64,000 bases of DNA from Candidatus Metaruminococcus caecorum (GTDB taxonomy: Bacteria; Bacillota; Clostridia; Oscillospirales; Ruminococcaceae): assembly GCA_904420045.1 (NCBI GenBank), contig CAJFTY010000012.1, forward strand, positions 27,766-91,765. Reading direction: 5' to 3'. Below, in pieces: positions 1 through 64,000 of this stretch. A program made the position numbers and the translations under genes. The first letter of the stretch is position 1. Every line of letters begins with the position of its first letter. A model generated the notes under the pieces. That model saw only the letters and a list, made by a program, of their open reading frames with translations. It had not been told where the DNA came from and ran no database searches.

Positions 1-18
1 AGCCGTATCCGTCTGTTT

Positions 19-1269
19 CTATTCCCGGATCTGCCCAGTTCCATGGATCACGTATTTCACCGAAGTAAGCTCCCGCAGGCCCATGGGGCCTCTGGCGTGA
101 AGCTTTTGGGTGGAGATGCCGATCTCCGCGCCAAAGCCAAACTCCCCGCCGTCGGTGTACCGGGTGGAGGCGTTGACGTACACCGCCGCCGCGTCCACCT
201 GCGCCTGAAACTGCTGAGAGGCGTTTAAATCGTTGGTTACAATGCATTCCGAGTGCCCGGTGCCGTACCGCCCAATGTGTGCGATGGCCTCGTCCAGGCT
301 GCCGACCACCTTCACTGCCAGAATGTAGTCCAAAAACTCCGCGGCGTAATCCTCCTCAGAGGCGGGGACCACCTCGTCCCCTAAAATCCGCACCGTTTCC
401 GGGCAGCCCCTGAGCTCCACACGGCTTTGATCCAGCAACTTTTTTACCATGGGCAAAAACTGCTCCGCCACGTCCTTATGTACCAATAAGCTCTCCTCGG
501 CGTTACACACGCTGGGGCGGCTGGTTTTGGCGTTGTTGACAATCCGAGCCGCCATGGCAAGATCCGCAGTTTTGTCCACGTACACATGGCAGTTTCCCAC
601 CCCGGTCTGGATCACCGGCACGGTGGCGGTATTCACCACAGCGTTGATGAGCCCCGCGCCGCCCCGGGGAATCAAAACGTCCAGATAGCCGTTTAGCTTC
701 ATCATCTCGGCTGCGGACTCCCGGGAGGTATCCTCCACAAGCTGGACGCACATGGGACCCAGCCCCGCCTCTCCCACGGCCCGCTGCATCACCCCACACA
801 GGGACAAATTGGAGTGAATGGCTTCCTTCCCGCCCCGCAGGATCACCGCGTTGCCCGCTTTTAAGCACAGCGCGGCGGCGTCCACCGTCACGTTGGGACG
901 ACTTTCAAAAATGATGCCGATCACTCCCAGGGGCACCCGGGTTTTATGGATAACAAGACCGTTGGGCCGTACCGTGCCCTCGTCCACCCCGCCGATGGGG
1001 TCGTCAAGCTCCACGATCTTTAAAACGCCGTCTGCCATGCCCCGAATCCGCTGCTCGGTCAGCCGCAGCCGGTCGAGCATTGCGCTGCTCATGCCGTTTT
1101 TTTCTGCGGCTGCAAGATCCCGTTGGTTTTCCGAAAGGATTTCCCCCATATGCAGCACAAGCTGTCTGGCGATTTCGGATAGGGCTTTGTTTTTTACCGC
1201 CGCCGGTGCAGACGCAAGCCCTTTGGACGCCTGTTTTGCCTGGGCCCCCAGTTGTTCCATGGTCTTCAT
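19..1269 (-). CDS. proA: Gamma-glutamyl phosphate reductase (ProA)
   Basis: Cytosolic NADPH-dependent reductase that converts gamma-glutamyl phosphate to glutamate-5-semialdehyde, the second step of proline synthesis. The 416-residue length is normal for the family. Recognisable aldehyde-dehydrogenase-fold segments include FESRPNVTVDAAALCLKAGN near residue 122 and the catalytic-cysteine region SRPSVCNAEE near residue 250. It lies about 50 bp downstream of proB on the same strand, so the two are very likely one operon in pathway order. The ATG is preceded by GGAGGTATCTGG. No defect seen. Confidence 0.97.
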   Translation of the reverse strand: MKTMEQLGAQAKQASKGLASAPAAVKNKALSEIARQLVLHMGEILSENQRDLAAAEKNGMSSAMLDRLRLTEQRIRGMADGVLKIVELDDPIGGVDEGTVRPNGLVIHKTRVPLGVIGIIFESRPNVTVDAAALCLKAGNAVILRGGKEAIHSNLSLCGVMQRAVGEAGLGPMCVQLVEDTSRESAAEMMKLNGYLDVLIPRGGAGLINAVVNTATVPVIQTGVGNCHVYVDKTADLAMAARIVNNAKTSRPSVCNAEESLLVHKDVAEQFLPMVKKLLDQSRVELRGCPETVRILGDEVVPASEEDYAAEFLDYILAVKVVGSLDEAIAHIGRYGTGHSECIVTNDLNASQQFQAQVDAAAVYVNASTRYTDGGEFGFGAEIGISTQKLHARGPMGLRELTSVKYVIHGTGQIRE

Positions 1270-1321
1270 CCAGATACCTCCCTGTAAGGATCGGAGTTGT
1301 ATGTAACACTATTCCTGTTAA

Positions 1322-2122
1322 TTACGCGTTTCCTTTGGTTCTCCCCACAAACAGCGTGCCAATCGCTTTGCCGTCCAGCAGATCGTACAGCACGTTGTGC
1401 CGGGAGCCGTTGGCAATCACCACATGGATGCCCTCCTGGGTCGCCATGCGCGCCGCTTCGATCTTGGTAATCATACCGCCGGTGCCAAGACTTGTTCCCT
1501 TTTCTCCCGCGGCGCTGCGGATATCCTCGCCAATTTCCTCCACCCGGGCGATGAGCGAAGCGTCCGGATGCTTGCGGGGGTCCTTGTCGTACAGCCCGTC
1601 GATGTCGGACAGAATAATCAGCGCATCCGCGTGAACCAGCCGGGCTACAATGGCGCTCAGCGCGTCGTTGTCCCCAAACTCGATTTCCTCCACCGCCACG
1701 GTGTCGTTTTCATTCACGATGGGAATCACGTTCATCTGAAGCAGGCGTTCAAAAGAGTTCTGGACGTTTTCCTTCCGTCTGGGATCTTCGATCACATCTC
1801 GGGTCAGCAGAACCTGGGATACCACGTGGTTGTACTCGGAAAACACCTTGTCGTAGACGTACATCAGCTCGCACTGTCCGATGGAGGCGCATGCCTGTTT
1901 GGAGGGGGTGTCGCTAGGCCTCGCTTTCAGCCCCAGCTTTCCCACGCCGACGCCGATAGCACCGGAGGATACCAGCACCAGTTCTTTTCCCATGTTTTTC
2001 ATATCCGCCAGCATTTTCACCAGCGATTCAATCCTGCGGATGTTGAGCATTCCTGTGGAATGGGTCAGCGTGGAGGTACCCACCTTGACCACAATCCGCT
2101 TGGCGTTAACAATCTGATTCAA
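1322..2122 (-). CDS. proB: Glutamate 5-kinase (ProB), short form without PUA domain
   Basis: ATP-dependent kinase making gamma-glutamyl phosphate from glutamate, the first and usually feedback-controlled step of proline synthesis. The amino-acid-kinase fold is clear: VVKVGTSTLT at the N-terminus, VLVSSGAIGVG near residue 50, PIVNENDTV near 134 and GTGGMITKIEAA near 210. At 266 residues it has only the kinase domain and lacks the C-terminal PUA domain of the E. coli enzyme (about 367 residues). Short forms are common in Firmicutes, so this is not a truncation. Its start overlaps the end of the upstream membrane-protein gene by 17 bp. Confidence 0.96.
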   Translation of the reverse strand: MNQIVNAKRIVVKVGTSTLTHSTGMLNIRRIESLVKMLADMKNMGKELVLVSSGAIGVGVGKLGLKARPSDTPSKQACASIGQCELMYVYDKVFSEYNHVVSQVLLTRDVIEDPRRKENVQNSFERLLQMNVIPIVNENDTVAVEEIEFGDNDALSAIVARLVHADALIILSDIDGLYDKDPRKHPDASLIARVEEIGEDIRSAAGEKGTSLGTGGMITKIEAARMATQEGIHVVIANGSRHNVLYDLLDGKAIGTLFVGRTKGNA

Positions 2123-3023
2123 TGTCCTGTCCTTCTCCCGTTTCAGTGTTTGATTGGTCCTGGGTTTCCTGTTCCATCACCCGGGTGGTTTCCAGATCCC
2201 GGCGGCTTTTTGCCCGGCTGATGTAAATCCGTGCGTACAGCGCCGCAACCGCAAACCCGTAGGGTACCGCCCACAGCGCCGGAATCACCAGCAGGCACAG
2301 CAGCGCCCAGGGAATCAGGGTGAGGAACATGGTAAACAGCTCCCCTTTATATTCCCGCATCTCCCGAACCGACATGCAAACGAGCCTGCCTGCCCGCTGA
2401 TCCGGCTGTTCCGCCAGCAGAAAATAGCATAAAAAATACCGCAGGGCAAAGTAAAACCACAACAGCATGGACAGCAGCAGCACCAGCTTCGACAGCGCCC
2501 ATACCGCCAAATACATCATGGAAAGATAGCCGTCGCTTCCCCCGCCGGGCAGATACCGCAGCGCCACCTGCAAACAGAGGGCGGGAAACAGGACCACCAG
2601 TCCAACGGCCGCCGCGCGGACCGTCACATGCAGACGGAGCCACACCGCTTTGCCAAACGCTTTTGCCGAGCCATAGTACTCAAACACCGCCGCAAACGGA
2701 GGATGCTCGCCCCCCACCGCGCGATAGAACCACCGAAATGCTCCCAGCATCAGCGGCGCGAACAAAACAAACTGAATGAGCCATATTCCCCCGGTAATGA
2801 CCAGCGCCGGCCAGGAGGAATTGAGCCTGTCGTCCAAAAACATCGCCGGAGTGTTCATCGGATCCACAAATCCCGGGACTTCAAACAAGGTGAATAAAAT
2901 CTGCTCCAGATAGGTGAACAAAAGACTCACCCCCGCAAACACCAGGATGATCGCCGCCGCCTTGCCCCAGTTCCCCCGCATGGCGTCGCGGGCATTTTTC
3001 TTGATCTGCGCGCGCAATTTCAT
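2106..3023 (-). CDS. DUF975-like integral membrane protein
   Basis: Multi-pass membrane protein of about 305 residues with roughly six hydrophobic segments. The N-terminal pattern (LRAQIKKNARDAMRGNWGKA followed by a hydrophobic helix) resembles DUF975 proteins, whose function is unknown. The ATG at 3023 is chosen because a strong AAGGGTGG site precedes it. Longer in-frame starts run into the cobO coding sequence and encode a basic, non-membrane extension. The C-terminal tail is hydrophilic. It overlaps proB at its 3' end, so it is probably transcribed with proBA, but nothing visible ties it to proline synthesis. Confidence 0.75.
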   Translation of the reverse strand: MKLRAQIKKNARDAMRGNWGKAAAIILVFAGVSLLFTYLEQILFTLFEVPGFVDPMNTPAMFLDDRLNSSWPALVITGGIWLIQFVLFAPLMLGAFRWFYRAVGGEHPPFAAVFEYYGSAKAFGKAVWLRLHVTVRAAAVGLVVLFPALCLQVALRYLPGGGSDGYLSMMYLAVWALSKLVLLLSMLLWFYFALRYFLCYFLLAEQPDQRAGRLVCMSVREMREYKGELFTMFLTLIPWALLCLLVIPALWAVPYGFAVAALYARIYISRAKSRRDLETTRVMEQETQDQSNTETGEGQDIESDC

Positions 3024-3144
3024 TCGTTCGACCACCCTTTCACCCAGACGGCGGCGCCGTCCCAACTGGATTTTCATGCGCCGTTTCAGACGCCCAAAGT
3101 ACGTTTTTATCCGATCGCAGCCCCGGCGCTGCACAGCGAAACCA

Positions 3145-3669
3145 TCAATATTCGATTCCCTCTCTGGCAGGAATTCCCTGCTGGTAAGGATGTTTGTGAT
3201 TCTGTATGTCGGACACATAGTCCGCAACCTTTTTCAGTTTATCAGAAGCCCCCTGCCCTGTCAATATAACTTCGGTAGCCGGGGCTTTGCTTTTTAAAAG
3301 CGAAAGCAGGCCCTCTTCGTGGAGCATGCCGGTCTGTACGGCGCCCGCTGCCTCGTCCAGCACCACCAGATCATACGCCCCCGATTCCGCCGCCCGGCGG
3401 GCAGCTTCCAGCAGAGAAGCGTGCTCCTTTCGGCAGGCCGCCTTTTCCTCCTCATTCATCTGAAAGACGAACTTTTCACAGGAGGATGGACGGATGCATT
3501 CCACACCCAATTTTTGCAACGGCTCTAGCTCCCCGGTGGAGGTGCTTTTTAAAAACTGCAAAAATAAAATCCTCCAGCCATGCCCTGCCGCGCGCACACA
3601 GGCGCCCACAGCGGCGGAGGTCTTTCCTTTCCCATCGCCGGTGTAGAGCTGAATCATCCCCTGCTTCAC
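3145..3669 (-). CDS. cobO: Cob(I)yrinic acid a,c-diamide adenosyltransferase (CobO/BtuR type)
   Basis: Transfers the adenosyl group from ATP to cob(I)alamin or a corrinoid precursor, producing the coenzyme form. The P-loop YTGDGKGKTSA lies at the N-terminus, LVVLDEAAGAV in the middle and VILTGQGAS near the end, as in the CobO family. The 174-residue length is typical. The GTG start at 3669 is chosen because AAGGAGCG sits 6-8 bases upstream; longer ATG starts overlap the upstream gene. A histidine phosphatase lies just upstream, and the corrinoid-uptake operon at 26.5-38.5 kb is a plausible metabolic partner. Confidence 0.92.
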   Translation of the reverse strand: MKQGMIQLYTGDGKGKTSAAVGACVRAAGHGWRILFLQFLKSTSTGELEPLQKLGVECIRPSSCEKFVFQMNEEEKAACRKEHASLLEAARRAAESGAYDLVVLDEAAGAVQTGMLHEEGLLSLLKSKAPATEVILTGQGASDKLKKVADYVSDIQNHKHPYQQGIPAREGIEY

Positions 3670-3742
3670 GGAAAACGCTCCTTTCTTTTTCCCATTTCTT
3701 ATGTAAAAACGAATAAAAACCGCCCGGATCAGGACACCGGCT

Positions 3743-4423
3743 TTATTCCGGTTGTTCCTCCTGATGATCCAGATCAAACAGGTTGTAGTCCTGATACGTT
3801 TCCGGCTCATCCCGGTAAGGAATCGGATCCATAACCTCCAGCAGCTGGCCCTGTCCCCACAGATAGGAGGAAGTCACCGCCGTATATCCCCGGCCGCTTT
3901 CCACCGTCCAGGCCAGCGGATTGCGCTTGGGAAGCCCATACATGCTCAAAAGCCCCATGATTACGCCGCCGTGGGTGATCACCGCCGCGTCGGTAACCGA
4001 CCGGGCCATCATATCCTTTAGGATTTCCCCCAGGCCTAAAGAAATACGCGCGTCAAAGCTTTGTTTATCCTCCCCGCCCCGGGGAGCTTGCATCATCGCG
4101 CCCTCCATCCACCGGGCAAAATTTTCATCCTGTTTCAGCTCTTTCATCGAGCGGTTTTCAAATTCCCCGAAATCGTACTCCCGCAGATGGTCCACCGGGA
4201 TAGTCATGGTGTTGGGATACAGAATATCCGCGGTTTCGATACAGCGTTTTAAAGGGCTTGTGTACACAATTTGAGCAAAGGGATATTCCTCGGTCTCCTT
4301 GAGCTTTTTAAGTTCCTCTCTGCCCTGCTCGCAAAGCGGCAGATCGGTGGAGCCGATGTATTTTCCCTCCAAATTTCCCTGGGTCACACCGTGGCGGATC
4401 AAATACAGCCGGTAATTTTTCAT
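3743..4423 (-). CDS. Histidine phosphatase family protein (possible alpha-ribazole phosphatase, CobC-like)
   Basis: Phosphoglycerate-mutase-fold phosphatase. LYLIRHGVTQGN at the N-terminus carries the phosphoacceptor His, TSPLKRCIETA holds the second conserved Arg, and AAVITHGGVIMGLL carries the second catalytic His. The Glu of LREYDFGEFENRSM also fits. The ATG at 4423 gives a family-like N-terminus and a usable AAAGGA site; the ATG at 4435 sits almost on top of that site. Its place directly upstream of cobO suggests CobC-type alpha-ribazole-5'-phosphate phosphatase, but specificity cannot be read from the sequence. An unusually long acidic C-terminus (after residue 190) is not part of the core fold. 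Confidence 0.82.
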   Translation of the reverse strand: MKNYRLYLIRHGVTQGNLEGKYIGSTDLPLCEQGREELKKLKETEEYPFAQIVYTSPLKRCIETADILYPNTMTIPVDHLREYDFGEFENRSMKELKQDENFARWMEGAMMQAPRGGEDKQSFDARISLGLGEILKDMMARSVTDAAVITHGGVIMGLLSMYGLPKRNPLAWTVESGRGYTAVTSSYLWGQGQLLEVMDPIPYRDEPETYQDYNLFDLDHQEEQPE

Positions 4424-4636
4424 CGTTTTGGTCATCCTTTCCAATGAACGGGCCCGCCTAGAGCCCGGATGCATCAAATATTTTCTAGGCTTATCCGTTC
4501 TCCTTTTTGAAAGCGGACAATAAATACTGTGCTTTTAAACTTGTTCATATACAATATATATTGCGATCATACATTTTACACAAATATAAGAGGGCAAAAT
4601 TTTCGACAATCTTCCGCTTTTTTTCTGGAAAACTCC

Positions 4637-4665
4637 TTTACAAACGGTATCGGGTATACTATAAT
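4637..4665 (+). promoter_or_regulatory. Sigma-A-type promoter of the Xre gene
   Basis: TTTACA at 4637-4642 and TATAAT at 4660-4665 with a 17-base spacer, 34 bases upstream of the Xre start codon. A 12-base palindrome CAATATATATTG lies at about 4550-4561 in the same divergent region and could be an operator. A single reverse Spo0A-box-like heptamer lies at 4602-4608. Confidence 0.75.
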
Positions 4666-4698
4666 TTACTATACGTTATGCGTGATGGAGGTAGTCAG

Positions 4699-5379
4699 AT
4701 GAACGCCGATTTTCCGAGAGTGCTCACCCTGCTGCGCAAGGAACAGGGAATCAGCCAAAAGCTCGCCGCGAAGGAACTTGGTATTTCGCAGGCCCTGCTT
4801 TCACATTACGAAAAAGGGATCCGGGAATGCGGGTTGGATTTTGTAGTGCGCGCGGCGGATTTTTACGGCGTCTCCTGCGATTACCTGTTGGGGCGCTCTC
4901 CCGACCGCAACGGCGCGACCCTGCATGTGGAGGATATTCCCGAGCCGGAAGCGGCCGGCAAGGAAAACGTGTTGCGTGGAAGCATCCTGCCTGTATTAAA
5001 CAAAAAGCTGATCTCCAACTCTTTAAACATTCTGTTTGATCTGTTGCAAAAGGGAAACAACAAGACGCTCACCAACGAGGCTTCTAATTTTCTGATGATG
5101 TCGGTGTACCGGATGTTCCGGATTGTGTTTTCCGCCAATCCCAAAAACCAGCAGAATTTCTTCACAGTTTCTTCCGCCATGGCAAATGCCCGTGCAACGG
5201 CGCAGATGGCGGTGAGCGAGGCGTCTGCGGCTGCGGTTGCGATGGGCGTATATGCCGAAGACCCCATCGCCGACACAGAGTCCTTTGCAATCACCAGCGA
5301 AAAGCTGTCTCAGGAATATCCGCTGTTCGCCTCCAGCCTTGTAAATCTGGTGCAGAACTGCGAAAACAAAATGAAATAG
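4699..5379 (+). CDS. Xre/Cro-type helix-turn-helix regulator
   Basis: DNA-binding regulator of 226 residues. The N-terminal HTH_3 domain (residues 5-60) contains LRKEQGISQKLAAKELGISQ and the recognition-helix region LLSHYEKGIRECGLDF, ending in the typical FYGVSCDYLLGRS. The C-terminal 150 residues are helical and Ala-rich with no domain I recognise. The ATG at 4699 is chosen because GGAGG lies 7-8 bases upstream, and the -10 box is inside the region a longer start would need. It is divergent from the phosphatase/cobO/pro genes and may control them or itself. Confidence 0.85.
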   Translation: MNADFPRVLTLLRKEQGISQKLAAKELGISQALLSHYEKGIRECGLDFVVRAADFYGVSCDYLLGRSPDRNGATLHVEDIPEPEAAGKENVLRGSILPVLNKKLISNSLNILFDLLQKGNNKTLTNEASNFLMMSVYRMFRIVFSANPKNQQNFFTVSSAMANARATAQMAVSEASAAAVAMGVYAEDPIADTESFAITSEKLSQEYPLFASSLVNLVQNCENKMK

Positions 5380-5428
5380 CTTACAACGCCAATTGCACTG
5401 CCGTTCCTGTTATTTCAGTGAAAGAAAA

Positions 5429-5460
5429 AACAGGAACACAGCCTCAAAGCGGTTCCTGTT
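5429..5460 (+). terminator. Hairpin terminator after the Xre gene
   Basis: Nine-base arms AACAGGAAC (5429-5437) and GTTCCTGTT (5452-5460) with a 14-base loop and a modest T-rich tail, 50 bases after the Xre stop codon. Confidence 0.6.
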
Positions 5461-5513
5461 TATTGTAGCATCTTTCTTACAAAAAGAAAAGAAAAAATTG
5501 CCCGGTTGCAATC

Positions 5514-5542
5514 AGGAGGCGGAGCTTATAGCTCCGCCTCCT
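5514..5542. terminator. Strong hairpin between convergent Xre and glgA
   Basis: Perfect 12-base arms (AGGAGGCGGAGC and its complement) around a TTATA loop, followed on the plus strand by a T-rich tail. It lies between two convergent genes and probably stops transcription from the plus side. The minus-strand tail is not T-rich, so its role for glgA is uncertain. Confidence 0.7.
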
Positions 5543-5554
5543 TTTATCGTTTCT

Positions 5555-7000
5555 TTAACCTTCTTCGTTTTCGCCGCAAAGCTCCCGGTACAGGCCCATA
5601 TAGGAGTCGGCGGATTTGTTCCAGCTACAGTCATAACCCATGGCATAGCGGACCAAATTGCCCCAATTGGGTTTGTCATAGTACAAATCCTTGGCCCTAG
5701 TGATCGCCCACAGCATATCCTGAGCGTCATAGGATTGGAAGGTAAAGCCGTTCCCATGCAGGCTGCCGCAGTCCTGAATACTGTCTTTTAAGCCGCCGGT
5801 CTCCCGCACGATAGGAATGGTGCCGTACCGCAGAGAGATCATCTGAGCCAGTCCGCAGGGCTCGCTTTTCGAGGGCATTAAAAACAGGTCGGAGCTGGCG
5901 TAAATCTTGCGGGCGAGCTCCGGAATAAATCCGATGGTCACCGATACCCTGCCCGGATGGCGATGGGCCATTTCCCGAAAAAAGCTCTCGTAAAAATACT
6001 CGCCGGAACCCAGCAGCACCACTTTGATGCCACGGTTTACAATATCTTCAAATACATATTTAATCAGATCCAGGCCCTTGTGTCCCACCAAACGGGTGAC
6101 GATTCCGATCAGCGGTGTGCCGTCCTCGTAGGTTAAATGGAGCTCCTCGCACAAGCGCCTTTTGTTCTCCTCTTTTCCCGGCAGGTCGTCCGCAGAAAAG
6201 TTCTGGTAAATCAGCGGGTCAGTCTGCGGATTGTAAGCGTCGTTGTCGATGCCGTTTAATATTCCGCACAATTTATACTGTTTTTGGCGCAACAGATAGT
6301 CCAGCCCATGGGCATACCAGGGATTTAAAATTTCCTTGGCGTAGGTGGGGCTTACGGTGGTCACCTTGTCGGAGACCTCAATGGCGCCCTTCATCATGTT
6401 GGCGCAGCCGTCGTAGTCCAGAATACTCTTAGCCGACGGGGGGATGTCCATCACGTCGGTCATAGTCTCGTATCCATATTTGCCCTGATACTGAATGTTG
6501 TGGATGGTAAACACGGTTTTAATCTGCTCATATCCCGGGACATACTTGTAGTACAGATTGTAATAAACGGGAACCAGCGCGGTCTGCCAGTCGTTGCAGT
6601 GGACGATGTCCGGCTTGAAGTCAATGTGCTTAATGGTTTCCAGCACGGCTTTGGAGAAAAACGAATACCGCTCTGCATCGTCGTAAAAGCCGTAGATTCC
6701 ATCCCGTTTGAAGTAGTATTCATTGTCCACCAAATAGTATTTAACTCCGTCCACCACGGCCTCAAAAATGCCGCAGTACAAGCTTCTCCAGGCAAGTTGA
6801 ACCGGAAAATTGGTCACATACCGCAGTTTTTCCCGCAATTCCTGCTTAATGCCGTTGTACAAGGGCAAAATCACCCGGCATTCGGCCTTTTTACTTTGAA
6901 GCGCCTTGGGAAGCGCTCCAGCCACATCCGCCAGTCCCCCCGACGCGATAAACGGCAACGCCTCGCTGGCTGCAAACAGTATTTTCATAAATCGCTTCAT
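5555..7000 (-). CDS. glgA: Glycogen (starch) synthase, ADP-glucose type
   Basis: GT5-family enzyme that extends alpha-1,4-glucan chains from ADP-glucose. MKILFAASEALPF at the N-terminus, the GGLADV nucleotide loop, HCNDWQTALVP, TIHNIQYQGKYG and the C-terminal PSKSEPCGLAQMISLRYG with the catalytic-loop Glu are all visible. The usual KTGGL motif is ASGGL here, a variant I believe is common in related Clostridia. About 481 residues, normal length. The ATG at 7000 has a very close AAAGG; the next ATG at 6988 is an alternative. It is last in glgB-C-D-A and separated from glgD by 458 bases of repeat-rich DNA. Confidence 0.95.
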   Translation of the reverse strand: MKRFMKILFAASEALPFIASGGLADVAGALPKALQSKKAECRVILPLYNGIKQELREKLRYVTNFPVQLAWRSLYCGIFEAVVDGVKYYLVDNEYYFKRDGIYGFYDDAERYSFFSKAVLETIKHIDFKPDIVHCNDWQTALVPVYYNLYYKYVPGYEQIKTVFTIHNIQYQGKYGYETMTDVMDIPPSAKSILDYDGCANMMKGAIEVSDKVTTVSPTYAKEILNPWYAHGLDYLLRQKQYKLCGILNGIDNDAYNPQTDPLIYQNFSADDLPGKEENKRRLCEELHLTYEDGTPLIGIVTRLVGHKGLDLIKYVFEDIVNRGIKVVLLGSGEYFYESFFREMAHRHPGRVSVTIGFIPELARKIYASSDLFLMPSKSEPCGLAQMISLRYGTIPIVRETGGLKDSIQDCGSLHGNGFTFQSYDAQDMLWAITRAKDLYYDKPNWGNLVRYAMGYDCSWNKSADSYMGLYRELCGENEEG

Positions 7001-7218
7001 TTCCTTTCCGGAGGCGGATGTCCTCCGCCTTTTATTCTGGACTCCAATTGAAAAGGATATCCCTTTCCAATCGCGCAGGATCAAAACCCTAAAACGCCGC
7101 TTTGCTCAAGCGATGGATCATACCTTCCGCCTCATCCGGTATTTTGCAATAAATCACGGATATTTGGCCCCCGAAAGCCCTATGCAAGCTGCCACAGTTT
7201 TTTGCGTAAACAAAAGAT

Positions 7219-7260
7219 GAGCGGTTGCCTCATCAACAATTTTCCACGGGAAAATCCTAT
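7219..7260 (-). repeat. Partial copy of the hairpin-cloverleaf repeat
   Basis: Read on the minus strand, this begins with TAGGATTTTCC-CGT-GGAAAAT like the full copies. It then runs into GATGAG...CTCATC, a short hairpin followed by TTTTG. The cloverleaf body is missing. The hairpin-plus-T tail could act as a weak terminator or processing site between glgD and glgA. Confidence 0.6.
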
Positions 7261-7275
7261 ATGAGCTTTGGTGAC

Positions 7276-7332
7276 GAAAAAGATCGGTGCTGCTTTGCAG
7301 CAGCCGGGTCTTTGACCCGGCAGATATTTTTC
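7276..7332 (-). repeat. Hairpin-cloverleaf repeat, copy 2 of the glgD-glgA spacer
   Basis: Cloverleaf-like fold. The outer stem GAAAAAGATC (7276-7285) pairs with GATATTTTTC (7323-7332) with one mismatch. Inside are TGCTGC-TTT-GCAGCA (7288-7302) and GCCGGGTC-TTT-GACCCGGC (7303-7321). The base pairs differ from the copies near tpiA while the layout is the same, which supports a selected or mobile structured element. Confidence 0.75.
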
Positions 7333-7378
7333 CAATGGGCGGTTGCCTCCAAACGTTCTATATCGAGCCTATCCATAT

Positions 7379-7461
7379 GAAAATTGTGATGCCGCTTTGC
7401 GGCAGTTGGCACATTGTGCCAACAACAATTTTCCCAAGGGATTTTCCACGGGAAAATCCTA
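7379..7461 (-). repeat. Hairpin-cloverleaf repeat, copy 1 of the glgD-glgA spacer (supplies glgD stop codon)
   Basis: Read on the minus strand it starts with TAGGATTTTCC; the TAG is the glgD stop codon. The leading hairpin is a 9-base stem with a 3-base loop (7439-7459). The body has an outer stem GAAAATTGT (7379-7387) / ACAATTTTC (7425-7433) enclosing TGCCGC-TTT-GCGGCA (7390-7404) and GTTGGCAC-ATT-GTGCCAAC (7405-7423). All stems are perfect. Confidence 0.8.
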
Positions 7462-8583
7462 TACGACGCCCCCCTTGGCCACAAACACCGGATAATCCGC
7501 GCTGCCGTTGAGCATCCGGTAATCCTTGATCGTCACGTCCTTGTCGGTAATCGCATACTGAACAATGCACTTGCAGCCCACTTTTGTTCCCTGCATCAGA
7601 ATGGAATTCCGGATTTTCGCGCCCTTTTGGACATGCACGCCCCGAAACAAAATGGAGTTTTCCACATCGCCCTCGATGATGCATCCGTCGGCCACCAGGG
7701 AGTTCCGGGCGGTGGCATCCAAACCGTATTTGGCGGGTACTTCATCCCGGATTTTGGTGTAAACCGGCCGTTTTTCCGGGAAAAGCTGAGCCCGGACATC
7801 GCTGTCCAAAAGCGCCATATTTACATCGTAATAGTCCTTCATAGAGTTGATAGACTGCACAAGCCCTGTATATTCATACCCGTAAATCCGGTACTGGCCC
7901 GCCTTTTTCTGCAAAATATCCCGCTCGAAATCGTAAAAGCCCCGGCTTAACGCCTCCACCACCATATTTTCCAGGGCATTTTTCTCCATCACCACAATGT
8001 TGAGGCTCCGGTTAAACTCCCCGCTGACCATTGGATTGACCAAAACGTCCATCACCCGTCCATCGTCTTTCATGGAGATAAACGTGGACTGAGCGGAGCT
8101 TTGCACATTGACCTTTGTCTTGTTGTAGGCGATGGTAATATCCGCTTCTTTTTCAATGTGAGCGTCCACAATCGGGCGCAGATCCATGTTGGAGATGGTG
8201 TCGCAGTCGGCCATCACCACATACCGGGATTTAGAGCCGTGAATAAAGCTCAGCGCACTGCCCAGCGCCTCCAGCCGTCCCCGGTAGATGCCGAAGGTGG
8301 CGTGGCCAAAGGGCGGCAGGATGTGCAGCCCTCCCCGTTTGCGGGCCAAGTCCCACTCCCGCCCGGAGCCCAAATGATCCATCAGTGACTGGTAGTTGGC
8401 CTTGGTAATCAGGCCCACCTCGTCGATGCCGGAGTTGACCATATTGGAAAGCGTGAAGTCGATCAGCCGGTACCGCCCGCCAAAGGGCACTGAACCCATA
8501 GTCCGCACATCCGTCAGTTCCTTAATCGCCGTATCGTGCATATTGGCAAACACAATGCCAAGAATTTTTTTCTCACTTGTCAT
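7459..8583 (-). CDS. glgD: Glucose-1-phosphate adenylyltransferase subunit GlgD
   Basis: Second subunit of the heteromeric ADP-glucose pyrophosphorylase found in many Firmicutes. Features are a nucleotidyltransferase-like domain (GGRYRLIDFTLSNMVNSGI near residue 33, GSGREWDLARKRGGLHILPP near 75) and a C-terminal left-handed beta-helix (EGDVENSILFRGVHVQKGAK). It lacks the GlgC-type N-terminal pyrophosphorylase loop GGxGxRL, as expected of the weakly active or regulatory GlgD. The ATG at 8583 gives the family N-terminus; 374 residues. The TAG stop codon belongs to the inserted repeat. Operon: glgB-C-D-A. Confidence 0.94.
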   Translation of the reverse strand: MTSEKKILGIVFANMHDTAIKELTDVRTMGSVPFGGRYRLIDFTLSNMVNSGIDEVGLITKANYQSLMDHLGSGREWDLARKRGGLHILPPFGHATFGIYRGRLEALGSALSFIHGSKSRYVVMADCDTISNMDLRPIVDAHIEKEADITIAYNKTKVNVQSSAQSTFISMKDDGRVMDVLVNPMVSGEFNRSLNIVVMEKNALENMVVEALSRGFYDFERDILQKKAGQYRIYGYEYTGLVQSINSMKDYYDVNMALLDSDVRAQLFPEKRPVYTKIRDEVPAKYGLDATARNSLVADGCIIEGDVENSILFRGVHVQKGAKIRNSILMQGTKVGCKCIVQYAITDKDVTIKDYRMLNGSADYPVFVAKGGVV

Positions 8584-8686
8584 AGTAAAGCCCATTCCTT
8601 TCTCGGCGGCCAGAATCCTCCGCAGTTTGCTCAGCAAATCGCGGCTTGCGGATTCCCGCCTGAAAACTCCGTCTTTGACCTGTCCG

Positions 8687-9889
8687 TCATATATTGCTTC
8701 CGACCATCTGCTTGGGCTGTACCACCGCGCCGTCGGATACGGTTACATTGGGGCCGACCACTGCCACGCCCCACTTGGACTTGTCGAAGATGGTTTCGGG
8801 CCTTGCGCCAATGGAAACCCGTTCCCCGATCTCCACGTTTTCGCCGATGATAGCATATTCCACCACTGCGCCCTTTTTAATGCGGGCGCCCGGCATGACG
8901 ATGCTGTCCCGGACCACCGCGCCTTCCTCGATGGTCACACCCGCGAACAGAATGGAAAAGTCCAGCGTGCCGCAGACGTTGCAGCCCTCGGTGACCATAG
9001 AGTTCTGCACCTGCGCCGTGGGAGAAATATAGTGGGGAGGGCTCACCGGATTGCGGGAAAAAATCTTCCAGGAGGGATCGTAAAGCTCCAACGGAACATT
9101 GGGATTTAGCAAGTCCATATTAGCTTCCCACAAGCTGTCAATGGTACCCACATCCTTCCAGTAACCGTTAAACTGATAGGCAAACAGATTTTCTCCTTTT
9201 TCCAGCATGGCAGGAATCACATTTTTCCCAAAATCGTTGGAGGACGCCTCGTCCGCCTCGTCGTCGATTAGGTATTTCTTGAGCTTTTTCCAGTTGAATA
9301 TGTAGATGCCCATGGAAGCCAGATTGCTCTTGGGATGGGCGGGTTTTTCTTCGAACTCGTAGACACTCTGGTCGTCTTTGGTATTCATGATGCCGAACCG
9401 AGAGGCTTCTTCCATAGGAACTTCCAACACCGCAATGGTACAGTCAGACTTTTTTTCTTTATGGAACTTCAGCATTTTGGCGTAGTCCATTTTATAGATG
9501 TGGTCGCCGGAAAGCACCAGAACATACTCCGGGTCGTAACGCTCAATAAACGAAATGTTCTGATAAATGGCGTTGGCGGTTCCCTTGTACCACTGGGCTC
9601 CGCTGGAGGTCTGATAGGGCGGCAGAACATGCACGCCGCCATGCACCCGGTCCAAGTCCCATGGCTGGCCGTTTCCAATGTACTCATTGAGCACCAGCGG
9701 CTGATATTGGGTCAGAACCCCCACTGTGTCAATCCCCGAGTTTACACAGTTGGAAAGAGGGAAATCAATAATTCTGTATTTTCCGCCGTAAGGCACGGCG
9801 GGCTTTGCCATCTGCTGGGTCAGCACATACAGCCGGCTGCCCTGCCCTCCGGCCAGAAGCATCGCTACGCATTCTTTCTTAGCAAACAT
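8687..9889 (-). CDS. glgC: Glucose-1-phosphate adenylyltransferase, catalytic subunit GlgC
   Basis: Makes ADP-glucose from glucose-1-phosphate and ATP, the committed step of glycogen synthesis. The pyrophosphorylase loop [14 protein letters not shown] is near residue 12, then [30 protein letters not shown] with the metal-binding Asp, [10 protein letters not shown] and a C-terminal beta-helix. The ATG at 9889 is preceded by AAGGA at 8 bases; longer starts run into glgB sequence and encode a basic, low-complexity extension. About 400 residues, normal. It sits 70 bases after glgB and about 100 before glgD. Confidence 0.96.
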
Positions 9890-9959
9890 AACAACCATCC
9901 TTATAATCGTACTTGTCTCGCCCAGAGCGGCACCGCTAAAGGCTTTGCTCCACGAAGGT

Positions 9960-11987
9960 TTATGCTTTGTCCGCCGCGGCCGCCTTGGCCCCGGCTTTTG
10001 TGCCTGCAGCCTTTTTGGAAGCGGACTTCGCCGCCTTTTGTTTGGCCGCCTTGGCCGCATTTTTCTCTTTAATTTCTCTGCGTTTTTGATACAGCGCCAT
10101 ATCCGCCTTCAAATAGAGTACCGACAACGGCGGCAGCGTCAGCGCCACCGACTGGTCGAATCCGTGCATCGGTGTTTGCTGCGCATCAATGGGGCCTTCG
10201 TTGTGAATTCCCGCGCCGCCAAACTCCTTCCGGTCGGTGTTAAACACCTCGGTATACTGGGTGTCATAGGGAACGCCGATGCGGTAATCGGTCTGGCTTA
10301 CCGCCGAAAAATTGCACACGGTAATCAGCTCGTCTCCGTTGTCGTCAATCCGACGGAACGCGATAATGTTTTGGCTGTAATCGTCATGGGCAATCCAATT
10401 AAAGCCATCCCAGCTGTCGTCGTTTTGCCACAGCGGGGTGGAGCGCAGGTAAAACTGATTGAGTGTGGACACATAGTTTTTCAGTTTAATGTGCATGTCG
10501 TATCCCAGCAGCAGCCAATCCAGTTCTTTTTTATAGTCCCATTCAATGAACTGTCCGAACTCCTGCCCCATGAACATCAGCTTTTTCCCGGGATGGGCCA
10601 TCATGTAGGCCAAAAATGCCCGGACGCCCGCAAACTTCTGCTCGTACTCTCCCGGCATTTTGGAGATCAACGATGCCTTGCCGTGCACCACCTCGTCGTG
10701 GGAGATGGGCAAAATATAGTTTTCAGAAAACGCGTAGAAAAAGCTGAAGGTCAGCTTGTCATGGTTGTACGCCCGGTAGATGGGATCCAGTGAAATATAG
10801 TCCAGCATATCGTTCATCCAGCCCATGTTCCACTTGAAGTTGAACCCAAGCCCGCCCACATCCGCGGGTTTTGTCACCAGTGGCCAGGCGGTGGATTCCT
10901 CTGCGATCATCATGGTGTGGGGATACTCAGCAAATACCACTGTGTTCAGCTGCCGCAGAAACGCCAGCGCCTCCAGGTTTTCCTTGCCGCCGTATTTGTT
11001 GGGCGACCACTGCCACTGCTCCCGGTCGTAATCCAGATAGAGCATGGACGCCACCGCGTCCACCCGCAGACCATCCACATGGTATTTGTCCAGCCAGAAC
11101 ATAGCGCTGGAAATCAAAAAGCTGACCACCTCGGGCTTCCCGTAATCGAACACCCGGGTTCCCCAGGCCTCGTGCTCCCGTTTTTGAATGTCCTCGTACT
11201 CATAACAAATCGAGCCGTCGAACTCATACAGCCCGTAGCCGTCTTTGGGAAAATGAGCAGGCACCCAATCTAAGATCACGCCGATCCCCGCCTGGTGCGC
11301 CCGGTCCACCAGACGCATAAAGGCGTCCGGTGTTCCATACCGGGAGGTGGGGGCAAAATATCCCGTCACCTGATATCCCCAGGAGCCGTCGAAGGGGTAT
11401 TCGGTCACGGGCATAAACTCAATGTGCGTATAACCCATTCCCTTAACATAAGGGATCAGTTCATCTGCAAGCTTGTCGTAGTCAAACTGGTTCCCGTCCG
11501 AGTAGGTGCGCCAGGATCCGGCGTGAATTTCATAAATATTAATGGGGCTTTTGTACAGCACGCGGGCCGCCTTTTCCTGCTGCCACTTCTGATCGTGCCA
11601 TTCAAAACCGTCAATATCAAAAATTTTGGAGGCGGTTTCCGGCCTTGTCTCCGCGTGAAACGCATAAGGGTCGGCCTTGAGCAGAATCCGTCCGTCCTGC
11701 GTCTCAATACTATATTTATAGTTGTCGTACCGCTGGAGTTTGGGCACGTAACGGCTCCAGATTCCCGAGCCATCCGACTCCATTGGCGTTTCTTCCCGCC
11801 GCCACTCATTAAAATCACCGACCACGGAAACAGAAACTGCATGAGGCGCCCAAACCCGGAACTGAATTCCTGCACCGCGCCCCCTTTTTGCAGGATGGGA
11901 ACCAAAGTATTCATACGCCCGATAGTTGTTCCCTTGGCGGAACAACTCAGCCGGCGTCAGTGCATGAGATTGTTTTCTTTCTGCCAT
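9960..11987 (-). CDS. glgB: 1,4-alpha-glucan branching enzyme with Lys/Ala-rich tail
   Basis: GH13 branching enzyme that forms alpha-1,6 branches in glycogen. It has an N-terminal CBM48 domain ([20 protein letters not shown] near residue 43) and a catalytic barrel with [20 protein letters not shown] (nucleophile Asp), IAEESTAWP (acid/base Glu) and [12 protein letters not shown], then a C-terminal beta domain. The last 36 or so residues are almost only Lys and Ala with a few Ser, Gly and Thr, beyond the usual end of the family. First gene of glgB-C-D-A, behind a good promoter at 12050-12078. Start supported by AAGGGGG upstream. Confidence 0.96.
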
Positions 11988-12049
11988 CGTTGGGCCCCCT
12001 TGTAATTATTACACAAATTACAAACAATCCAAATCAATTGTTTATTTAT

Positions 12050-12078
12050 ATTGTACCAAACTCTCCTGTGTATTTCAA
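12050..12078 (-). promoter_or_regulatory. Promoter of the glgBCDA operon
   Basis: On the minus strand TTGAAA (12078-12073) and TACAAT (12055-12050) are separated by 17 bases, 63 bases before the glgB start. The leader contains an imperfect inverted repeat around TTGTAATTATTACACAA (12000-12016). The rest of the 343-base gap (12079-12287) is AT-rich with no gene I can support. Confidence 0.8.
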
Positions 12079-12287
12079 GAGGGAATTGTACGCTTTACAA
12101 AAAAATATCGTGAATATTTCTTTTGTTTTGTATAAATAACACATATTTCATCTTTTTTCTTGTTGCATTTACTGCTTTTAACAAGAATCAATTTTAGCAC
12201 AGCGGCGTTGTCGAAAAAAACAAAAGCGGATCACCTGTAATTTTTTATTAAACAATCCAATTTTTTACAGTATGTGCAAACAAAAAC

Positions 12288-12323
12288 GCCCTGTTTCAGA
12301 AACCACAGTATCTGAAACAGGGC
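12288..12323 (-). terminator. Terminator of the small membrane-protein gene
   Basis: Perfect 13-base arms (GCCCTGTTTCAGA and complement) with a 10-base loop, followed on the minus strand by GTTTTTG. It begins 8 bases after the stop codon of the gene at 12331. Confidence 0.88.
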
Positions 12324-12330
12324 AAAATCG

Positions 12331-12900
12331 TTATTCCCCAGAAGTTTTTTCTGGAGTTCCCTTTTGTTTCATCCGTTTCATGGAAGTAAGGAGGATCGAA
12401 ACCACAGCCAGCAGCAAAAACAAAGCTGGAAAGATCACTCCCACGGGGAGCAGAAAAGTGTTCCACCAATGGGGAAACGGCCATCCAAGATACATGGTGA
12501 CGATCAGTCCAGCTTCAATCAGCAAATACACCGCCCAGACGGTTTTTATCGAATACCGGCCCAGACTGTACCGGCTGTCGGGACGCTTGAAAAAATAAAA
12601 CAATGCAGTCGCCCACTGGATCGGGAAGAAACCCATATGCAATGTTACCAGCAGCGTCACTGTCAAAGATTCATAATCGCCCAGAAAATATACCAACGCC
12701 ACGGAGGCGATGATCACCCCCAGCGTTCCCAAAAGCATCATCCACTGCCGCCAGGTAATGTCCACCTCACTGGTGATATGCCTGATACGACAATGCACAA
12801 ACTGAATGACTGTGGAAAGAACAAATAACCCCGGCACATAGATCATTGTTAAAAAAATCGGTACCAGCAAAATCAGATCCGGCATCGTAATAACACCCAT
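12331..12900 (-). CDS. Predicted multi-pass membrane protein, family not recognised
   Basis: About 189 residues with five hydrophobic segments: DLILLVPIFLTMIYVPGLFV near the N-terminus, then LGTLGVIIASVALVYFL, LTVTLLVTLHMGFFP, VWAVYLLIEAGLIVTMYLGW and LLPVGVIFPALFLLLAVVSIL. The C-terminal tail is basic and charged. The ATG at 12900 is chosen because GAGGGGGTGG lies upstream; the longer in-frame reading overlaps gap and is not membrane-like. It lies alone between glgB and gap, with its own terminator. I do not recognise a family and propose no function. Confidence 0.65.
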   Translation of the reverse strand: MGVITMPDLILLVPIFLTMIYVPGLFVLSTVIQFVHCRIRHITSEVDITWRQWMMLLGTLGVIIASVALVYFLGDYESLTVTLLVTLHMGFFPIQWATALFYFFKRPDSRYSLGRYSIKTVWAVYLLIEAGLIVTMYLGWPFPHWWNTFLLPVGVIFPALFLLLAVVSILLTSMKRMKQKGTPEKTSGE

Positions 12901-13028
12901 CGCCGGCCACCCCCTCACATTTGTAAACACGGCCCTAGCGGACAAAAGCGTTTTTCTGTTTTTGGCCTTTGTCCTCCCTCTATGTCTTACATTATCCCTT
13001 CGGAGAGTATTTGTCAACTTTTTTGCAC

Positions 13029-13060
13029 AAAAAGGGCCTCCCCATCGGGAGACCCTTTTT
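13029..13060 (-). terminator. Terminator of gap
   Basis: On the minus strand AAAAAGGGTCTCCC and its near-complement form a stem around a four-base loop, ending in a T run. It lies 22 bases after the gap stop codon. The plus strand also has a T run, so it may work both ways. Confidence 0.88.
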
Positions 13061-13082
13061 AAAAGCGTGCTACGGCTGATGC

Positions 13083-14161
<1,079 letters not shown>

Positions 14162-14328
14162 GAGCTTGTTACAAATTTAACGGAAAATTTTTTGAATTTT
14201 TACCAAACGCTTTAAAAACGCAACGCCCGATCTTCAGCGTGCGTCAACTGCTTCACAAAGATGCGGTCCCGCAAAACGGGACGTCTTATCGGGTTCCCTC
14301 CACCTTTTTCCCTACATTTCTTATTATG

Positions 14329-14380
14329 TTGTCGAATTTTGTCGAAAATCCTTTACTTTTGTCGAAATGAGCACTATAAT
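14329..14380 (+). promoter_or_regulatory. Promoter with three tandem Spo0A boxes
   Basis: The heptamer TGTCGAA occurs three times in the same orientation, starting at 14330, 14340 and 14360, each inside a (T)TTGTCGAA context that matches the Spo0A box. The 10- and 20-base spacing puts all three on one face of the helix. A promoter TTTACT (14352-14357) / TATAAT (14375-14380) with a 17-base spacer is interleaved, so the third box lies between -35 and -10. This points to direct control of the sensor kinase gene downstream by Spo0A~P. Confidence 0.82.
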
Positions 14381-14492
14381 ATACATGTAATAGACATGTG
14401 TATAACTGATACAGAAATAGAAAAAATAACGAAAGGCTTTCCGAATACACAAAACGGAAATGAAAATCTTTGGCCGGGCTGGGGGGATTTCG

Positions 14493-15650
14493 GTGAAAGA
14501 AGATACGATCTTGCAACAGACGAAACACTTGTTTGAAAACGCCTATTCCTGCGTTTTATGCTGCGACGAAGAATGGAACCTGCTTTGGCAAAATCAAATC
14601 TGTGATTTGGAGTTCGGTCCGTCCGCCCCTGGATCAGACATACGTAAAATTCTGCCTTTTGAATCCTCCACCCCGCTCAAACATTGTACTGGCCCTGACG
14701 GCGACGGCGTTTTAATGCTACAGGATAACCCGCAGGGCTACACAACCTGTTTTGTCCTTCCAATTTGCGCACAGGGACATCCGTATTTCTTATTATTTCC
14801 GCAGCGGTTTCGTGAGACGGAGACCAACCGAGGCTGCCAGCTTTTGAATTCCCAGGAGGAAGCGCAGCGATTTTTAACCCTGCTTTCGGGGGAGTACCGT
14901 TCTCCCTTGTTTCGGATTTTCAACCTTTTGGAACCCGTCAGCCGCACACTGGAACTTCACGAGGAATACGAAGCCATCTCGTACATTAAACAAATCAGCC
15001 TGTATTGTTACAAGCTTATGCGCACCACCATCAATCTGACGGAGTACGGCAAGATGGCGCAGCTTACTTCCCCCGCACAGCTCAGACGGGTCAACTTAAA
15101 CCTGCTGCTGGGTGACATCTGCCATTCGGTGGAGCTTTTCCTTCGGGATACCTCCAACAAATTTGAGTATCAGATCACGAAAGATCCGATTATTTCACAG
15201 GTCGACGAGGAGCGCCTGCTGCTGGCATTGATGAACTTGATTTCCAACTCCTGTCTGTACTCCCGGCCGGGGAACAAGGTGTCGGTAACGTTGAAAAAAC
15301 AAAACGCCAACTTCTTGCTGACAGTTGCGGATACCGGTGCCGGAATTTCTTCCGACCGTCTCCCCCATGTGTTCGATCCGTTTTTTTCCTGCGATCCCAA
15401 CGGCCGGCCGTATTCGGGCATGGGGCTTGGGCTTCCCATCGTGAAACAGGTGGCAGAATCCTTAAGCGGCGTCGTCTATCTGACCAGCGAAGAAAACACC
15501 GGAACTACTGTGACCATGAAGATCCCGATTCAGGACGACCCCCAGGTAAAAGGACGGTTAAAATCCGCCAGCGCCAATTATTTGACCAACAAGTTTTCCA
15601 CTCTATATGTGTTTTTAGCGGATATCAGCAATTTCCTTGGAAAAGCCTAA
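14493..15650 (+). CDS. Orphan sensor-kinase-like protein lacking the phosphoacceptor histidine
   Basis: A 385-residue protein with a PAS-like N-terminal region (about 1-120), a two-helix dimerisation-like segment (125-190) and a complete-looking HATPase domain: N box NLISNS near 248, G1 DTGAG near 280, F box FDPFF near 294 and G2 GMGLGL near 309. No membrane segment. At the expected H box the sequence is LSGEYRSPL, so Gly133 (codon at 14889) replaces the His of SHELRTPL. The GTG at 14493 is chosen for the GGGGGG site 6 bases upstream; the ATG at 14460 has none. No response regulator is adjacent. With its Spo0A boxes it may be a phosphatase, inhibitor or partner of a sporulation kinase; that is inference. 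Confidence 0.85.
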   Translation: MKEDTILQQTKHLFENAYSCVLCCDEEWNLLWQNQICDLEFGPSAPGSDIRKILPFESSTPLKHCTGPDGDGVLMLQDNPQGYTTCFVLPICAQGHPYFLLFPQRFRETETNRGCQLLNSQEEAQRFLTLLSGEYRSPLFRIFNLLEPVSRTLELHEEYEAISYIKQISLYCYKLMRTTINLTEYGKMAQLTSPAQLRRVNLNLLLGDICHSVELFLRDTSNKFEYQITKDPIISQVDEERLLLALMNLISNSCLYSRPGNKVSVTLKKQNANFLLTVADTGAGISSDRLPHVFDPFFSCDPNGRPYSGMGLGLPIVKQVAESLSGVVYLTSEENTGTTVTMKIPIQDDPQVKGRLKSASANYLTNKFSTLYVFLADISNFLGKA

Positions 15651-15669
15651 TACTATTACACGAAATAGT

Positions 15670-15711
15670 GCAACGCCCGCCCGCCGAATATACCCGGTGG
15701 GCGGGCGTTGC
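15670..15711. terminator. Long GC-rich hairpin after the sensor kinase
   Basis: Thirteen-base arms GCAACGCCCGCCC (15670-15682) and GGGCGGGCGTTGC (15699-15711) with a 16-base loop. There is no clear T run on either side, so termination is likely but not certain. The remaining bases up to 15895 hold no gene I can support. Confidence 0.5.
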
Positions 15712-15895
15712 GCATGCCGGTAAAACTAACAACGCTCTGGAAGAAGGAGAACCTCCACTTTCATCATCTCTTGGCAAAATCACACGGCCTTGAAAAGACG
15801 TTGCGCAGTCGTCGCCGGCTTTTCAATTTTAATCGTTTCCGTTGGTTTTCGAAAACCTGTATCACCGGAGAGCTCCCCACCGAGAAAACGCTGGA

Positions 15896-16339
15896 CTACG
15901 GGCGCACTTTCCGCATCTGATGGTAGTCTAAAAACTCATAGCCGAAACGCTCGTACAAGCTGATCGCCTTTTGATTGGACATGCAGACTTCCAGCCGAAA
16001 AGCCGCTGCGTCGGGATAAAGCTCCTCGATTTTTAACAGCGTGTCCGCCGCATAGCCGCGGCCCCTGCACGTAGGCGAGACATACAGCTCATCCAAAAAA
16101 ATCACTCTGCCGCCCACCTCGCAGGACCAGTGGGTAAAATACAGAGCATACCCCGCCGGCCGGCCCTGTTCCTCCAGCATCAGGCCGTGAATATCTGGAT
16201 TTTTTTGAATGATCTCGTCAAACGTTTTCTCTGCGTATTCCGAAGGAATCGGGCTGGCTGCGGCTCCGCTGTGATAAAAATCATTGCTCATTTCCAAAAA
16301 CGCCGCCCGGTCGCCGGGCATAAATTCTCGAATTTTCAT
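15896..16339 (-). CDS. GNAT-family N-acetyltransferase
   Basis: A single GNAT domain of about 147 residues. The acetyl-CoA-binding segment is VIFLDELYVSPTCRGRGYAA, with the R/Q-x-x-G-x-G/A loop as CRGRGYA, and the C-terminal part is LEVCMSNQKAISLYERFGYE. The start at 16339 (MKIREF) is preceded by GGGAGG at 11 bases. The substrate cannot be told; the fold alone fits amine, aminoglycoside or protein N-terminus acetylation. Transcribed alone. Confidence 0.85.
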   Translation of the reverse strand: MKIREFMPGDRAAFLEMSNDFYHSGAAASPIPSEYAEKTFDEIIQKNPDIHGLMLEEQGRPAGYALYFTHWSCEVGGRVIFLDELYVSPTCRGRGYAADTLLKIEELYPDAAAFRLEVCMSNQKAISLYERFGYEFLDYHQMRKVRP

Positions 16340-16481
16340 GGTACAATAAGCCTCCCTTTTTTCCTGATTTTTAATCAATCAATATATCTTCCTGGGCCCA
16401 GTATACCGAATCCTTCTTGGAAAATCAAGCAGTTTTGGCAAGTGTTTGTAAAGTGTTTACCGCCGGTTCACAGCCCTTTGT

Positions 16482-16510
16482 TTGACAACCGGCTGCAAGC
16501 ATTTTATAAT
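16482..16510 (+). promoter_or_regulatory. Consensus sigma-A promoter of trmL-degV
   Basis: Perfect TTGACA (16482-16487) and TATAAT (16505-16510) with a 17-base spacer, 57 bases before the proposed trmL start. One of the best-matching promoters in the window. Confidence 0.88.
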
Positions 16511-16566
16511 AGACTGCGAACATGAAGAAAGATCTGTGAAAATTCATCGGCAGGGAGGAACCCAAA

Positions 16567-17088
16567 ACGGCTGTCAAACGACTGAACATCGTCCTGTGCG
16601 AACCTCAAATTCCACAAAACACCGGCAACATCGCCCGCACTTGCGCCGCAACGGGCGCACGGCTTCACCTGATTGAGCCCATGGGCTTTTCGGTGGACGA
16701 CAAAAAGCTCAAGCGGGCTGGACTGGACTACTGGGAGTATCTGGACATCACCTATTACAAAGGACTTGCGGATTTCTTTTCCCGCAATCCGGACGGGAAG
16801 TTCTACTATTTTACCACGAAAGGGCAAAACGTGTACACCCAGGTGAACTATCCCGAAAACTGCTTTCTAGTGTTTGGCCGGGAGGACGCGGGCTTGCCCG
16901 AAGAGCTTTTGTTCCAAAACCCCGACACCTGCGTACGACTCCCCATGGGGACCGGCATCCGCAGCCTCAACCTTTCCAACACGGTGGCGGTGGCGGTGTA
17001 CGAAACCCTGCGTCAATGGAATTTTCCCGAGCTTTCCGGAGCGGGGAATCTCACCCGCTTTCGCTGGGAGGACGCCTCCCACGGCTAA
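16567..17088 (+). CDS. trmL: tRNA (cytidine/uridine-34-2'-O)-methyltransferase TrmL, apparent ACG start
   Basis: SPOUT-class methyltransferase that 2'-O-methylates the wobble base of tRNA-Leu. LNIVLCEPQIPQNTGNIART is the family N-terminus; VFGREDAGLPEELL, the trefoil-knot region PMGTGIRSLNLSNTVAVAVYE and the tail follow. The coding frame clearly begins upstream of the first ATG (16681), which would cut off the first SPOUT strand. No ATG, GTG or TTG is available in frame after the stop at 16537. An ACG at 16567 sits 8 bases after GGGAGG and gives 173 residues; a CTG at 16582 is a less well spaced alternative. A tRNA-Leu gene lies at the far right of the window but is not linked. Confidence 0.85.
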   Translation, partial: TAVKRLNIVLCEPQIPQNTGNIARTCAATGARLHLIEPMGFSVDDKKLKRAGLDYWEYLDITYYKGLADFFSRNPDGKFYYFTTKGQNVYTQVNYPENCFLVFGREDAGLPEELLFQNPDTCVRLPMGTGIRSLNLSNTVAVAVYETLRQWNFPELSGAGNLTRFRWEDASHG

Positions 17089-17129
17089 AAACGCCCATTT
17101 CCCGATCTTTAATAAAGGAGAGAATTTCC

Positions 17130-18011
17130 GTGCCAAAAATTAAAATCATGACCGATTCCGCCTGCGACATCCCCCAGGAAATTGAACGCGACCTGGACAT
17201 TTTAATCTTAAACTTCCCCATTACCGTAGACGATAAGGGATATATGGAGCGGGAGGACTTTACCAACACGGAATTTTACGACATTTTAAACACCTCCGCC
17301 AAAATTCCTGTGACCTCCCAGATCACCAGCCCCCGTTTTTGCGAAGCATTTGAATCCCTGTACCGGGAGGGCTACACCGATGTGATCTATGTATGCATCA
17401 ACTCCAAGGGCTCCAGCACGAGGGACGCTGCCGTTCTGGCGGCAGGCATGTTTTACGAGGAGCACCCTGACGCCAAAGACACCATGAACATCCACGTGGT
17501 GGATTCTTTAAACTACACACTGGCCTACGGCTACCCAGTGATCCAGGCCGCGATGAAGGCCCAGAAGGGCGCGGCTCCCAAAGAGATTTTGGCCTATCTG
17601 GAGGACTGGTTCGCCAGTGTGGAAATCTATTTCGCTCCCTACACCCTGCAGTTCGCCAAAAAGTCCGGCCGGATCAGCTGCGCCGCCGCCTTTGTCGGGG
17701 AGCTTGTGGGCCTGCGCCCCATCATCTCGATTATTAACGGCGAAATGAAGATCGTGGAAAAGGTCCGGGGAGATAAAAGCATTATTCCCGCTCTGCTCAA
17801 ACACGCTCAAAAAAGCCGGATCCCCGAAACTCCCTACTGCATCGTGTACGGGCAGAATAAGGACCAGGGCGATGAGCTCAGCGCGCAGGCCCAGAAAAAG
17901 CTGGGCGCGGCGCCGGAGCTTATCTGCGAGGTAGGCGCTGCCATCGCCATCAACGCCGGTCCCAGGGTGGTTGCGCTGATTGTGAAAGGGCCCCGCCGGG
18001 ACGCGCAATAA
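17130..18011 (+). CDS. DegV family fatty-acid-binding protein
   Basis: A 293-residue DegV protein (FakB-like), which binds a fatty acid for phosphorylation by a FakA-type kinase. IMTDSACDIPQEI at the N-terminus, the ITSPRFCEAFESLYREGYTDVIYV region with the conserved Thr-Ser before it, and the C-terminal GAAIAINAGPRVVALIV all fit. The GTG at 17130 has AAGGAG 9 bases upstream; the longer in-frame start at 17016 overlaps trmL. It begins 41 bases after trmL and shares its promoter. No fakA is in the window. Confidence 0.9.
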   Translation: MPKIKIMTDSACDIPQEIERDLDILILNFPITVDDKGYMEREDFTNTEFYDILNTSAKIPVTSQITSPRFCEAFESLYREGYTDVIYVCINSKGSSTRDAAVLAAGMFYEEHPDAKDTMNIHVVDSLNYTLAYGYPVIQAAMKAQKGAAPKEILAYLEDWFASVEIYFAPYTLQFAKKSGRISCAAAFVGELVGLRPIISIINGEMKIVEKVRGDKSIIPALLKHAQKSRIPETPYCIVYGQNKDQGDELSAQAQKKLGAAPELICEVGAAIAINAGPRVVALIVKGPRRDAQ

Positions 18012-18102
18012 ATCGCCCCTGTTGATTTTGTGGGAAACGGCGGCCTCCGTCCTCCTCAAACTTGTTGAATAGTGAGATTTCAGGGATTTTTTGTATAAGC
18101 CC

Positions 18103-18131
18103 TTGAAAAAAATCCCATAGTAAGGTAAAAT
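18103..18131 (+). promoter_or_regulatory. Promoter of pgk-tpiA-gpmI
   Basis: TTGAAA (18103-18108) and TAAAAT (18126-18131) with a 17-base spacer. The -35 box overlaps the right arm of a 10-base hairpin (GGGATTTTTT at 18083-18092, AAAAAATCCC at 18107-18116) that may serve as the degV terminator or as a binding site. Confidence 0.68.
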
Positions 18132-18207
18132 TATATAGGTGAATTGTAGATTTTTTCACAATGTTGCCAAGATCATAAACGTAAAGGAAACGAAAGGACT
18201 GACCAGA

Positions 18208-19398
18208 ATGACCTCTTTGAACAAAAAGACCATCGAGGATATTGATGTTGCCGGCAAAAAAGTGCTGGTTCGCTGCGATTTTAACGTTCCGCTGAAAGAC
18301 GGCGTGATCCAGGATGATAAGCGCATCCGAGAGTCCCTGAAAACCCTGAAATACCTGCTGGACAAAGGCGCAAAAGTGATCGCCTGTTCCCACCTGGGCC
18401 GGCCCAAAGACGGCTTTGACATGACGTTCTCTCTGGCGCCTGTCGCCAAACGCATCGGAGAGCTGCTGAACATGGACGTGATCATGGCCAAAGACGTCAT
18501 CGGTGAGGATGCCAAGGCGAAGGCCGCCGCTCTCAAAGAAGGCCAGCTGATGCTGTTGGAAAACGTCCGTTTCCATAAAGAAGAAAAGAAAAACGATCCC
18601 GCGTTCGCAAAAGAGCTCGCTTCCATGGCGGACATCTACGTCAACGACGCATTCGGCACCGCACATCGGGCGCATGCTTCCACCGCCGGCGTTGCGGATT
18701 ATCTCCCCGCGGTGTGCGGTTATCTGATCCAGAAAGAGATCTCCATCATGGGCGAAGCCCTTGCCAATCCCAAACGTCCCTTTGTGGCGATCCTGGGCGG
18801 CGCGAAGGTCTCCGATAAAATCGGCGTCATCAAAAACCTGCTGGACAAGGTGGACACCCTGATCATCGGCGGCGGCATGGCTTACACCTTTAACAAGGTT
18901 CTGGGCCACAAGATCGGCACCTCGATCTGCGAGGAGGATAAGCTGGAACTGGCAGCGGAGCTGATGAAAGAAGCCAAAGAAAAAGGCGTGAAATTCCTGC
19001 TGCCTGTGGACAACGTGGTGGGCGATGCCTTTGATCCTGACTGCAACTTTAAAGTGGTCAATTCCGACGATATCCCGGACGGCTACATGGGTCTGGACAT
19101 CGGTCACAAAACCGAAGAACTGTTCGCCAACGCCATCAAGGGTGCGGGCACTGTGGTCTGGAACGGCCCCATGGGCGTTTCCGAGTGGCCCAACTTCGCC
19201 AGCGGAACCCGCGCGGTGGCAACCGCCGTGGCAGAATCCGGCGCAATTTCCATCATCGGCGGCGGCGACTCCGCAGCGGCCGTGGAAAAACTGGGCTTTG
19301 CCGATAAGATGACCCACATCTCTACCGGCGGCGGCGCGTCTCTGGAATTCCTGGAGGGCAAAGAGCTCCCCGGCATTGCAGCCCTCAACGACAAATAA
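18208..19398 (+). CDS. pgk: Phosphoglycerate kinase
   Basis: Glycolytic ATP-forming kinase. [14 protein letters not shown] is at residue 18, [20 protein letters not shown] near 115, [11 protein letters not shown] near 197, and the nucleotide-binding [15 protein letters not shown] near the C-terminus. 396 residues, normal. The ATG at 18208 has AAAGGA 9 bases upstream. First of three glycolytic genes in reaction-related order pgk-tpiA-gpmI. Confidence 0.97.
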
Positions 19399-19414
19399 AT
19401 GTAAAACAAGGTTT

Positions 19415-19443
19415 ACCCGTCGTCGTATTTCTCGGCGGCGGGT
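19415..19443 (+). terminator. Hairpin between pgk and tpiA (attenuator or mRNA processing site)
   Basis: Eleven-base arms (19415-19425 and 19433-19443) pair with two G-U wobbles around TATTTCT. The downstream T run is weak. A TATAAT at 19453-19458 follows but lacks a -35 box at the right distance. It probably tunes expression within the operon. Confidence 0.5.
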
Positions 19444-19495
19444 GAATTTCTGTATAATTCTTTGAAAAAACAAATTAGAATGGAGATTATTGGAC

Positions 19496-20263
19496 ATGAA
19501 CAAAGCACTTCGCAAAGCCGTCATCGCCGGCAACTGGAAAATGAACAAAACCCGCCCCGAAGCCAAAGCCCTGGTGGAAGAGTTAAAGCCCCTGGTCAAA
19601 GACGCCGGCTGTGACGTGGTGGTCTGCGTACCCTTCACCAACCTGGAGACCGTTTTAGACGCTGCCAAAGGCAGCAACATTAAAGTGGGCGCTCAGAACT
19701 GCCACTTTGAAAAATCCGGCGCGTTCACCGGCGAGATTTCCGCCGACATGCTCACCGAGATGGGCGTGGAGTATGTGGTCATCGGCCACTCCGAGCGCCG
19801 CCAGTATTTCGGCGAGACAGACGCGACCGTCAACAAACGCACCAAAGCCGCCCTGGCCGCGGGCCTGACCGTCATCCTCTGCGTGGGTGAAATGCTGGAG
19901 GATCGGGAGGCCGGCATTACCGACGAGCTGGTAGCTCTGCAGACCAAAGTTGCTTTGAAAGACGTGACCAAGGAGCAGCTTGCCAAGGTAATCATCGCCT
20001 ATGAACCCGTGTGGGCCATCGGCACTGGTAAAACCGCCACTGCACAGCAGGCGAATGAAGTCTGCGCAGTTATCCGTGCTACCATCGAAAAGGTGTATGA
20101 CAAAGCGGCGGCAGACGCTATGACCATTCAGTACGGTGGCTCCATGAACGCAGGCAACGCCGCGGAGCTGCTGGCGCAGCCCGACGTGGACGGCGGCCTG
20201 ATCGGCGGCGCTTCCCTGAAAGCCCCTGATTTCTCTGTAATCGTGGACGCGGCTAGCAAATAG
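19496..20263 (+). CDS. tpiA: Triosephosphate isomerase
   Basis: Interconverts dihydroxyacetone phosphate and glyceraldehyde-3-phosphate. [10 protein letters not shown] holds the active-site Lys, [13 protein letters not shown] the catalytic His, and [15 protein letters not shown] the catalytic Glu and flexible loop; [18 protein letters not shown] closes the barrel. 255 residues from the ATG at 19496; a TTG two codons earlier is possible. The stop codon TAG is the first three bases of an inserted repeat element, so the natural C-terminus may once have differed. Confidence 0.97.
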
Positions 20264-20345
20264 GATTTTTCGGGTCGAAAAATCCATTGGGAAAAATGAC
20301 TTTCGGCGCAAGGCGCCTCCGGCATATCTGCCGACGTCATTTTTC
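20261..20345 (+). repeat. Hairpin-cloverleaf repeat, copy 1 of the tpiA-gpmI spacer (supplies tpiA stop codon)
   Basis: It starts with TAGGATTTTTCG, whose TAG ends tpiA. The leading hairpin has 10-base arms and a 3-base loop (20263-20285). The body has a perfect outer stem GAAAAATGAC (20291-20300) / GTCATTTTTC (20336-20345) enclosing GGCGC-AAG-GCGCC (20305-20317) and CGGCA-TATC-TGCCG (20320-20333). Confidence 0.85.
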
Positions 20346-20370
20346 AGCAGCCCCAGCTTACGTGCACCAA

Positions 20371-20454
20371 ATAGGATTTGGGGCCCAAAAATCCATTGGG
20401 AAAAATGACCTTCGGCGCACAGCGCCTCCGGCATATCTGTCGGCATCATTTTTC
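20371..20454 (+). repeat. Hairpin-cloverleaf repeat, copy 2 of the tpiA-gpmI spacer
   Basis: Same orientation as copy 1, 110 bases downstream. The leading hairpin GGATTTGGG/CCCAAAAATCC is imperfect. The outer stem GAAAAATGA (20400-20408) / TCATTTTTC (20446-20454) encloses GGCGC-ACA-GCGCC and CGGCA-TATC-TGTCG. The single change in the last arm keeps a G-U pair. Confidence 0.85.
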
Positions 20455-20481
20455 AGTTCATCCAGCCTGGGCGCACAAACC

Positions 20482-20502
20482 GGTTTTTCGGATCGAAAAT
20501 CC
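20482..20502 (+). repeat. Remnant of the repeat: leading hairpin only
   Basis: GGTTTTTCG-GAT-CGAAAATCC keeps the leading-hairpin layout with one mismatch. No cloverleaf follows; the gpmI ribosome-binding site begins about 20 bases later. Confidence 0.5.
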
Positions 20503-20535
20503 ATCTTCCCTGTATTTTTAGAAAGGACTTACAGT

Positions 20536-22050
20536 ATGAAAAAACCTTTGGCTCTAATCATTATGGACGGCTTCGGTAAAAACGACAGCGACTATGGAAA
20601 TGCCATCAAAGCCGCCGCTACTCCAAACTTGGATAAAATCTTCGCGGAAAATCCCATGACCTACATCGGCGCGTCCGGTATGAATGTGGGGCTCCCCGAC
20701 GGGCAGATGGGCAACTCCGAGGTTGGCCACACCAACATCGGCGCGGGGCGCATCGTGTATCAAGAGCTCACCCGAATCACCAAGTCGATCCAGGACGGAG
20801 ATTTCTTTGAAAATCCCGCATTTTTGGGCGCGGTGGAAAACTGCAAAAAAAACGGAGGCGCTCTGCACCTGATGGGCCTTATGTCCGACGGCGGTGTGCA
20901 CAGCCACAATTCTCACCTGTACGGATTGGTGGAGCTCGCCAAGCGGGCCGGCCTGGAAAAAGTCTACATCCACGCGTTTATGGACGGGCGGGACGTTCCC
21001 CCCACCTCCGGCGTGGAGTTTATCAAAGACTGCCAGAACAAGCTTGCTCAAATCGGCGTTGGTAAAATTGCCACTGTTATGGGCCGCTATTATGTCATGG
21101 ACCGCGACAACCGCTGGGAGCGAGTGGAAAAAGCCTATGCCGCCATGGTCTACGGCGAAGGCAACCAGAACCCCGATCCCGCCGCCGCGGTGGAAGCTTC
21201 TTATAAAGAGGATGTGACCGATGAGTTCATCGTTCCCACCGTCTGCGAGCAAAATGCTCAAATCCAAGCAAACGACAGCGTGATCTTCTTTAACTTCCGG
21301 CCCGACCGGGCGCGGGAGATCACCCGTACCCTGGTGGATCCCGGCTTTACCGGGTTTGAGCGCAAAAACGGGCTGTTTCCCCTGTACTATGTGTGCATGA
21401 CGCAGTACGACGCTACCATGCCTAATGTGCAGGTGGCCTTCAAGCCCCAGGAGCTGACCCATACTTTCGGCGAGTACATCAGCGAAAAGGGCCTGACTCA
21501 GCTTAGGATTGCCGAGACGGAAAAATACGCCCATGTGACCTTCTTCTTCAACGGCGGCGTGGAGGCTCCCTTCCCGGGTGAGGATCGGGCGCTGATCAAC
21601 TCCCCCAAGGTTGCCACCTACGACTTAAAGCCCGAGATGAGCGCGTACGAGGTCACCGACGAAGTGCTCAAACGGATCGCTTCGGACAAATACGACGTCA
21701 TCATCTTAAACTACGCCAACTGCGACATGGTGGGACACACTGGTGTGTTTGAAGCAGCCGAAAAAGCGGTGGAAGCCGTGGACACCTGCGTTGGAAAAAT
21801 GGTGGATGCGATCCTCGGCAAAGGCGGCGTTGCACTGATTACCGCCGACCATGGAAACGCCGACAAGATGTACGAGGAGGACGGCTCTCCCTTCACCGCC
21901 CACACCACCAATCCTGTGCCTTTTGTGGTGGTCGGCAGGGACTGCCAGCTCCGGGAGGGCGGCCGCCTGGCCGACATCGCTCCCACGATGTTAAAAATCC
22001 TGGGCCTGCCCCAGCCCCCTGAAATGACCGGCGAAAGCCTGATCAAATAA
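20536..22050 (+). CDS. gpmI: 2,3-bisphosphoglycerate-independent phosphoglycerate mutase
   Basis: Mn-dependent alkaline-phosphatase-superfamily enzyme converting 3- to 2-phosphoglycerate. [13 protein letters not shown] has the first metal ligand, the phosphoserine region is [15 protein letters not shown], then [24 protein letters not shown] and [11 protein letters not shown]. 504 residues, normal. The ATG at 20536 is chosen because GAAAGGA lies 8 bases upstream; longer readings run through the repeat elements and are not protein-like. Last gene of pgk-tpiA-gpmI, followed by a strong terminator. Confidence 0.97.
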
Positions 22051-22063
22051 ACAGATTATTGTT

Positions 22064-22097
22064 CCGCCTGAAGGGATCTCCTTTCAGGCGGTTTTTT
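22064..22097 (+). terminator. Terminator of the pgk-tpiA-gpmI operon
   Basis: CCGCCTGAA...TTTCAGGCGG stem (22064-22091) followed by six T, 14 bases after the gpmI stop codon. Confidence 0.9.
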
Positions 22098-22122
22098 CTT
22101 AGGAAAAGAAAGGATGGACACG

Positions 22123-22479
22123 ATGAAAAAATGGTATGACGAGGAGTATGAATTTACCGTCGAGGTGACCGGATTTCTCCGGGGCGACCACACCGAAGGG
22201 TATTGCCGCAACGGCGAGGAAATCGGCGATGTCTACACCTGCACCTATGGCTGCCCCGTAAATGCAGACGGCCAGGGGATCTGCTCCAAAACCATGATGA
22301 TGCTGTATCCCATTATGGAAGCGGTCCGCAGCGGCGGGGATCTGGAGAACATCGGCGGAACAGGCCGGTATAGCAAAGATCTGGTATGTCCGGACGGCTG
22401 TGTATTGTTTCGGCTGACGGCAAAAAAGCTGGGAAACGAAAACTTTTACAAGGGAAAATTCTTTATATCCGCTGAATGA
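22123..22479 (+). CDS. TIGR04076-like small conserved protein
   Basis: About 118 residues. The pattern CPVNADGQGICSKTMMMLYPIM followed by GTGRYSKDLVCPDGCVLFRLT resembles the TIGR04076 family of small proteins of unknown function, with several conserved Cys that could bind a metal. The ATG at 22123 has AAAGGA 8 bases upstream. It stands alone between the glycolytic operon and malQ. No signal peptide or membrane segment. Confidence 0.72.
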   Translation: MKKWYDEEYEFTVEVTGFLRGDHTEGYCRNGEEIGDVYTCTYGCPVNADGQGICSKTMMMLYPIMEAVRSGGDLENIGGTGRYSKDLVCPDGCVLFRLTAKKLGNENFYKGKFFISAE

Positions 22480-22610
22480 TCCACGTATTCTTCTTTTTCG
22501 AATAAAACAGTTGATAACCGGCAGATAAATTCGTACAATAGAGATAAAGAATGCGCGCCGGTGGGGAAAGGGGCCATCTCCTCCCTCCGCCGGATGTGAA
22601 AGGTGTGAGC

Positions 22611-24164
22611 ATGCAGATGAATCGTCTTGCAAAGCAGCCGCCCCTTCCCCGGGGATCGGGGATTTTACTGCCTGTTTTCAGCCTCCCTTCTCCATTCGGG
22701 ATCGGAACGCTGGGAAAAGAAGCCCGGCGGTTTATCAAGTTTCTGGCGGCGTCCGGCCAGCGGTACTGGCAGGTGCTCCCCATCGGGCCCACAAGCTATG
22801 GAGACAGCCCCTACCAGTCGTTTTCCGCCTTTGCGGGCAATCCCTATTTCATCGACCTGCCCGAGCTTGTAAAGCAAAACCTGTTGACTCCCGAAGAGGT
22901 GCAGTCCGCGGACTTTAGGCACGTTCCGGATCAGGTGGATTACGAAGCACTCGATCAAAACAGGCTTGACCTGCTCCGGCGGGCATATGAACATTCCCGG
23001 CATCGGGATACTCCAGCATATCAGGCGTTTTTAGAAGAAAACCAGTTCTGGCTGGGCGATTACAGCCTGTTTATGGCGCTGAAAGCCCTGTTCGGCGGGC
23101 GGGAATGGCTGTCCTGGCCCAAGGGCGTCCGCCTGCGGGAGCCGTCGGAGCTTACGCGCTACCGGGAAAAGCTCGCGGACGAAATCGACTTCTGGAATTT
23201 TTTGCAGTTCACCTTTGACCGCCAATGGAGCGATCTGAAGCAGTATGCCAACCGCAGAGGCGTGGAACTGATGGGGGATTTGCCCATCTATGTGGCTATG
23301 GACAGCGCGGATGTGTGGGCTCATGGAGAGCTGTTCCAGCTGGATCAGGAAAAGCGCCCTGTCCGGGTGGCGGGCGTTCCCCCGGATGCCTTTTCTGAAA
23401 CCGGGCAGCTGTGGGGAAATCCCCTGTACCGATGGGATGTAATGCGAAAAGACGACTACGCATGGTGGCGCAAGCGGATTGCCTTTTCCGCCAAGCGGTT
23501 TGACGCAATGCGGATCGACCACTTTATTGGAATCGTGCAGTATTACGCCATCCCGTCAGGAGAGGACACCGCTATGCACGGTGAATGGCTGCCCGGTCCC
23601 GGCGAGGAGCTGATCCAGGCGATCAACGCCGCCAAGGGGAGCTGCCGGATTGTGGCGGAGGATTTAGGATCTTTAACGCCTCAGGTGCGAGAGCTTCTAA
23701 TACGCACCGGCTACCCTGGGATGAAGGTGCTGGAATTCGCCTTTGACTCCGGCCCGGACAACGAGCATCTGCCCTGCCACTACCCCAAAAACATCGTAGC
23801 TTATTGCGGCACTCACGACAACGACACCCTGGCGGGATTTTTTGCCTCCAAAAAGCCGAAGGAGCTCGCCTTCGCAATGGAATACTTGTGCGCCAAAAAG
23901 CGCCGGGAGCTTCCCGCCCGGACGGTTCGCGCCCTGTTTGCCAGCAGCGCAGACACCGTGATGTTGCAGATGCAGGATCTGCTAAAGCTGGGGAGCGAAG
24001 CCAGAATCAACACCCCCTCCACCCTGGGGAACAACTGGCAATGGCGAATGACTCCCGGCATGCTCACCCCAAAGCTTGCAAAAAAGCTCAGAAAACTCAC
24101 CCGCACCTACGGGCGAGAGCGAAAGGAAGAAAAAGCCCATGAACCGGTTTCAAAAGGACGTTGA
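22611..24164 (+). CDS. malQ: 4-alpha-glucanotransferase (amylomaltase)
   Basis: GH77 enzyme that transfers malto-oligosaccharide segments, working with phosphorylase in glycogen breakdown. RGSGILLPVFSLPSPFGIGT at the N-terminus, WQVLPIGPTSYGDSPYQSFS near residue 60, MGDLPIYVAMDSADVW near 222, FDAMRIDHFIG (nucleophile Asp) near 300, IVAEDLGSLTP (acid/base Glu) near 346, and YCGTHDNDTLAGF are all clear. The ATG at 22611 has AAAGGTG just upstream; 517 residues. Its end overlaps glgP by 26 bases, indicating translational coupling. Confidence 0.95.
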   Translation: MQMNRLAKQPPLPRGSGILLPVFSLPSPFGIGTLGKEARRFIKFLAASGQRYWQVLPIGPTSYGDSPYQSFSAFAGNPYFIDLPELVKQNLLTPEEVQSADFRHVPDQVDYEALDQNRLDLLRRAYEHSRHRDTPAYQAFLEENQFWLGDYSLFMALKALFGGREWLSWPKGVRLREPSELTRYREKLADEIDFWNFLQFTFDRQWSDLKQYANRRGVELMGDLPIYVAMDSADVWAHGELFQLDQEKRPVRVAGVPPDAFSETGQLWGNPLYRWDVMRKDDYAWWRKRIAFSAKRFDAMRIDHFIGIVQYYAIPSGEDTAMHGEWLPGPGEELIQAINAAKGSCRIVAEDLGSLTPQVRELLIRTGYPGMKVLEFAFDSGPDNEHLPCHYPKNIVAYCGTHDNDTLAGFFASKKPKELAFAMEYLCAKKRRELPARTVRALFASSADTVMLQMQDLLKLGSEARINTPSTLGNNWQWRMTPGMLTPKLAKKLRKLTRTYGRERKEEKAHEPVSKGR

Positions 24165-26472
24165 GGCGTGTTTGGCACTTGATTTTCTCACCGACCTGTC
24201 CCACGCGAATCTCAAACAGCTGTACCAAGCGGTGTCTAAAGCGGCCATGAAGCAGACCGCGCCCCGCTGGCGGCAATCAAGCCCCAAAAAGACCGCCTGT
24301 TATTTTTCTGCGGAGTTTTTAGTGGGACGGCTACTGGAAAGCAACCTGCTGAACCTGGGTCTGTTGGAAGATTGCCGGAAGCTGCTGGCCAAGCGGGGGA
24401 TTTCCCTTTCCGTCTTTGAAGAGGTGGAGGACGCCGCCCTGGGCAACGGAGGTCTGGGCCGGCTGGCGGCCTGTTTTTTAGATTCCGCCGCCACCCACGG
24501 CATCCCTTTAAACGGCTACGGCATTCGGTACCAGTACGGGCTTTTTAAGCAGTCCTTTGCGGACGGCTTCCAGCGGGAGGCCCCCGACGACTGGCTGCAG
24601 TTTGGGGATCCCTGGTCGGTCCGGCGGGAGGAGGACGCCGTTACCGTGTCGTTTAAAGGGCAATCGGTGCGGGCGGTTCCCTATGATACCCCAGTGATTG
24701 GTTACGGCGGCAGAACGGTCAACACCCTGCGGCTGTGGCAAGCAGAACCGCTGCGCGCCTTTGATTTTGATTTATTTAACCGCCAGCAATACCGCAAGGC
24801 TGTTCAGGAGGACATCGACGCCCGGGCGATCTCCCGGGTGCTGTACCCCAACGACGATACAAACGAGGGGAAAAAGCTCCGGCTGAAACAACAGTACTTT
24901 TTTGCCAGCGCCTCGCTGCAGGATCTGATCCGGGCGTATAAAGCCCGGCACGGAGCAGACTTTTCCCATTTTCCCGAAGAATATGCCATCCAGCTAAACG
25001 ACACCCATCCGGTAGTGGCCATTCCGGAATTCATCCGCATCCTCACCAATGAGGAGGGCCTCCCCTTTGACGAGGCGCTGTCTCTCGCCCGGGCGACCTT
25101 CGCCTACACCAACCACACCATCATGGCGGAGGCGCTGGAAAAATGGTGGATTCCCCTGTTTCGGTCGGTGCTCCCCCAGGTGTACAAGGTGATCGTGCAG
25201 ATCAACGCCGCCCTGGAACAGGAGCTCGCCCAAAAACAGGTCCGCCCTGACCGGCGGGAGAGCTTTCGCATCCTGTCGGAGGAACAGATCCACATGGCAA
25301 GGCTGGCGGTTTTTGCCACACACTCCACCAACGGGGTGGCGAAAATCCACACGGGAATTTTAAAAAAATCCGCCCTGCACAACTGGTACCGGCTATACCC
25401 CAAACGGTTTAACAACAAGACCAACGGCATCACCCAGCGGCGGTGGCTCCTGCTATGCAACCCGGAGCTCTCCAGTTGGATCACCGAACGGATCGGCAAG
25501 GGATGGATCACAAACCTTACCCGTCTGAAAAAGCTGGAAGCATATGCAGACGACCCCGCTTCGCTGCTGGCGTTTTCGGAAATCAAGCGGATCAAAAAGC
25601 AGCAGCTTTGCGACTACATTCAGGAGCGGGAGGGCGTATTGTTAAGCCCCGACTTTTTATTTGACATCCAGGCCAAACGCCTGCACGAGTACAAGCGGCA
25701 GCTTTTAAACGCCTTTTCCATCCTGGACATCTACTACGGGATTCAAGAGGGCCGGATCAAAGCGTTTTATCCCACGGTGTTTTTGTTCGGCGCTAAGGCG
25801 GCTCCCGGCTATTTCAGGGCGAAGGCGGTAATTAAATTCATCAACGAGATCGCCCGGATGGTCAACGCCGATCCTGCGATGGAACACAAACTCAAGGTGG
25901 TGTTTGTGCAGAACTACAACGTCTCCTACGCGCAAAAGCTTATGCCCGCCGCGGAGGTGTCCGAGCAGATCTCCACCGCCGGAACCGAGGCCTCCGGCAC
26001 CGGGAACATGAAATTCATGTTAAACGGCGCGGTGACGCTGGGAACCCTGGACGGCGCCAACGTGGAGATTGTAGAGCAGGCGGGAGCGGAAAACAACTAC
26101 ATCTTTGGCGCCCGGGTGGAGGAGCTGGAAGCTCTAAACGGTTCTTATGACCCGAACGATCTGTATCAAAAGGAGCCCCGGATCAAACGGGTGGTGGACA
26201 CTCTGGTGGACGGGACGCTGGACGACGGCGGCACCGGCATGTTCCAGGAGCTGTACGACGCCCTGCTCAAGGGGGCCAGCTGGCACAAGCCCGATCACTA
26301 TTTTGTGCTGCTGGACTTTCTACCCTACTGCGAGGCAAAACTCAAGGCAAACGCCGATTACCAGGATTCCATGGCGTTTGCCCGCAAATGCCTCATAAAC
26401 ACTGCCAATGCCGGGCGGTTTTCCAGCGACCGAACGGTCAAGGAGTATGCCAAAAAAATCTGGCGGGTGTAA
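24139..26472 (+). CDS. glgP: Glycogen/starch/alpha-glucan phosphorylase
   Basis: PLP-dependent GT35 enzyme releasing glucose-1-phosphate from glycogen. DAALGNGGLGRLAACFLDS near residue 95, QLNDTHPVVAIPE near 290, VFVQNYNVSYAQKLMPAAEV near 590 and EASGTGNMKFMLNGAVTLGT (the PLP Lys) near 620 are present. 777 residues, slightly shorter than E. coli enzymes but complete. The ATG at 24139 lies inside the end of malQ with AAAGGA upstream. malQ-glgP forms the catabolic counterpart of glgBCDA. Confidence 0.96.
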   Translation: MNRFQKDVEACLALDFLTDLSHANLKQLYQAVSKAAMKQTAPRWRQSSPKKTACYFSAEFLVGRLLESNLLNLGLLEDCRKLLAKRGISLSVFEEVEDAALGNGGLGRLAACFLDSAATHGIPLNGYGIRYQYGLFKQSFADGFQREAPDDWLQFGDPWSVRREEDAVTVSFKGQSVRAVPYDTPVIGYGGRTVNTLRLWQAEPLRAFDFDLFNRQQYRKAVQEDIDARAISRVLYPNDDTNEGKKLRLKQQYFFASASLQDLIRAYKARHGADFSHFPEEYAIQLNDTHPVVAIPEFIRILTNEEGLPFDEALSLARATFAYTNHTIMAEALEKWWIPLFRSVLPQVYKVIVQINAALEQELAQKQVRPDRRESFRILSEEQIHMARLAVFATHSTNGVAKIHTGILKKSALHNWYRLYPKRFNNKTNGITQRRWLLLCNPELSSWITERIGKGWITNLTRLKKLEAYADDPASLLAFSEIKRIKKQQLCDYIQEREGVLLSPDFLFDIQAKRLHEYKRQLLNAFSILDIYYGIQEGRIKAFYPTVFLFGAKAAPGYFRAKAVIKFINEIARMVNADPAMEHKLKVVFVQNYNVSYAQKLMPAAEVSEQISTAGTEASGTGNMKFMLNGAVTLGTLDGANVEIVEQAGAENNYIFGARVEELEALNGSYDPNDLYQKEPRIKRVVDTLVDGTLDDGGTGMFQELYDALLKGASWHKPDHYFVLLDFLPYCEAKLKANADYQDSMAFARKCLINTANAGRFSSDRTVKEYAKKIWRV

Positions 26473-26491
26473 CATTTCACCCCATTCTGTT

Positions 26492-26535
26492 AAAACCCCC
26501 GGAGAGAGGAGCGTGTTCCTCTCTCCGGGGGTTTT
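26492..26535. terminator. Bidirectional terminator between glgP and the ECF operon
   Basis: Long stem AAAACCCCCGGAGAGAGGA and its complement with a six-base loop, A-rich on the left and T-rich on the right. It serves two convergent transcripts. Confidence 0.92.
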
Positions 26536-26543
26536 GTTCGCCG

Positions 26544-27227
26544 TCACGATTCGTACAGTCCGTATTTTGTAATCATCCGGGATAAAATTTTGTTCATGGG
26601 GATATAAAACGCCAGCAGAAATACCACGTTGGACACCATATAGACCACCGTGGTGGGAAAAGAGGTGAGCAATACCGCCAGATACCGGTTGAGATCAAAT
26701 CCCCCGCCGCCGGTGAACAGCGCCGTCCAACTGTCCATCACCGCCGAATACAGCGCCCCCGCAAAAATTCCATACAGGGGCAAAAGCCCCCACCAGTATT
26801 TTTTCAGGGGCTTTTTAAGCGCTCCCGCCAGCAGGCCGATCACGCCCCAGCCGAACATTTGAAAAGGCGTCCAGGGGCCCTGTCCGAACAGGAAGTTCGA
26901 CAGCACCGCGGAAAACGAACCGATTAAAAAACCGGCCTCGCCCCCCAGGTACAACGCCGCCAGGATCACAATGGCGGCCACCGGCTTAAAGTGCGGAAAC
27001 AGGGCGAACGCCGCCCGGCTCCCCACCGAAATCGCCGTGAGCGCGGCGATCAGAGTAAGCTCCCGCGCCCTGACCTTTCGGTTTTCAAAGCGCAGGTAAA
27101 AGGGGACGCAGGATAAAAGCGCTACTCCAAAGGCCGCTGGCGCGTACTGTCCGGTCAAAAGGCCGATAAAGATCACACACGGGATCCCCAGCACAAGGAT
27201 TCCCCATCCAATCAGCGTTCGTTTCAT
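26544..27227 (-). CDS. ECF transporter S component, probable corrinoid/cobalamin type
   Basis: Substrate-binding membrane subunit of an energy-coupling-factor importer, 227 residues with about seven hydrophobic segments. The RELTLIAALTAISVGSRAAF segment near residue 53 is the conserved region for EcfT docking. The start codon overlaps the TGA of the ATPase gene (ATGA) with GGGAGGAAG upstream, so translation is coupled. It resembles CbrT-like S components. The specificity is inferred from the cobalamin riboswitch heading the operon and the intrinsic-factor-like proteins, not from binding residues. Confidence 0.85.
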   Translation of the reverse strand: MKRTLIGWGILVLGIPCVIFIGLLTGQYAPAAFGVALLSCVPFYLRFENRKVRARELTLIAALTAISVGSRAAFALFPHFKPVAAIVILAALYLGGEAGFLIGSFSAVLSNFLFGQGPWTPFQMFGWGVIGLLAGALKKPLKKYWWGLLPLYGIFAGALYSAVMDSWTALFTGGGGFDLNRYLAVLLTSFPTTVVYMVSNVVFLLAFYIPMNKILSRMITKYGLYES

Positions 27228-28900
27228 GACTTCCTCCCGTTGAGGCGGCAGAGCTCCGCCACCTGTTCGCAGGTCACCGCGCCGGGATACAGGCTCCGGG
27301 CGATCCGGTTGGCGGCGGTGGTGTAAAAGGTGTTCTGTCGGAAAAAGTCCTCCGGCACATCCTGGGACACCACTTCCCCGTCGAAAAACAGTCCGCACCG
27401 GTCCGCATTTTTGCAGGCGAACTCCACGTCGTGAGTCACCATGAGAATGGTGAGGCCCTGCGCCTTCAGCTCCCCTAAAATTCCGCTGAGTGCGTCCTTG
27501 GCGAAAGCATCGATTCCCTTGGTGGGCTCGTCCAACAGCAGGATCCTGGGCTTGAGCAGCAGCATCTTGGCCAACGCGCACTTTTGCTGCTCCCCGCCCG
27601 ACAGATCATACGGGTGCCGGGACAAAAGTTCCTCAATTCCCAACTGGGCGCAGACCTGTCCCGTCAGGGAGCTCAGCTCTTCCCGGCTGTACCCCACCGC
27701 CTTGCCGATCTCCTCAAAGTCCTCCCGCACGGTGCTTTTTAAAAATACCGTCTGCGGATTTTGAGGCAGGTACGCTAGATTGTGACAGTAAAGCTCTTTG
27801 GAGGACTGCTCCCCAATCTTTTTTCCGTTGACCAGCGCCTTGCCCCGATAGGGCTTGAGCAGCCCGCTCATCACCCCCATAGCGGTGGTCTTGCCCGTGC
27901 CGTTGCCTCCCAGCAGACAGTAGGTCTCTCCCTCCCAGACGGTGAGGTTTACCCCCCGCAGCACGTCGGGAAGACTGCGTTCATACCGAAACCAGATGTT
28001 TTTGAGCTCCACCGCCGGCTGGTTTAAGTGAGAATACGGGGCCCGCTCAAGCTCCGGGACATCTCCGCGATAGGTCTGCTCCAAAAACGCCCGGCCCTCC
28101 CGCACAGTCAGGGGGCTTTCGCCGGATTCCCCCAGCAGATCAAAGATCCGCGCCGCGCTGGACAGGGCCCGGAGCATGGGGTGGCCGGGCGCCCGCTCCC
28201 GCAGCGCGGGGGCGAGCCGGCGGGGCGAAGAATCCGCCAAAAGCGTTCCGTTTTCCATTACCAGCACCCGGTCTGCGATGGGGAACACATCCTCCAGCCG
28301 GTGTTCCGCCAACAGGATGGTCAGCCCCAGCTCCCGGTTGAGTTTTTGCAGGGTGGCAATAAAATCCGCCGCCGCGATGGGGTCAAGCTGGGAGGTAGGC
28401 TCGTCCAGCAACAAAATGTTCGGCTGCATCACCATCACCGAGGCCAGGTTTAAAATCTGCTTCTGCCCGCCGGAAAGCTCCGCCACCGGGCGGCGGAACC
28501 AGTCCTGAATACCGAAAAAGCTGGCCATCTCCCCCACCCGGCGGCGAATGACCGGCGCGGGGAGTCCCAGGCTTTCCAGCCCAAAGGACAGCTCGTGCCA
28601 GACCTTGTCGGTCACCGCCTGGTTATCCGGATTTTGCAGAACATACCCGATCTCACAGGCGGCAGTCCGATCGTTTAGCTCCTGCTGGTCCACACCGCCG
28701 TACAGGATGGTTCCCGTCTTGGTTCCATGGGGGGCAAGCTCCCGCTTGAGCAGCTTAAGCAAAGTGGTTTTGCCGCATCCCGACTGGCCGCACAGCAGGA
28801 TGAACTCCCCGCTGTGGATGGTCAAGTTTACGCCGTCCAGGGCGGGAGTCTCCCGCTCCGGATAGGTAAAACTCAGATTCTGGATTGCAAATACTTCCAT
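27224..28900 (-). CDS. ECF transporter ATPase, two fused ATP-binding domains
   Basis: A 558-residue protein joining EcfA1- and EcfA2-like domains. Domain 1 has Walker A GQSGCGKTT near residue 34, signature LSGGQKQI near 142 and Walker B ILLLDEPTSQLDP. Domain 2 has GGNGTGKTT near 326, LSGGEQQKCALAK near 435 and ILLLDEPTKGIDA. The ATG at 28900 has GGAGG 10 bases upstream; the gene overlaps the end of ecfT by 28 bases. It powers the S component and EcfT of the same operon. Confidence 0.93.
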   Translation of the reverse strand: MEVFAIQNLSFTYPERETPALDGVNLTIHSGEFILLCGQSGCGKTTLLKLLKRELAPHGTKTGTILYGGVDQQELNDRTAACEIGYVLQNPDNQAVTDKVWHELSFGLESLGLPAPVIRRRVGEMASFFGIQDWFRRPVAELSGGQKQILNLASVMVMQPNILLLDEPTSQLDPIAAADFIATLQKLNRELGLTILLAEHRLEDVFPIADRVLVMENGTLLADSSPRRLAPALRERAPGHPMLRALSSAARIFDLLGESGESPLTVREGRAFLEQTYRGDVPELERAPYSHLNQPAVELKNIWFRYERSLPDVLRGVNLTVWEGETYCLLGGNGTGKTTAMGVMSGLLKPYRGKALVNGKKIGEQSSKELYCHNLAYLPQNPQTVFLKSTVREDFEEIGKAVGYSREELSSLTGQVCAQLGIEELLSRHPYDLSGGEQQKCALAKMLLLKPRILLLDEPTKGIDAFAKDALSGILGELKAQGLTILMVTHDVEFACKNADRCGLFFDGEVVSQDVPEDFFRQNTFYTTAANRIARSLYPGAVTCEQVAELCRLNGRKS

Positions 28901-29754
28901 CGCAGGGATTCCTCCAGTTCGATGATAAAGGGCGCAAAGCACAAGACGCCATAAGAAAAATACACGGTCAGCGACAAAGGGGCTGTGGATACAAAAGACA
29001 CCCTGGGGTAAAAGGCAAACGCCCCTCCTCCCAGGATAAGACCGATCAGCACCGACGCCAATAGCAGGCCGGTCACAGCCAGAAACCCGCCGTCCCGCCC
29101 GGTGAACCGGAACAGGGAAGAACTGCTCCGCCCCGGCAGGCCATACCCCCGGGCCTTCATGCTGTCGGCGGTGTCCACGGCGTTTTCCAGCGACCAGGTT
29201 ACGGTGGCCGCCAGCACCCGAAATCCAAACCGGGCCCGGTCGGTGAGCCCCTTTCCCGCATACAGCCCCATGGCCTTCTGGGCGGCGGACACCCGTTTCA
29301 TCTGGCTGTGAAACCGGGGCAAAAACCGCATGGCCATGGAAATCACCAGCGCAAGCTTGGGAACCGCCCGGCCGAACAGGTACAAAAACTTCTCGCTGGT
29401 CATAATGTGATTGTAACACTTAAACCAGTACATCACCGCCACCAGCATCCCCGCAACGGCCAGCCCGCAGAGGATCGCCTCCAGCGTGACAGGATTGCCG
29501 TTCATAAAAAACAGCGGCGTCACCCCATTGTGGGAAAAAATCGGATTGGTCACGGCGATCAGCAAAAACACGCCGGCGTAAAAGCCCAAATCCTTGACAA
29601 ACCGCCCGGCCGGCTCCAGCAGGGCGCAAAAGCAGATTCCTCCGGTCAGCGCCAGCGCCAGCAGCACCGGATGCAGGGTAAACATGGCCACCAGCACCAC
29701 TCCGACAAAATACATCATTAGCGCGGCGGGATGAAATTCTCCAAAGGCTTTCAT
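28873..29754 (-). CDS. ecfT: ECF transporter transmembrane protein EcfT
   Basis: Scaffold membrane subunit of 293 residues with five or six hydrophobic segments. The coupling-helix motifs include LALVISMAMRFLPRF near residue 133 and the Ala-Arg-Gly type motif in SMKARGYGLPGRS near 200. It starts inside the last codons of the upstream DUF4430 gene and overlaps the ATPase gene, so the ECF genes are tightly coupled. Confidence 0.92.
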   Translation of the reverse strand: MKAFGEFHPAALMMYFVGVVLVAMFTLHPVLLALALTGGICFCALLEPAGRFVKDLGFYAGVFLLIAVTNPIFSHNGVTPLFFMNGNPVTLEAILCGLAVAGMLVAVMYWFKCYNHIMTSEKFLYLFGRAVPKLALVISMAMRFLPRFHSQMKRVSAAQKAMGLYAGKGLTDRARFGFRVLAATVTWSLENAVDTADSMKARGYGLPGRSSSSLFRFTGRDGGFLAVTGLLLASVLIGLILGGGAFAFYPRVSFVSTAPLSLTVYFSYGVLCFAPFIIELEESLRWKYLQSRI

Positions 29755-30299
29755 TCACCATTCCCCCTTTGTCCCCCCGTATCCTGCCCCAGGGTGCAGG
29801 AGTAGACCCACTCCACCACGTCCCCGTTCTTGAGCTCATACTGGGAACAGCCCTTTTGAGGAACCTCCCCATTGACCCGGTACATCCAGCCGGACAAGGG
29901 CCCGCAGGAAAACTCATATAAATAGTGGATGCCCTTGATATACACCGAGGAAAAGCTGTTTTTGTCCGCGCCCTGGTACTCCATCTGGATCTTGTGATAC
30001 CGGGTCACCCGCTCCAGCAGATCAAAGGCAGTATCCCCGGGCCGGAGCACATACTGGGAGGCGGCTAAAATCACCCCGTCGCCGGGGACAAATTCTTCCG
30101 ACTGAAGGGCAGGGTCCAGGTCGTCCCAGTGCTTTAAAACCTCGTCGCACCGGATGCTGACGGTGACCGTCTGGCTGTCCGATGTGATGTCGTCGATGTG
30201 GGTCAGATAATACTCGTCTACCGTCTGGAAGTTGGTGCCTTTAATAAGCACTGCCAGCAGGACGATGACCACGCCCACCACCAGCAAATCCTTTTTCAC
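29751..30299 (-). CDS. Membrane-anchored DUF4430 (intrinsic-factor beta-domain-like) protein
   Basis: About 182 residues. An N-terminal uncleaved anchor (LLVVGVVIVLLAVLIKG) is followed by an extracellular DUF4430 domain (about 80-175) with the LRPGDTAFDLLERVTRYH start, the SGWMYRVNGEVPQKGCSQYEL core and the NGDVVEWVYSCTLG end. Two Cys flank the core and could pair. DUF4430 is the domain related to the C-terminal cobalamin-binding domain of intrinsic factor and transcobalamin. The GTG at 30299 is chosen for GGGAGG upstream. Next to ecfT, it may hand corrinoid to the S component. Confidence 0.82.
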   Translation of the reverse strand: MKKDLLVVGVVIVLLAVLIKGTNFQTVDEYYLTHIDDITSDSQTVTVSIRCDEVLKHWDDLDPALQSEEFVPGDGVILAASQYVLRPGDTAFDLLERVTRYHKIQMEYQGADKNSFSSVYIKGIHYLYEFSCGPLSGWMYRVNGEVPQKGCSQYELKNGDVVEWVYSCTLGQDTGGQRGNGE

Positions 30300-30352
30300 G
30301 GCCGTCCTCCCTTCCCGTCTGTCCATGCGTTGCTTGCGGCCTTTTCCGCCCG

Positions 30353-32002
30353 CTATTCTTCATCGGATTCATCCGCGTATTGCGCAGCCAGCTGTTCCAT
30401 TTCCAACGCCTTTTTTCGCCGGCGGGAACGCACGCGCAGCAACAGTCCCACCGTGAGCCCGATTGCCACCAGTGCAAGGATTCCGCCCACTGCAATGGAC
30501 CGCACCTGATTGTCCAGCTTGGTTTTGGTCTTGCGGATATCCTCATACCCCGCGATCTTCGAGCGGTCGTACTCGCTGAGGGCCTGGCAGCGGTCAAACA
30601 CCTGATCGACGATTTCCTTGCTGGACAGCCCCACCGTTTCATAGGGATAAAGCTTTTCCTGGGCCAGAGCGTTGATCGCATCGATTTCCCGCTGGATGCC
30701 GTCGATGGTCTCCTTGGCCTGACTCAAAATGCCCAGATACCGCTGCCGATCCGGAAAATCTCCGGTTTGACGGAGCTTTTTGAAAAGCTTTTGCACCTGT
30801 ACCGCCTGCTCGGTGGTCAAAGCCTCTGGCAGCGCATCAACCGCCGCCTTGTCCGCCTCAGTGAAGGCAAGGCTTGTTTTCTCCTGCTCCCCGGTAAAAT
30901 CGTACAAAGCGGTTTTCCCCTCGGCCTGCCGCCACAGGGCGGCCAGGGCGCACAGGGCCTGCTCTCCCGCCATGGAGTTGGATTCCCCCGGCACAGCGGC
31001 GGGATTGTTCTCATCGTAGGAAAGGGAGTGGGTAAATCCTCCGTCCTTCTGCTTGTAGCGCATGAGCACATCCACCGGGGTGACGCCGTTTTTGATAAAC
31101 CGGCTGTCCGTCTGGGGGTCAATTCCTAAGCTGCACAGGGCGACGATGGTCTGGCTGACGCTTTCCAGATTGGAAAAACCCCCGCTTTTAAATTCTCCGT
31201 CCGCCTGCTGGAGCTTTGACAGGCAGGAAAGCGCCTCGTCCACCGCCTGTTTGGGGGTGCGCCGCTCCTTTTTCCCCGACGAATTCGGAATCGCATACGC
31301 CGTTTGATCCTCCCGATAAGGGGCCAGGGCCTGCAGAGCCATGGCGGTCATATCCGGATCCGCCTGATCGCCTGTCAAGGCAAAGCCACCATCCGGAAGC
31401 TGCAAAGCCAGGATTTCCCGAATCATGTCCTCCCGGGTGGAAGCTGCTGACTCCGGCACGGAATATGGTTTTGCGTCCAGTGCGATCAGGCCCCAAATCC
31501 ACCCATTGATCCCCTGCCGCCCCAAAGAGGCGGTCTTGCCCCGGTTATAGGTTCCGTCTGCAATCAGGTCGATGGGTTTTCCCTGCCCGTCCGTTCCAAA
31601 GCTTGTGGGATCTCCCCCTGCGGACAATACCGCCAGGGCGATCCGGTGCCACTCAGTGGCCTTGGAGCCGCTGAGCTTTTCCGGCTCCCGGTAGCGTTCC
31701 TCCACCTGTGCCTCCAGCACTGCCAGGTAACCGGCGTAGTCGTCCTTAAACCCCATGCGCCCCATGGCGATGGGATACCAGTCTCCTCCGGTGGTTCCAG
31801 CGGATTCCAAAAAAGCGCCCTCCAAAAGGTTGTCCCCGGCGGAGCCTGTCTCCTGTTTTTTCCACTGGACGATCCCCTGGGCAGCAACCCAAAAATCCTC
31901 TTTTCCATAGCGGGCCGAAGAGGCGGCTCCCGCCGGCAGGATCACACACAGCGCAGACGCAAAGGCTAATGCGGCCCCCGTCACCCGTTTTTGCCACGCC
32001 AT
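30353..32002 (-). CDS. Membrane-anchored alpha/alpha-barrel protein (prenyltransferase/transcobalamin alpha-domain-like)
   Basis: About 549 residues. It has a signal peptide (ending near AGAASSA) and an alpha/alpha-toroid region (about 40-360) with repeated motifs such as LALQLPDGGFALTGDQADPDMTAMALQALAPY and the later LQQADGEFKSGGFSNLESVSQ, each quoted here in part. Then follow a helical segment and a C-terminal membrane helix (IAVGGILALVAIGLTVGLLL) with a basic tail. The toroid is the fold of squalene cyclase/prenyltransferase repeats and of the N-terminal half of intrinsic factor. No catalytic cyclase DxDD motif is seen, so binding rather than catalysis is likely. The ATG at 32002 has AAGGAG 7 bases upstream. 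Confidence 0.82.
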   Translation of the reverse strand: MAWQKRVTGAALAFASALCVILPAGAASSARYGKEDFWVAAQGIVQWKKQETGSAGDNLLEGAFLESAGTTGGDWYPIAMGRMGFKDDYAGYLAVLEAQVEERYREPEKLSGSKATEWHRIALAVLSAGGDPTSFGTDGQGKPIDLIADGTYNRGKTASLGRQGINGWIWGLIALDAKPYSVPESAASTREDMIREILALQLPDGGFALTGDQADPDMTAMALQALAPYREDQTAYAIPNSSGKKERRTPKQAVDEALSCLSKLQQADGEFKSGGFSNLESVSQTIVALCSLGIDPQTDSRFIKNGVTPVDVLMRYKQKDGGFTHSLSYDENNPAAVPGESNSMAGEQALCALAALWRQAEGKTALYDFTGEQEKTSLAFTEADKAAVDALPEALTTEQAVQVQKLFKKLRQTGDFPDRQRYLGILSQAKETIDGIQREIDAINALAQEKLYPYETVGLSSKEIVDQVFDRCQALSEYDRSKIAGYEDIRKTKTKLDNQVRSIAVGGILALVAIGLTVGLLLRVRSRRRKKALEMEQLAAQYADESDEE

Positions 32003-32079
32003 CGGCATTCTCCTTTTTATGCATAAGCAGGGAATGCCGAAGTGCATCCGGCATTCCCTTGCTCGATTGCCTATTTATT

Positions 32080-35000
32080 TTATCGTGTTTTGCGTTTTTT
32101 TGCAACTACTGCCGCGCAGCCAGAAAGAATCAGCATTCCAAAAGCAGAAGCTGCCGCTCCGGTAACCGGATTGCTGTTGTTCCCTTCTGCCTGGCCGGAA
32201 CCGCTGCTGCTTGTTTCACTGCTCGTTCCGGTCTCTCCCATTGGGTCCGAAGAACTTGTCTCATCGGAATTCTGTTCTCCGCCGCTGGAACTCTCGCCGG
32301 GGTTTTCACTGGGGGTCTGCTGGGAAGAATCATCCGGGCCCGGCTGGGGCTTGCTGCTGGAAGAATTCTCCTGCTCGGTGAGCTGTTCGTCAGTGGGAAT
32401 CGAATCCATAGCGGATTTGGCCGCTGCCAGCGCGGATGCCACTTCTTCCACAGAGGCTGCCTGCTCGATGGCCGCAAGGCCTTTCTGGAGCTCCTGCTCC
32501 AACTGTTTTTGCTGTGCGGCACGGTAGTCGGCAGGATTTTTATAGCTGCTCAGTTCCTCCGACGCATCCGCCTTAGCCTGTTTTAAAATCGCCTCGGCCG
32601 CCGCTTTGTCGGGATTTTCCACACGCTCCGCATCCGTCATGTCGTACAGGGTGTTTTCCCCGTTAATTAGCCGGTCGTAGGCCGTCAAAGCGAGAATTCC
32701 CTGATCGGTAGCCATATCATCCGCCTCCCCGTTCAGGAGATGCTTAAACCCTCCGCCGGGCAGAGCGTAAGCCTGCAACGCAGACAGGGCGTTTCCATTT
32801 TCTTTGACAAAGCGCTCATCGGATTTGGGGTTGATTCCCAGCGTGCTTAACGCGATAACCACCTGAGCGGAGCTCTCCGCATTCTCGCCATCCACGCCGA
32901 TGAAGCGACCGTTTGCATCCTGCATAGCGGACAAACAGTTTACGCCCCGTTCCACCGCCGCCCGGACCGCTTCCTGCTCCTGGTAAGGAGCAAGGGCCTG
33001 CAACGCCATGGCGGTGATGTCCGGATCTGCCTTGTCGCCCATCAGCGACCAGCCGCCGCCTTGAATCTCAGCCGCCAGGATGCCATCTACATACCGCTGC
33101 CGAATGTTTCCCGCCTGGTTAAGCGAATCATCCCGGCTGTCCAGCGCCAGCAGTGCAGAGGCAAGGCCGTTGACTCCCTGCTCCACCACTTTGTCGTAGT
33201 CCGCCAGATTGTCAAACAGGTTGTATCCAGCCACCTGGGAAGGATCGTAACCCGCCGCGGTCAGCCCCAGAATGACCCGGGCATACTCGGTGTATTTGGA
33301 GGCGCTTAAAACGCCATCCGCTTCCGCCAGTTCCACCGCCACGCGGGTATAGTAACCTTCATAATAGCTGCGGGGAACGTCAAACCGTCCCCTGGCCAAA
33401 GCGGTCACCGACCAGTCCCCTTTTGTCGTGCCAATACCGGGCTGAGGAACTGCCTTGTACAGATAAGCCAGGTGCTCCGCCAGTTCCTTTTCCACCTCAT
33501 TTGCCCGCCAAACTGCGTACAGGGTCAGGTCTCCCTTGCCGATGCGCAGGGTGTCGCCGGGCAGATAGGAAACGCCGGTGCCGTCGGCTTTGGTATTCCA
33601 GCAGACAAACCGCTTTCCGGCGGCCGCCATGGAACCGACGTCCTGAGCCTTTACCGGGGCGTTTGGAACGTACAGCTCTGGATCAACAGGAGGATTTTCT
33701 CCGCCGTTTGCGTCGTAGCGTACTGCGTTTTTCGACCATCTGGCGTACAGGGTCACATCTTGATCTCCCAGGGTGATTTTATCCCCGGGCTTGTACTCGA
33801 TTCCGGTTCCATCCGGTTTGGTGTTCCAGCGGCGGAATTCCGCTCCGTCTTTTGCGGGAGTCTCTTTGGACAGGGTAACGGTGTTCCCGGGGAACACCGC
33901 GGAGCTTTCCTCCGGCGCGCCCTCACCGCCGTTGGCGTCGTAAATAACCTGGAACTGGGGCGCGTAAATCGCGTACAGGGTAACTTTCAGCTGGCCGGGA
34001 AGAAGCGTCAGATCCAATCCCTTTCCGGGCGTGACAGCGATTCCGCTTCCGTCCGCAGCGGTGTTCCATTCTTTCAGCGCAAGCCCCTCGGGCGGCGTAA
34101 TCTTGGAGCCCCGGTCGGTGTAGTGGAACGTGTCCTTATAGCCGCCCATCAGCTTATCCACAGTGGGCGTTTCACCGGTTCCCGCTCCGATCTCATAAGA
34201 AAGCTTGATTCCGTCGCCCCAGATGGCGTATACGGTGGTGTTTTTCGCTGGGAACTCCTCCAGTTTCACATCCACTCCGGATTCGCCCGCAGGATCCAGC
34301 GACCACCCCAGGAACACTTTGCCCTCAGGGGCCGCAGGGAGCTTGCTGGCGGTGTAGGTCAGATAGAGGTATTCCCCAGCCAGATGGTATTTTTCGTCCA
34401 CTGGGACGCTGCCCGTCCCGCCGTTGGCGTCATAGGTCAGGGTATATCCCTGGTCGTAAATAGCATATAGGGTCACACCGCCCTCCGGAACGGTCATGGA
34501 TTTACTGGACAGATAGCCGTCCCCTGTTCCATCGGGTTTTGTATTCCACTCTTTAAACAGCTGATCCTCGCCTTTTGTAAGGGATGTGCCGCTTTTCAGA
34601 TATGCGGTTCCACCGCTCAGATAAAGGTTTTTATCCTCGGGCCGAGTTCCTTGTCCGCCGTTTAAGTCATAGCTCACCCGATATCCGGTAACATAAATTG
34701 CATACAGAGTCACACCGTTTTCCAGCATCTGTACAGAGTCGTATGCCTTGTAGCTGTCCCCCGTCCCATCGGGTTTTAAATTCCATTCCTTGAACATCTT
34801 GTCCGTTCCAAGCTTCAGGGAAGATCCGCTTTTCACGGAGAATGTTCCTCCCACCAAATATGCCTTGGTATCGGTGGGAACAGTACCCGTCCCGCCGTTT
34901 GCATCGTATGTGACTTTTGCGGCGGCCCCGTACTGTGCGTACAGAGTCACGCCTCCTTTTGGAACAGCGAGCTTAGAGGAAGGGGCAATGCTCTCACCAG

Positions 35001-36387
35001 TTCCATCTGCCTTGGTGTTCCACTCTTTGAACACCTGATCCCCCTGGATGAGGGTCGTGCTCTTCACAGTTGCCTGCGCGCCTTCCAGATACCAGACGGT
35101 GTCAGAGGGCACTGTTCCCGTTCCGCCGTTTGCGTCATAGGTGACCTTGAAGCCGTCCTCCCAGATGGCATACAGGGTGATACCGCCGGACTTCATCGTG
35201 ATGGAGCTGTTGGGCTGATATCCCTCTCCCGTACCGTCGGGTTTTACATTCCACTCTTTAAACACCTTTCCCGTTTCCGGCTTGGAGCTGGAAATCCGCT
35301 TGACCGTAACCGTCTTGCCAGGGAAATAAACATTTGTATCTGTGGGAGCTTTGGAATCCCCTCCGCCGTTTTCCACGTTTGCATCATAGGTAATGGCGTA
35401 TTCATCGTCCCAGATCGCGTACAGCGTTACGTCCTCATCCTCAAACCGCAAAGAATCCCCCGGCTGGTACGCGGCTCCTGTTCCGTCGGGTCTGGTGTTC
35501 CAGTTGGCGAAAAACTTGTCCTCCAGGCAGTACATTCCCTTGTCGGAAGCGAGCGTCGCATACTCGCCCTTCTGATAGACGTTTGCATCCACAGGGAGTT
35601 CGCCCGCGCCGCCGTTTAAGTCATAGGTCAGGGTGTGGGAATCGGTTTTGGGCAGGGCCGCTTTCAGCTTTGCCGCCGCGTCGTCCACCTGCTGTTGATC
35701 TTTCGTCAGGTCGGTCATCACAGCGTTGGCGTTGTCATACGCAGCCTTCACAGCCGCGTCGCTCAGCAGCGCATCCTTGTTGTCCGCGCTGTTGACAAAG
35801 GCAATGCGTTTGGCAAGCTGTCCCCGGTCCACATTTTTGGCATCTGCCGGGCCGTTTAAATCCCCCATTGCCAAAGTGAACTGAATACGGACCACCGCGC
35901 CGCTTTTCAGCGCGTATCCACCCATGCCCACGGCAGGCGATACATTGTCCACCGAGTACATCCACCCGGAAAAACTGGCGTAGTCTTTTTCACCCAGCCA
36001 GCCCTCCGCCTGACGGCTGCCCAGCTCGCCCGCCAAATCCTTGATATAGGCGGGGGGATTGGGCTCCCGGTCATCCTCGTCCTTGATGGCGCTTAAATAG
36101 GTGATGGTGTCGTTTTCACTTCCCACCACGCCAGAATTCTTAAAGTTGCCGGTGCCAAGCACTCTCGCCAGCGCGCGCCCCACCGTCTCCCCCTGGTAAA
36201 AGGGAATTTCGGCCGGTTCTTTGAGATAGCCCTGTCCCAGAGTGAATTTCTCCACCGACAGGGTAAAATACCCAGCCGGAGCTTCTTCGGCTAACGCACG
36301 GAGTCCCGTCAGCATGGGAACGATTACCAGCGCCGCTGCCAGAAGCAGGGAGAGAAGCCGGTTTTTTGTTTGCATTCTCTGTTTCAT
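32080..36387 (-). CDS. Giant wall-anchored protein: DUF4430, nine InlB-type repeats, alpha/alpha-barrel domain
   Basis: About 1435 residues. In order: signal peptide (1-35); DUF4430 domain (about 40-170, with FSGWMYSVDN); a short helical linker; nine InlB/Listeria-Bacteroides-type repeats (about 245-960), each opening with a YDANGG-like strand and ending in VTLYAIW; an alpha/alpha-barrel domain (about 965-1250) containing GGGWSLMGDKADPDITAMAL; a helical stalk; a Ser/Pro/Glu-rich wall spacer; and a sorting signal NPVTG plus hydrophobic stretch plus KKRKTR. The domain order is reversed relative to intrinsic factor (alpha then beta). The predicted role is cobalamin capture at the cell surface, inferred from domains and the riboswitch. 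Confidence 0.85.
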   Translation of the reverse strand: MKQRMQTKNRLLSLLLAAALVIVPMLTGLRALAEEAPAGYFTLSVEKFTLGQGYLKEPAEIPFYQGETVGRALARVLGTGNFKNSGVVGSENDTITYLSAIKDEDDREPNPPAYIKDLAGELGSRQAEGWLGEKDYASFSGWMYSVDNVSPAVGMGGYALKSGAVVRIQFTLAMGDLNGPADAKNVDRGQLAKRIAFVNSADNKDALLSDAAVKAAYDNANAVMTDLTKDQQQVDDAAAKLKAALPKTDSHTLTYDLNGGAGELPVDANVYQKGEYATLASDKGMYCLEDKFFANWNTRPDGTGAAYQPGDSLRFEDEDVTLYAIWDDEYAITYDANVENGGGDSKAPTDTNVYFPGKTVTVKRISSSKPETGKVFKEWNVKPDGTGEGYQPNSSITMKSGGITLYAIWEDGFKVTYDANGGTGTVPSDTVWYLEGAQATVKSTTLIQGDQVFKEWNTKADGTGESIAPSSKLAVPKGGVTLYAQYGAAAKVTYDANGGTGTVPTDTKAYLVGGTFSVKSGSSLKLGTDKMFKEWNLKPDGTGDSYKAYDSVQMLENGVTLYAIYVTGYRVSYDLNGGQGTRPEDKNLYLSGGTAYLKSGTSLTKGEDQLFKEWNTKPDGTGDGYLSSKSMTVPEGGVTLYAIYDQGYTLTYDANGGTGSVPVDEKYHLAGEYLYLTYTASKLPAAPEGKVFLGWSLDPAGESGVDVKLEEFPAKNTTVYAIWGDGIKLSYEIGAGTGETPTVDKLMGGYKDTFHYTDRGSKITPPEGLALKEWNTAADGSGIAVTPGKGLDLTLLPGQLKVTLYAIYAPQFQVIYDANGGEGAPEESSAVFPGNTVTLSKETPAKDGAEFRRWNTKPDGTGIEYKPGDKITLGDQDVTLYARWSKNAVRYDANGGENPPVDPELYVPNAPVKAQDVGSMAAAGKRFVCWNTKADGTGVSYLPGDTLRIGKGDLTLYAVWRANEVEKELAEHLAYLYKAVPQPGIGTTKGDWSVTALARGRFDVPRSYYEGYYTRVAVELAEADGVLSASKYTEYARVILGLTAAGYDPSQVAGYNLFDNLADYDKVVEQGVNGLASALLALDSRDDSLNQAGNIRQRYVDGILAAEIQGGGWSLMGDKADPDITAMALQALAPYQEQEAVRAAVERGVNCLSAMQDANGRFIGVDGENAESSAQVVIALSTLGINPKSDERFVKENGNALSALQAYALPGGGFKHLLNGEADDMATDQGILALTAYDRLINGENTLYDMTDAERVENPDKAAAEAILKQAKADASEELSSYKNPADYRAAQQKQLEQELQKGLAAIEQAASVEEVASALAAAKSAMDSIPTDEQLTEQENSSSSKPQPGPDDSSQQTPSENPGESSSGGEQNSDETSSSDPMGETGTSSETSSSGSGQAEGNNSNPVTGAAASAFGMLILSGCAAVVAKKRKTR

Positions 36388-36431
36388 ATTGGATAGCGTC
36401 CTTTCTATATTCAAAAATACCAAGCCGGTGT

Positions 36432-37733
36432 TTAAACGCCGGGTCCAGAGCCTTTTGTCTCGCCGTTTTTCCCGTCGCCGGGAGGATTATCCCGCCAAAA
36501 CACCAGCGTCTTTCCGCCGGATTTCTGCCGCCAAACCAGCCACGCCACGCCGGCGGCCATCAAAAGGGCGGCCAATATAGCCACCGTAATCCAAACCGGA
36601 AAAGCCGTCGCCTCAGCGTTCTTGCTTTCGCCGGGCGGGGAGGAGCCTCCGTCCAGCCGCTCCTGGATCAATTCACTGTTTTGCCTGTCCGGGAGCTGGG
36701 AGCTTATCTCCCCCAGCCCCCCGTCTGCCGGGCTGAGTTTTCCCCCCGAAGCGGCAGAGCCGCTGGAAAAAACGTTTGCCTTCCCGCCGCTCGCCGCCTG
36801 AGAGGAGCCGCCAGAAGCCGCCGTTTCCAAAGCGGAGGAGGACGTCAAAGCCGCCGTCGGCGCGCTGGCCGCCGGTTTTCTGCCGGAGGTCTGAGAAGAA
36901 GGCTTCTCCTGCGTTCCGGACAGCAGGGCCGCAAGCTCCTCGCAGGCGGCTTGCACCTGCGTCTGGGTAGGAGCCAGCTCCGTCAGCGTCCTGTATGCGT
37001 TTTGATAAGCGGACGTCCCCTGTTTTCCGGCGCGGGCGGCTTGCAGCGCCAGCACGGTGAGCTCATCTTTGTCGGGCACAGCGTAAAAATTCCCAATTTG
37101 GTGTCCGCCGCCTACATCCGCGCCGTACGCCAGAGTAAACTGCACCCGAAACACATCCCCGTCAGACAGTCCACAGTCTGCAAGTCCCACGCTTTCTACC
37201 CGGTTGTTGCGGGTATACACCCAGCCGGAGCCTTTGGTAAACATCAATTCACCTAAATACCCGTCCAAAATCAGCTGCTTGTCCTGCTCCCGCACCGGAA
37301 GGTTTGCCCCGGCGAGCCGATCTGTGAGCAGTTTGGGAATATGGGGCGTGATGTTTAGCTGTTTCGGAGCTTTGGGCGCATCGCCAAGCGTTCGGGAGCT
37401 TTGATAGCCCTCGTATTTTTTCCCGGTCTTATCCCCGTTTGCAATGTACCCCAGGTAAAAGGATTTCTGGGGGGTGCCGCTGTAGTATGCCAGATATCCC
37501 TGGTCGGAAAGGAGCCGGATTAAGCACTGAGCCGCCGTTTCTCCCGGAGTGAATTCCACCTCCACCGGCTGGATCAGATAGCCGGCTCCCAGGGTGAACA
37601 ATTCCACTGTCCAGACCGCACGGCCAGTTTTTGCCGAAGCTGCCCGGGTTCGAACCGGCATTCCTCCGATCAGGAGAACCGCGCACAGCAAAATCGCCGC
37701 GCTGCGGATGCTAACTCGTTTAATCCGATGCAT
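36432..37733 (-). CDS. Membrane-anchored DUF4430-like protein with low-complexity stalk
   Basis: About 433 residues. A signal peptide (ending TRAASA) is followed by a DUF4430-like region (about 45-215) with FTPGETAAQCLIRLL, GSGWVYTRNNRVESVG and LSDGDVFRVQFTLAYG. Then come a helical segment, a Ser/Ala/Gly-rich stalk (about 270-375) and a membrane helix (VWITVAILAALLMAAGVAWLV) with a positive tail. The ATG at 37733 has AAGGGGG 8 bases upstream and overlaps the previous gene by 14 bases. It is the second gene after the cobalamin riboswitch, so it is probably a corrinoid-binding surface protein. Confidence 0.8.
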   Translation of the reverse strand: MHRIKRVSIRSAAILLCAVLLIGGMPVRTRAASAKTGRAVWTVELFTLGAGYLIQPVEVEFTPGETAAQCLIRLLSDQGYLAYYSGTPQKSFYLGYIANGDKTGKKYEGYQSSRTLGDAPKAPKQLNITPHIPKLLTDRLAGANLPVREQDKQLILDGYLGELMFTKGSGWVYTRNNRVESVGLADCGLSDGDVFRVQFTLAYGADVGGGHQIGNFYAVPDKDELTVLALQAARAGKQGTSAYQNAYRTLTELAPTQTQVQAACEELAALLSGTQEKPSSQTSGRKPAASAPTAALTSSSALETAASGGSSQAASGGKANVFSSGSAASGGKLSPADGGLGEISSQLPDRQNSELIQERLDGGSSPPGESKNAEATAFPVWITVAILAALLMAAGVAWLVWRQKSGGKTLVFWRDNPPGDGKNGETKGSGPGV

Positions 37734-38010
37734 CAGAGCGCCCCCCTTCCCCATCAAAGGCGTCCCCTGCCGCCTGTCTGCGGCGCTTCCGGGCAGCCTT
37801 GCGCTTTTCCCGGTTGCGGTCGCTGCGCGTCACAGCGGGAGGCTCTTTGAGCCCCGCCGCTTCCAGCGCCCGGGGCCAAGGCCCCAAACAGTTTTTGATG
37901 AGCATGACCTGCTGTTCCTCAAAATCCGATTTCTTAGGAAGTTGCCCTGTGCGCTGATGCATCTGGCGCAGCAGGGAAAGACAGTATTCCTTTTTCTCGT
38001 CCTGTGGCAT
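37720..38010 (-). CDS. Small basic protein with one homing-endonuclease-associated-type repeat
   Basis: About 96 residues. The first 60 resemble a single HNH-repeat motif: LSLLRQMHQRTGQLPKKSDF, then LIKNCLGPWPRALEAAGL. The C-terminal 40 residues are rich in Arg and Lys, then acidic. This repeat usually binds nucleic acid. It is the first gene behind the cobalamin riboswitch terminator. The ATG at 38010 is used; a GTG at 38016 is equally possible, while an ATG at 38070 lies inside the terminator hairpin and is unlikely. Role unknown. Confidence 0.65.
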   Translation of the reverse strand: MPQDEKKEYCLSLLRQMHQRTGQLPKKSDFEEQQVMLIKNCLGPWPRALEAAGLKEPPAVTRSDRNREKRKAARKRRRQAAGDAFDGEGGRSDASD

Positions 38011-38042
38011 ATTCACGACCCCCTCCCCGCGATTTGATACAT

Positions 38043-38078
38043 AAAAAGCGCCTGTCTGCTCACTGAGCAAACAGGCGC
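38043..38078 (-). terminator. Riboswitch expression-platform terminator
   Basis: On the minus strand GCGCCTGTTTGCTCA pairs with TGAGCAGACAGGCGC (one mismatch) and is followed by TTTTT. It lies between the cobalamin aptamer and the first operon gene, as expected for control by premature termination. Confidence 0.88.
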
Positions 38079-38194
38079 AACAATTTCAAAGCCTCTTTCA
38101 GCCAAAGGGACAACCTCCGTCGAAAAGGGACTGCAAAATGGTTGCACTTCCCCTTTGCCCGAAAGTGACTGTCCTTCTCAACAGAAGGCATCCA

Positions 38195-38385
38195 TAGCAG
38201 CACGCCAAGTCTCCTGACTTATGACAGATGGGCTGCGCCCAAGCGGGAGCGCCTTCTCAGAAACGGTACACGCTTCCAATGGCCGATTGCTCCGCCGTCG
38301 TCAATTACAGTAATGGCGGTTGTGCCGGACTTACACCGGTCTTCCTTCCCCGGAAAAGGCCGGGGCACCCATAGGTGAACACATG
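38195..38385 (-). ncRNA. Cobalamin riboswitch
   Basis: Minus-strand leader RNA with the conserved parts in order: GGAAGACCGGTGTAAGTCCG, ACTGTAATTGACGACGG, a variable hairpin region, and the B12 box AAGTCAGGAGACTTGGC at about 38204-38220. A promoter lies just upstream and an intrinsic terminator downstream. Binding of cobalamin should shut off the ECF and intrinsic-factor-like operon. Confidence 0.93.
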
Positions 38386-38431
38386 CTGCTGTTCGTTTTC
38401 ATTTGTCGGGATTTCAAAAATCCTGTGGAAT

Positions 38432-38460
38432 ATTATACCCGTTCTTCCCGCGGCCGTCAA
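38432..38460 (-). promoter_or_regulatory. Promoter of the cobalamin-riboswitch operon
   Basis: TTGACG (38460-38455) and TATAAT (38437-38432) with a 17-base spacer on the minus strand, about 50 bases before the aptamer. Confidence 0.85.
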
Positions 38461-38479
38461 GGGCTTTTTTTATTTTGGC

Positions 38480-39775
38480 TCATCGAATTCCCGCGGCATA
38501 AAGAGCGGCGCCGCAGGCGGCTTCCTCTTTAAAGGGCGCGATGGTCAGCGGCAGGCCGAATTCCTGCTGCAGAACCTGCTGAAAATAACGATTTTGACGC
38601 ACCCCGTTTCCGGAGGCCGTAAGCTCTGAAAACGTCCGCGTCCGACAAAACGCCCGATAGGCAGGCAGCAGTTCTCCCGCCATTCCCCGCAAAACCCCGT
38701 CGATAAAATGGCCGGGCGTCAGGTTGTCAAGGCCGATGCCCTGTATGCTGCCTCGTCGCTCTGGATGCTCCCTCGTCCCGCAAAACCGGGTGTCCACAGT
38801 GAGCGGGCTTCCCCCATTGGGCAACGCCCGGGCCGCCTGCTCCATTGCCGCGTACAGGGATTCACAAGATGCTCCCGCCATTTGGAGCACCTGGCGGAAA
38901 AAGCCTTCCAGCGCGGCGTAGGCCCGGCCCCCGCACAGGGAGGATGCCACCAGCAGAAATCCGTCGTCCAGATAAGGCCGTATCTCGTACAAATCGCCGG
39001 GAACCGCTGTCTTTGCCCAGCAGGAGATCTGCCCGCCCGTTCCGATGTTCATCAGCACCTGCCGCCGGGGATCCTGCACCGAACCTAAAAAGCTCGCCTG
39101 ATTGTCCCCAATGGCCACCGCAACCGGAATTCCCCCGGCGGTTTCTCCCATCGTACAGGAGCCTATTTCCGGAAACATCCCCGGGTCAAGGCCGAGGGCA
39201 TCCAGCGCCTTCTCGTCAAAGGAATCCCGATGGAAATCGTATAGTCCCAGGCTCGCCCCGTTGGAACGGTGGATCACCGGTTGGACCGCGCCGGTGAGCC
39301 TCATGGCCACATAGTCCCCAATGGTGCACAGGTATGCGGCCTCCGGCTTTTGCGCGCCGGTCTGCTGCAAATAAAAGTGGGTGACGCTTCCAAAGCCACT
39401 GGCCAGGAGATACCCTGTCTTTTCCTCCATCCACTGGCAGTAGGTCTTATTTTCCTGAAACTGAGCCTCCCCGCAGGAATCCTGCCAGGTGTAAAGTGGC
39501 GTCACCGCTTTTCCCTGACCGTTTACATACAAGATGCCGTGCATCTGTCCGGTGACGCCGATGCATTCCCCTCCATATTCCCGGGAAAGCTCCCCGACAA
39601 GATCCGCCGTTTGCCGCGCGATCCGCTCCCCGTCCTGCATCCGGTGCAGCGGATTTGACCCCGATATTTCAAAACCGTTTGGAATTGTTACTGCGCGCAA
39701 AACCCGTTTCTCACCGATGTCCAGCGCCACCCCCGAAATGGTCGTCGTGCCTATATCCACACCAATACTAATCAT
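38480..39775 (-). CDS. FGGY-family carbohydrate kinase (sedoheptulokinase/xylulokinase-like)
   Basis: About 431 residues with the two FGGY domains. ISIGVDIGTTTISGVALD is the N-terminal phosphate loop, then GVTGQMHGILYV, TWQDSCGEAQF, AIGDNQASFLGSV, LMNIGTGGQISCW and SELTASGNGVRQNRYFQQVL near the end. GQMHG is shared by xylulokinases and sedoheptulokinases; the shorter length and overall pattern lean to sedoheptulokinase. The ATG at 39775 has GAGAGG 6 bases upstream. It stands alone behind a palindromic operator and no sugar transporter is next to it. Confidence 0.85.
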   Translation of the reverse strand: MISIGVDIGTTTISGVALDIGEKRVLRAVTIPNGFEISGSNPLHRMQDGERIARQTADLVGELSREYGGECIGVTGQMHGILYVNGQGKAVTPLYTWQDSCGEAQFQENKTYCQWMEEKTGYLLASGFGSVTHFYLQQTGAQKPEAAYLCTIGDYVAMRLTGAVQPVIHRSNGASLGLYDFHRDSFDEKALDALGLDPGMFPEIGSCTMGETAGGIPVAVAIGDNQASFLGSVQDPRRQVLMNIGTGGQISCWAKTAVPGDLYEIRPYLDDGFLLVASSLCGGRAYAALEGFFRQVLQMAGASCESLYAAMEQAARALPNGGSPLTVDTRFCGTREHPERRGSIQGIGLDNLTPGHFIDGVLRGMAGELLPAYRAFCRTRTFSELTASGNGVRQNRYFQQVLQQEFGLPLTIAPFKEEAACGAALYAAGIR

Positions 39776-39809
39776 CGAAAACCTCTCCATTCGCCAAGCT
39801 GATATCTTC

Positions 39810-39838
39810 ACCTTACACGAAAAAGACAACGTTGTCAA
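39810..39838 (-). promoter_or_regulatory. Promoter with LacI-type palindromic operator for the FGGY kinase
   Basis: On the minus strand TTGACA (39838-39833) and a weak TAAGGT (39815-39810) are 17 bases apart. The perfect 12-base palindrome GACAACGTTGTC (39825-39836) overlaps the -35 box, the usual place for a LacI-family repressor. No LacI-type regulator is encoded in the window. Confidence 0.6.
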
Positions 39839-39880
39839 CAACAAATCAGCTTCTGGGTAAAAACGCCTTTATTTTAAAAA

Positions 39881-39915
39881 GCCAAGCTCTTTCTAAAGGA
39901 GTGAAAGAGCTTGGC
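39881..39915 (-). terminator. Terminator of the Cys-rich peptide gene cluster
   Basis: Perfect 13-base arms GCCAAGCTCTTTC (39881-39893) and GAAAGAGCTTGGC (39903-39915) with TTTTTAAAAT after the stem on the minus strand, 64 bases past the last gene of the cluster. Confidence 0.9.
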
Positions 39916-39978
39916 TTGAAGTTCAGTATTGCGGCTTTCCTTATGAATGGAGTGGTGGTTTTCCCCAGCGGGTTACAT

Positions 39979-40500
39979 TTAAAAGCCATCTAAATTACAC
40001 ATTTTACGGATCTTGTCACCGGAAAGATACACCCGTTTAAATTCATGCTGAAGTAAACTTCTCACCTGTACGCTGTAAAATTTCCCCAATCGTTTTACAT
40101 CTTCTCGTAAATCGCCTTCTAAAGTGAATCGTAAAAAATCATAAATCCGTTTATAATAGCTGTTCCCAATCAAATGCTTTGCATAAATTCTATTTAACTT
40201 CATATCCACCATGCCCATATGTATTAACTGAATATATCCAATCACCAATTCCTGCGTATAGCTCTCATCAAATACAAATCCGTCAATACAAGCGTTTTGA
40301 TTGATCGTATTTATATCATACAAAGAGATAAGCCCGATGTTTTGACCAGTTTTCAAACTGTTTATGACATATAACACATTGTTTCTTTCGCGTATAAAAG
40401 TAGGCAGGGTGATATAGGGCTTTTCTTCAACCTTTTCCGTCAACTTCTCAATGCTGTCGGACGCCGTATTGGACGGAATGAGCCGAATAATTTCAGACAT
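39979..40500 (-). CDS. GNAT-family acetyltransferase in the peptide cluster
   Basis: About 173 residues, with a GNAT-like (RimJ/L-type) pattern: NIGLISLYDINTINQNACID, then a helix and LNRIYAKHLIGNSYYKRIYD, ending in DVKRLGKFYSVQVRSLLQHEF. The acetyl-CoA loop is less typical than in the gene at 15896. The start has AGAGGTG upstream. Last gene of the AT-rich cluster, 21 bases after the BtrH-like gene. It may acylate the peptide product or confer self-protection; that is inference. Confidence 0.68.
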   Translation of the reverse strand: MSEIIRLIPSNTASDSIEKLTEKVEEKPYITLPTFIRERNNVLYVINSLKTGQNIGLISLYDINTINQNACIDGFVFDESYTQELVIGYIQLIHMGMVDMKLNRIYAKHLIGNSYYKRIYDFLRFTLEGDLREDVKRLGKFYSVQVRSLLQHEFKRVYLSGDKIRKMCNLDGF

Positions 40501-40521
40501 AGTGACACCTCTTCTCTTTGG

Positions 40522-41583
40522 CTAAAAGCTTTCAAAAACCGTACGATTTAAGTCGTAGTATTCATTCAGTGTACGTTTCTCAATTTCACGCATTACATCC
40601 ATCTGGTGAAAAATACGATCCATAATTTCTTTGGTATCTCCTAAATAGTTCACGTTATATTTCACAATTAAATTAATAAAGATTTCCGCATGTCGAATAA
40701 GGTCTGTCAAACAATTGAATATATCCTCGGAACACTTTAATTCGGTATGGTCATGAATATATCTGAGCTTTCTCAACCAGTCTTTTTTATGTTCATAAAT
40801 GCAGTATGGATCCGCAAAATTAATCGCATCATGTTGTTCGCTCTGATATCTATAATAAGGTTTTATTCCCTCGTATACATCTAACCCCCACGCGATTACT
40901 TCTTCGCCGAAATGCGGACGCTCTCGGCTCAGGGTATCAACTGATTCTAGGTAATCGAGCATATGCCATTTGATTTTATCTAGATTAATTTTATAATTTT
41001 CATAGGTTGACTGTTTTAACTTGTAAAGCACGATCATATGGGATTCCATGTTTATACCGCGTATTTCATGGTTGTTGGATAATTCATCAAATATTGAGCC
41101 TCTTCCATGAAACTGAACTGAAAAATCCGAGTTATATGCACTTATCATATCATCAAATGAAACCTTAAACCGTTCTAATTTTACACCATTGTACGCGTAG
41201 GCATAAAAGAAATGTTTACTTTGGTCAAACCCAAATAAAAGGATACCGTGTAATCGAGGATATTTGATCTTCATTGTCTGAATGCGTGAATCATCGCAGA
41301 AAACAAGTACATAATAATTATTTTTTATTGCCTGAACAAAAAAATCAATGATATCTTCTCCAAAATCCAACCGATATGGAATTCGAATGCATTCGAGCGG
41401 TTCATATTCTTCACAAGATCCATAGTTATAGCGTTTTGTATAGATCCCGTTGGAATACAATTGTAAAAATTCACTGCAAAGCCAATTATCCAGATAAGGT
41501 ATTGTTGCCATAATCGACATCGGTAAAGCAATATCCGGATGGCTTGTTAGCGCAGGGGGGTGCAGCCTCAATTCTTTGAACAT
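40522..41583 (-). CDS. BtrH-like protein (second copy) in the peptide cluster
   Basis: A 353-residue soluble protein. The segment around residues 90-140 (NNYYVLVFCDD, then LHGILLFGFDQSKHFFYAYAY) has the layout of BtrH N-terminal, C39-like folds: a strand ending in acidic residues, then a His before a GFD strand. BtrH of butirosin synthesis moves an acyl group from an ACP to an amine. A Cys at about residue 36 in an LDNWLCSEF helix could be the nucleophile, but it is not in a clear motif. Excellent AAAGGAG before the start. Family call is tentative. Confidence 0.55.
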   Translation of the reverse strand: MFKELRLHPPALTSHPDIALPMSIMATIPYLDNWLCSEFLQLYSNGIYTKRYNYGSCEEYEPLECIRIPYRLDFGEDIIDFFVQAIKNNYYVLVFCDDSRIQTMKIKYPRLHGILLFGFDQSKHFFYAYAYNGVKLERFKVSFDDMISAYNSDFSVQFHGRGSIFDELSNNHEIRGINMESHMIVLYKLKQSTYENYKINLDKIKWHMLDYLESVDTLSRERPHFGEEVIAWGLDVYEGIKPYYRYQSEQHDAINFADPYCIYEHKKDWLRKLRYIHDHTELKCSEDIFNCLTDLIRHAEIFINLIVKYNVNYLGDTKEIMDRIFHQMDVMREIEKRTLNEYYDLNRTVFESF

Positions 41584-41657
41584 ACAACTACTCCTTTCTG
41601 CTGATATAGCAATTGATTTCGCATGTACAATCTTTAATCTACATAGATAGACAGTAC

Positions 41658-42320
41658 TTAACGACTATATGTTAAAATCTGATCTTCTATGGCTTGTTCC
41701 TTCATTTCAATCCCGTCAACGAAACAATGCTGCGCATTCCTTCCACAAATTGAAATGATCGAATCATCCTTTGTCCACGTTTGAATCTGTTTGGCGAAAA
41801 AATCTTCCATTACATCAAATGAATGCAAGGGTATTGACAAGCCTTTACCAGTGTATTTTACATACGCCTCTTTTTTTGTCCATATTTCAAAAAATCGGTT
41901 ATCTGAACTTTGGTTTGATTTCGATATATAACTCCATTCCCTGGGAGTAAAAAATCTTTGTGCAATTCGAAAATCCGCTGCTTTCAGCTTTTCTATATCA
42001 ATTCCGACCGGGTCGTCGGATACAGCAACTGCAATCGTATTGCTGCTATGTGATAAATTAAAATGTAAAGCAGGATTTGTCTTTAAAAAAGGCTTCCCTA
42101 AAGCCTGCTTTCCAAAAACAAGATCATTATTTTTTATTTGCAGCGCCGTACAAAGGACTGTTCGAACCAGCAGCTCTGAATACAAGCTAATTTTTTTCTC
42201 CAAACCAACGCAAAGCATTTGTACTTTATATCGTCTTTCCTTAGAAACATATGGTAAAAAGAAGTTTAGCTTTTGTAAAAGGTCTTTTTCGTCAATTTTT
42301 GCATAATACCATTGAAACAC
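41658..42320 (-). CDS. Sfp-type 4'-phosphopantetheinyl transferase
   Basis: Activates carrier proteins by attaching phosphopantetheine. Motifs in order: GKPFLKTNPALHFNLSHSSN near residue 75, VGIDIEKLKAADFRIAQRFF near 107, and FFEIWTKKEAYVKYTGKGLS near 145, with the Mg-binding Asp and Glu and catalytic Glu/Lys in place. About 220 residues. The GTG at 42320 is chosen because GGGGG lies 8 bases upstream; an ATG at 42338 has no ribosome-binding site. It should prime both the PCP of the neighbouring adenylation protein and the cluster ACP. Confidence 0.92.
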   Translation of the reverse strand: MFQWYYAKIDEKDLLQKLNFFLPYVSKERRYKVQMLCVGLEKKISLYSELLVRTVLCTALQIKNNDLVFGKQALGKPFLKTNPALHFNLSHSSNTIAVAVSDDPVGIDIEKLKAADFRIAQRFFTPREWSYISKSNQSSDNRFFEIWTKKEAYVKYTGKGLSIPLHSFDVMEDFFAKQIQTWTKDDSIISICGRNAQHCFVDGIEMKEQAIEDQILTYSR

Positions 42321-42391
42321 ATTCCCAGCCCCCCGCATGATGTCATGGAGCTTTATAAAAACGTCCTAATTTTCCATTTGTAAATAACAGA

Positions 42392-44038
42392 TTATGAAGG
42401 CAGTCTATGTTCCACATACTCGACCATTGACCGAATGGTTGGATACGCGTCTATAAACAACATGTCATCCTCAAAACTAAACTTGTATTTATTTTCCAAT
42501 TCTGTAATAATTTCAATAAAAGTTAAAGAATCCACGCCAATGCGAACAAAATTTGAATCTAACGTAACATTATGTATCCGAGGATCTAATATAGCTAGAA
42601 TTGCTTCAAATATCTGCCTTTGCATAGGATTTAAGTCTCTTACATTTTCAAGAGTAAAATCTTCTTTTTCGATTTCCTCGCATTCCGGTACTCTTTTTCG
42701 ATCAATTTTCCCATTTTCTGTATAAAAAAATTTTTTGACCTGCTTAAAAGTTATGGGAATCATGTACGAGGGTAATTTACGAGATAAAAAATCCATTAAC
42801 ACTTTTGGTTGAATATAATAATCGCTTACATAAAACGCCTCCAGCATAAGATCCGTTTCACTTGTTTTCAACGTTGTTACTATGGATTGTTTCACGCCTT
42901 CAAATTGGTTAAGATTTGATTCGATTTCTTCAAGTTCAATCCGATGGCCGCGTAGTTTCACTTGGTTGTCCGTGCGGCCCAAATACTCTAAGCTGCCGTT
43001 CGGCAGAATTCGTCCAACATCGCCGGTTCGATAAACTCTGATATTTGGTTTTTCCGGCAAATAGACAAATTTTTCCGCCGTTAAGTCTTTACGGCCGACA
43101 TATCCGCTGGCCACTCCTTTTCCTGCAATGCAAATTTCGCCAGCTTGTCCATCTGGAAGAATCGACAGCTGGTTATTTACGATATAAATTTTTGTATTTT
43201 TAATGGGATATCCAACGCTTATCTGATCCTCGTGCGTAAGATCACATATGGTCGACCAAATGGTCGTTTCCGTCGGGCCGTACATGTTATATATTTTGGC
43301 GGTGGTTTTTTTCTGTAAATCACGAAGCATTGTGAGAGGAAACGGTTCTCCCCCAATCATGATCTCTTTCACATGCTTTAAGCAAGAAAGTGTCTTGTCA
43401 TAGTTTAACAGCAACTGCATTCTGGAAGGCGTCATTTGAATCATATCAACCGCTTGATCTTGAATGAGTTGTGCCATGAGCTTGGGATTATATTGTTCTT
43501 TCTCGTTTGCAAGCACAACTGTAAGACCTTTCCATACAGCGGCAATACTTTCAAGCAAAAAAATATCAAATGATACAGTTGTAAAACAGGCGATACGTTT
43601 TCCAGCAGAAAAATCAATAACTTCTGAAACGCCATCCATAAAGTTAAAAAGCGCATCCCGTGTAATTTTTACACCCTTCGGATAACCGGTAGAACCGGAT
43701 GTATACAAAATATACGCTATGTTTTCAGATGGCGTCTTATTGCCGTGCCCGTTATTATAAGACAAAGGATCTAAAAAAACGTCTGTATTATTATAAATAA
43801 AATCCGCCTTGGTATCGTTTATAATATATTGAATGCGCTCAATCGGCAGCGTTGGATCAACGGGTATAAACGTCCTTTTTTGGTTCATAAGATGTAAAAT
43901 TGTAAATATTAGTTCTTGATTACGTTTCATGAGCAAGACAGTGCGTCCGTAATTTTTATCCGGTAATCTGCCTATAAACTCATGAAAATCATGAATATCA
44001 TAATTTTGATTTTCAAATATGATATGTAGGTTATCCAT
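42392..44038 (-). CDS. Free-standing NRPS adenylation-PCP didomain, glycine-like code
   Basis: A 548-residue protein. The adenylation domain (about 1-450) has ILYTSGSTGYPKGVKI, NMYGPTETTIW, YRTGDVGRILPNGSLEYLGR, NQVKLRGHRIELEEIE and TENGKIDRKR. A PCP domain (about 465-545) has its Ser in GVDSLTFIEI. Aligning by eye to GrsA, the specificity positions read D-I-L-Q-M-G-M-I-W-K, close to the glycine code DILQLGLIWK. No condensation or thioesterase domain follows. The ATG at 44038 has GGGAG 9 bases upstream. It likely loads an amino acid, perhaps glycine, for transfer by a separate enzyme. Confidence 0.9.
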   Translation of the reverse strand: MDNLHIIFENQNYDIHDFHEFIGRLPDKNYGRTVLLMKRNQELIFTILHLMNQKRTFIPVDPTLPIERIQYIINDTKADFIYNNTDVFLDPLSYNNGHGNKTPSENIAYILYTSGSTGYPKGVKITRDALFNFMDGVSEVIDFSAGKRIACFTTVSFDIFLLESIAAVWKGLTVVLANEKEQYNPKLMAQLIQDQAVDMIQMTPSRMQLLLNYDKTLSCLKHVKEIMIGGEPFPLTMLRDLQKKTTAKIYNMYGPTETTIWSTICDLTHEDQISVGYPIKNTKIYIVNNQLSILPDGQAGEICIAGKGVASGYVGRKDLTAEKFVYLPEKPNIRVYRTGDVGRILPNGSLEYLGRTDNQVKLRGHRIELEEIESNLNQFEGVKQSIVTTLKTSETDLMLEAFYVSDYYIQPKVLMDFLSRKLPSYMIPITFKQVKKFFYTENGKIDRKRVPECEEIEKEDFTLENVRDLNPMQRQIFEAILAILDPRIHNVTLDSNFVRIGVDSLTFIEIITELENKYKFSFEDDMLFIDAYPTIRSMVEYVEHRLPS

Positions 44039-44077
44039 CAAACTTATCTCCCATATCTTTACAGGCTCAGTGATTGC

Positions 44078-45865
44078 CTATATATAATATTGCGATTGAC
44101 TATGAAACATTTTATAATATAAACCGCTTTCATTCTGCATCAACTCAGTATGCGTTCCCTCCTCCACTATCTTGCCTTCGTGAAACAGCAAAATTCTGTC
44201 TGAAAAACGGCAGCTGGAAAGTCGATGCGATATATAGATAACGGTTTTGTTATGAATAATATCATTAAAACTTTGCATGATTTCACACTCCATCACTGGA
44301 TCCAGCGCTGAAGTTGGCTCGTCTAAAAATACAAGTGCAGCATTTTTATACGCAGCTCTGGCAATTGCAATTTTTTGCATTTCTCCTCCTGAGAATTCAA
44401 TTCCATCTTCTTCAAATATTTTATATAAAGTTGTGTTAATGCCGTTATCCAACTGATTAATTTTATCGTCAAGGGATAATCGGCTTAATAATTCATAAAT
44501 CGTTTCGTCCGAAGCAGTTTGAGCAGTTTTTAAAGCTATGTTTTCTTTAATTGTAAACGCATAATTTTTATAATCTTGAAAAACCGCGCTGAAAAATTTT
44601 ATGTATTCATCATAACGGTAGTCGTTAATATCGACTCCGTTAAGGCGTATAACGCCGGAAGTCGGCCGGTATAAACGAGTTAGCAGTTTTATAAACGTTG
44701 ACTTTCCCGCTCCATTCATTCCAACGATGGAAATTCTTTCATTTGACCGAATTGTTACGCACAAATCATCCAATGCCAATGCTTCGGTATTAGGATATGC
44801 AAAAGAAACATGCTCAAATTGAATTTCAAAATTTTGTGGATCAATATCCATTTCACGGGTGCCATCTTTGGATTTGGGCTGGATATCCAAATACTCAAAA
44901 AAAGGTTCCAAATACTGACACATATTTGAAAATTCGAAAAATTGAGATATTAATCCCGAAATTGACCTACCAAAATTATTTACTGCATTAATGTACATTG
45001 TAAAATCGCCGATGCTTATGCTCTGTATAAGCACCCTGTAACACATATAGATGTAAATACATATATTTTCTATATTTAAGTTGATCGACCCAAACGCTTG
45101 GTATTTTTGCTGGTCATAAGATAATTTTTTAAAGACCGATAGATTTTTCGCAATGAATTCATCGATTTTCTTTAAAATCATAGGGCGCATATTATAGATG
45201 CGGATATCTTTGCCTGCTGTAAAATCGGTGGTAAGGGTACTATAATAGTTAAAGATACGGTTAATTGGTATTAATTCTTGGTTTGCCGCAAAGGAACTTT
45301 GATTTTGTTTTTTGAATATTTTTGAACTTAAAAAAAGAACCAATCCAATAAATGCAATTACCAAAATATTCAGTGTGGCAATAATTGTGAGCAAACCGCA
45401 GATGGTAATGATATTCTGAACAATATTGCGCAAGCTTGACATCATTCGAACCAATGCGTTTTGATTGCGTATAACAAACATTGCGCGCTCTTTTAATTCT
45501 AAATTCTCTCCTTGTTCTACTTGGTCGAAGTCGAGTTCAAGGCTTTTTTCACCTAAAATAATATCAAGTTTCGCAGATACTTTTTCATTTTGCACTTCAC
45601 AGTAATAGCCGATGATTTGAATAATGAGATTAAACAGAAACCCTATTCCGACTGTCAATGCGACAAATAGAACCAGTCTTCCAGCATTTTGGTCTCCAAG
45701 CAGCTCGTCAATGATATATTTAGGGAATATAATATTGACAAAAGAGATTGTAGATGACAAGACTATGCTTAATAAAACAAATGGAAGATATAATTTAGAA
45801 ATTTGATTTATAATTTTTATAAACTTAATTGCGATTCGCAAATTATATTTTAATGTCTGTTTCAT
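44078..45865 (-). CDS. ABC exporter half-transporter (membrane plus ATPase domain), second subunit
   Basis: A 595-residue fusion of a six-helix membrane domain (about 1-320) and an ATPase domain: Walker A GMNGAGKST near 380, signature FSGGEMQKIAIARAAY near 490, Walker B ALVFLDEPTSALDP, then the switch His in YISHRLSSC. No C39 peptidase domain is present at the N-terminus. Its ATG directly abuts the stop codon of the paralogous upstream gene, so the two likely form a heterodimer that exports the mature peptide. Confidence 0.92.
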   Translation of the reverse strand: MKQTLKYNLRIAIKFIKIINQISKLYLPFVLLSIVLSSTISFVNIIFPKYIIDELLGDQNAGRLVLFVALTVGIGFLFNLIIQIIGYYCEVQNEKVSAKLDIILGEKSLELDFDQVEQGENLELKERAMFVIRNQNALVRMMSSLRNIVQNIITICGLLTIIATLNILVIAFIGLVLFLSSKIFKKQNQSSFAANQELIPINRIFNYYSTLTTDFTAGKDIRIYNMRPMILKKIDEFIAKNLSVFKKLSYDQQKYQAFGSINLNIENICIYIYMCYRVLIQSISIGDFTMYINAVNNFGRSISGLISQFFEFSNMCQYLEPFFEYLDIQPKSKDGTREMDIDPQNFEIQFEHVSFAYPNTEALALDDLCVTIRSNERISIVGMNGAGKSTFIKLLTRLYRPTSGVIRLNGVDINDYRYDEYIKFFSAVFQDYKNYAFTIKENIALKTAQTASDETIYELLSRLSLDDKINQLDNGINTTLYKIFEEDGIEFSGGEMQKIAIARAAYKNAALVFLDEPTSALDPVMECEIMQSFNDIIHNKTVIYISHRLSSCRFSDRILLFHEGKIVEEGTHTELMQNESGLYYKMFHSQSQYYI

Positions 45866-47668
45866 CTATTTATGTTCCTCTCGATAACTTTTCGCCTGGA
45901 GTTCAAACAACTCATAGTATGCTCCTTTTTTACGAATCAGTTCTTGATGTGATCCTTCCTCAAGAATACTTCCATCTTGAAGCATTAAAATCGTATCGCA
46001 AAATCGTGTGCTTGCCAAACGATGAGAAACAAAAATATATGTATTCCCCGGCTCTTTCATTTGATTAAGCAATTGATAAAATTGGTCCTCTGCAAGAGGA
46101 TCCATGGCCGCTGTTGGCTCGTCCATAATAAAAATGTTTCCATCTTTATATAAGGCTCTTGCCAACGCTACCCGCTGACTTTCTCCTCCAGACAGTTCGA
46201 TGCCATCATAATCAAGCGCTTTTAACAACGAAGTTTCCGCTTTTTTAGGCAGTGCATTTATCTTATTTGCCAAACCAACTTTATTGATATACTTCCAAAC
46301 TGCATCTAAATCAATATTTTGTTGACCCTGCAACGCGATATTCTCATAAATACTGAATGCGAATAGTTTGAAATCTTGGAACAGAACTGAAAACAGATTA
46401 AAATACTGTTGTCTGTTCAATTTGTTTATATTGATCCCATTCAAAAGAATTTCACCTTCGGTCGGGCTGTATAACCCTGTCATCAGTTTAATAATAGTCG
46501 TTTTACCCGCACCGTTATGACCAACTAAAGCAACACGCTTTCCATATTGAAATTTATAAGAAAAATTTTTGAGCACCATCTGGCTGCTGTTCGGATATTG
46601 AAAGGACACATTACGAAATTCTATGGTATACGGCATTTCCGGGATCTTCTCTTCATGTTCTGAATCGGAATTCTGCAAACTCTCGATAAATTTACGATAA
46701 TCATTAATGTATATGTTCTGCGTCTGAATATACGCAATACTATCGAGAACTCCCTGTATTTGTCCGGTCAACTGATTTGCAACATTAAAATATACAGAAA
46801 AATCACCGATTGTAATATTGTGTGAGAGAAATCTTATAATTAAATAAGCATATATGATCCCTTCTCGAAACAACAAAAAAACAATATTGAGCAGGTTAAC
46901 AAAAAAATGTTTTTTCTGCAAAAGGTTTTTATTCATGATCCGCTCTTTTATCAAAGCTGAATACTTATCAATGATCCATCGGCGAATTCCATAAAGACGG
47001 ATCTCCTTGCCGTATCGGACATCATTGAGCAGATCAGACACATAAGTCGTCTTACGATCGGTTTTTGCTAATTTTTCTTCATTATCATGCTCAAATTTTT
47101 TTATTTTTAAATTAATGTAATAAATTAGCAAGGAGCTTAGCAGAAGATATGCTAAAATAAACGGATTTAAATAAAGGGTAAGAGATAAAAAGCCGGCAAA
47201 AGTAATGATGCTGCTGATAAAGGAAAACATTTTTCTGTAGATTCCTTCAATGCCATCATTATTTCCGCTTAAAGCTTTAGATGACATATGCACTTGATTC
47301 AAAACATCCGGATCTTCTGTATGTTCAAAATTCAGCTTCATGCAAACGTCGCTGTGTTCCCGAACATATTTGAAGCGAAGAATTGTAAACTGTGGCTCAA
47401 TTTTCGCTCGTAAAAAGGTCATAATTAAGTCAAAGGTAATCATAAACAAAAAGAATGCAGTTAAAATAATGGTTAAAACATCAATTCTGCGCTCTCCGGT
47501 CAATTCATCGAGGATAAATTTAGGAAACAAGACGAATATAAACGGATACAAACTTTCAAAGAGAATTAAAATACCATTGAAAATATACAAAGACTTTTGG
47601 TATAACCATCCTCTTTTAAACAAATACCAAATATTCTGAAGAGAATTATAGTAATTTTTATGTTTCAT
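45866..47668 (-). CDS. ABC exporter half-transporter (membrane plus ATPase domain), first subunit
   Basis: A 600-residue fusion of membrane domain (about 1-320) and ATPase domain with Walker A GHNGAGKTT near 385, signature LSGGESQRVALARALY near 493, Walker B IFIMDEPTAAMDP and FVSHRLASTRF. Like its neighbour it lacks a C39 leader peptidase domain. It begins 13 bases after the third radical SAM gene. A GGTGG site lies 9 bases before the ATG. Confidence 0.92.
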   Translation of the reverse strand: MKHKNYYNSLQNIWYLFKRGWLYQKSLYIFNGILILFESLYPFIFVLFPKFILDELTGERRIDVLTIILTAFFLFMITFDLIMTFLRAKIEPQFTILRFKYVREHSDVCMKLNFEHTEDPDVLNQVHMSSKALSGNNDGIEGIYRKMFSFISSIITFAGFLSLTLYLNPFILAYLLLSSLLIYYINLKIKKFEHDNEEKLAKTDRKTTYVSDLLNDVRYGKEIRLYGIRRWIIDKYSALIKERIMNKNLLQKKHFFVNLLNIVFLLFREGIIYAYLIIRFLSHNITIGDFSVYFNVANQLTGQIQGVLDSIAYIQTQNIYINDYRKFIESLQNSDSEHEEKIPEMPYTIEFRNVSFQYPNSSQMVLKNFSYKFQYGKRVALVGHNGAGKTTIIKLMTGLYSPTEGEILLNGININKLNRQQYFNLFSVLFQDFKLFAFSIYENIALQGQQNIDLDAVWKYINKVGLANKINALPKKAETSLLKALDYDGIELSGGESQRVALARALYKDGNIFIMDEPTAAMDPLAEDQFYQLLNQMKEPGNTYIFVSHRLASTRFCDTILMLQDGSILEEGSHQELIRKKGAYYELFELQAKSYREEHK

Positions 47669-47681
47669 TCTCCAACGCCAC

Positions 47682-49133
47682 CTATTTTAGTGCCTCTCTT
47701 TTTTGCAGCATATTTTGCAAATAAGCGTATAATTCCGGATATTCATTTGCCATCGTGTCCAAGTAAAGCAACGACAAATGAATCACATGTTGTTCAAGTA
47801 TGCAAATTACTTGATCGGGTTTCTCAATATCTTTATTCGTAAGATAGCAGTTATGATAACAGTCACCCCCGCAAACATACTTCGCCCAGCATTCACGACA
47901 ATGTTCATTGGATATCACAGATAGTTGTTTGAAAATTTGACATTTTTCAAGACCAGTCAGGACATTTCCTATTTTAAATTCTTTCATACCTACAAAACTA
48001 TCACAAGGATACATATCTCCATTTGCCGCAATACTGACCTTGTTTTTTCCCGCCTGGCATCGATTTACAACAAGATACCGCATCAACAAACGCCTTATAA
48101 TCTTGCCGGCAAAATCATTATCATTTAAAATCATTTTTACATAGTCAACAGATCCACTTTCTAGTTCCTTTAAAAAAAAGGCAAACAGATCTGTGTATTT
48201 CTCTTTCATTGCTTCGACATTATTCAAAGTGATCGCATAAGGAGAATCTTTCTTAAGACGTACAATTTTCATCTGTACATTTTTAAAACCTGCTTTACGA
48301 TGATGTTTAAGAATTTCAACCAAGCTTGGAGTTTGATTGGTAACGACAACCATTCCCCAAATATCCTTTAACCGCTTTGAATACTCCTTGGAAGAATGTA
48401 TTTCGTCAATCCATCGTATAATTCTGTCATAGGTCCCTCTGCCGTGGGCATCCTTACGCATGGCATCCTGTATTGGCTTATCCCCGTCGAGACTGATTCC
48501 GATGTTAATATGATTTTCATTGAAATAATTCAGAATATCCGGAGTAAAACACGTCCCGTTGGTACACACCCATATCTCCATCGGCTTGCCAGTTTCTGTA
48601 TATAACCGGTCGGAAACTTCTTTAACTGTTTCAATAATATCGAAATTTAAAAGGGGCTCTCCCCCGCTGACAAAATCAATTCGATATTTTTTACAGTCTG
48701 GCAGATATTCATAATAAATAAATCGTAACGCCTTTTCCACCATTTCCTTTGTAAATTTCTTTTCTTCTTCTTTAAAAACTTTTCCTTGTTCCGCAAAACA
48801 ATATGAGCATTTTAAATTGCATCTATGAACCGGCGGAAGCGAGATTAACCCAGTAGCATATTCTGACGGCAGACTAACAACGCGTTTTTCATCTGAAAAA
48901 AACGTGTTGTTTTTTGCTAAGTTTTCAAGTTCTTCCATGGCATCAATCGAAGCCTGTCCATATTGGCTATACAAATTTTCCCATGTGATTTTATTCTCTA
49001 AATAATCAAAACAATTCGTAAAAAGCGTATCTAATTCTGCGAAAACAAGATTTTCATAATCAAATATGTAATATTTATCTTGATTCGTAAATCTGTGAAA
49101 ATGAGGTGTTTTAAAATTCTTTTTGTCAAACAT
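47682..49133 (-). CDS. Radical SAM/SPASM peptide maturase (third of three, SCIFF/QhpD-like layout)
   Basis: A 483-residue enzyme. The N-terminal 90 residues resemble a precursor-binding winged-helix region (YYIFDYENLVFAELD). The 4Fe-4S CxxxCxxC is C105-C109-C112 in CNLKCSYCF, followed by VSGGEPLLNF. The SPASM domain has CQAGKNKVSIAANGDMYPCD and CRECWAKYVCGGDCYHNC for two auxiliary clusters. This layout is that of thioether-forming (ranthipeptide/SCIFF) maturases. It is separated from the two other maturases by the precursor, an unknown and a BtrH-like gene, and probably carries out a different step. Confidence 0.92.
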   Translation of the reverse strand: MFDKKNFKTPHFHRFTNQDKYYIFDYENLVFAELDTLFTNCFDYLENKITWENLYSQYGQASIDAMEELENLAKNNTFFSDEKRVVSLPSEYATGLISLPPVHRCNLKCSYCFAEQGKVFKEEEKKFTKEMVEKALRFIYYEYLPDCKKYRIDFVSGGEPLLNFDIIETVKEVSDRLYTETGKPMEIWVCTNGTCFTPDILNYFNENHINIGISLDGDKPIQDAMRKDAHGRGTYDRIIRWIDEIHSSKEYSKRLKDIWGMVVVTNQTPSLVEILKHHRKAGFKNVQMKIVRLKKDSPYAITLNNVEAMKEKYTDLFAFFLKELESGSVDYVKMILNDNDFAGKIIRRLLMRYLVVNRCQAGKNKVSIAANGDMYPCDSFVGMKEFKIGNVLTGLEKCQIFKQLSVISNEHCRECWAKYVCGGDCYHNCYLTNKDIEKPDQVICILEQHVIHLSLLYLDTMANEYPELYAYLQNMLQKREALK

Positions 49134-49136
49134 TTT

Positions 49137-50168
49137 CTATTCCCCCTCAGCCATTTTGTTGATATGTTCTCCTAATTTTTTTTCGTCCAGTAGGATTGTC
49201 TGCAAAGCCATTGGAATTTTACCTGTGTTTTCTTTTTTTTCAGCTTTACTGTATTTCATAATAATAAATAAAACATTTTGATATTTGGCTAATAAAGCCC
49301 CTATTTCCTCGCAAATATTTGCATACATATTGCCGTGATTTTGCGAATACTGCTGGATATAAAAATACAAAATTCGCTTTTGAATATACAACAAAAAAAT
49401 AGAATTGTGGAGTTTGCGCAAAAACAAATGATGAAAGCCAATCTGGTTCATCTGTTCCTGAAGCATTTGTATCAGCTTTTCAAATGCTAAAATTCCAAAA
49501 TACTTATCAGCATGCAAAAGACTAAAGGTGGGCTTGTAAAAATTCTGATATATGTTTTTCATGTTTTGCAGAAAGACCGGCGTTTCTTCCTTGTCCTGTA
49601 AGGCCCTTGCAATATCTGGCTGAAAGGCCCAGGATTGATAGTGAGGATAGATGTGGCTAAATGGATTATCCTCTGACTGATACTGAGAACCACGAGCCAA
49701 TTCTAAATCAGTTTTATTTAATAAGCCCTTATAATAATGAGGTTCATACCAGTCTACAATCAGATAGGCATCTTCCATTTCCTTGCATATAAAAATAGCA
49801 TGCGAGCCGTGATATTTATGGTAAGCCAATTGATAAGGAAGATAAAACGTATCCACTGTAACGATTACAGGTGTTTCATCTTCTAATGCTTTTGATAAGT
49901 ACTCGTTTGCCATTTGGCGATGATCGAACTGTTTTCTGATCTCATATGGACGAAGCAACGATATTGTATCAAGGCTGGCAATATCATTATCAATGGCACA
50001 TTTGCATAGATCGGTTGCCGCTGTTAATGAGAAGTGCATTGCTATATCAATATAAAGATAAGCATTTGGCACTCCATAATATTGAAGCAGCTGATAAAAA
50101 CAATTTTTCAAACAATGATAATGAAAATATGAGTTATATGAATGCTCCGATTGAAAAAATGCAGTCAT
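49137..50168 (-). CDS. BtrH-like acyltransferase/C39-like protein (first copy)
   Basis: About 343 residues. The N-terminal half shows the BtrH N-terminal pattern: a helix with HCLKNC (Cys near residue 19), then PVIVTVDTFYLPYQLAYHKY, then HGSHAIFICKEMEDAYLIVDW carrying the His and Asp. In butirosin synthesis BtrH is an ACP-dependent acyltransferase with a papain/C39-like fold; the same fold also serves leader peptidases. With an ACP and a PCP in this cluster, acyl or aminoacyl transfer is the first guess, and leader cleavage the alternative. The ATG at 50168 is used; a GTG at 50180 is possible. Confidence 0.72.
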   Translation of the reverse strand: MTAFFQSEHSYNSYFHYHCLKNCFYQLLQYYGVPNAYLYIDIAMHFSLTAATDLCKCAIDNDIASLDTISLLRPYEIRKQFDHRQMANEYLSKALEDETPVIVTVDTFYLPYQLAYHKYHGSHAIFICKEMEDAYLIVDWYEPHYYKGLLNKTDLELARGSQYQSEDNPFSHIYPHYQSWAFQPDIARALQDKEETPVFLQNMKNIYQNFYKPTFSLLHADKYFGILAFEKLIQMLQEQMNQIGFHHLFLRKLHNSIFLLYIQKRILYFYIQQYSQNHGNMYANICEEIGALLAKYQNVLFIIMKYSKAEKKENTGKIPMALQTILLDEKKLGEHINKMAEGE

Positions 50169-50172
50169 AAGG

Positions 50173-50967
50173 CTACACACTTTCTAACAATTGATAGAGT
50201 AATTGTTTTTGATTTTGATAGGTTTTTATAATCATATTTTTATCCGGTTCAACTGGCTCAAAGTTATCTAGCGTATAGTATATTTTTTGTTGTGCTTGCA
50301 GCCGTAAAAAGAGCATGGATGGATTCAGAAATTGTAATTCAGGGGTATTTTTTACCGATTGACTATCCAGTCCATAATAAAATCCGTCGTTAAAAACACA
50401 ATTCCAGATTCCATTATTTGCAATTTGATTAAAATCAATCAGTCCATTTATAATATGAATCGTATTACAAGAAATTCCATGATAATAAAGTGCCGCCAAA
50501 AGGCAACTTCCTAATCCGTTCATCCCAATTCCATTTACATTAAATAGCGCCCCCTGCTCTTTTAGATACTGAATACCTATGAGCTGTGAAGCAATATTTT
50601 TTTTCCAGAATGGAAGTCCCTCTCTTTGAAATTCTCGATCAAGTTCCTTATTCTGATAATAGCTGTGTTTTGCAAAAAAAACACGAACATTATTTGTCAC
50701 TAGATGATGGATTAAATAATCATCTAAACCGCCTTCCGCCATTTCATCCTGAAAATTCAAAATGTATATAGGCGTAAATTCTGTGCAATGATTGGGTAAT
50801 ATATCATGTATTTCTAAAAACTCCTGGTTGGAAGATCCATACAAACATACATTGCGTGTAAGATCGTTTAACTTTTCCGTTTTCTGTGATTGTAACGAAA
50901 GGTTTTTCCAATCGTTTTCACAATAAGAATATAGAAATTTACAAAAACTTTCGTATGAGATATTCAC
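50173..50967 (-). CDS. Unknown cluster protein, possibly alpha/beta-hydrolase-like
   Basis: A 264-residue soluble protein. The central segment LFNVNGIGMNGLGSCLLAAL followed by YYHGISCNTIHIINGLIDF looks like the strand-nucleophile-elbow-helix unit of an alpha/beta hydrolase, but the elbow reads G-M-N-G-L-G with Asn where Ser is expected. I do not recognise a family. A strong AAAGGAG precedes its GTG start. First gene after the two precursor peptides, so it may bind or process them. Confidence 0.7.
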   Translation of the reverse strand: MNISYESFCKFLYSYCENDWKNLSLQSQKTEKLNDLTRNVCLYGSSNQEFLEIHDILPNHCTEFTPIYILNFQDEMAEGGLDDYLIHHLVTNNVRVFFAKHSYYQNKELDREFQREGLPFWKKNIASQLIGIQYLKEQGALFNVNGIGMNGLGSCLLAALYYHGISCNTIHIINGLIDFNQIANNGIWNCVFNDGFYYGLDSQSVKNTPELQFLNPSMLFLRLQAQQKIYYTLDNFEPVEPDKNMIIKTYQNQKQLLYQLLESV

Positions 50968-51038
50968 GTTTATCTCCTTTCAAAGGCATTATGTCCGCTC
51001 TATTATATTAACTTATAAGATGTTTGCCCACTTAGAGT

Positions 51039-51143
51039 CTAGCAGCCATTACCGTTGTTGTATACGTTGCAGCAGGGCTGAAAAACATTACAACAGAAAT
51101 TTTTTTCACCAATATTCGCTTTTTTTAACTGAATGACCTGCAT
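51039..51143 (-). CDS. Cys-rich precursor peptide 2 (34 residues)
   Basis: Small gene, ATG at 51143 and TAG at 51041-51039. The leader-like half is MQVIQLKKANIGEKN and the core-like half is FCCNVFQPCCNVYNNGNGC, with five Cys at positions 17, 18, 24, 25 and 34. It differs from the adjacent paralogue at four leader and two core positions; the last 15 residues are identical. It lies 20 bases after precursor 1 and directly downstream of two radical SAM genes. AAGGTAGAAGAA precedes the start. No double-Gly cleavage site. Confidence 0.88.
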   Translation of the reverse strand: MQVIQLKKANIGEKNFCCNVFQPCCNVYNNGNGC

Positions 51144-51163
51144 TTCTTCTACCTTCTTTCTAT

Positions 51164-51268
51164 TTAGCAGCCGTTGCCGTTATTGTATACGTTGCAGCAG
51201 GGTTGAAAATTATTGCAGCAATAATTTTTTTCACCAATATTTGCCTTTTTCAGCTTTAATACTTTCAT
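51164..51268 (-). CDS. Cys-rich precursor peptide 1 (34 residues)
   Basis: Small gene, ATG at 51268 and TAA at 51166-51164, with GGAG 11 bases upstream. The leader-like half is MKVLKLKKANIGEKN and the core-like half YCCNNFQPCCNVYNNGNGC; Cys at 17, 18, 24, 25 and 34. The region KKANIGEKN is identical in both peptides and is a likely recognition sequence. The core is rich in Cys and Asn, fitting sulfur-to-carbon crosslinks by the SPASM enzymes (sactipeptide or ranthipeptide type), though the actual modification is not known. Confidence 0.9.
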   Translation of the reverse strand: MKVLKLKKANIGEKNYCCNNFQPCCNVYNNGNGC

Positions 51269-51340
51269 GGTATGTATTTCTCCTTCCAAACAATAAGCGG
51301 ACATATGCCTTTATCAAACAGATCGAATCTGTCTGATAGC

Positions 51341-52618
51341 TTAAGAATCACTATATTTTGCTAAAATATATTCTTTTACCATGATAGAATGCGTAGGCTT
51401 CATGCAAAATTTTTCTCCTAAATCGTGCACATTCTTCATAAAATAGCAGCCGCCGGAGCAAACTCCCACAAGGCTACACGAGTAGCATTTATCTGGAATT
51501 TCATGCATACCTGGACGATCCGGATAAAAACCGTTTGCGTTTATGTCTCCTACACAGTAACCTTCCATTCCCGCATAAGATGGACAATTATACAATGTAC
51601 CATCCGGACATATTACAAAAAAGTTTTTTGTTCCATAGCCGCAAAAGGTTTCCCACATTCTAAAATTGAAATGGTATTTTCTTAACGTTTGGAAAATTTC
51701 TGGCACATATTGCATAACTTTTCCTGTGTGTCCGGTACGATTAAGATCGTCTATCGGGGGATCTACAGGGGCAACGCCAATTGATACAAACTCATTGAAT
51801 TTGCGTTCTGCCAAATATTGAATCAGTTCTTTAATATGCGGAGCATTCTCTTGGTCAATGTTAATTCGAATTGTAATTCTCAAACCGAAATCTCTGCACA
51901 TTTCTATATTTTGAATGATTTTATCAAAACTGCCGTTACCATTTGATCGTATACGCCGCTTATCATGTACGTTTTTCGGGCCATCAATTGTGACCTGAAT
52001 AGAATTTAATCCGACGCTCTTAAGTTCTTTCAAATTTTGTTCTGATAAGTTATAGCAGTTTGAAATCATATTATATTCCAACTCTATATCTCTGTCTTTC
52101 AGCTCATTTAACTTTTTAAAGAACTTGAGATTTTGTTTATGTCCCAGCATGGGTTCTCCGCCAAAAAGGTCAACCGTCACATTTTTTATTTGATTGTCTA
52201 TCGCATATCCGATAAGCCAATTTGCCGCATTTTCGGTTTCTAAATCGGAAATAACGTTTTGCGGATTCATGCAATCGTGATCTGTGGCAGAAACAATACA
52301 ATACGGACAACGAAAATCACAGTTAAACGTAGGGATAAAATACATAACAATTCTTGATTCCTGATCTCTGTCCCTTCGAACCTTAGTGAACAATTCTTTT
52401 TCCTTGTATGTATCCGGAACAATATATTCATCAATATACAGCTCTGAAATAGCATCCTTCATTTCTTCACTAATCATTTCCTGTAGATTGCCGTTTAAAT
52501 AACGGTTTATTTTTGATACATGTTCCGTTTTTAATTTATTGACTCCTCGAGTGACACTATTAAATAATATCGTTGAATCCTGATCTTCATAAAAATTAAT
52601 AAATTTTGACCATCTCAT
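51341..52618 (-). CDS. Radical SAM/SPASM peptide maturase (second of three)
   Basis: A 425-residue enzyme. The MRWSKFINFY N-terminus is the type seen in clostridial Cys-rich peptide maturases. The 4Fe-4S motif is C100-C104-C107 (CDFRCPYC), then DLFGGEPMLGH. The SPASM domain has CPSYAGMEGYCVGD and CYSCSLVGVCSGGCYFM plus a final Cys. It begins 4 bases after its paralogue ends, and the precursor genes follow 70 bases later. GGGGAG precedes the ATG. The pair may act as a heterodimer or on successive sites. Confidence 0.93.
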   Translation of the reverse strand: MRWSKFINFYEDQDSTILFNSVTRGVNKLKTEHVSKINRYLNGNLQEMISEEMKDAISELYIDEYIVPDTYKEKELFTKVRRDRDQESRIVMYFIPTFNCDFRCPYCIVSATDHDCMNPQNVISDLETENAANWLIGYAIDNQIKNVTVDLFGGEPMLGHKQNLKFFKKLNELKDRDIELEYNMISNCYNLSEQNLKELKSVGLNSIQVTIDGPKNVHDKRRIRSNGNGSFDKIIQNIEMCRDFGLRITIRINIDQENAPHIKELIQYLAERKFNEFVSIGVAPVDPPIDDLNRTGHTGKVMQYVPEIFQTLRKYHFNFRMWETFCGYGTKNFFVICPDGTLYNCPSYAGMEGYCVGDINANGFYPDRPGMHEIPDKCYSCSLVGVCSGGCYFMKNVHDLGEKFCMKPTHSIMVKEYILAKYSDS

Positions 52619-52622
52619 ACAA

Positions 52623-53855
52623 CTAACTCCCCATTTTGTTCTCTAGTTCTTTGTATTTTATTTTTAACAAAGCTTCTAAATAATCTTTTCTGCAAACCTT
52701 TTTATGTCCAGATTGGGTTGAGTTTAAAATGCAGCGGTAAGGACATCCGCCGCAACATAAGCCAACTAAATTGCAATTCATGCAGGATTCCCATGGCGCC
52801 AGATTCATCTGTTCCTGATACTGCGATGTTAATTTCTTTGATTCAACGTTTCCGACGCAATATTGTTTTCTGCCAACCAAGGATGGACATTTATATATGT
52901 CACCATTCACATTGACCATATACCAGTATTCGCTCATCATCCAGCAGTTGTTTAGTTCACCGAAAGCAATATTAAAACCATCCGCTTGCGCTTGTGATAT
53001 TATTTTTACAATTTCACTTAATACGTCCGGGTGTGGCATCCCGTCAGTAATCGTGTCATTCATACAAATCGCTAGGAATTTTTCCAGCTGCAACTTTTTT
53101 AATAAGGTTAATAGTTTTATAATTTCCTTGTAGTTTTGCTGATCGACGTTTATTCTGATCACAAAACAAATTTGGTTATTCCATTGGCGTATTTTTAAAA
53201 TATTGTTTAGTATAGTTGAAAATGTGCCGGAACCATCTTTATATTGACGTCTTGCGTCGTGTATTTTTGAAGGCCCGTCAATTGTAATTTGATAAGAAGA
53301 AATATTATGCTGATATAATTGTTTGGCAATTGTTCGATCTAACAGTACTCCATTGGTAATTACATTCATTGTAACGATCAATTCTGTCTTTCTCAGCAAA
53401 GCTGCAATCATTTCCATTGCCGGGACATTCATCAGCGGTTCTCCACCGGTTAGAGTAACATGAATTTTTTTGACATTCAGTTCTCTTGCCTTTGCTGTCA
53501 GCCAGATAACGGTACGCTCACACATCTCTTTATCCATGTATTCTGGCCTGGAATTTGAAAGGCTGTCTTTCTCAAAGCAGTATGGACAAGCTAAATTGCA
53601 GTCATTGGTTACAAATATCCAACATGATAAAGTATCCGATGAATGCAGTTTTTCCTCTATTTTTTGTTTGGCCACAGATTCTTCTTGTATTTCATCTGCA
53701 AGTAAAAATCCATTTTCCTCTAACTGAGCTTGAATTTCCGTTTCAAATGGCATTTGCAACTCTTTTTCTGTAATCAATATTGTATTGTAAATGGAATTAT
53801 AATGAAAAAATGTTTCGTCTTGAGACCAGCTAAAGTTATATTTTGACCATTTCAT
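52623..53855 (-). CDS. Radical SAM/SPASM peptide maturase (first of three)
   Basis: A 410-residue paralogue of the next gene. MKWSKYNFSW is at the N-terminus, the 4Fe-4S motif is C86-C90-C93 (CNLACPYCF), then TLTGGEPLMNVPA, and a SPASM domain with CPSLVGRKQYCVGN and CMNCNLVGLCCGGCPYRC. Its start codon overlaps the TGA of the ACP gene as ATGA, so the carrier protein and the maturase are translationally coupled. That coupling is the strongest sequence sign that the thiotemplate and radical SAM halves belong to one pathway. Confidence 0.93.
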   Translation of the reverse strand: MKWSKYNFSWSQDETFFHYNSIYNTILITEKELQMPFETEIQAQLEENGFLLADEIQEESVAKQKIEEKLHSSDTLSCWIFVTNDCNLACPYCFEKDSLSNSRPEYMDKEMCERTVIWLTAKARELNVKKIHVTLTGGEPLMNVPAMEMIAALLRKTELIVTMNVITNGVLLDRTIAKQLYQHNISSYQITIDGPSKIHDARRQYKDGSGTFSTILNNILKIRQWNNQICFVIRINVDQQNYKEIIKLLTLLKKLQLEKFLAICMNDTITDGMPHPDVLSEIVKIISQAQADGFNIAFGELNNCWMMSEYWYMVNVNGDIYKCPSLVGRKQYCVGNVESKKLTSQYQEQMNLAPWESCMNCNLVGLCCGGCPYRCILNSTQSGHKKVCRKDYLEALLKIKYKELENKMGS

Positions 53856-54166
53856 TTCGTATCACCGAATAAGAACATTTTTGCTTCCTGTTTTTTTGTA
53901 TCCCGAACCTGTTCGATTGCAACTTCCTCATTTACAAAACGGATCATATCGTCAACCGTTTTGATTTTTTGCGCTTCATCTTCTGTAATGGTGATATGAT
54001 AGGTTGTTTCGATATTAATTATTAACTCTACCATTTCAAGTGAAGAAAGTCCCAATGTTTTTTGGTCGACATGAGTTTGATCCCCTTTCAATAAATATTC
54101 TCCTGTGAAGTTTATGTTTTCATCGAAATAGTCGCTTACGATACTCTGAAATTCTTGCAAATCCAT
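53852..54166 (-). CDS. Acyl carrier protein of the peptide cluster
   Basis: A 104-residue protein, a carrier domain with the phosphopantetheine Ser at about residue 42 in LGLSSLEMVELI (the usual Asp before Ser is itself Ser). A 25-residue tail follows the four-helix core (QVRDTKKQEAKMFLFGD). The ATG at 54166 has AGAGGTG upstream; longer readings overlap the bactofilin-like gene. With the cluster PPTase, A-PCP protein and BtrH-like proteins it forms an acyl-loading and transfer set resembling the butirosin side-chain logic. Confidence 0.88.
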   Translation of the reverse strand: MDLQEFQSIVSDYFDENINFTGEYLLKGDQTHVDQKTLGLSSLEMVELIINIETTYHITITEDEAQKIKTVDDMIRFVNEEVAIEQVRDTKKQEAKMFLFGDTK

Positions 54167-54188
54167 TGTGTAAACACCTCTGTCTTTT

Positions 54189-54668
54189 TTAAATCTTTTC
54201 TGTTTTTTGAATAATGGTTTCTTCGGATTGAGTATACTGATTTTTATAAAATAAATGTTCGATCCTGCATTTCTTTTTAAATTCTGCTGTTGCCGCCCGG
54301 ACTTCATTGCAGGTTAAATCTTCGGCTGACAACCGATCGCATTGAATTTGATGAATGTTTAAAATACCATTATCTTCTTTTCGTACAATGGAGATTTCCT
54401 TCGCCTCCATTTGCTTCACTTTGACGTTTCCGCTCACATCCAACTTAATAATCTCCGCTTCAATGGATTGTAAACAGTCTATTCCTCCTTTAATATAAAT
54501 TTCTTTTGCTTTTAAATGTCCATGAATTTGAATGATTCCTATAATTTTTACCGTTTCCGCATTCACATTGCCCTTTAGGTTTGCAACACCTGTTACATGA
54601 ATATTTTTGTAATGGCCTTCCCCATATTGAACAAACCCCATTGAACTTTCTTCATCAAAAAATTTCAT
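54189..54668 (-). CDS. Bactofilin-like (polymer-forming) protein, first gene of the peptide cluster
   Basis: A 159-residue protein whose core (about 15-125) is made of short repeating strands such as NIHVTGVANLKGNVNAETVKI and IIQIHGHLKAKEIYIKGGID (parts quoted), the right-handed beta-helix pattern of bactofilins. The C-terminus is charged and Thr/Lys-rich. GGAGGATTGCT precedes the ATG. Heading a biosynthetic cluster is unusual for a cytoskeletal-type protein; it may scaffold the enzymes or exporter at the membrane. Confidence 0.72.
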   Translation of the reverse strand: MKFFDEESSMGFVQYGEGHYKNIHVTGVANLKGNVNAETVKIIGIIQIHGHLKAKEIYIKGGIDCLQSIEAEIIKLDVSGNVKVKQMEAKEISIVRKEDNGILNIHQIQCDRLSAEDLTCNEVRAATAEFKKKCRIEHLFYKNQYTQSEETIIQKTEKI

Positions 54669-54760
54669 AGCAATCCTCCATTATATTTTTGTAATCTATA
54701 TATTGCACAATAAAATATGTTTTTTCAACTTATTTCTGTGCAACTTTACCTTTTGTGACA

Positions 54761-54789
54761 ATAATATCATAGCTTATATTATTTGTCAA
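54761..54789 (-). promoter_or_regulatory. Promoter of the Cys-rich peptide cluster
   Basis: TTGACA (54789-54784) and TATTAT (54766-54761), 17-base spacer, minus strand, 93 bases before the bactofilin-like start. The -35 box is one arm of an inverted repeat TGTCAATA (54784-54791) / TATTGACA that also includes the -35 box of padR, a likely shared operator. Confidence 0.82.
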
Positions 54790-54811
54790 TATTATATTTT
54801 CGTGAATAGTA

Positions 54812-54840
54812 TTGACATTAAAACCTTATTTTTCTAAAAT
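54812..54840 (+). promoter_or_regulatory. Promoter of padR
   Basis: TTGACA (54812-54817) and TAAAAT (54835-54840) with a 17-base spacer, divergent from the cluster promoter. Confidence 0.8.
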
Positions 54841-54906
54841 ACAGATGTGAATCGATCTCTCAACTGAGTTCATTCATGTCCATTCCTTTTAGAGGTTGTT
54901 ACAGGC

Positions 54907-55242
54907 ATGAGAACTTCAGATAACTTAAAACGTGGTTCAGTTGAGCTGATGCTCCTTACATTATTGAAAGAGAAAGACATGTATGGTTATCAATTGTCTC
55001 AAGAATTGGGTAGGCGAAGTAGTGAACGATATAAACTACAAGAAAGTTCTATGTACCCGATTCTATACCGAATGATTGACAAAGGCTATATCAGTGACCG
55101 GCGGGAACTGGTTGGCAAGCGTAAATATCGCGTATATTATCATATTGAGACAGAAGGGCTTAACTATTTAGAACAGATAAAAAAAGAATATCTTTCAATT
55201 ACCGAAGGTATTTTAGAAATATTGGGGAAAAGGATTGACTAA
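54907..55242 (+). CDS. PadR-family transcriptional regulator
   Basis: A 111-residue winged-helix protein: LKRGSVELMLLTLLKEKDMYGYQLSQ at the N-terminus (quoted in part), SSMYPILYRMIDKGYI for the wing and recognition region, and RKYRVYYHIETEGL. Divergently transcribed from the peptide cluster across a 238-base gap with paired promoters, so it is the likely local repressor, possibly sensing the product or envelope stress. Confidence 0.93.
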   Translation: MRTSDNLKRGSVELMLLTLLKEKDMYGYQLSQELGRRSSERYKLQESSMYPILYRMIDKGYISDRRELVGKRKYRVYYHIETEGLNYLEQIKKEYLSITEGILEILGKRID

Positions 55243-55243
55243 T

Positions 55244-55615
55244 ATGCGTAAAGGACAAGGGGTACTTGCAGCAAAATTGTATTACAGACAAGTGAAAAAG
55301 AATTTGACCTGCCCTCGAAAAATTAAAAAAAAACTTTTATCGAGGCTAAAATTTGATTTAAACTCATATGTTGAAGAACAACCAGATATTAAACTTGATG
55401 AAATTATTGATCGGTTTGGATGTCCAACCGAGTTAGGGCATGCTTACATATCATCTTTAGAGACACCCCAGATTATAAAGCAAATGAAAAAGTCACAAAA
55501 GATTGGTCGGATTGCACTTGTATTTTGCAGCATAGCCATCCTATTGTTGATTGCGGCTATTGTGAAAATGATTTGTAATAATGCCAATATACTGTATCGA
55601 ATCGCCAAAATATAG
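55244..55615 (+). CDS. Small membrane protein partnered with PadR
   Basis: About 123 residues. The N-terminal 90 are basic and helical (SRLKFDLNSYVEEQPDIKLD, then FGCPTELGHAYISSL), resembling the cytosolic region of DUF1700/HAAS-type proteins often encoded next to PadR. One C-terminal membrane helix follows (IALVFCSIAILLLIAAIV). The ATG at 55244 is one base after the padR stop. It probably modulates PadR or links it to the membrane. Confidence 0.75.
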   Translation: MRKGQGVLAAKLYYRQVKKNLTCPRKIKKKLLSRLKFDLNSYVEEQPDIKLDEIIDRFGCPTELGHAYISSLETPQIIKQMKKSQKIGRIALVFCSIAILLLIAAIVKMICNNANILYRIAKI

Positions 55616-55792
55616 TCGGAATCGGTACTATATACAAAATGCGGGTAAGAAGCAGCTAAGAAGTAAAATAAACATATTGCATTGTTTGTTTCTGGCTAAA
55701 GTGCTCCTGTCCCTTGTTTCATTTTTTGTAAATTGGCAGATCATGGCAACGCGGCGTGACACGCATTTCCAGTATTAAAAGACTTTGCTCAT

Positions 55793-55833
55793 TTAAGAAG
55801 AATCCCCCGGCGAAGCCGGGGGATTCTTCTTAA
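55793..55833. terminator. Perfect 19-base-pair terminator hairpin
   Basis: Arms 55793-55811 and 55815-55833 pair perfectly around GAA, with a GC-rich core and A/T-rich feet. It closes the padR unit. The bases 55616-55792 before it hold no gene I can support. Confidence 0.9.
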
Positions 55834-56104
55834 ATTTATAAAACGCCAACAGCCGAACGATTGGAAAGATTGACCTTGAGCATGGTTTGCCTGTGCTGAT
55901 ATTTTAATTATCGCCGATTATCATACCTGTCATCAGACGCTATATCAGATGTTCGGCAGATTTAGCACGGGGTGCAGCGGGCAAACACAATCTTGTCACA
56001 TAGAATTCACGGTTTTATTCTCAAAATATCAATTGTGTGCCATGAAATCCTCACAATCCAGGCGCATGATGTAGACAAGCCCAAAGACGAAAGGATGAGT
56101 CAAC
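55834..56104 (+). promoter_or_regulatory. Leader region of the CotH-family gene
   Basis: No gene is visible in these 271 bases. A possible promoter is TTGTCA (55993-55998) / TATTCT (56016-56021) with a 17-base spacer. AAAGGA at about 56091 precedes the ATG of the next gene. Confidence 0.35.
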
Positions 56105-58495
56105 ATGGTAAAAAAACTTCTGATTAGCTGCGCGGCGATACTTACTGCGGCGTCGCTGACCGGCACACAGGTTCTGGCAGTCATGCCGGGTACAAACGCT
56201 TCCCATTCCCACGGCTCTTCTCAAACCATAACCGAGGATATGCTATTTACAGAAGATGATATCCCCGAGGACTACGATGTCAATCAAAACACCCAGGGGA
56301 ACGCCGAAACCGGCGACAATGAAACATTGTTTGACACCTCGACGATCCAGGATGTGAACATTGAGATCACTTCCAACAACTGGAACTACCTGCTGCAAAA
56401 TGCCGATGAAAAACCCACAGTGCTCACCACCAGCGTCACTATCGGCGGCGAAACCGTATCATACGCCGGTATAAAAACCAAGGGGAACCTGACCTTAAGC
56501 TCGGTGTGGAACTCGGATTCCGACCGATTCAGCTTTACGGTGAACTTTGGAAAGTACATCAAAAAGAAAAGCGGTTACAGCGCCACTCAAAACTTTTACG
56601 GTTTGTCAAAGGTTGCTTTCAACAACATCTACGGGGATGCCACGCTGATGAAGGAATATCTCTCCTATGAACTGATGACCGCCATGGGGGTGGCCACACC
56701 CAAATACTGTCTGGTGAACCTGTCGGTTAACGGTGAGTTCTGGGGCGTTTACATGATGGTGGAGTCCATCGACAGCTCTTTGACCAAGCGGACATTGGGT
56801 GACAGCAGCGACTTTTTGGTAAAACCGGAATCCTCCGGAGGAGACCTTGTCTATGACTCCGCTTTGGACCAGTACCTCAACGAAGACGGTGAATTTGAGT
56901 TTGATTTATCGGATTATCCCGACAGTGCCAGCAGTCCCCTGTACAAATACAACGGACTGTGGGAAAACGATCCAGACACCTTTGACGACGTGAAAGAGAT
57001 GCTCCCCACGGTGTTTCAGTGGATGAAAATCCTCAACGAATTGAGCAGCACAGAAAATCCGAACACCCAGGAATATCAGGAGACATTGGAGTCTATTCTC
57101 AATGTGGACGAGGTTTTGCGCTACTTTGCTGCCAACACCTATCTGGTGAATCTGGACAGCTACCAATCGGAAAAGATGCAGAATTATGCTTTGTTCATTG
57201 ATGACAACGGATACGCCTCGGTTTTGCCCTGGGACTACAACTACTCCTTTGGCGCATACGGCGTGGGCAGCGCACAGGAAATGGTCAACTTCGACATCAG
57301 CGAACCGGTGATCAACACTACGCTCAGCCAACGCCCTCTGTTAAACGCCCTGCTGCAAAATGATGAATACCGGGCGTTGTATGAACAGTACCTGGCCGAC
57401 TGCTGTGCGGTCGCTTCAACTGGCGGAACGACTTCCGACGGCGTTTCATACGCACAGGGGAATTTTGCCGCCATCCTCGCACGGTATGCCGAAACCCTGA
57501 AAACCACCTACGCCCACGATCCCACCGCCTTTTATTCGGTGGAGCGATATGAGCAGGCAATCGACGCCCTGACTTCCATTCTCACTCTGCGGTCTCAGGC
57601 GGTCATACGTCAGTTGGAAGGCGACATGGAACCTGTTTCTACCGACATCAATCTGAACACCCTGGGTGACGTGATCGGCGGTTCCGGCTCTCAGCCGGGC
57701 GGCAACGGACAGCCCGGACAACAGCGCACCCTGACCGATACCGCCACAGGGATCAGCGTCACCGGCCAGTTTCCGGACGGGGCCTCGCTGACAGTTTCCT
57801 CCGTCACGGAGGGAACCGACTACACCCAAACCGCCGGACTGCTCAGCGGTACATCCCTCCTTGCACTTTACCGCATCAGCGTGAGCATGCCGGAGGGCGG
57901 CCAAGCGCCGCCAAATGAAGGGATTGCTCCCCCTGACAACGGAGACAATGACCGCACACCACCCACCTCTCTTGAAAACGCCAATGGAAACATGCCCTCG
58001 GCTGGAAATGGAGATGCGGCCGACGGGAAAATCCCTGAAGAACCTCCGCAGGGGGGCCAGGCACAAATTATGACGGTGACTGCGCCCCTTCCGAACAGCG
58101 TTGTTCAATCAGATGTAGCGGTCTATCAGATCAGCGCCGATGGGAGCGCAAAAACCCTGATGACCGCCTCTGTACAAAAGAATGTCCTCACCTTCACCGC
58201 TTCTGAACTTGGGCTGTTTGCTGTAACAGAAACAGCCGCCAGCGAAGATGTGAATAGCGATTCCTCTGCATCCGATGAAGAAACCGGTGATTCCGTTCAG
58301 AACGAATCATCCGGAAGCATTTTGGATCCTGATATGTACGGCAGCACAGACGGAAGCTCTCAGCAGGACGCCAAAATCCCTCAGACCGGTGGGATCTCCC
58401 AACTGCCGGCCATCCTGCTGTTCCTGGCAGGGACCGGAGGACTGACCGGAAGCGCAGTCCTACTGAAGATGAAACACAGAAAAGAGCATCGTTAA
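56105..58495 (+). CDS. Cell-wall-anchored CotH-family (protein kinase-like) protein
   Basis: About 796 residues. A signal peptide ends near QVLAVMP. The CotH domain (about 80-520) has YAGIKTKGNLTLSS, DRFSFTVNFGKYI, NNIYGDATLMKEYLSYELM, NGEFWGVYMMVESID and ASVLPWDYNYSFGAYG, where the Asp is the metal-binding residue. A Pro/Asn-rich low-complexity segment (about 590-640), a beta-rich domain and a sorting signal IPQTGG plus hydrophobic helix plus KMKHRKEHR follow. Bacterial CotH phosphorylates spore-coat proteins; this copy is secreted and wall-anchored, so its targets are probably surface proteins. Confidence 0.87.
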   Translation: MVKKLLISCAAILTAASLTGTQVLAVMPGTNASHSHGSSQTITEDMLFTEDDIPEDYDVNQNTQGNAETGDNETLFDTSTIQDVNIEITSNNWNYLLQNADEKPTVLTTSVTIGGETVSYAGIKTKGNLTLSSVWNSDSDRFSFTVNFGKYIKKKSGYSATQNFYGLSKVAFNNIYGDATLMKEYLSYELMTAMGVATPKYCLVNLSVNGEFWGVYMMVESIDSSLTKRTLGDSSDFLVKPESSGGDLVYDSALDQYLNEDGEFEFDLSDYPDSASSPLYKYNGLWENDPDTFDDVKEMLPTVFQWMKILNELSSTENPNTQEYQETLESILNVDEVLRYFAANTYLVNLDSYQSEKMQNYALFIDDNGYASVLPWDYNYSFGAYGVGSAQEMVNFDISEPVINTTLSQRPLLNALLQNDEYRALYEQYLADCCAVASTGGTTSDGVSYAQGNFAAILARYAETLKTTYAHDPTAFYSVERYEQAIDALTSILTLRSQAVIRQLEGDMEPVSTDINLNTLGDVIGGSGSQPGGNGQPGQQRTLTDTATGISVTGQFPDGASLTVSSVTEGTDYTQTAGLLSGTSLLALYRISVSMPEGGQAPPNEGIAPPDNGDNDRTPPTSLENANGNMPSAGNGDAADGKIPEEPPQGGQAQIMTVTAPLPNSVVQSDVAVYQISADGSAKTLMTASVQKNVLTFTASELGLFAVTETAASEDVNSDSSASDEETGDSVQNESSGSILDPDMYGSTDGSSQQDAKIPQTGGISQLPAILLFLAGTGGLTGSAVLLKMKHRKEHR

Positions 58496-58501
58496 ATCAC
58501 C

Positions 58502-58547
58502 GAAAATCCCGGGCCTTTTCCGAAAACAGGAGCAGGCCCGGGATTTT
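58502..58547. terminator. Bidirectional terminator between CotH and MATE genes
   Basis: Fourteen-base arms GAAAATCCCGGGCC (58502-58515) and GGCCCGGGATTTTC (58534-58547) with an 18-base loop, between convergent genes. Confidence 0.85.
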
Positions 58548-58552
58548 CACGA

Positions 58553-59884
58553 TCATGCGTAGTGGTAGTTCTGACGCTGTTTGACAAAAAAGAACAGGGA
58601 CACTCCCAGCGCCAACAGTTCCGCCACGGGAACCGAAATCCAGACGCCGTTTATCCCCACCCATTCCGGCAGCAACAGGATGCAGGGAATCACAAAGGCA
58701 AACGTGCGCAAAAAGGAGATCGCCGCCGACACCTTTCCATTGGAAAGGGCGGTAAACATGGAAGATGCAAAAATATTAAAGCCCATAAACAGGTAGCATG
58801 CGGCAAACAGGTAAAAACCATGCACCGTCATTGCAAACACCGGCGAGCTTTTGGAGGTAAAGATCCCCACGATCACAGGAGCGAACAGCATGGATGCCAA
58901 AAACATCACCAGGGAAGTAATCCCCACAAAGCCCATGCTGATGCGGAAAATCTTTTTCAGCTGCAAAGTGTCTTCGTTTCCGTATTTGTAGCTAATCACC
59001 GGCGCGATGCCTGAGGAATATCCTAGGAACACCGCCGTCAACAAGAACTGGGAGTACAGCACAATGGTGATGGCGGCCACCCCATCCGAGCCTGCGTATT
59101 TCATCATGACCACATTAAATAGCAGCGTTACCACTGCGGCGGCCAGATTGGTGACCATTTCCGACGACCCGTTGACGCAGGTATCCAAGATCATCCTCCT
59201 GCTGTGGGCGGGCCGGATCAAGCACAGCGTCTGGCGGCGGCCGAGTGCAAAAAACAAAAGGCCGATTACCGCTGGCAGTGTCTGCCCAATCCCTGTGGCA
59301 AGGGCGGCTCCCGCCACCCCCATGTTCATTGGTCCGATAAAAACGTAATCCAATACCATATTCGTCAGTCCGCCGGAAAAGATAACAGCCATGCCAAACA
59401 GCGGCCGTCCCGCCGCCACAAAAAACGTCTGAAACATGTAGGACAACATGGCGGGGGCCGTAAACCACAGCATCATCTGCGCGTAGTCCCTGCACATGCC
59501 AAACAGATGATTATCCGCCCCCATCAGCCGGAGCAGCGGATCTAAAAATACCGTCCCAAGGATCATCAAACCAACGCCCACTGCGAATCCAAAGCACACG
59601 ATAAAGGTAAAATCCTGCTTGGCCTCCCTTGTTTTTCCCTCCCCCATTTTACGGGCGATAATAGCGCTGGCTCCAGTGGCGAACATTACTCCCACCGCCA
59701 GCAGCACGCTGGCCATGGGATACACAATGTTGACTGCGGACAGGGCGTCTGTCCCGATCAGGCGCGAGACGAAAATCCCATCCACCATGGTGTAAATAGA
59801 TGTAAAAATCATCATGATTACGGTGGGCAGGGAAAACAGAAGCAGCGATCCGGTGTTAAAGGTTCTTGACAGTTTGTTCATCAT
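58553..59884 (-). CDS. MATE-family efflux transporter
   Basis: About 443 residues with twelve hydrophobic segments in two MatE halves. The N-terminal FSLPTVIMMIFTSIYTMVDG and MGEGKTREAKQDFTF loop, and the mid-protein FIGPMNMGVAGAALATGIGQ, are typical of the DinF/VmrA-like branch. The tandem ATG at 59884/59881 has GGAGGAGG upstream. The 5' end overlaps the MarR gene by 29 bases, so the MarR repressor is the likely local control, as in many drug-efflux pairs. Confidence 0.92.
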   Translation of the reverse strand: MMNKLSRTFNTGSLLLFSLPTVIMMIFTSIYTMVDGIFVSRLIGTDALSAVNIVYPMASVLLAVGVMFATGASAIIARKMGEGKTREAKQDFTFIVCFGFAVGVGLMILGTVFLDPLLRLMGADNHLFGMCRDYAQMMLWFTAPAMLSYMFQTFFVAAGRPLFGMAVIFSGGLTNMVLDYVFIGPMNMGVAGAALATGIGQTLPAVIGLLFFALGRRQTLCLIRPAHSRRMILDTCVNGSSEMVTNLAAAVVTLLFNVVMMKYAGSDGVAAITIVLYSQFLLTAVFLGYSSGIAPVISYKYGNEDTLQLKKIFRISMGFVGITSLVMFLASMLFAPVIVGIFTSKSSPVFAMTVHGFYLFAACYLFMGFNIFASSMFTALSNGKVSAAISFLRTFAFVIPCILLLPEWVGINGVWISVPVAELLALGVSLFFFVKQRQNYHYA

Positions 59885-60311
59885 CGGCCTCCTCCATATA
59901 AAAGCGGTCAAGCACCGCTAAAACTTTACAAAAACAGTCCATCTGTTCCCGGGTGAACTGCCGTTCAATCTGCTCAAATGCCGTTAGCAAACGTTTATCA
60001 AACCGACGGTAAATTTTTTCCATATCCGGGCTGACCGACAGGTCATACCTCCGTTTGTCCTGAGTGTTCTGCCGTTTGACGACAAACCCCTGACGGATCA
60101 GTTCATTTAATTTGGCGGTAACCGCCGCCTTGGAAATATGAAGAAGCTTTGCCAGCTCACTGGCGGTGCAGCTTTTCCGGTAATAAATCAGGTCCAAATA
60201 CAGCAGGCTGTTGTAGGTAATGTTGGGGTACCCGGACTCCCGGTTCATAAGCTGGAGTTCATTTAAAGACAGATCGTGAAAAAAGCGATGGACCGAATCC
60301 TGCATCTCCAT
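59856..60311 (-). CDS. MarR-family regulator
   Basis: A 151-residue winged-helix regulator: YLDLIYYRKSCTASELAKLL, then ISKAAVTAKLNELIRQGFV (recognition helix) and the wing KRQNTQDKRRYDLSVSPD. The ATG at 60311 has GGGGG 7 bases upstream. It precedes and overlaps the MATE gene. The AT-rich sequence TTTAGTTTACTTAACGAA (about 60331-60348) just upstream is a plausible autoregulatory site. Confidence 0.92.
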   Translation of the reverse strand: MEMQDSVHRFFHDLSLNELQLMNRESGYPNITYNSLLYLDLIYYRKSCTASELAKLLHISKAAVTAKLNELIRQGFVVKRQNTQDKRRYDLSVSPDMEKIYRRFDKRLLTAFEQIERQFTREQMDCFCKVLAVLDRFYMEEADDEQTVKNL

Positions 60312-60425
60312 CGAACAGCCCCCTAAATATAGTTTAGTTTACTTAACGAATTACATCCATTCTATCCGATTCATATTGGAAAGTCAATGGAGAATCTTCA
60401 AAAATTGTCTGCATGAAAAAAACGC

Positions 60426-60456
60426 TTGACTTAGAGTATACTCCAAGTGATACACT
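60426..60456 (+). promoter_or_regulatory. MerR-type promoter with 19-base spacer
   Basis: TTGACT (60426-60431) and TACACT (60451-60456) are 19 bases apart. The spacer carries the palindrome ACTT-x-GAGTATACTC-x-AAGT (60429-60448). This is the geometry of MerR-family activation and resembles AdhR/NmlR (aldehyde or electrophile stress) sites. No merR gene is in the window. Confidence 0.75.
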
Positions 60457-60507
60457 GGAATTAGGAAAATGAAAATACCGGATAGACCGTAGAAAGGAAT
60501 TTTACGA

Positions 60508-60933
60508 ATGACCAACATGCAACAAGCACAGGCGATCTTTGAAAGCAGCGCCTACAGCTGCGTGCTTTACCGGGACGGCGTTACGCATATGAGCACCAAG
60601 CGAGGTGTTTCCCCCTTGGTGGACTGGATTCGCCAGGGGGTAAATCTAAACGACTTTTCCGCGGCGGACAAGGTGGTTGGCAAAGCCGCCGCGCTTTTGT
60701 TCGTCCTGGCAGGTGTAAAGGAAGTGTATGCCCAGGTGATGAGCGAAAAAGCGCTCAATAGTCTGCTTGCCCACGGTGTACAGGCGACGTACGATCAATT
60801 GGTTCCCTCGATCATCAATCGGGAAGGAACCGGCCCCTGCCCCATGGAGCGCGCCGTCACGCAGATTGATGATCCGGCGCTGGCGCTGGAAGCGGTGGAA
60901 CAAACGCTTGCCGCTTTAAAAAAAGCAAACTGA
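60508..60933 (+). CDS. DUF1893 family protein
   Basis: A 141-residue protein matching the DUF1893 pattern: SSAYSCVLYRDGVTHMSTKR, then AADKVVGKAAALLFVLAGVK, a mid-protein SEKALNSLLAHGV, and GTGPCPMERAV with a conserved Cys. The fold is reported as cytidine-deaminase-like but the function is unknown. It shares the MerR-type promoter with the aldo/keto reductase 24 bases downstream, which suggests a role in electrophile or aldehyde stress; that is inference. Confidence 0.85.
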   Translation: MTNMQQAQAIFESSAYSCVLYRDGVTHMSTKRGVSPLVDWIRQGVNLNDFSAADKVVGKAAALLFVLAGVKEVYAQVMSEKALNSLLAHGVQATYDQLVPSIINREGTGPCPMERAVTQIDDPALALEAVEQTLAALKKAN

Positions 60934-60957
60934 ATACAGAAAGGATTGGTGATCGCC

Positions 60958-62072
60958 ATGAAAAAACTGGGTTTTGGGATGATGCGGCTTCCGCTGAACA
61001 ATCCGGACGACCCTACCAGCGTGGATTTTAAGCAGCTCTGCCAGATGGTGGACCTTTTTTGGAAAAAGGCTTTACCTACTTTGACACCGCCTATATGTAT
61101 CACGCTTTTCAAAGCGAGGAGTTTTTACGGGAGGCTTTAGTCAAGCGGCATCCCAGAAATTCCTTTACTGTGGCGGACAAAATGCCCACGATGTTTTTGA
61201 AAAAACAGGAGGATCTGGAGCGGATCTTTCAGGAACAGCTTGTAAAATGCGGTGTGGAGTATTTTGATTACTATATGCTCCACAATCTGGGAGTTTCACA
61301 CTACGCCATCGCCCAAAAATTTGACGCCTTTGCGTTTATTCAGCAGAAAAAGCAACAGGGACTTGTGCGGGAAATCGGCTTTTCCTACCACGACAACGCA
61401 CATCTGCTGGACGAAATCCTCACCGCCCACCCGGAGGTGGATTTCGTCCAGCTTCAAATCAATTACCTGGACTGGGAGGATCCCGGCATTCAGTCCCGCA
61501 AATGTTACGAGACCGCCCGGCGCCACGGTAAAAAAGTCATTGTGATGGAACCGGTCAAGGGCGGAACGCTGGCCAAGCTCCCCGAACAGGCCCAAGCGCT
61601 GCTGTCCTCCTGGGCGCCAAACCAGTCGGCAGCCTCCTGGGCTGTGCGGTTCGCGGCGGGGCACGAGGGGGTGATGGCCGTGCTCAGCGGGATGAGCAAT
61701 CTGGAACAGTTAACCGACAACACCAGTTATATGGAGGAGTTTATCCCCTTAAACGATCAGGAGCAGTACATCCTCCGCCAGGCGGTGGATATCCTGCGCG
61801 CAGCCATCGCCATCCCCTGCACCGCCTGCGGATACTGTGTAGACGGGTGTCCAAAAAAAATTCCGATTCCCCAGTATTTTGCACTGTACAACGCGGAAAA
61901 ACAGGCGCTGAACAAAGGTTTTTCCACGCAACAGGTCTATTACGGTAACTACACCCAAACTATGGGAAAAGCATCCGATTGTATTGGGTGCCGGCAATGC
62001 GAACGGCAGTGTCCTCAGCACCTGGCCATCACCGGATTTTTAAAAGATGTGGCGGCTTTATTTGAAGCCTGA
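60958..62072 (+). pseudogene. Aldo/keto reductase with C-terminal 4Fe-4S ferredoxin domain, frameshifted
   Basis: The N-terminus MKKLGFGMMRLPLNNPDDPT reads in one frame to about 61056. The rest, from EKGFTYFDTAYMYHAF, reads in another to 62072. The break is at CCTTTTTTGG (61053-61062): one extra T would restore QMVDLF-L-EKGFTYFDTAY. The remainder is complete, with the AKR barrel (catalytic Asp/Tyr in FDTAYMY, VIVMEPVKGGTL) and two Cys clusters CTACGYCVDGCP and CIGCRQCERQCP. It could be a sequencing error, a recent mutation in a homopolymer or, less likely, programmed slippage. Confidence 0.82.
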
Positions 62073-62132
62073 CCTTTCTGCCGGCATGACGGCAAATGGT
62101 TTTCTGTGCCCAGAGGCAATTTTTCCTATCAA

Positions 62133-62177
62133 GTCAAAACCGCCGGTTCCGGAAATTCCGGAACCGGCGGTTTTGAC
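62133..62177. terminator. 45-base perfect palindrome, bidirectional terminator
   Basis: Twenty-two-base perfectly complementary arms around one central base, with A-rich and T-rich feet next to a GC-rich core, between the convergent reductase and AbgT genes. Confidence 0.88.
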
Positions 62178-62179
62178 GT

Positions 62180-63739
62180 TTACAGAAGGATGCCCGCTCC
62201 GGGGCCCAGCGGAATACCCAGCAGCATCCACGCCACAAACAGAACCGTCCAGCCCAGCAGGAAAAACAAGCTATACGGAACCATCATAGAAATCAGCGTC
62301 CCGATGCCCGCCTTTTTGTCATAGCGCTTGGCAAACACCACAATCATGGCAAAATAGGACATCAGCGGTGTAATCAGATTGGTACAGGAGTCCCCGATCC
62401 GATAGGCCACCTGGGTAAGCTCCGGCGTATAGCCCACCATCATAAACATGGGGACAAAGATCGGCGCCAAAATGGTCCACTTGGCGGTGGAAGAACCCAT
62501 CAGCAAATTGATCAGCGCGGTAAACAAAATAAACAGCACCATCAGGACCGGCCCGCTGATCCCGGAGGATTTCAAAAACTCCGCGCCGCTAATGGCCAAA
62601 ATTGTCCCCAGCTTGCTATAGTTAAAAAAGCTGATAAACTGGGCGGCGATAAAGATCAGTGCGATATAGGCTCCCATCGTGGACATGTTTTTTTCCAGCT
62701 GGTGGGCCACGTCCTTTTCACCGCGATAGACGCCTGCAATTCGGCCGTAGATTACCGAAGGGACAAAAAACAAAATAGCCAGCAGGATAATCAGCCCATC
62801 CATCAGCGGAGACCCCACCGTCAAGCTGCCTGTTTCGGAATTGCGGAGAATGGAATTTTGGGGAATCGCAAGAATCACCAGCGCCGCTACCATCAGTACA
62901 AGCACCAGCGTGGCGATTTTTAACCCCTTATTCTCTTGCGGGGTGAGATCTGTCAGGTGTTGTTCCTCCTGTACCTCACCGCCGTGAAAGGTTCCCAGCC
63001 TGGGTTCTACAATCTTGTCGGTGACAAGGGTCCCGATCAAAACGATCAAAAATGTGGATGCGATCATAAAAAACCAGTTGCTGGTAGGCTGAACCAGGTA
63101 ATCCTTTTGTACAATTTGCGCAGCTTCACTGCTGATTCCAGCCAAAAGCGGATCCAAAGCGCCGATGAGCAGATTGGCGCTGAATCCGCCGGACACGCCG
63201 GCGAATGCCGCAGCCAACCCTGCCAGCGGATGCCTGCCATAGGCCATAAAAATCAAAGCGCCCACCGGAATTAAAATTACATAACCGATGTCGGTGGCAA
63301 TGTTGGACATCACCCCTAAAAATACGATCACCGGCGTGACGATGCCGCGAGGCGTAACCGACACCATTTTCTTTAAAATAGCTGCCAGATAACCGCTCCC
63401 CTCCGCGCAGCCAACACCCAGCATGGTCACTAACACCACCCCCAGCGGGGCAAAGCCGGTAAAATTGGAAATCATGTGGGTGAGCATGTAGACAATCCCC
63501 TCTTTGCTTAACAGGGAGACCGCCGTTACCGTCTGGGTTTTCAGCTCCATCGTCTTGGAATCAATCATCTCCCCGGTGGCGGAAACTCCCAGCGCGGCGC
63601 ACAGGGCAGAGATCAAAAGAATCGCCAGTGTAAAAAGGGCAAACAGCGTGATTGGATGGGGAAGCCGGTTTCCTACGGCCTCAATCCCGTTGAGTATTCT
63701 CCCAAAAACAGAACGTTTTTTATTGTTTTCAGACGGCAT
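62180..63739 (-). CDS. AbgT-family transporter
   Basis: A 519-residue membrane protein with about eleven hydrophobic segments. GNRLPHPITLFALFTLAILL at the N-terminus, ATDIGYVILIPVGALIFMA and GGFSANLLIGALDPLLAGIS in the middle, and SSTAKWTILAPIFVPMFMM with TNLITPLMSYFAMI near the end are AbgT hallmarks. The family includes p-aminobenzoyl-glutamate importers and sulfonamide/PABA exporters; direction and substrate cannot be told. The ATG at 63739 has GAGGTG upstream. Confidence 0.92.
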   Translation of the reverse strand: MPSENNKKRSVFGRILNGIEAVGNRLPHPITLFALFTLAILLISALCAALGVSATGEMIDSKTMELKTQTVTAVSLLSKEGIVYMLTHMISNFTGFAPLGVVLVTMLGVGCAEGSGYLAAILKKMVSVTPRGIVTPVIVFLGVMSNIATDIGYVILIPVGALIFMAYGRHPLAGLAAAFAGVSGGFSANLLIGALDPLLAGISSEAAQIVQKDYLVQPTSNWFFMIASTFLIVLIGTLVTDKIVEPRLGTFHGGEVQEEQHLTDLTPQENKGLKIATLVLVLMVAALVILAIPQNSILRNSETGSLTVGSPLMDGLIILLAILFFVPSVIYGRIAGVYRGEKDVAHQLEKNMSTMGAYIALIFIAAQFISFFNYSKLGTILAISGAEFLKSSGISGPVLMVLFILFTALINLLMGSSTAKWTILAPIFVPMFMMVGYTPELTQVAYRIGDSCTNLITPLMSYFAMIVVFAKRYDKKAGIGTLISMMVPYSLFFLLGWTVLFVAWMLLGIPLGPGAGILL

Positions 63740-63866
63740 AAAGCACCTCATCCCTTTGCAAAAGCAGCCAATAATTGTTTCGTCTATAGTGTTGCACATT
63801 TTCGTCAAAAAAATCGTTGCAACTCCAAAGCAGTCCGGGAACAAAACAGTTTTTTTAAAAAAACTC

Positions 63867-63895
63867 TTGCACAATGAAAACAATTCGTGTATAAT
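63867..63895 (+). promoter_or_regulatory. Promoter of tRNA-Leu
   Basis: TTGCAC (63867-63872) and TATAAT (63890-63895) with a 17-base spacer, 21 bases before the tRNA. Confidence 0.8.
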
Positions 63896-63916
63896 AATTT
63901 GAGTAACACGGTTTAT

Positions 63917-64000
63917 GCCGGTGTGATGGAATTGGCAGACGTAGTGGACTCAAAATCCACCGGTGGCGACACCGTGCCGGTTCGAGTCCGGCCACCGGCA
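63917..64000 (+). tRNA. tRNA-Leu (anticodon CAA)
   Basis: The acceptor stem GCCGGTG pairs with CACCGGC plus discriminator A. The anticodon stem-loop is GTGGA-CTCAAAA-TCCAC with CAA in the loop, followed by a class-II long variable arm and the T arm GCCGGTTCGAGTCCGGC. It runs to the last base of the window, so whether CCA is encoded cannot be seen. CAA-tRNA-Leu is a known TrmL substrate class. Confidence 0.95.

Follow-up and report, generated by a model that had tools for sequence, protein, structure and literature searches.

The AT-rich island examined here lies in a window of 64,000 nucleotides (the whole stretch of DNA analysed) and holds a conserved cluster whose product may well be a radical-crosslinked ribosomal peptide carrying one carrier-loaded amino acid, added by the BtrH-family protein BtrH1. 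We assign this reading a probability of about 0.5. The cluster comprises 15 minus-strand ORFs running from 54668 down to 39979, all confirmed in an ORF check of the window, with intergenic gaps of -8 to 74 bases after start corrections. As the preliminary description held, the island is AT-rich (GC 35%, individual cluster genes 33-37%), its flanks having 57% and 51%. Twelve of the 15 gene calls made there hold up. The two Cys-rich precursors are borne out by an alignment with their counterparts, and family or profile matches support three radical SAM genes of the SPASM type and two ABC genes, while the ACP, the A-PCP protein and the PPTase match PP-binding, AMP-binding plus PP-binding, and ACPS, respectively, all above the Pfam/NCBIfam cut-offs. 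The calls of a GNAT, a bactofilin and a second BtrH were too confident and fell under thresholds: the protein at 39979..40500 is weakly GNAT-like (Acetyltransf_3 17.4 bits, cut-off 25.4), and the 159-aa protein at 54189..54668 is bactofilin-like at 14.2 bits (Pfam Bactofilin cut-off 27.9).

The two precursors, A (51164..51268, its start corrected to the inner ATG at 51268) and B (51039..51143), are each 34 aa long and were defined from the ORF list and a precursor alignment. M1, V3, L6, K8, G12, E13, two CC pairs and a GC are common to eight precursors from three clusters; in all eight the leader ends in Gly-Glu and is followed by a five-Cys core with the pattern E-[KRM]-[NS]-[FY]-C-C-[ND]-x-[FY]-x(2-3)-C-C-[ND]-x-[FY]-x(3-4)-G-C. 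Across all the sequence gathered, a pattern of the core matched nowhere but in these three clusters, their overlapping copies included. Four of the eight precursors (two from the window and one from each of the related loci L004 and L005) were scanned, with no match to any NCBIfam or Pfam model. The precursor profile was found in one of 297 genomes at E <= 1e-4 and in one of 398 at E <= 1e-3, in both cases the cluster's own genome.

The three maturases have a CxxxCxxC radical SAM core and a C-terminal region rich in Cys, are encoded near a short conserved precursor, and belong to the broad group of RiPP radical SAM/SPASM enzymes. rSAM1 (52623..53855; Radical_SAM 63.9 bits) has SPASM-type C-terminal cysteines, is 44-47% identical to its counterparts in two relatives, and is nearest to the NCBIfam models for CefB (179.1 bits) and the geopeptide maturase (174.2 bits), both below cut-off. 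rSAM2 (51341..52618) belongs to a family of 14 database proteins at 36-100% identity, after which identity drops to 28%; the radical SAM cysteines and the C-terminal cysteines are invariant in all 14, about 11 of which lack genomic context here. Relatives of rSAM2 turned up at E <= 1e-40 in one of 61 genomes (its own) and, at E <= 1e-50, in one of 24 (C. ruminicola), one of 397 (KNHs2131) and one of 394 (its own), the last two with at most four candidates scored per genome. Some genomes belong to more than one of the samples used for rSAM2 and for the precursors. The scan of 84,980 species genomes can miss relatives, as it demanded that two short peptide patterns be matched exactly. On viral contigs the rSAM2 profile retrieved 24 stretches and no relative. 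rSAM3 (47682..49133) lies on the SCIFF/PapB (ranthipeptide) side by NCBIfam and PDB matches: residues 12-454 align with PDB 5wgg, which we take to be CteB, at E 1.6e-47, so that it is a near full-length relative. It nevertheless scores below the cut-offs for the SCIFF maturase (TIGR03974, 214.2 against 425 bits) and PapB (200.1 against 340), and the scanned precursors match no curated model. With PADLOC on six proteins, the only match was a general viperin/radical SAM one, by rSAM3.

Do the two halves of the cluster belong together? Both genomes found to have an rSAM2 more than 50% identical, KNHs2131 (L004) and C. ruminicola (L005), carry the same core, ordered in one direction as ACP-rSAM1-rSAM2-three precursors-orf264-BtrH1-rSAM3-A-PCP-ABC-ABC. 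The window has two precursors rather than three, places the A-PCP gene behind the ABC pair and contains additional genes; neither related locus has a match to its PPTase, GNAT-like or bactofilin-like gene (for the bactofilin-like protein, by blastp at E 1e-3). rSAM3 of C. ruminicola is broken up into two ORFs, and the sole match to orf264 there is an ORF of 180 aa; this copy may therefore be inactive or mis-sequenced. All 13 more distant maturase loci seen are devoid of matches to A-PCP or BtrH. The halves are thus together in close homologues and separate in the remoter loci that were seen, with three clusters available in context. That both close genomes keep the halves together in nearly the same order upholds the proposal of a single hybrid pathway, as opposed to genes that lie together by chance. 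An operon with two products, one a RiPP and the other a small aminoacyl metabolite with no relation to it, would be consistent with the separation in distant loci, but is quite unlikely given that all three clusters have the carrier genes interleaved among the maturase genes in one order, the ACP gene before rSAM1 and BtrH1 between the precursors and rSAM3.

The carrier half begins with a free-standing acyl/aminoacyl carrier protein (ACP, 53852..54166; PP-binding 23.4 bits, cut-off 20.8, from a scan of the longer ORF). Judged from the sequence, it very probably starts at the inner ATG at 54166 and is 104 aa long; its relatives have 106 and 108 aa, and its SSLE motif is common to KNHs2131 and C. 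ruminicola. The proposed ATGA overlap with rSAM1 exists in the window (-4 bases); the two relatives have ACP and rSAM1 side by side, but the same overlap was not seen there at the likely ATG/GTG starts. This adjacency in all three clusters could also mean that the carrier half makes a substrate which the radical enzymes then use, with a maturase acting on an ACP- or PCP-held aminoacyl unit before it joins the peptide. The precedent is NosN acting on NosJ-bound indolic acid, although NosN is a class C methyltransferase (PMC5585349), whereas rSAM1 and rSAM2 are related to each other (hhalign probability 100) and, for the greater part of their length, come closest to models of peptide maturases. 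We regard this order of events as unlikely. It is very improbable that the carrier proteins are structural helpers devoid of acyl chemistry, as may be the case in CLI_3235 sactipeptide clusters. The acyl-carrier-related family TIGR04069 is a precedent to which the ACP is weakly similar (15.0 bits in the window, 17.1 in C. ruminicola, cut-off 70), but the alignment of the three clusters retains the phosphopantetheine serine motifs in both ACP and PCP throughout, and the window encodes a PPTase (41658..42338; ACPS 73.1 bits, cut-off 25) and an adenylation domain.

That domain lies in the A-PCP protein (42392..44041; AMP-binding 190.6 bits, PP-binding 44.9 bits), which exceeds the cut-off for NRPS-type amino-acid adenylation (TIGR01733, 329.6 against 317.4 bits). 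No condensation domain from Pfam was found in the 15 genes, A-PCP included. The nine pocket positions, D-I-L-S-M-G-M-I-W, are identical in all three clusters and, with the usual Lys, presumably come closest to the glycine code. An argument for glycine from LgrA topping the PDB list was dropped: that score sums two domains, and by eye the second pocket differs.

BtrH1 (49137..50180) exceeds the BtrH_N cut-off of 29.7 bits in the window (39.4), L004 (49) and L005 (30), and Cys23, Cys27, His127 and Asp143 are invariant in eight of eight sequences, the window's included. Its profile picks up two solved structures, AziU3 and Azi29 (E 8e-5), with the match confined to profile positions 85-168. Could BtrH1 instead be a C39/papain-like leader peptidase that cuts after the invariant Gly12, with A-PCP and ACP in another role? 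The invariant Gly12-Glu13 would provide a site, the L004 protein scores above the cut-off for Peptidase_C39_2 as well (25.2 against 24), no other candidate protease was noticed in the shared core, and a peptidase domain was found in none of the four ABC proteins scanned, which include the exporter halves 1 (45866..47668) and 2 (44078..45865), both identified by profile matches. However, distant BtrH1 relatives are accompanied by an adenylation gene in all four places seen (three genomes, two of one genus), where nothing matches the maturases or precursors; in one of them (L038) the neighbouring A-domain pocket, D-I-L-S-M-G-M-V-W, is nearly identical to that of the window, the other three differing more. 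A peptidase role is thus improbable.

Of the two BtrH-like proteins proposed earlier, BtrH1 is supported, but the 353-aa protein at 40522..41583 has no family match, resembles BtrH1 only in a weak co-linear alignment (hhalign probability 1.5) and gave a useless two-sequence model (pLDDT 35.5); it was not accepted. C. ruminicola has a distant counterpart of it after ABC2. The 264-aa orf264 protein (50173..50967) has an alpha/beta-hydrolase fold by fold comparison and modelling. The model, read at the level of secondary structure only, places Asn150 between a strand (144-149) and a helix (152-162), and orf264 is likely a pseudo-hydrolase with Asn at the probable nucleophile elbow. Its homologue search returned one database entry alone, 98% identical.

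In the preferred reading, a crosslinked peptide acylated by BtrH1, the PPTase would arm ACP and PCP, and the A domain would activate one small amino acid and load it onto its own PCP. The three maturases would crosslink the precursor core, with thioether formation likely for rSAM3. BtrH1, whose invariant Cys, His and Asp resemble those of papain-like enzymes, would receive the aminoacyl unit either straight from PCP or by way of ACP and then transfer it to the peptide, possibly to a new N-terminus exposed after the invariant Gly12; the acceptor (N-terminus, side chain or Cys) is a guess. orf264, probably devoid of a nucleophile, would serve as a binding or gating partner, and export would fall to the ABC pair.

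How new is this combination? The claim that no described pathway has it holds in part: a literature search found no published cluster with the same gene set and nothing on BtrH together with a RiPP, a weak absence as most subscription papers were beyond its reach, but nosiheptide and CLI_3235 are partial precedents. Thiopeptide core machinery consists of YcaO and dehydratase genes, and no such Pfam domain occurs in the 15 genes; to our knowledge, the nosiheptide pathway has neither BtrH nor an amino-acid A-PCP. In nosiheptide, an adenylating enzyme, a small carrier protein, a protein with an alpha/beta-hydrolase fold and a radical SAM enzyme serve one RiPP, and this NosI/NosJ/NosK/NosN side-ring pathway is a precedent for carrier-based RiPP acylation (PMC5585349). 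Nosiheptide is, however, a thiopeptide with an indolic acid unit, whereas the peptide here would be Cys-rich and crosslinked by radical SAM enzymes. NosK frees the acyl unit from its carrier, and a NosK-like acyl transfer by orf264 is less likely because the nucleophile is probably missing.

The set of Cys-rich peptide, radical SAM enzyme and acyl-carrier-related protein is itself known (CLI_3235/TIGR04068 (CcpM)/TIGR04069), and clusters of this kind, such as SacP23, also share an ABC transporter with the window; the eight-gene SacP23 table has one maturase and no adenylation, BtrH or PPTase gene (PMC10731318). The TIGR04068 and TIGR04069 models score far below cut-off on the window proteins, the former reaching at best 131.3 bits (rSAM3) against 500, and membership in CLI_3235/CcpM, SCIFF or PapB was rejected with all relevant models below cut-off. 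The BtrH family is known from aminoglycoside tailoring: in butirosin, BtrI/BtrH pair a free-standing carrier protein with a BtrH_N protein, as in the window, but loading is by ATP-grasp and the acceptor is an aminoglycoside, in place of an adenylation domain and a predicted peptide acceptor. In goadvionin and lipolanthine, a carrier-borne polyketide acyl chain is joined to a lanthipeptide/linaridin-type ribosomal core; an acyl unit would likewise move from carrier protein to ribosomal peptide here, with A-PCP, BtrH and three radical enzymes instead of a polyketide chain.

With chances a shade short of even, the cluster may represent a new natural-product class, a ribosomal peptide that owes its crosslinks to three radical SAM enzymes and a non-ribosomal residue to A-PCP and BtrH-type transfer; the cluster would have arisen when a Cys-rich radical SAM cassette was joined to an A-PCP/BtrH cassette that is separate in other genomes of the same taxonomic class. 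If true, ribosomal and non-ribosomal synthesis, mostly handled as separate worlds, would meet on one molecule, and the BtrH family would gain a possible peptide substrate. The coupling hints at a general route to residues outside the genetic code on RiPPs, and the cluster offers a compact, testable chimera with proteins small enough for expression.

Plasmid searches with BtrH1 and with the island gave no match, and an empty-site test against one same-genus genome yielded one 83-base match at 81% for the left flank and none for the right. The proposed and likely minus-strand operon promoter (54761..54789; TTGACA-17-TATTAT, extended -10), a consensus match at 11 of 12 positions, tops the promoter scan, but its match class is not far above chance (84 against 68.7 +/- 8.7 in shuffles). 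At 39881..39915 on the same strand, the proposed intrinsic terminator is present as a 15-pair stem with a 9-base loop (-23.9 kcal/mol) followed by TTTAAAAT, a short T run, but is absent from the terminator scan list. Just beyond the 39979-54668 run, the same island holds a divergent plus-strand pair (54907-55615), a PadR-family regulator (54907..55242; PadR 53.5 bits, cut-off 27) and an adjoining DUF6120 protein (55244..55615; 36.9 bits, cut-off 27).

Within a database of 5.8 billion entries, rSAM2, the second of the three SPASM-type radical SAM peptide maturases, belongs to a family of 14 proteins, the window's included, that share 36-100% identity before the next drop to 28%; clusters could be seen with their context for about three members, the protein of L. 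phytofermentans KNHs2131 being taken as represented by a family entry with two differences by eye. Scanning 84,980 species genomes by peptide pattern gave 15 loci, two at 54-55% identity and 13 at 24-28%. Both close loci, those of L. phytofermentans KNHs2131 (L004) and C. ruminicola (L005), encode ACP, rSAM1, rSAM2, the precursors, the alpha/beta-hydrolase-fold protein orf264, BtrH1, rSAM3, A-PCP and the two ABC proteins, all in one direction, so the association of carrier genes with maturase and precursor genes that the preliminary description proposed to look for in other genomes is found there. The gene order differs at one point, A-PCP lying downstream of the ABC pair in the window and upstream of it in both relatives. 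At the 13 distant loci, no match to the A-PCP, BtrH1, ACP or precursors of the window was found at E <= 1e-3, although five of these loci span merely 5.7-8.4 kb and such genes may lie beyond.

Does the carrier half occur without the maturases? When 391 genomes of the window's class were searched with BtrH1, matches came from the window's own genome and three others, the latter with four places at 21-33% identity (L036-L039). Two of these, L036 and L037, are near copies of each other from a single genus. Each of the four carries an adenylation gene, which adjoins the BtrH1 relative at three places and lies about 5 kb from it at the remaining one; tblastn at E <= 1e-3 gave no match there to rSAM1-3 or to the precursors. 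L036 and L037 carry a B12-binding radical SAM gene (by Pfam for L036), to which rSAM3 gives two weak blastp matches (E 6.7e-4 and 0.002); orf264 also matches L036 weakly, over 55 residues (E 0.008). Joint in both close loci and apart at the 13 distant maturase loci and four distant BtrH1 places, the carrier and radical halves are, among the loci seen and judged by sequence, separate elsewhere and united in the clusters of the rSAM2 family.

The three clusters are not identical. In the sequence inspected around each relative's cluster, the PPTase, GNAT-like and bactofilin-like genes found no match; the 353-aa gene has a distant C. ruminicola counterpart (25% identity). In the C. ruminicola draft (L005:11777-15023), rSAM3 is split into two ORFs and the orf264 counterpart is a 180-aa ORF only, which could reflect either decay or sequencing error. 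In the window, orf264 (50173-50967) has the conserved fold of alpha/beta-hydrolases, but the residue where the nucleophile would likely sit is Asn; a His beyond residue 200 is absent from it and occurs once in its L004 counterpart. It is likely a pseudo-enzyme.

The window encodes two 34-residue precursors, and KNHs2131 and C. ruminicola three each. The eight peptides all agree at twelve positions, among them G12-E13 and the core cysteines C17, C18, C24, C25 and C34. A six-frame search of all sequence analysed found the core pattern in these three clusters only, overlapping copies included. Of the eight precursors, neither the two scanned against Pfam nor the four scanned against NCBIfam gave a match. 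Between C. ruminicola precursors 2 and 3 (L005:11552-11614) lies a short stretch resembling another Cys-rich core that lacks the usual leader, CCNSATYCNNSSTGC followed by a stop, perhaps a decayed fourth precursor.

How might the two halves cooperate? Beyond the gene identities, we infer that the carrier half, once armed, would be loaded with an amino acid, and that the radical half would crosslink the precursor core, with BtrH1 as the natural joint between them. In butirosin biosynthesis, BtrH transfers an acyl unit from its carrier to an amine. Candidate acceptors would be the new N-terminus after Gly12, a Cys, or a Lys side chain, with Lys14 found in six of the eight precursors. The A-domain pocket of the window (D-I-L-S-M-G-M-I-W) resembles the glycine code with some positions changed, and our guess is therefore that a small residue may be activated. 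The A domain adjoining the BtrH1 relative in L038 is unlike the window's at one of the nine positions; the pockets of L036, L037 and L039 are further from it. L038 (2815-16315), a separate cluster in a same-class genome, encodes BtrH-family and adenylation proteins, two of each, together with carrier proteins, and gives no match to rSAM1-3.

Nosiheptide offers a known case for comparison. The published account describes an indolic acid that is adenylated by NosI, carried by NosJ, methylated on the carrier by the radical SAM protein NosN and released by the hydrolase-like NosK; its transfer to the precursor is given there as not observed in vitro (PMC5585349). The SacP23 cluster combines a Cys-rich precursor with a maturase of TIGR04068 and an acyl-carrier-related protein of TIGR04069 (PMC10731318); the proteins of the window cluster do not pass the curated model tests for this system. 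A literature search of incomplete coverage found no published cluster with the window's gene set.

The AT-rich unit of fifteen genes described earlier lies in an island of about 16 kb with 35.2% GC (flanks 57.4% and 51.4%), delimited at about 39760-56120 by the best two-break fit to GC and holding 15 minus-strand genes. Each cluster gene has 33-37% GC, close to the relatives' clusters (36.3% and 30.2%), so a low-GC bacterium was probably the source of the island. Divergent from the cluster in the same island, a PadR regulator and a DUF6120 protein (54907-55615) have an intergenic promoter region in common with it. The pair possibly regulates the cluster. Just beyond the island edge is a minus-strand cobalamin riboswitch (38187-38380; Rfam 67.5 bits). 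For the next long ORF on the minus strand (36432-37757), Pfam gave no match at E <= 1e-5. A 1447-aa neighbour with Listeria-Bacteroides repeats (32080-36423) is surface-protein-like.
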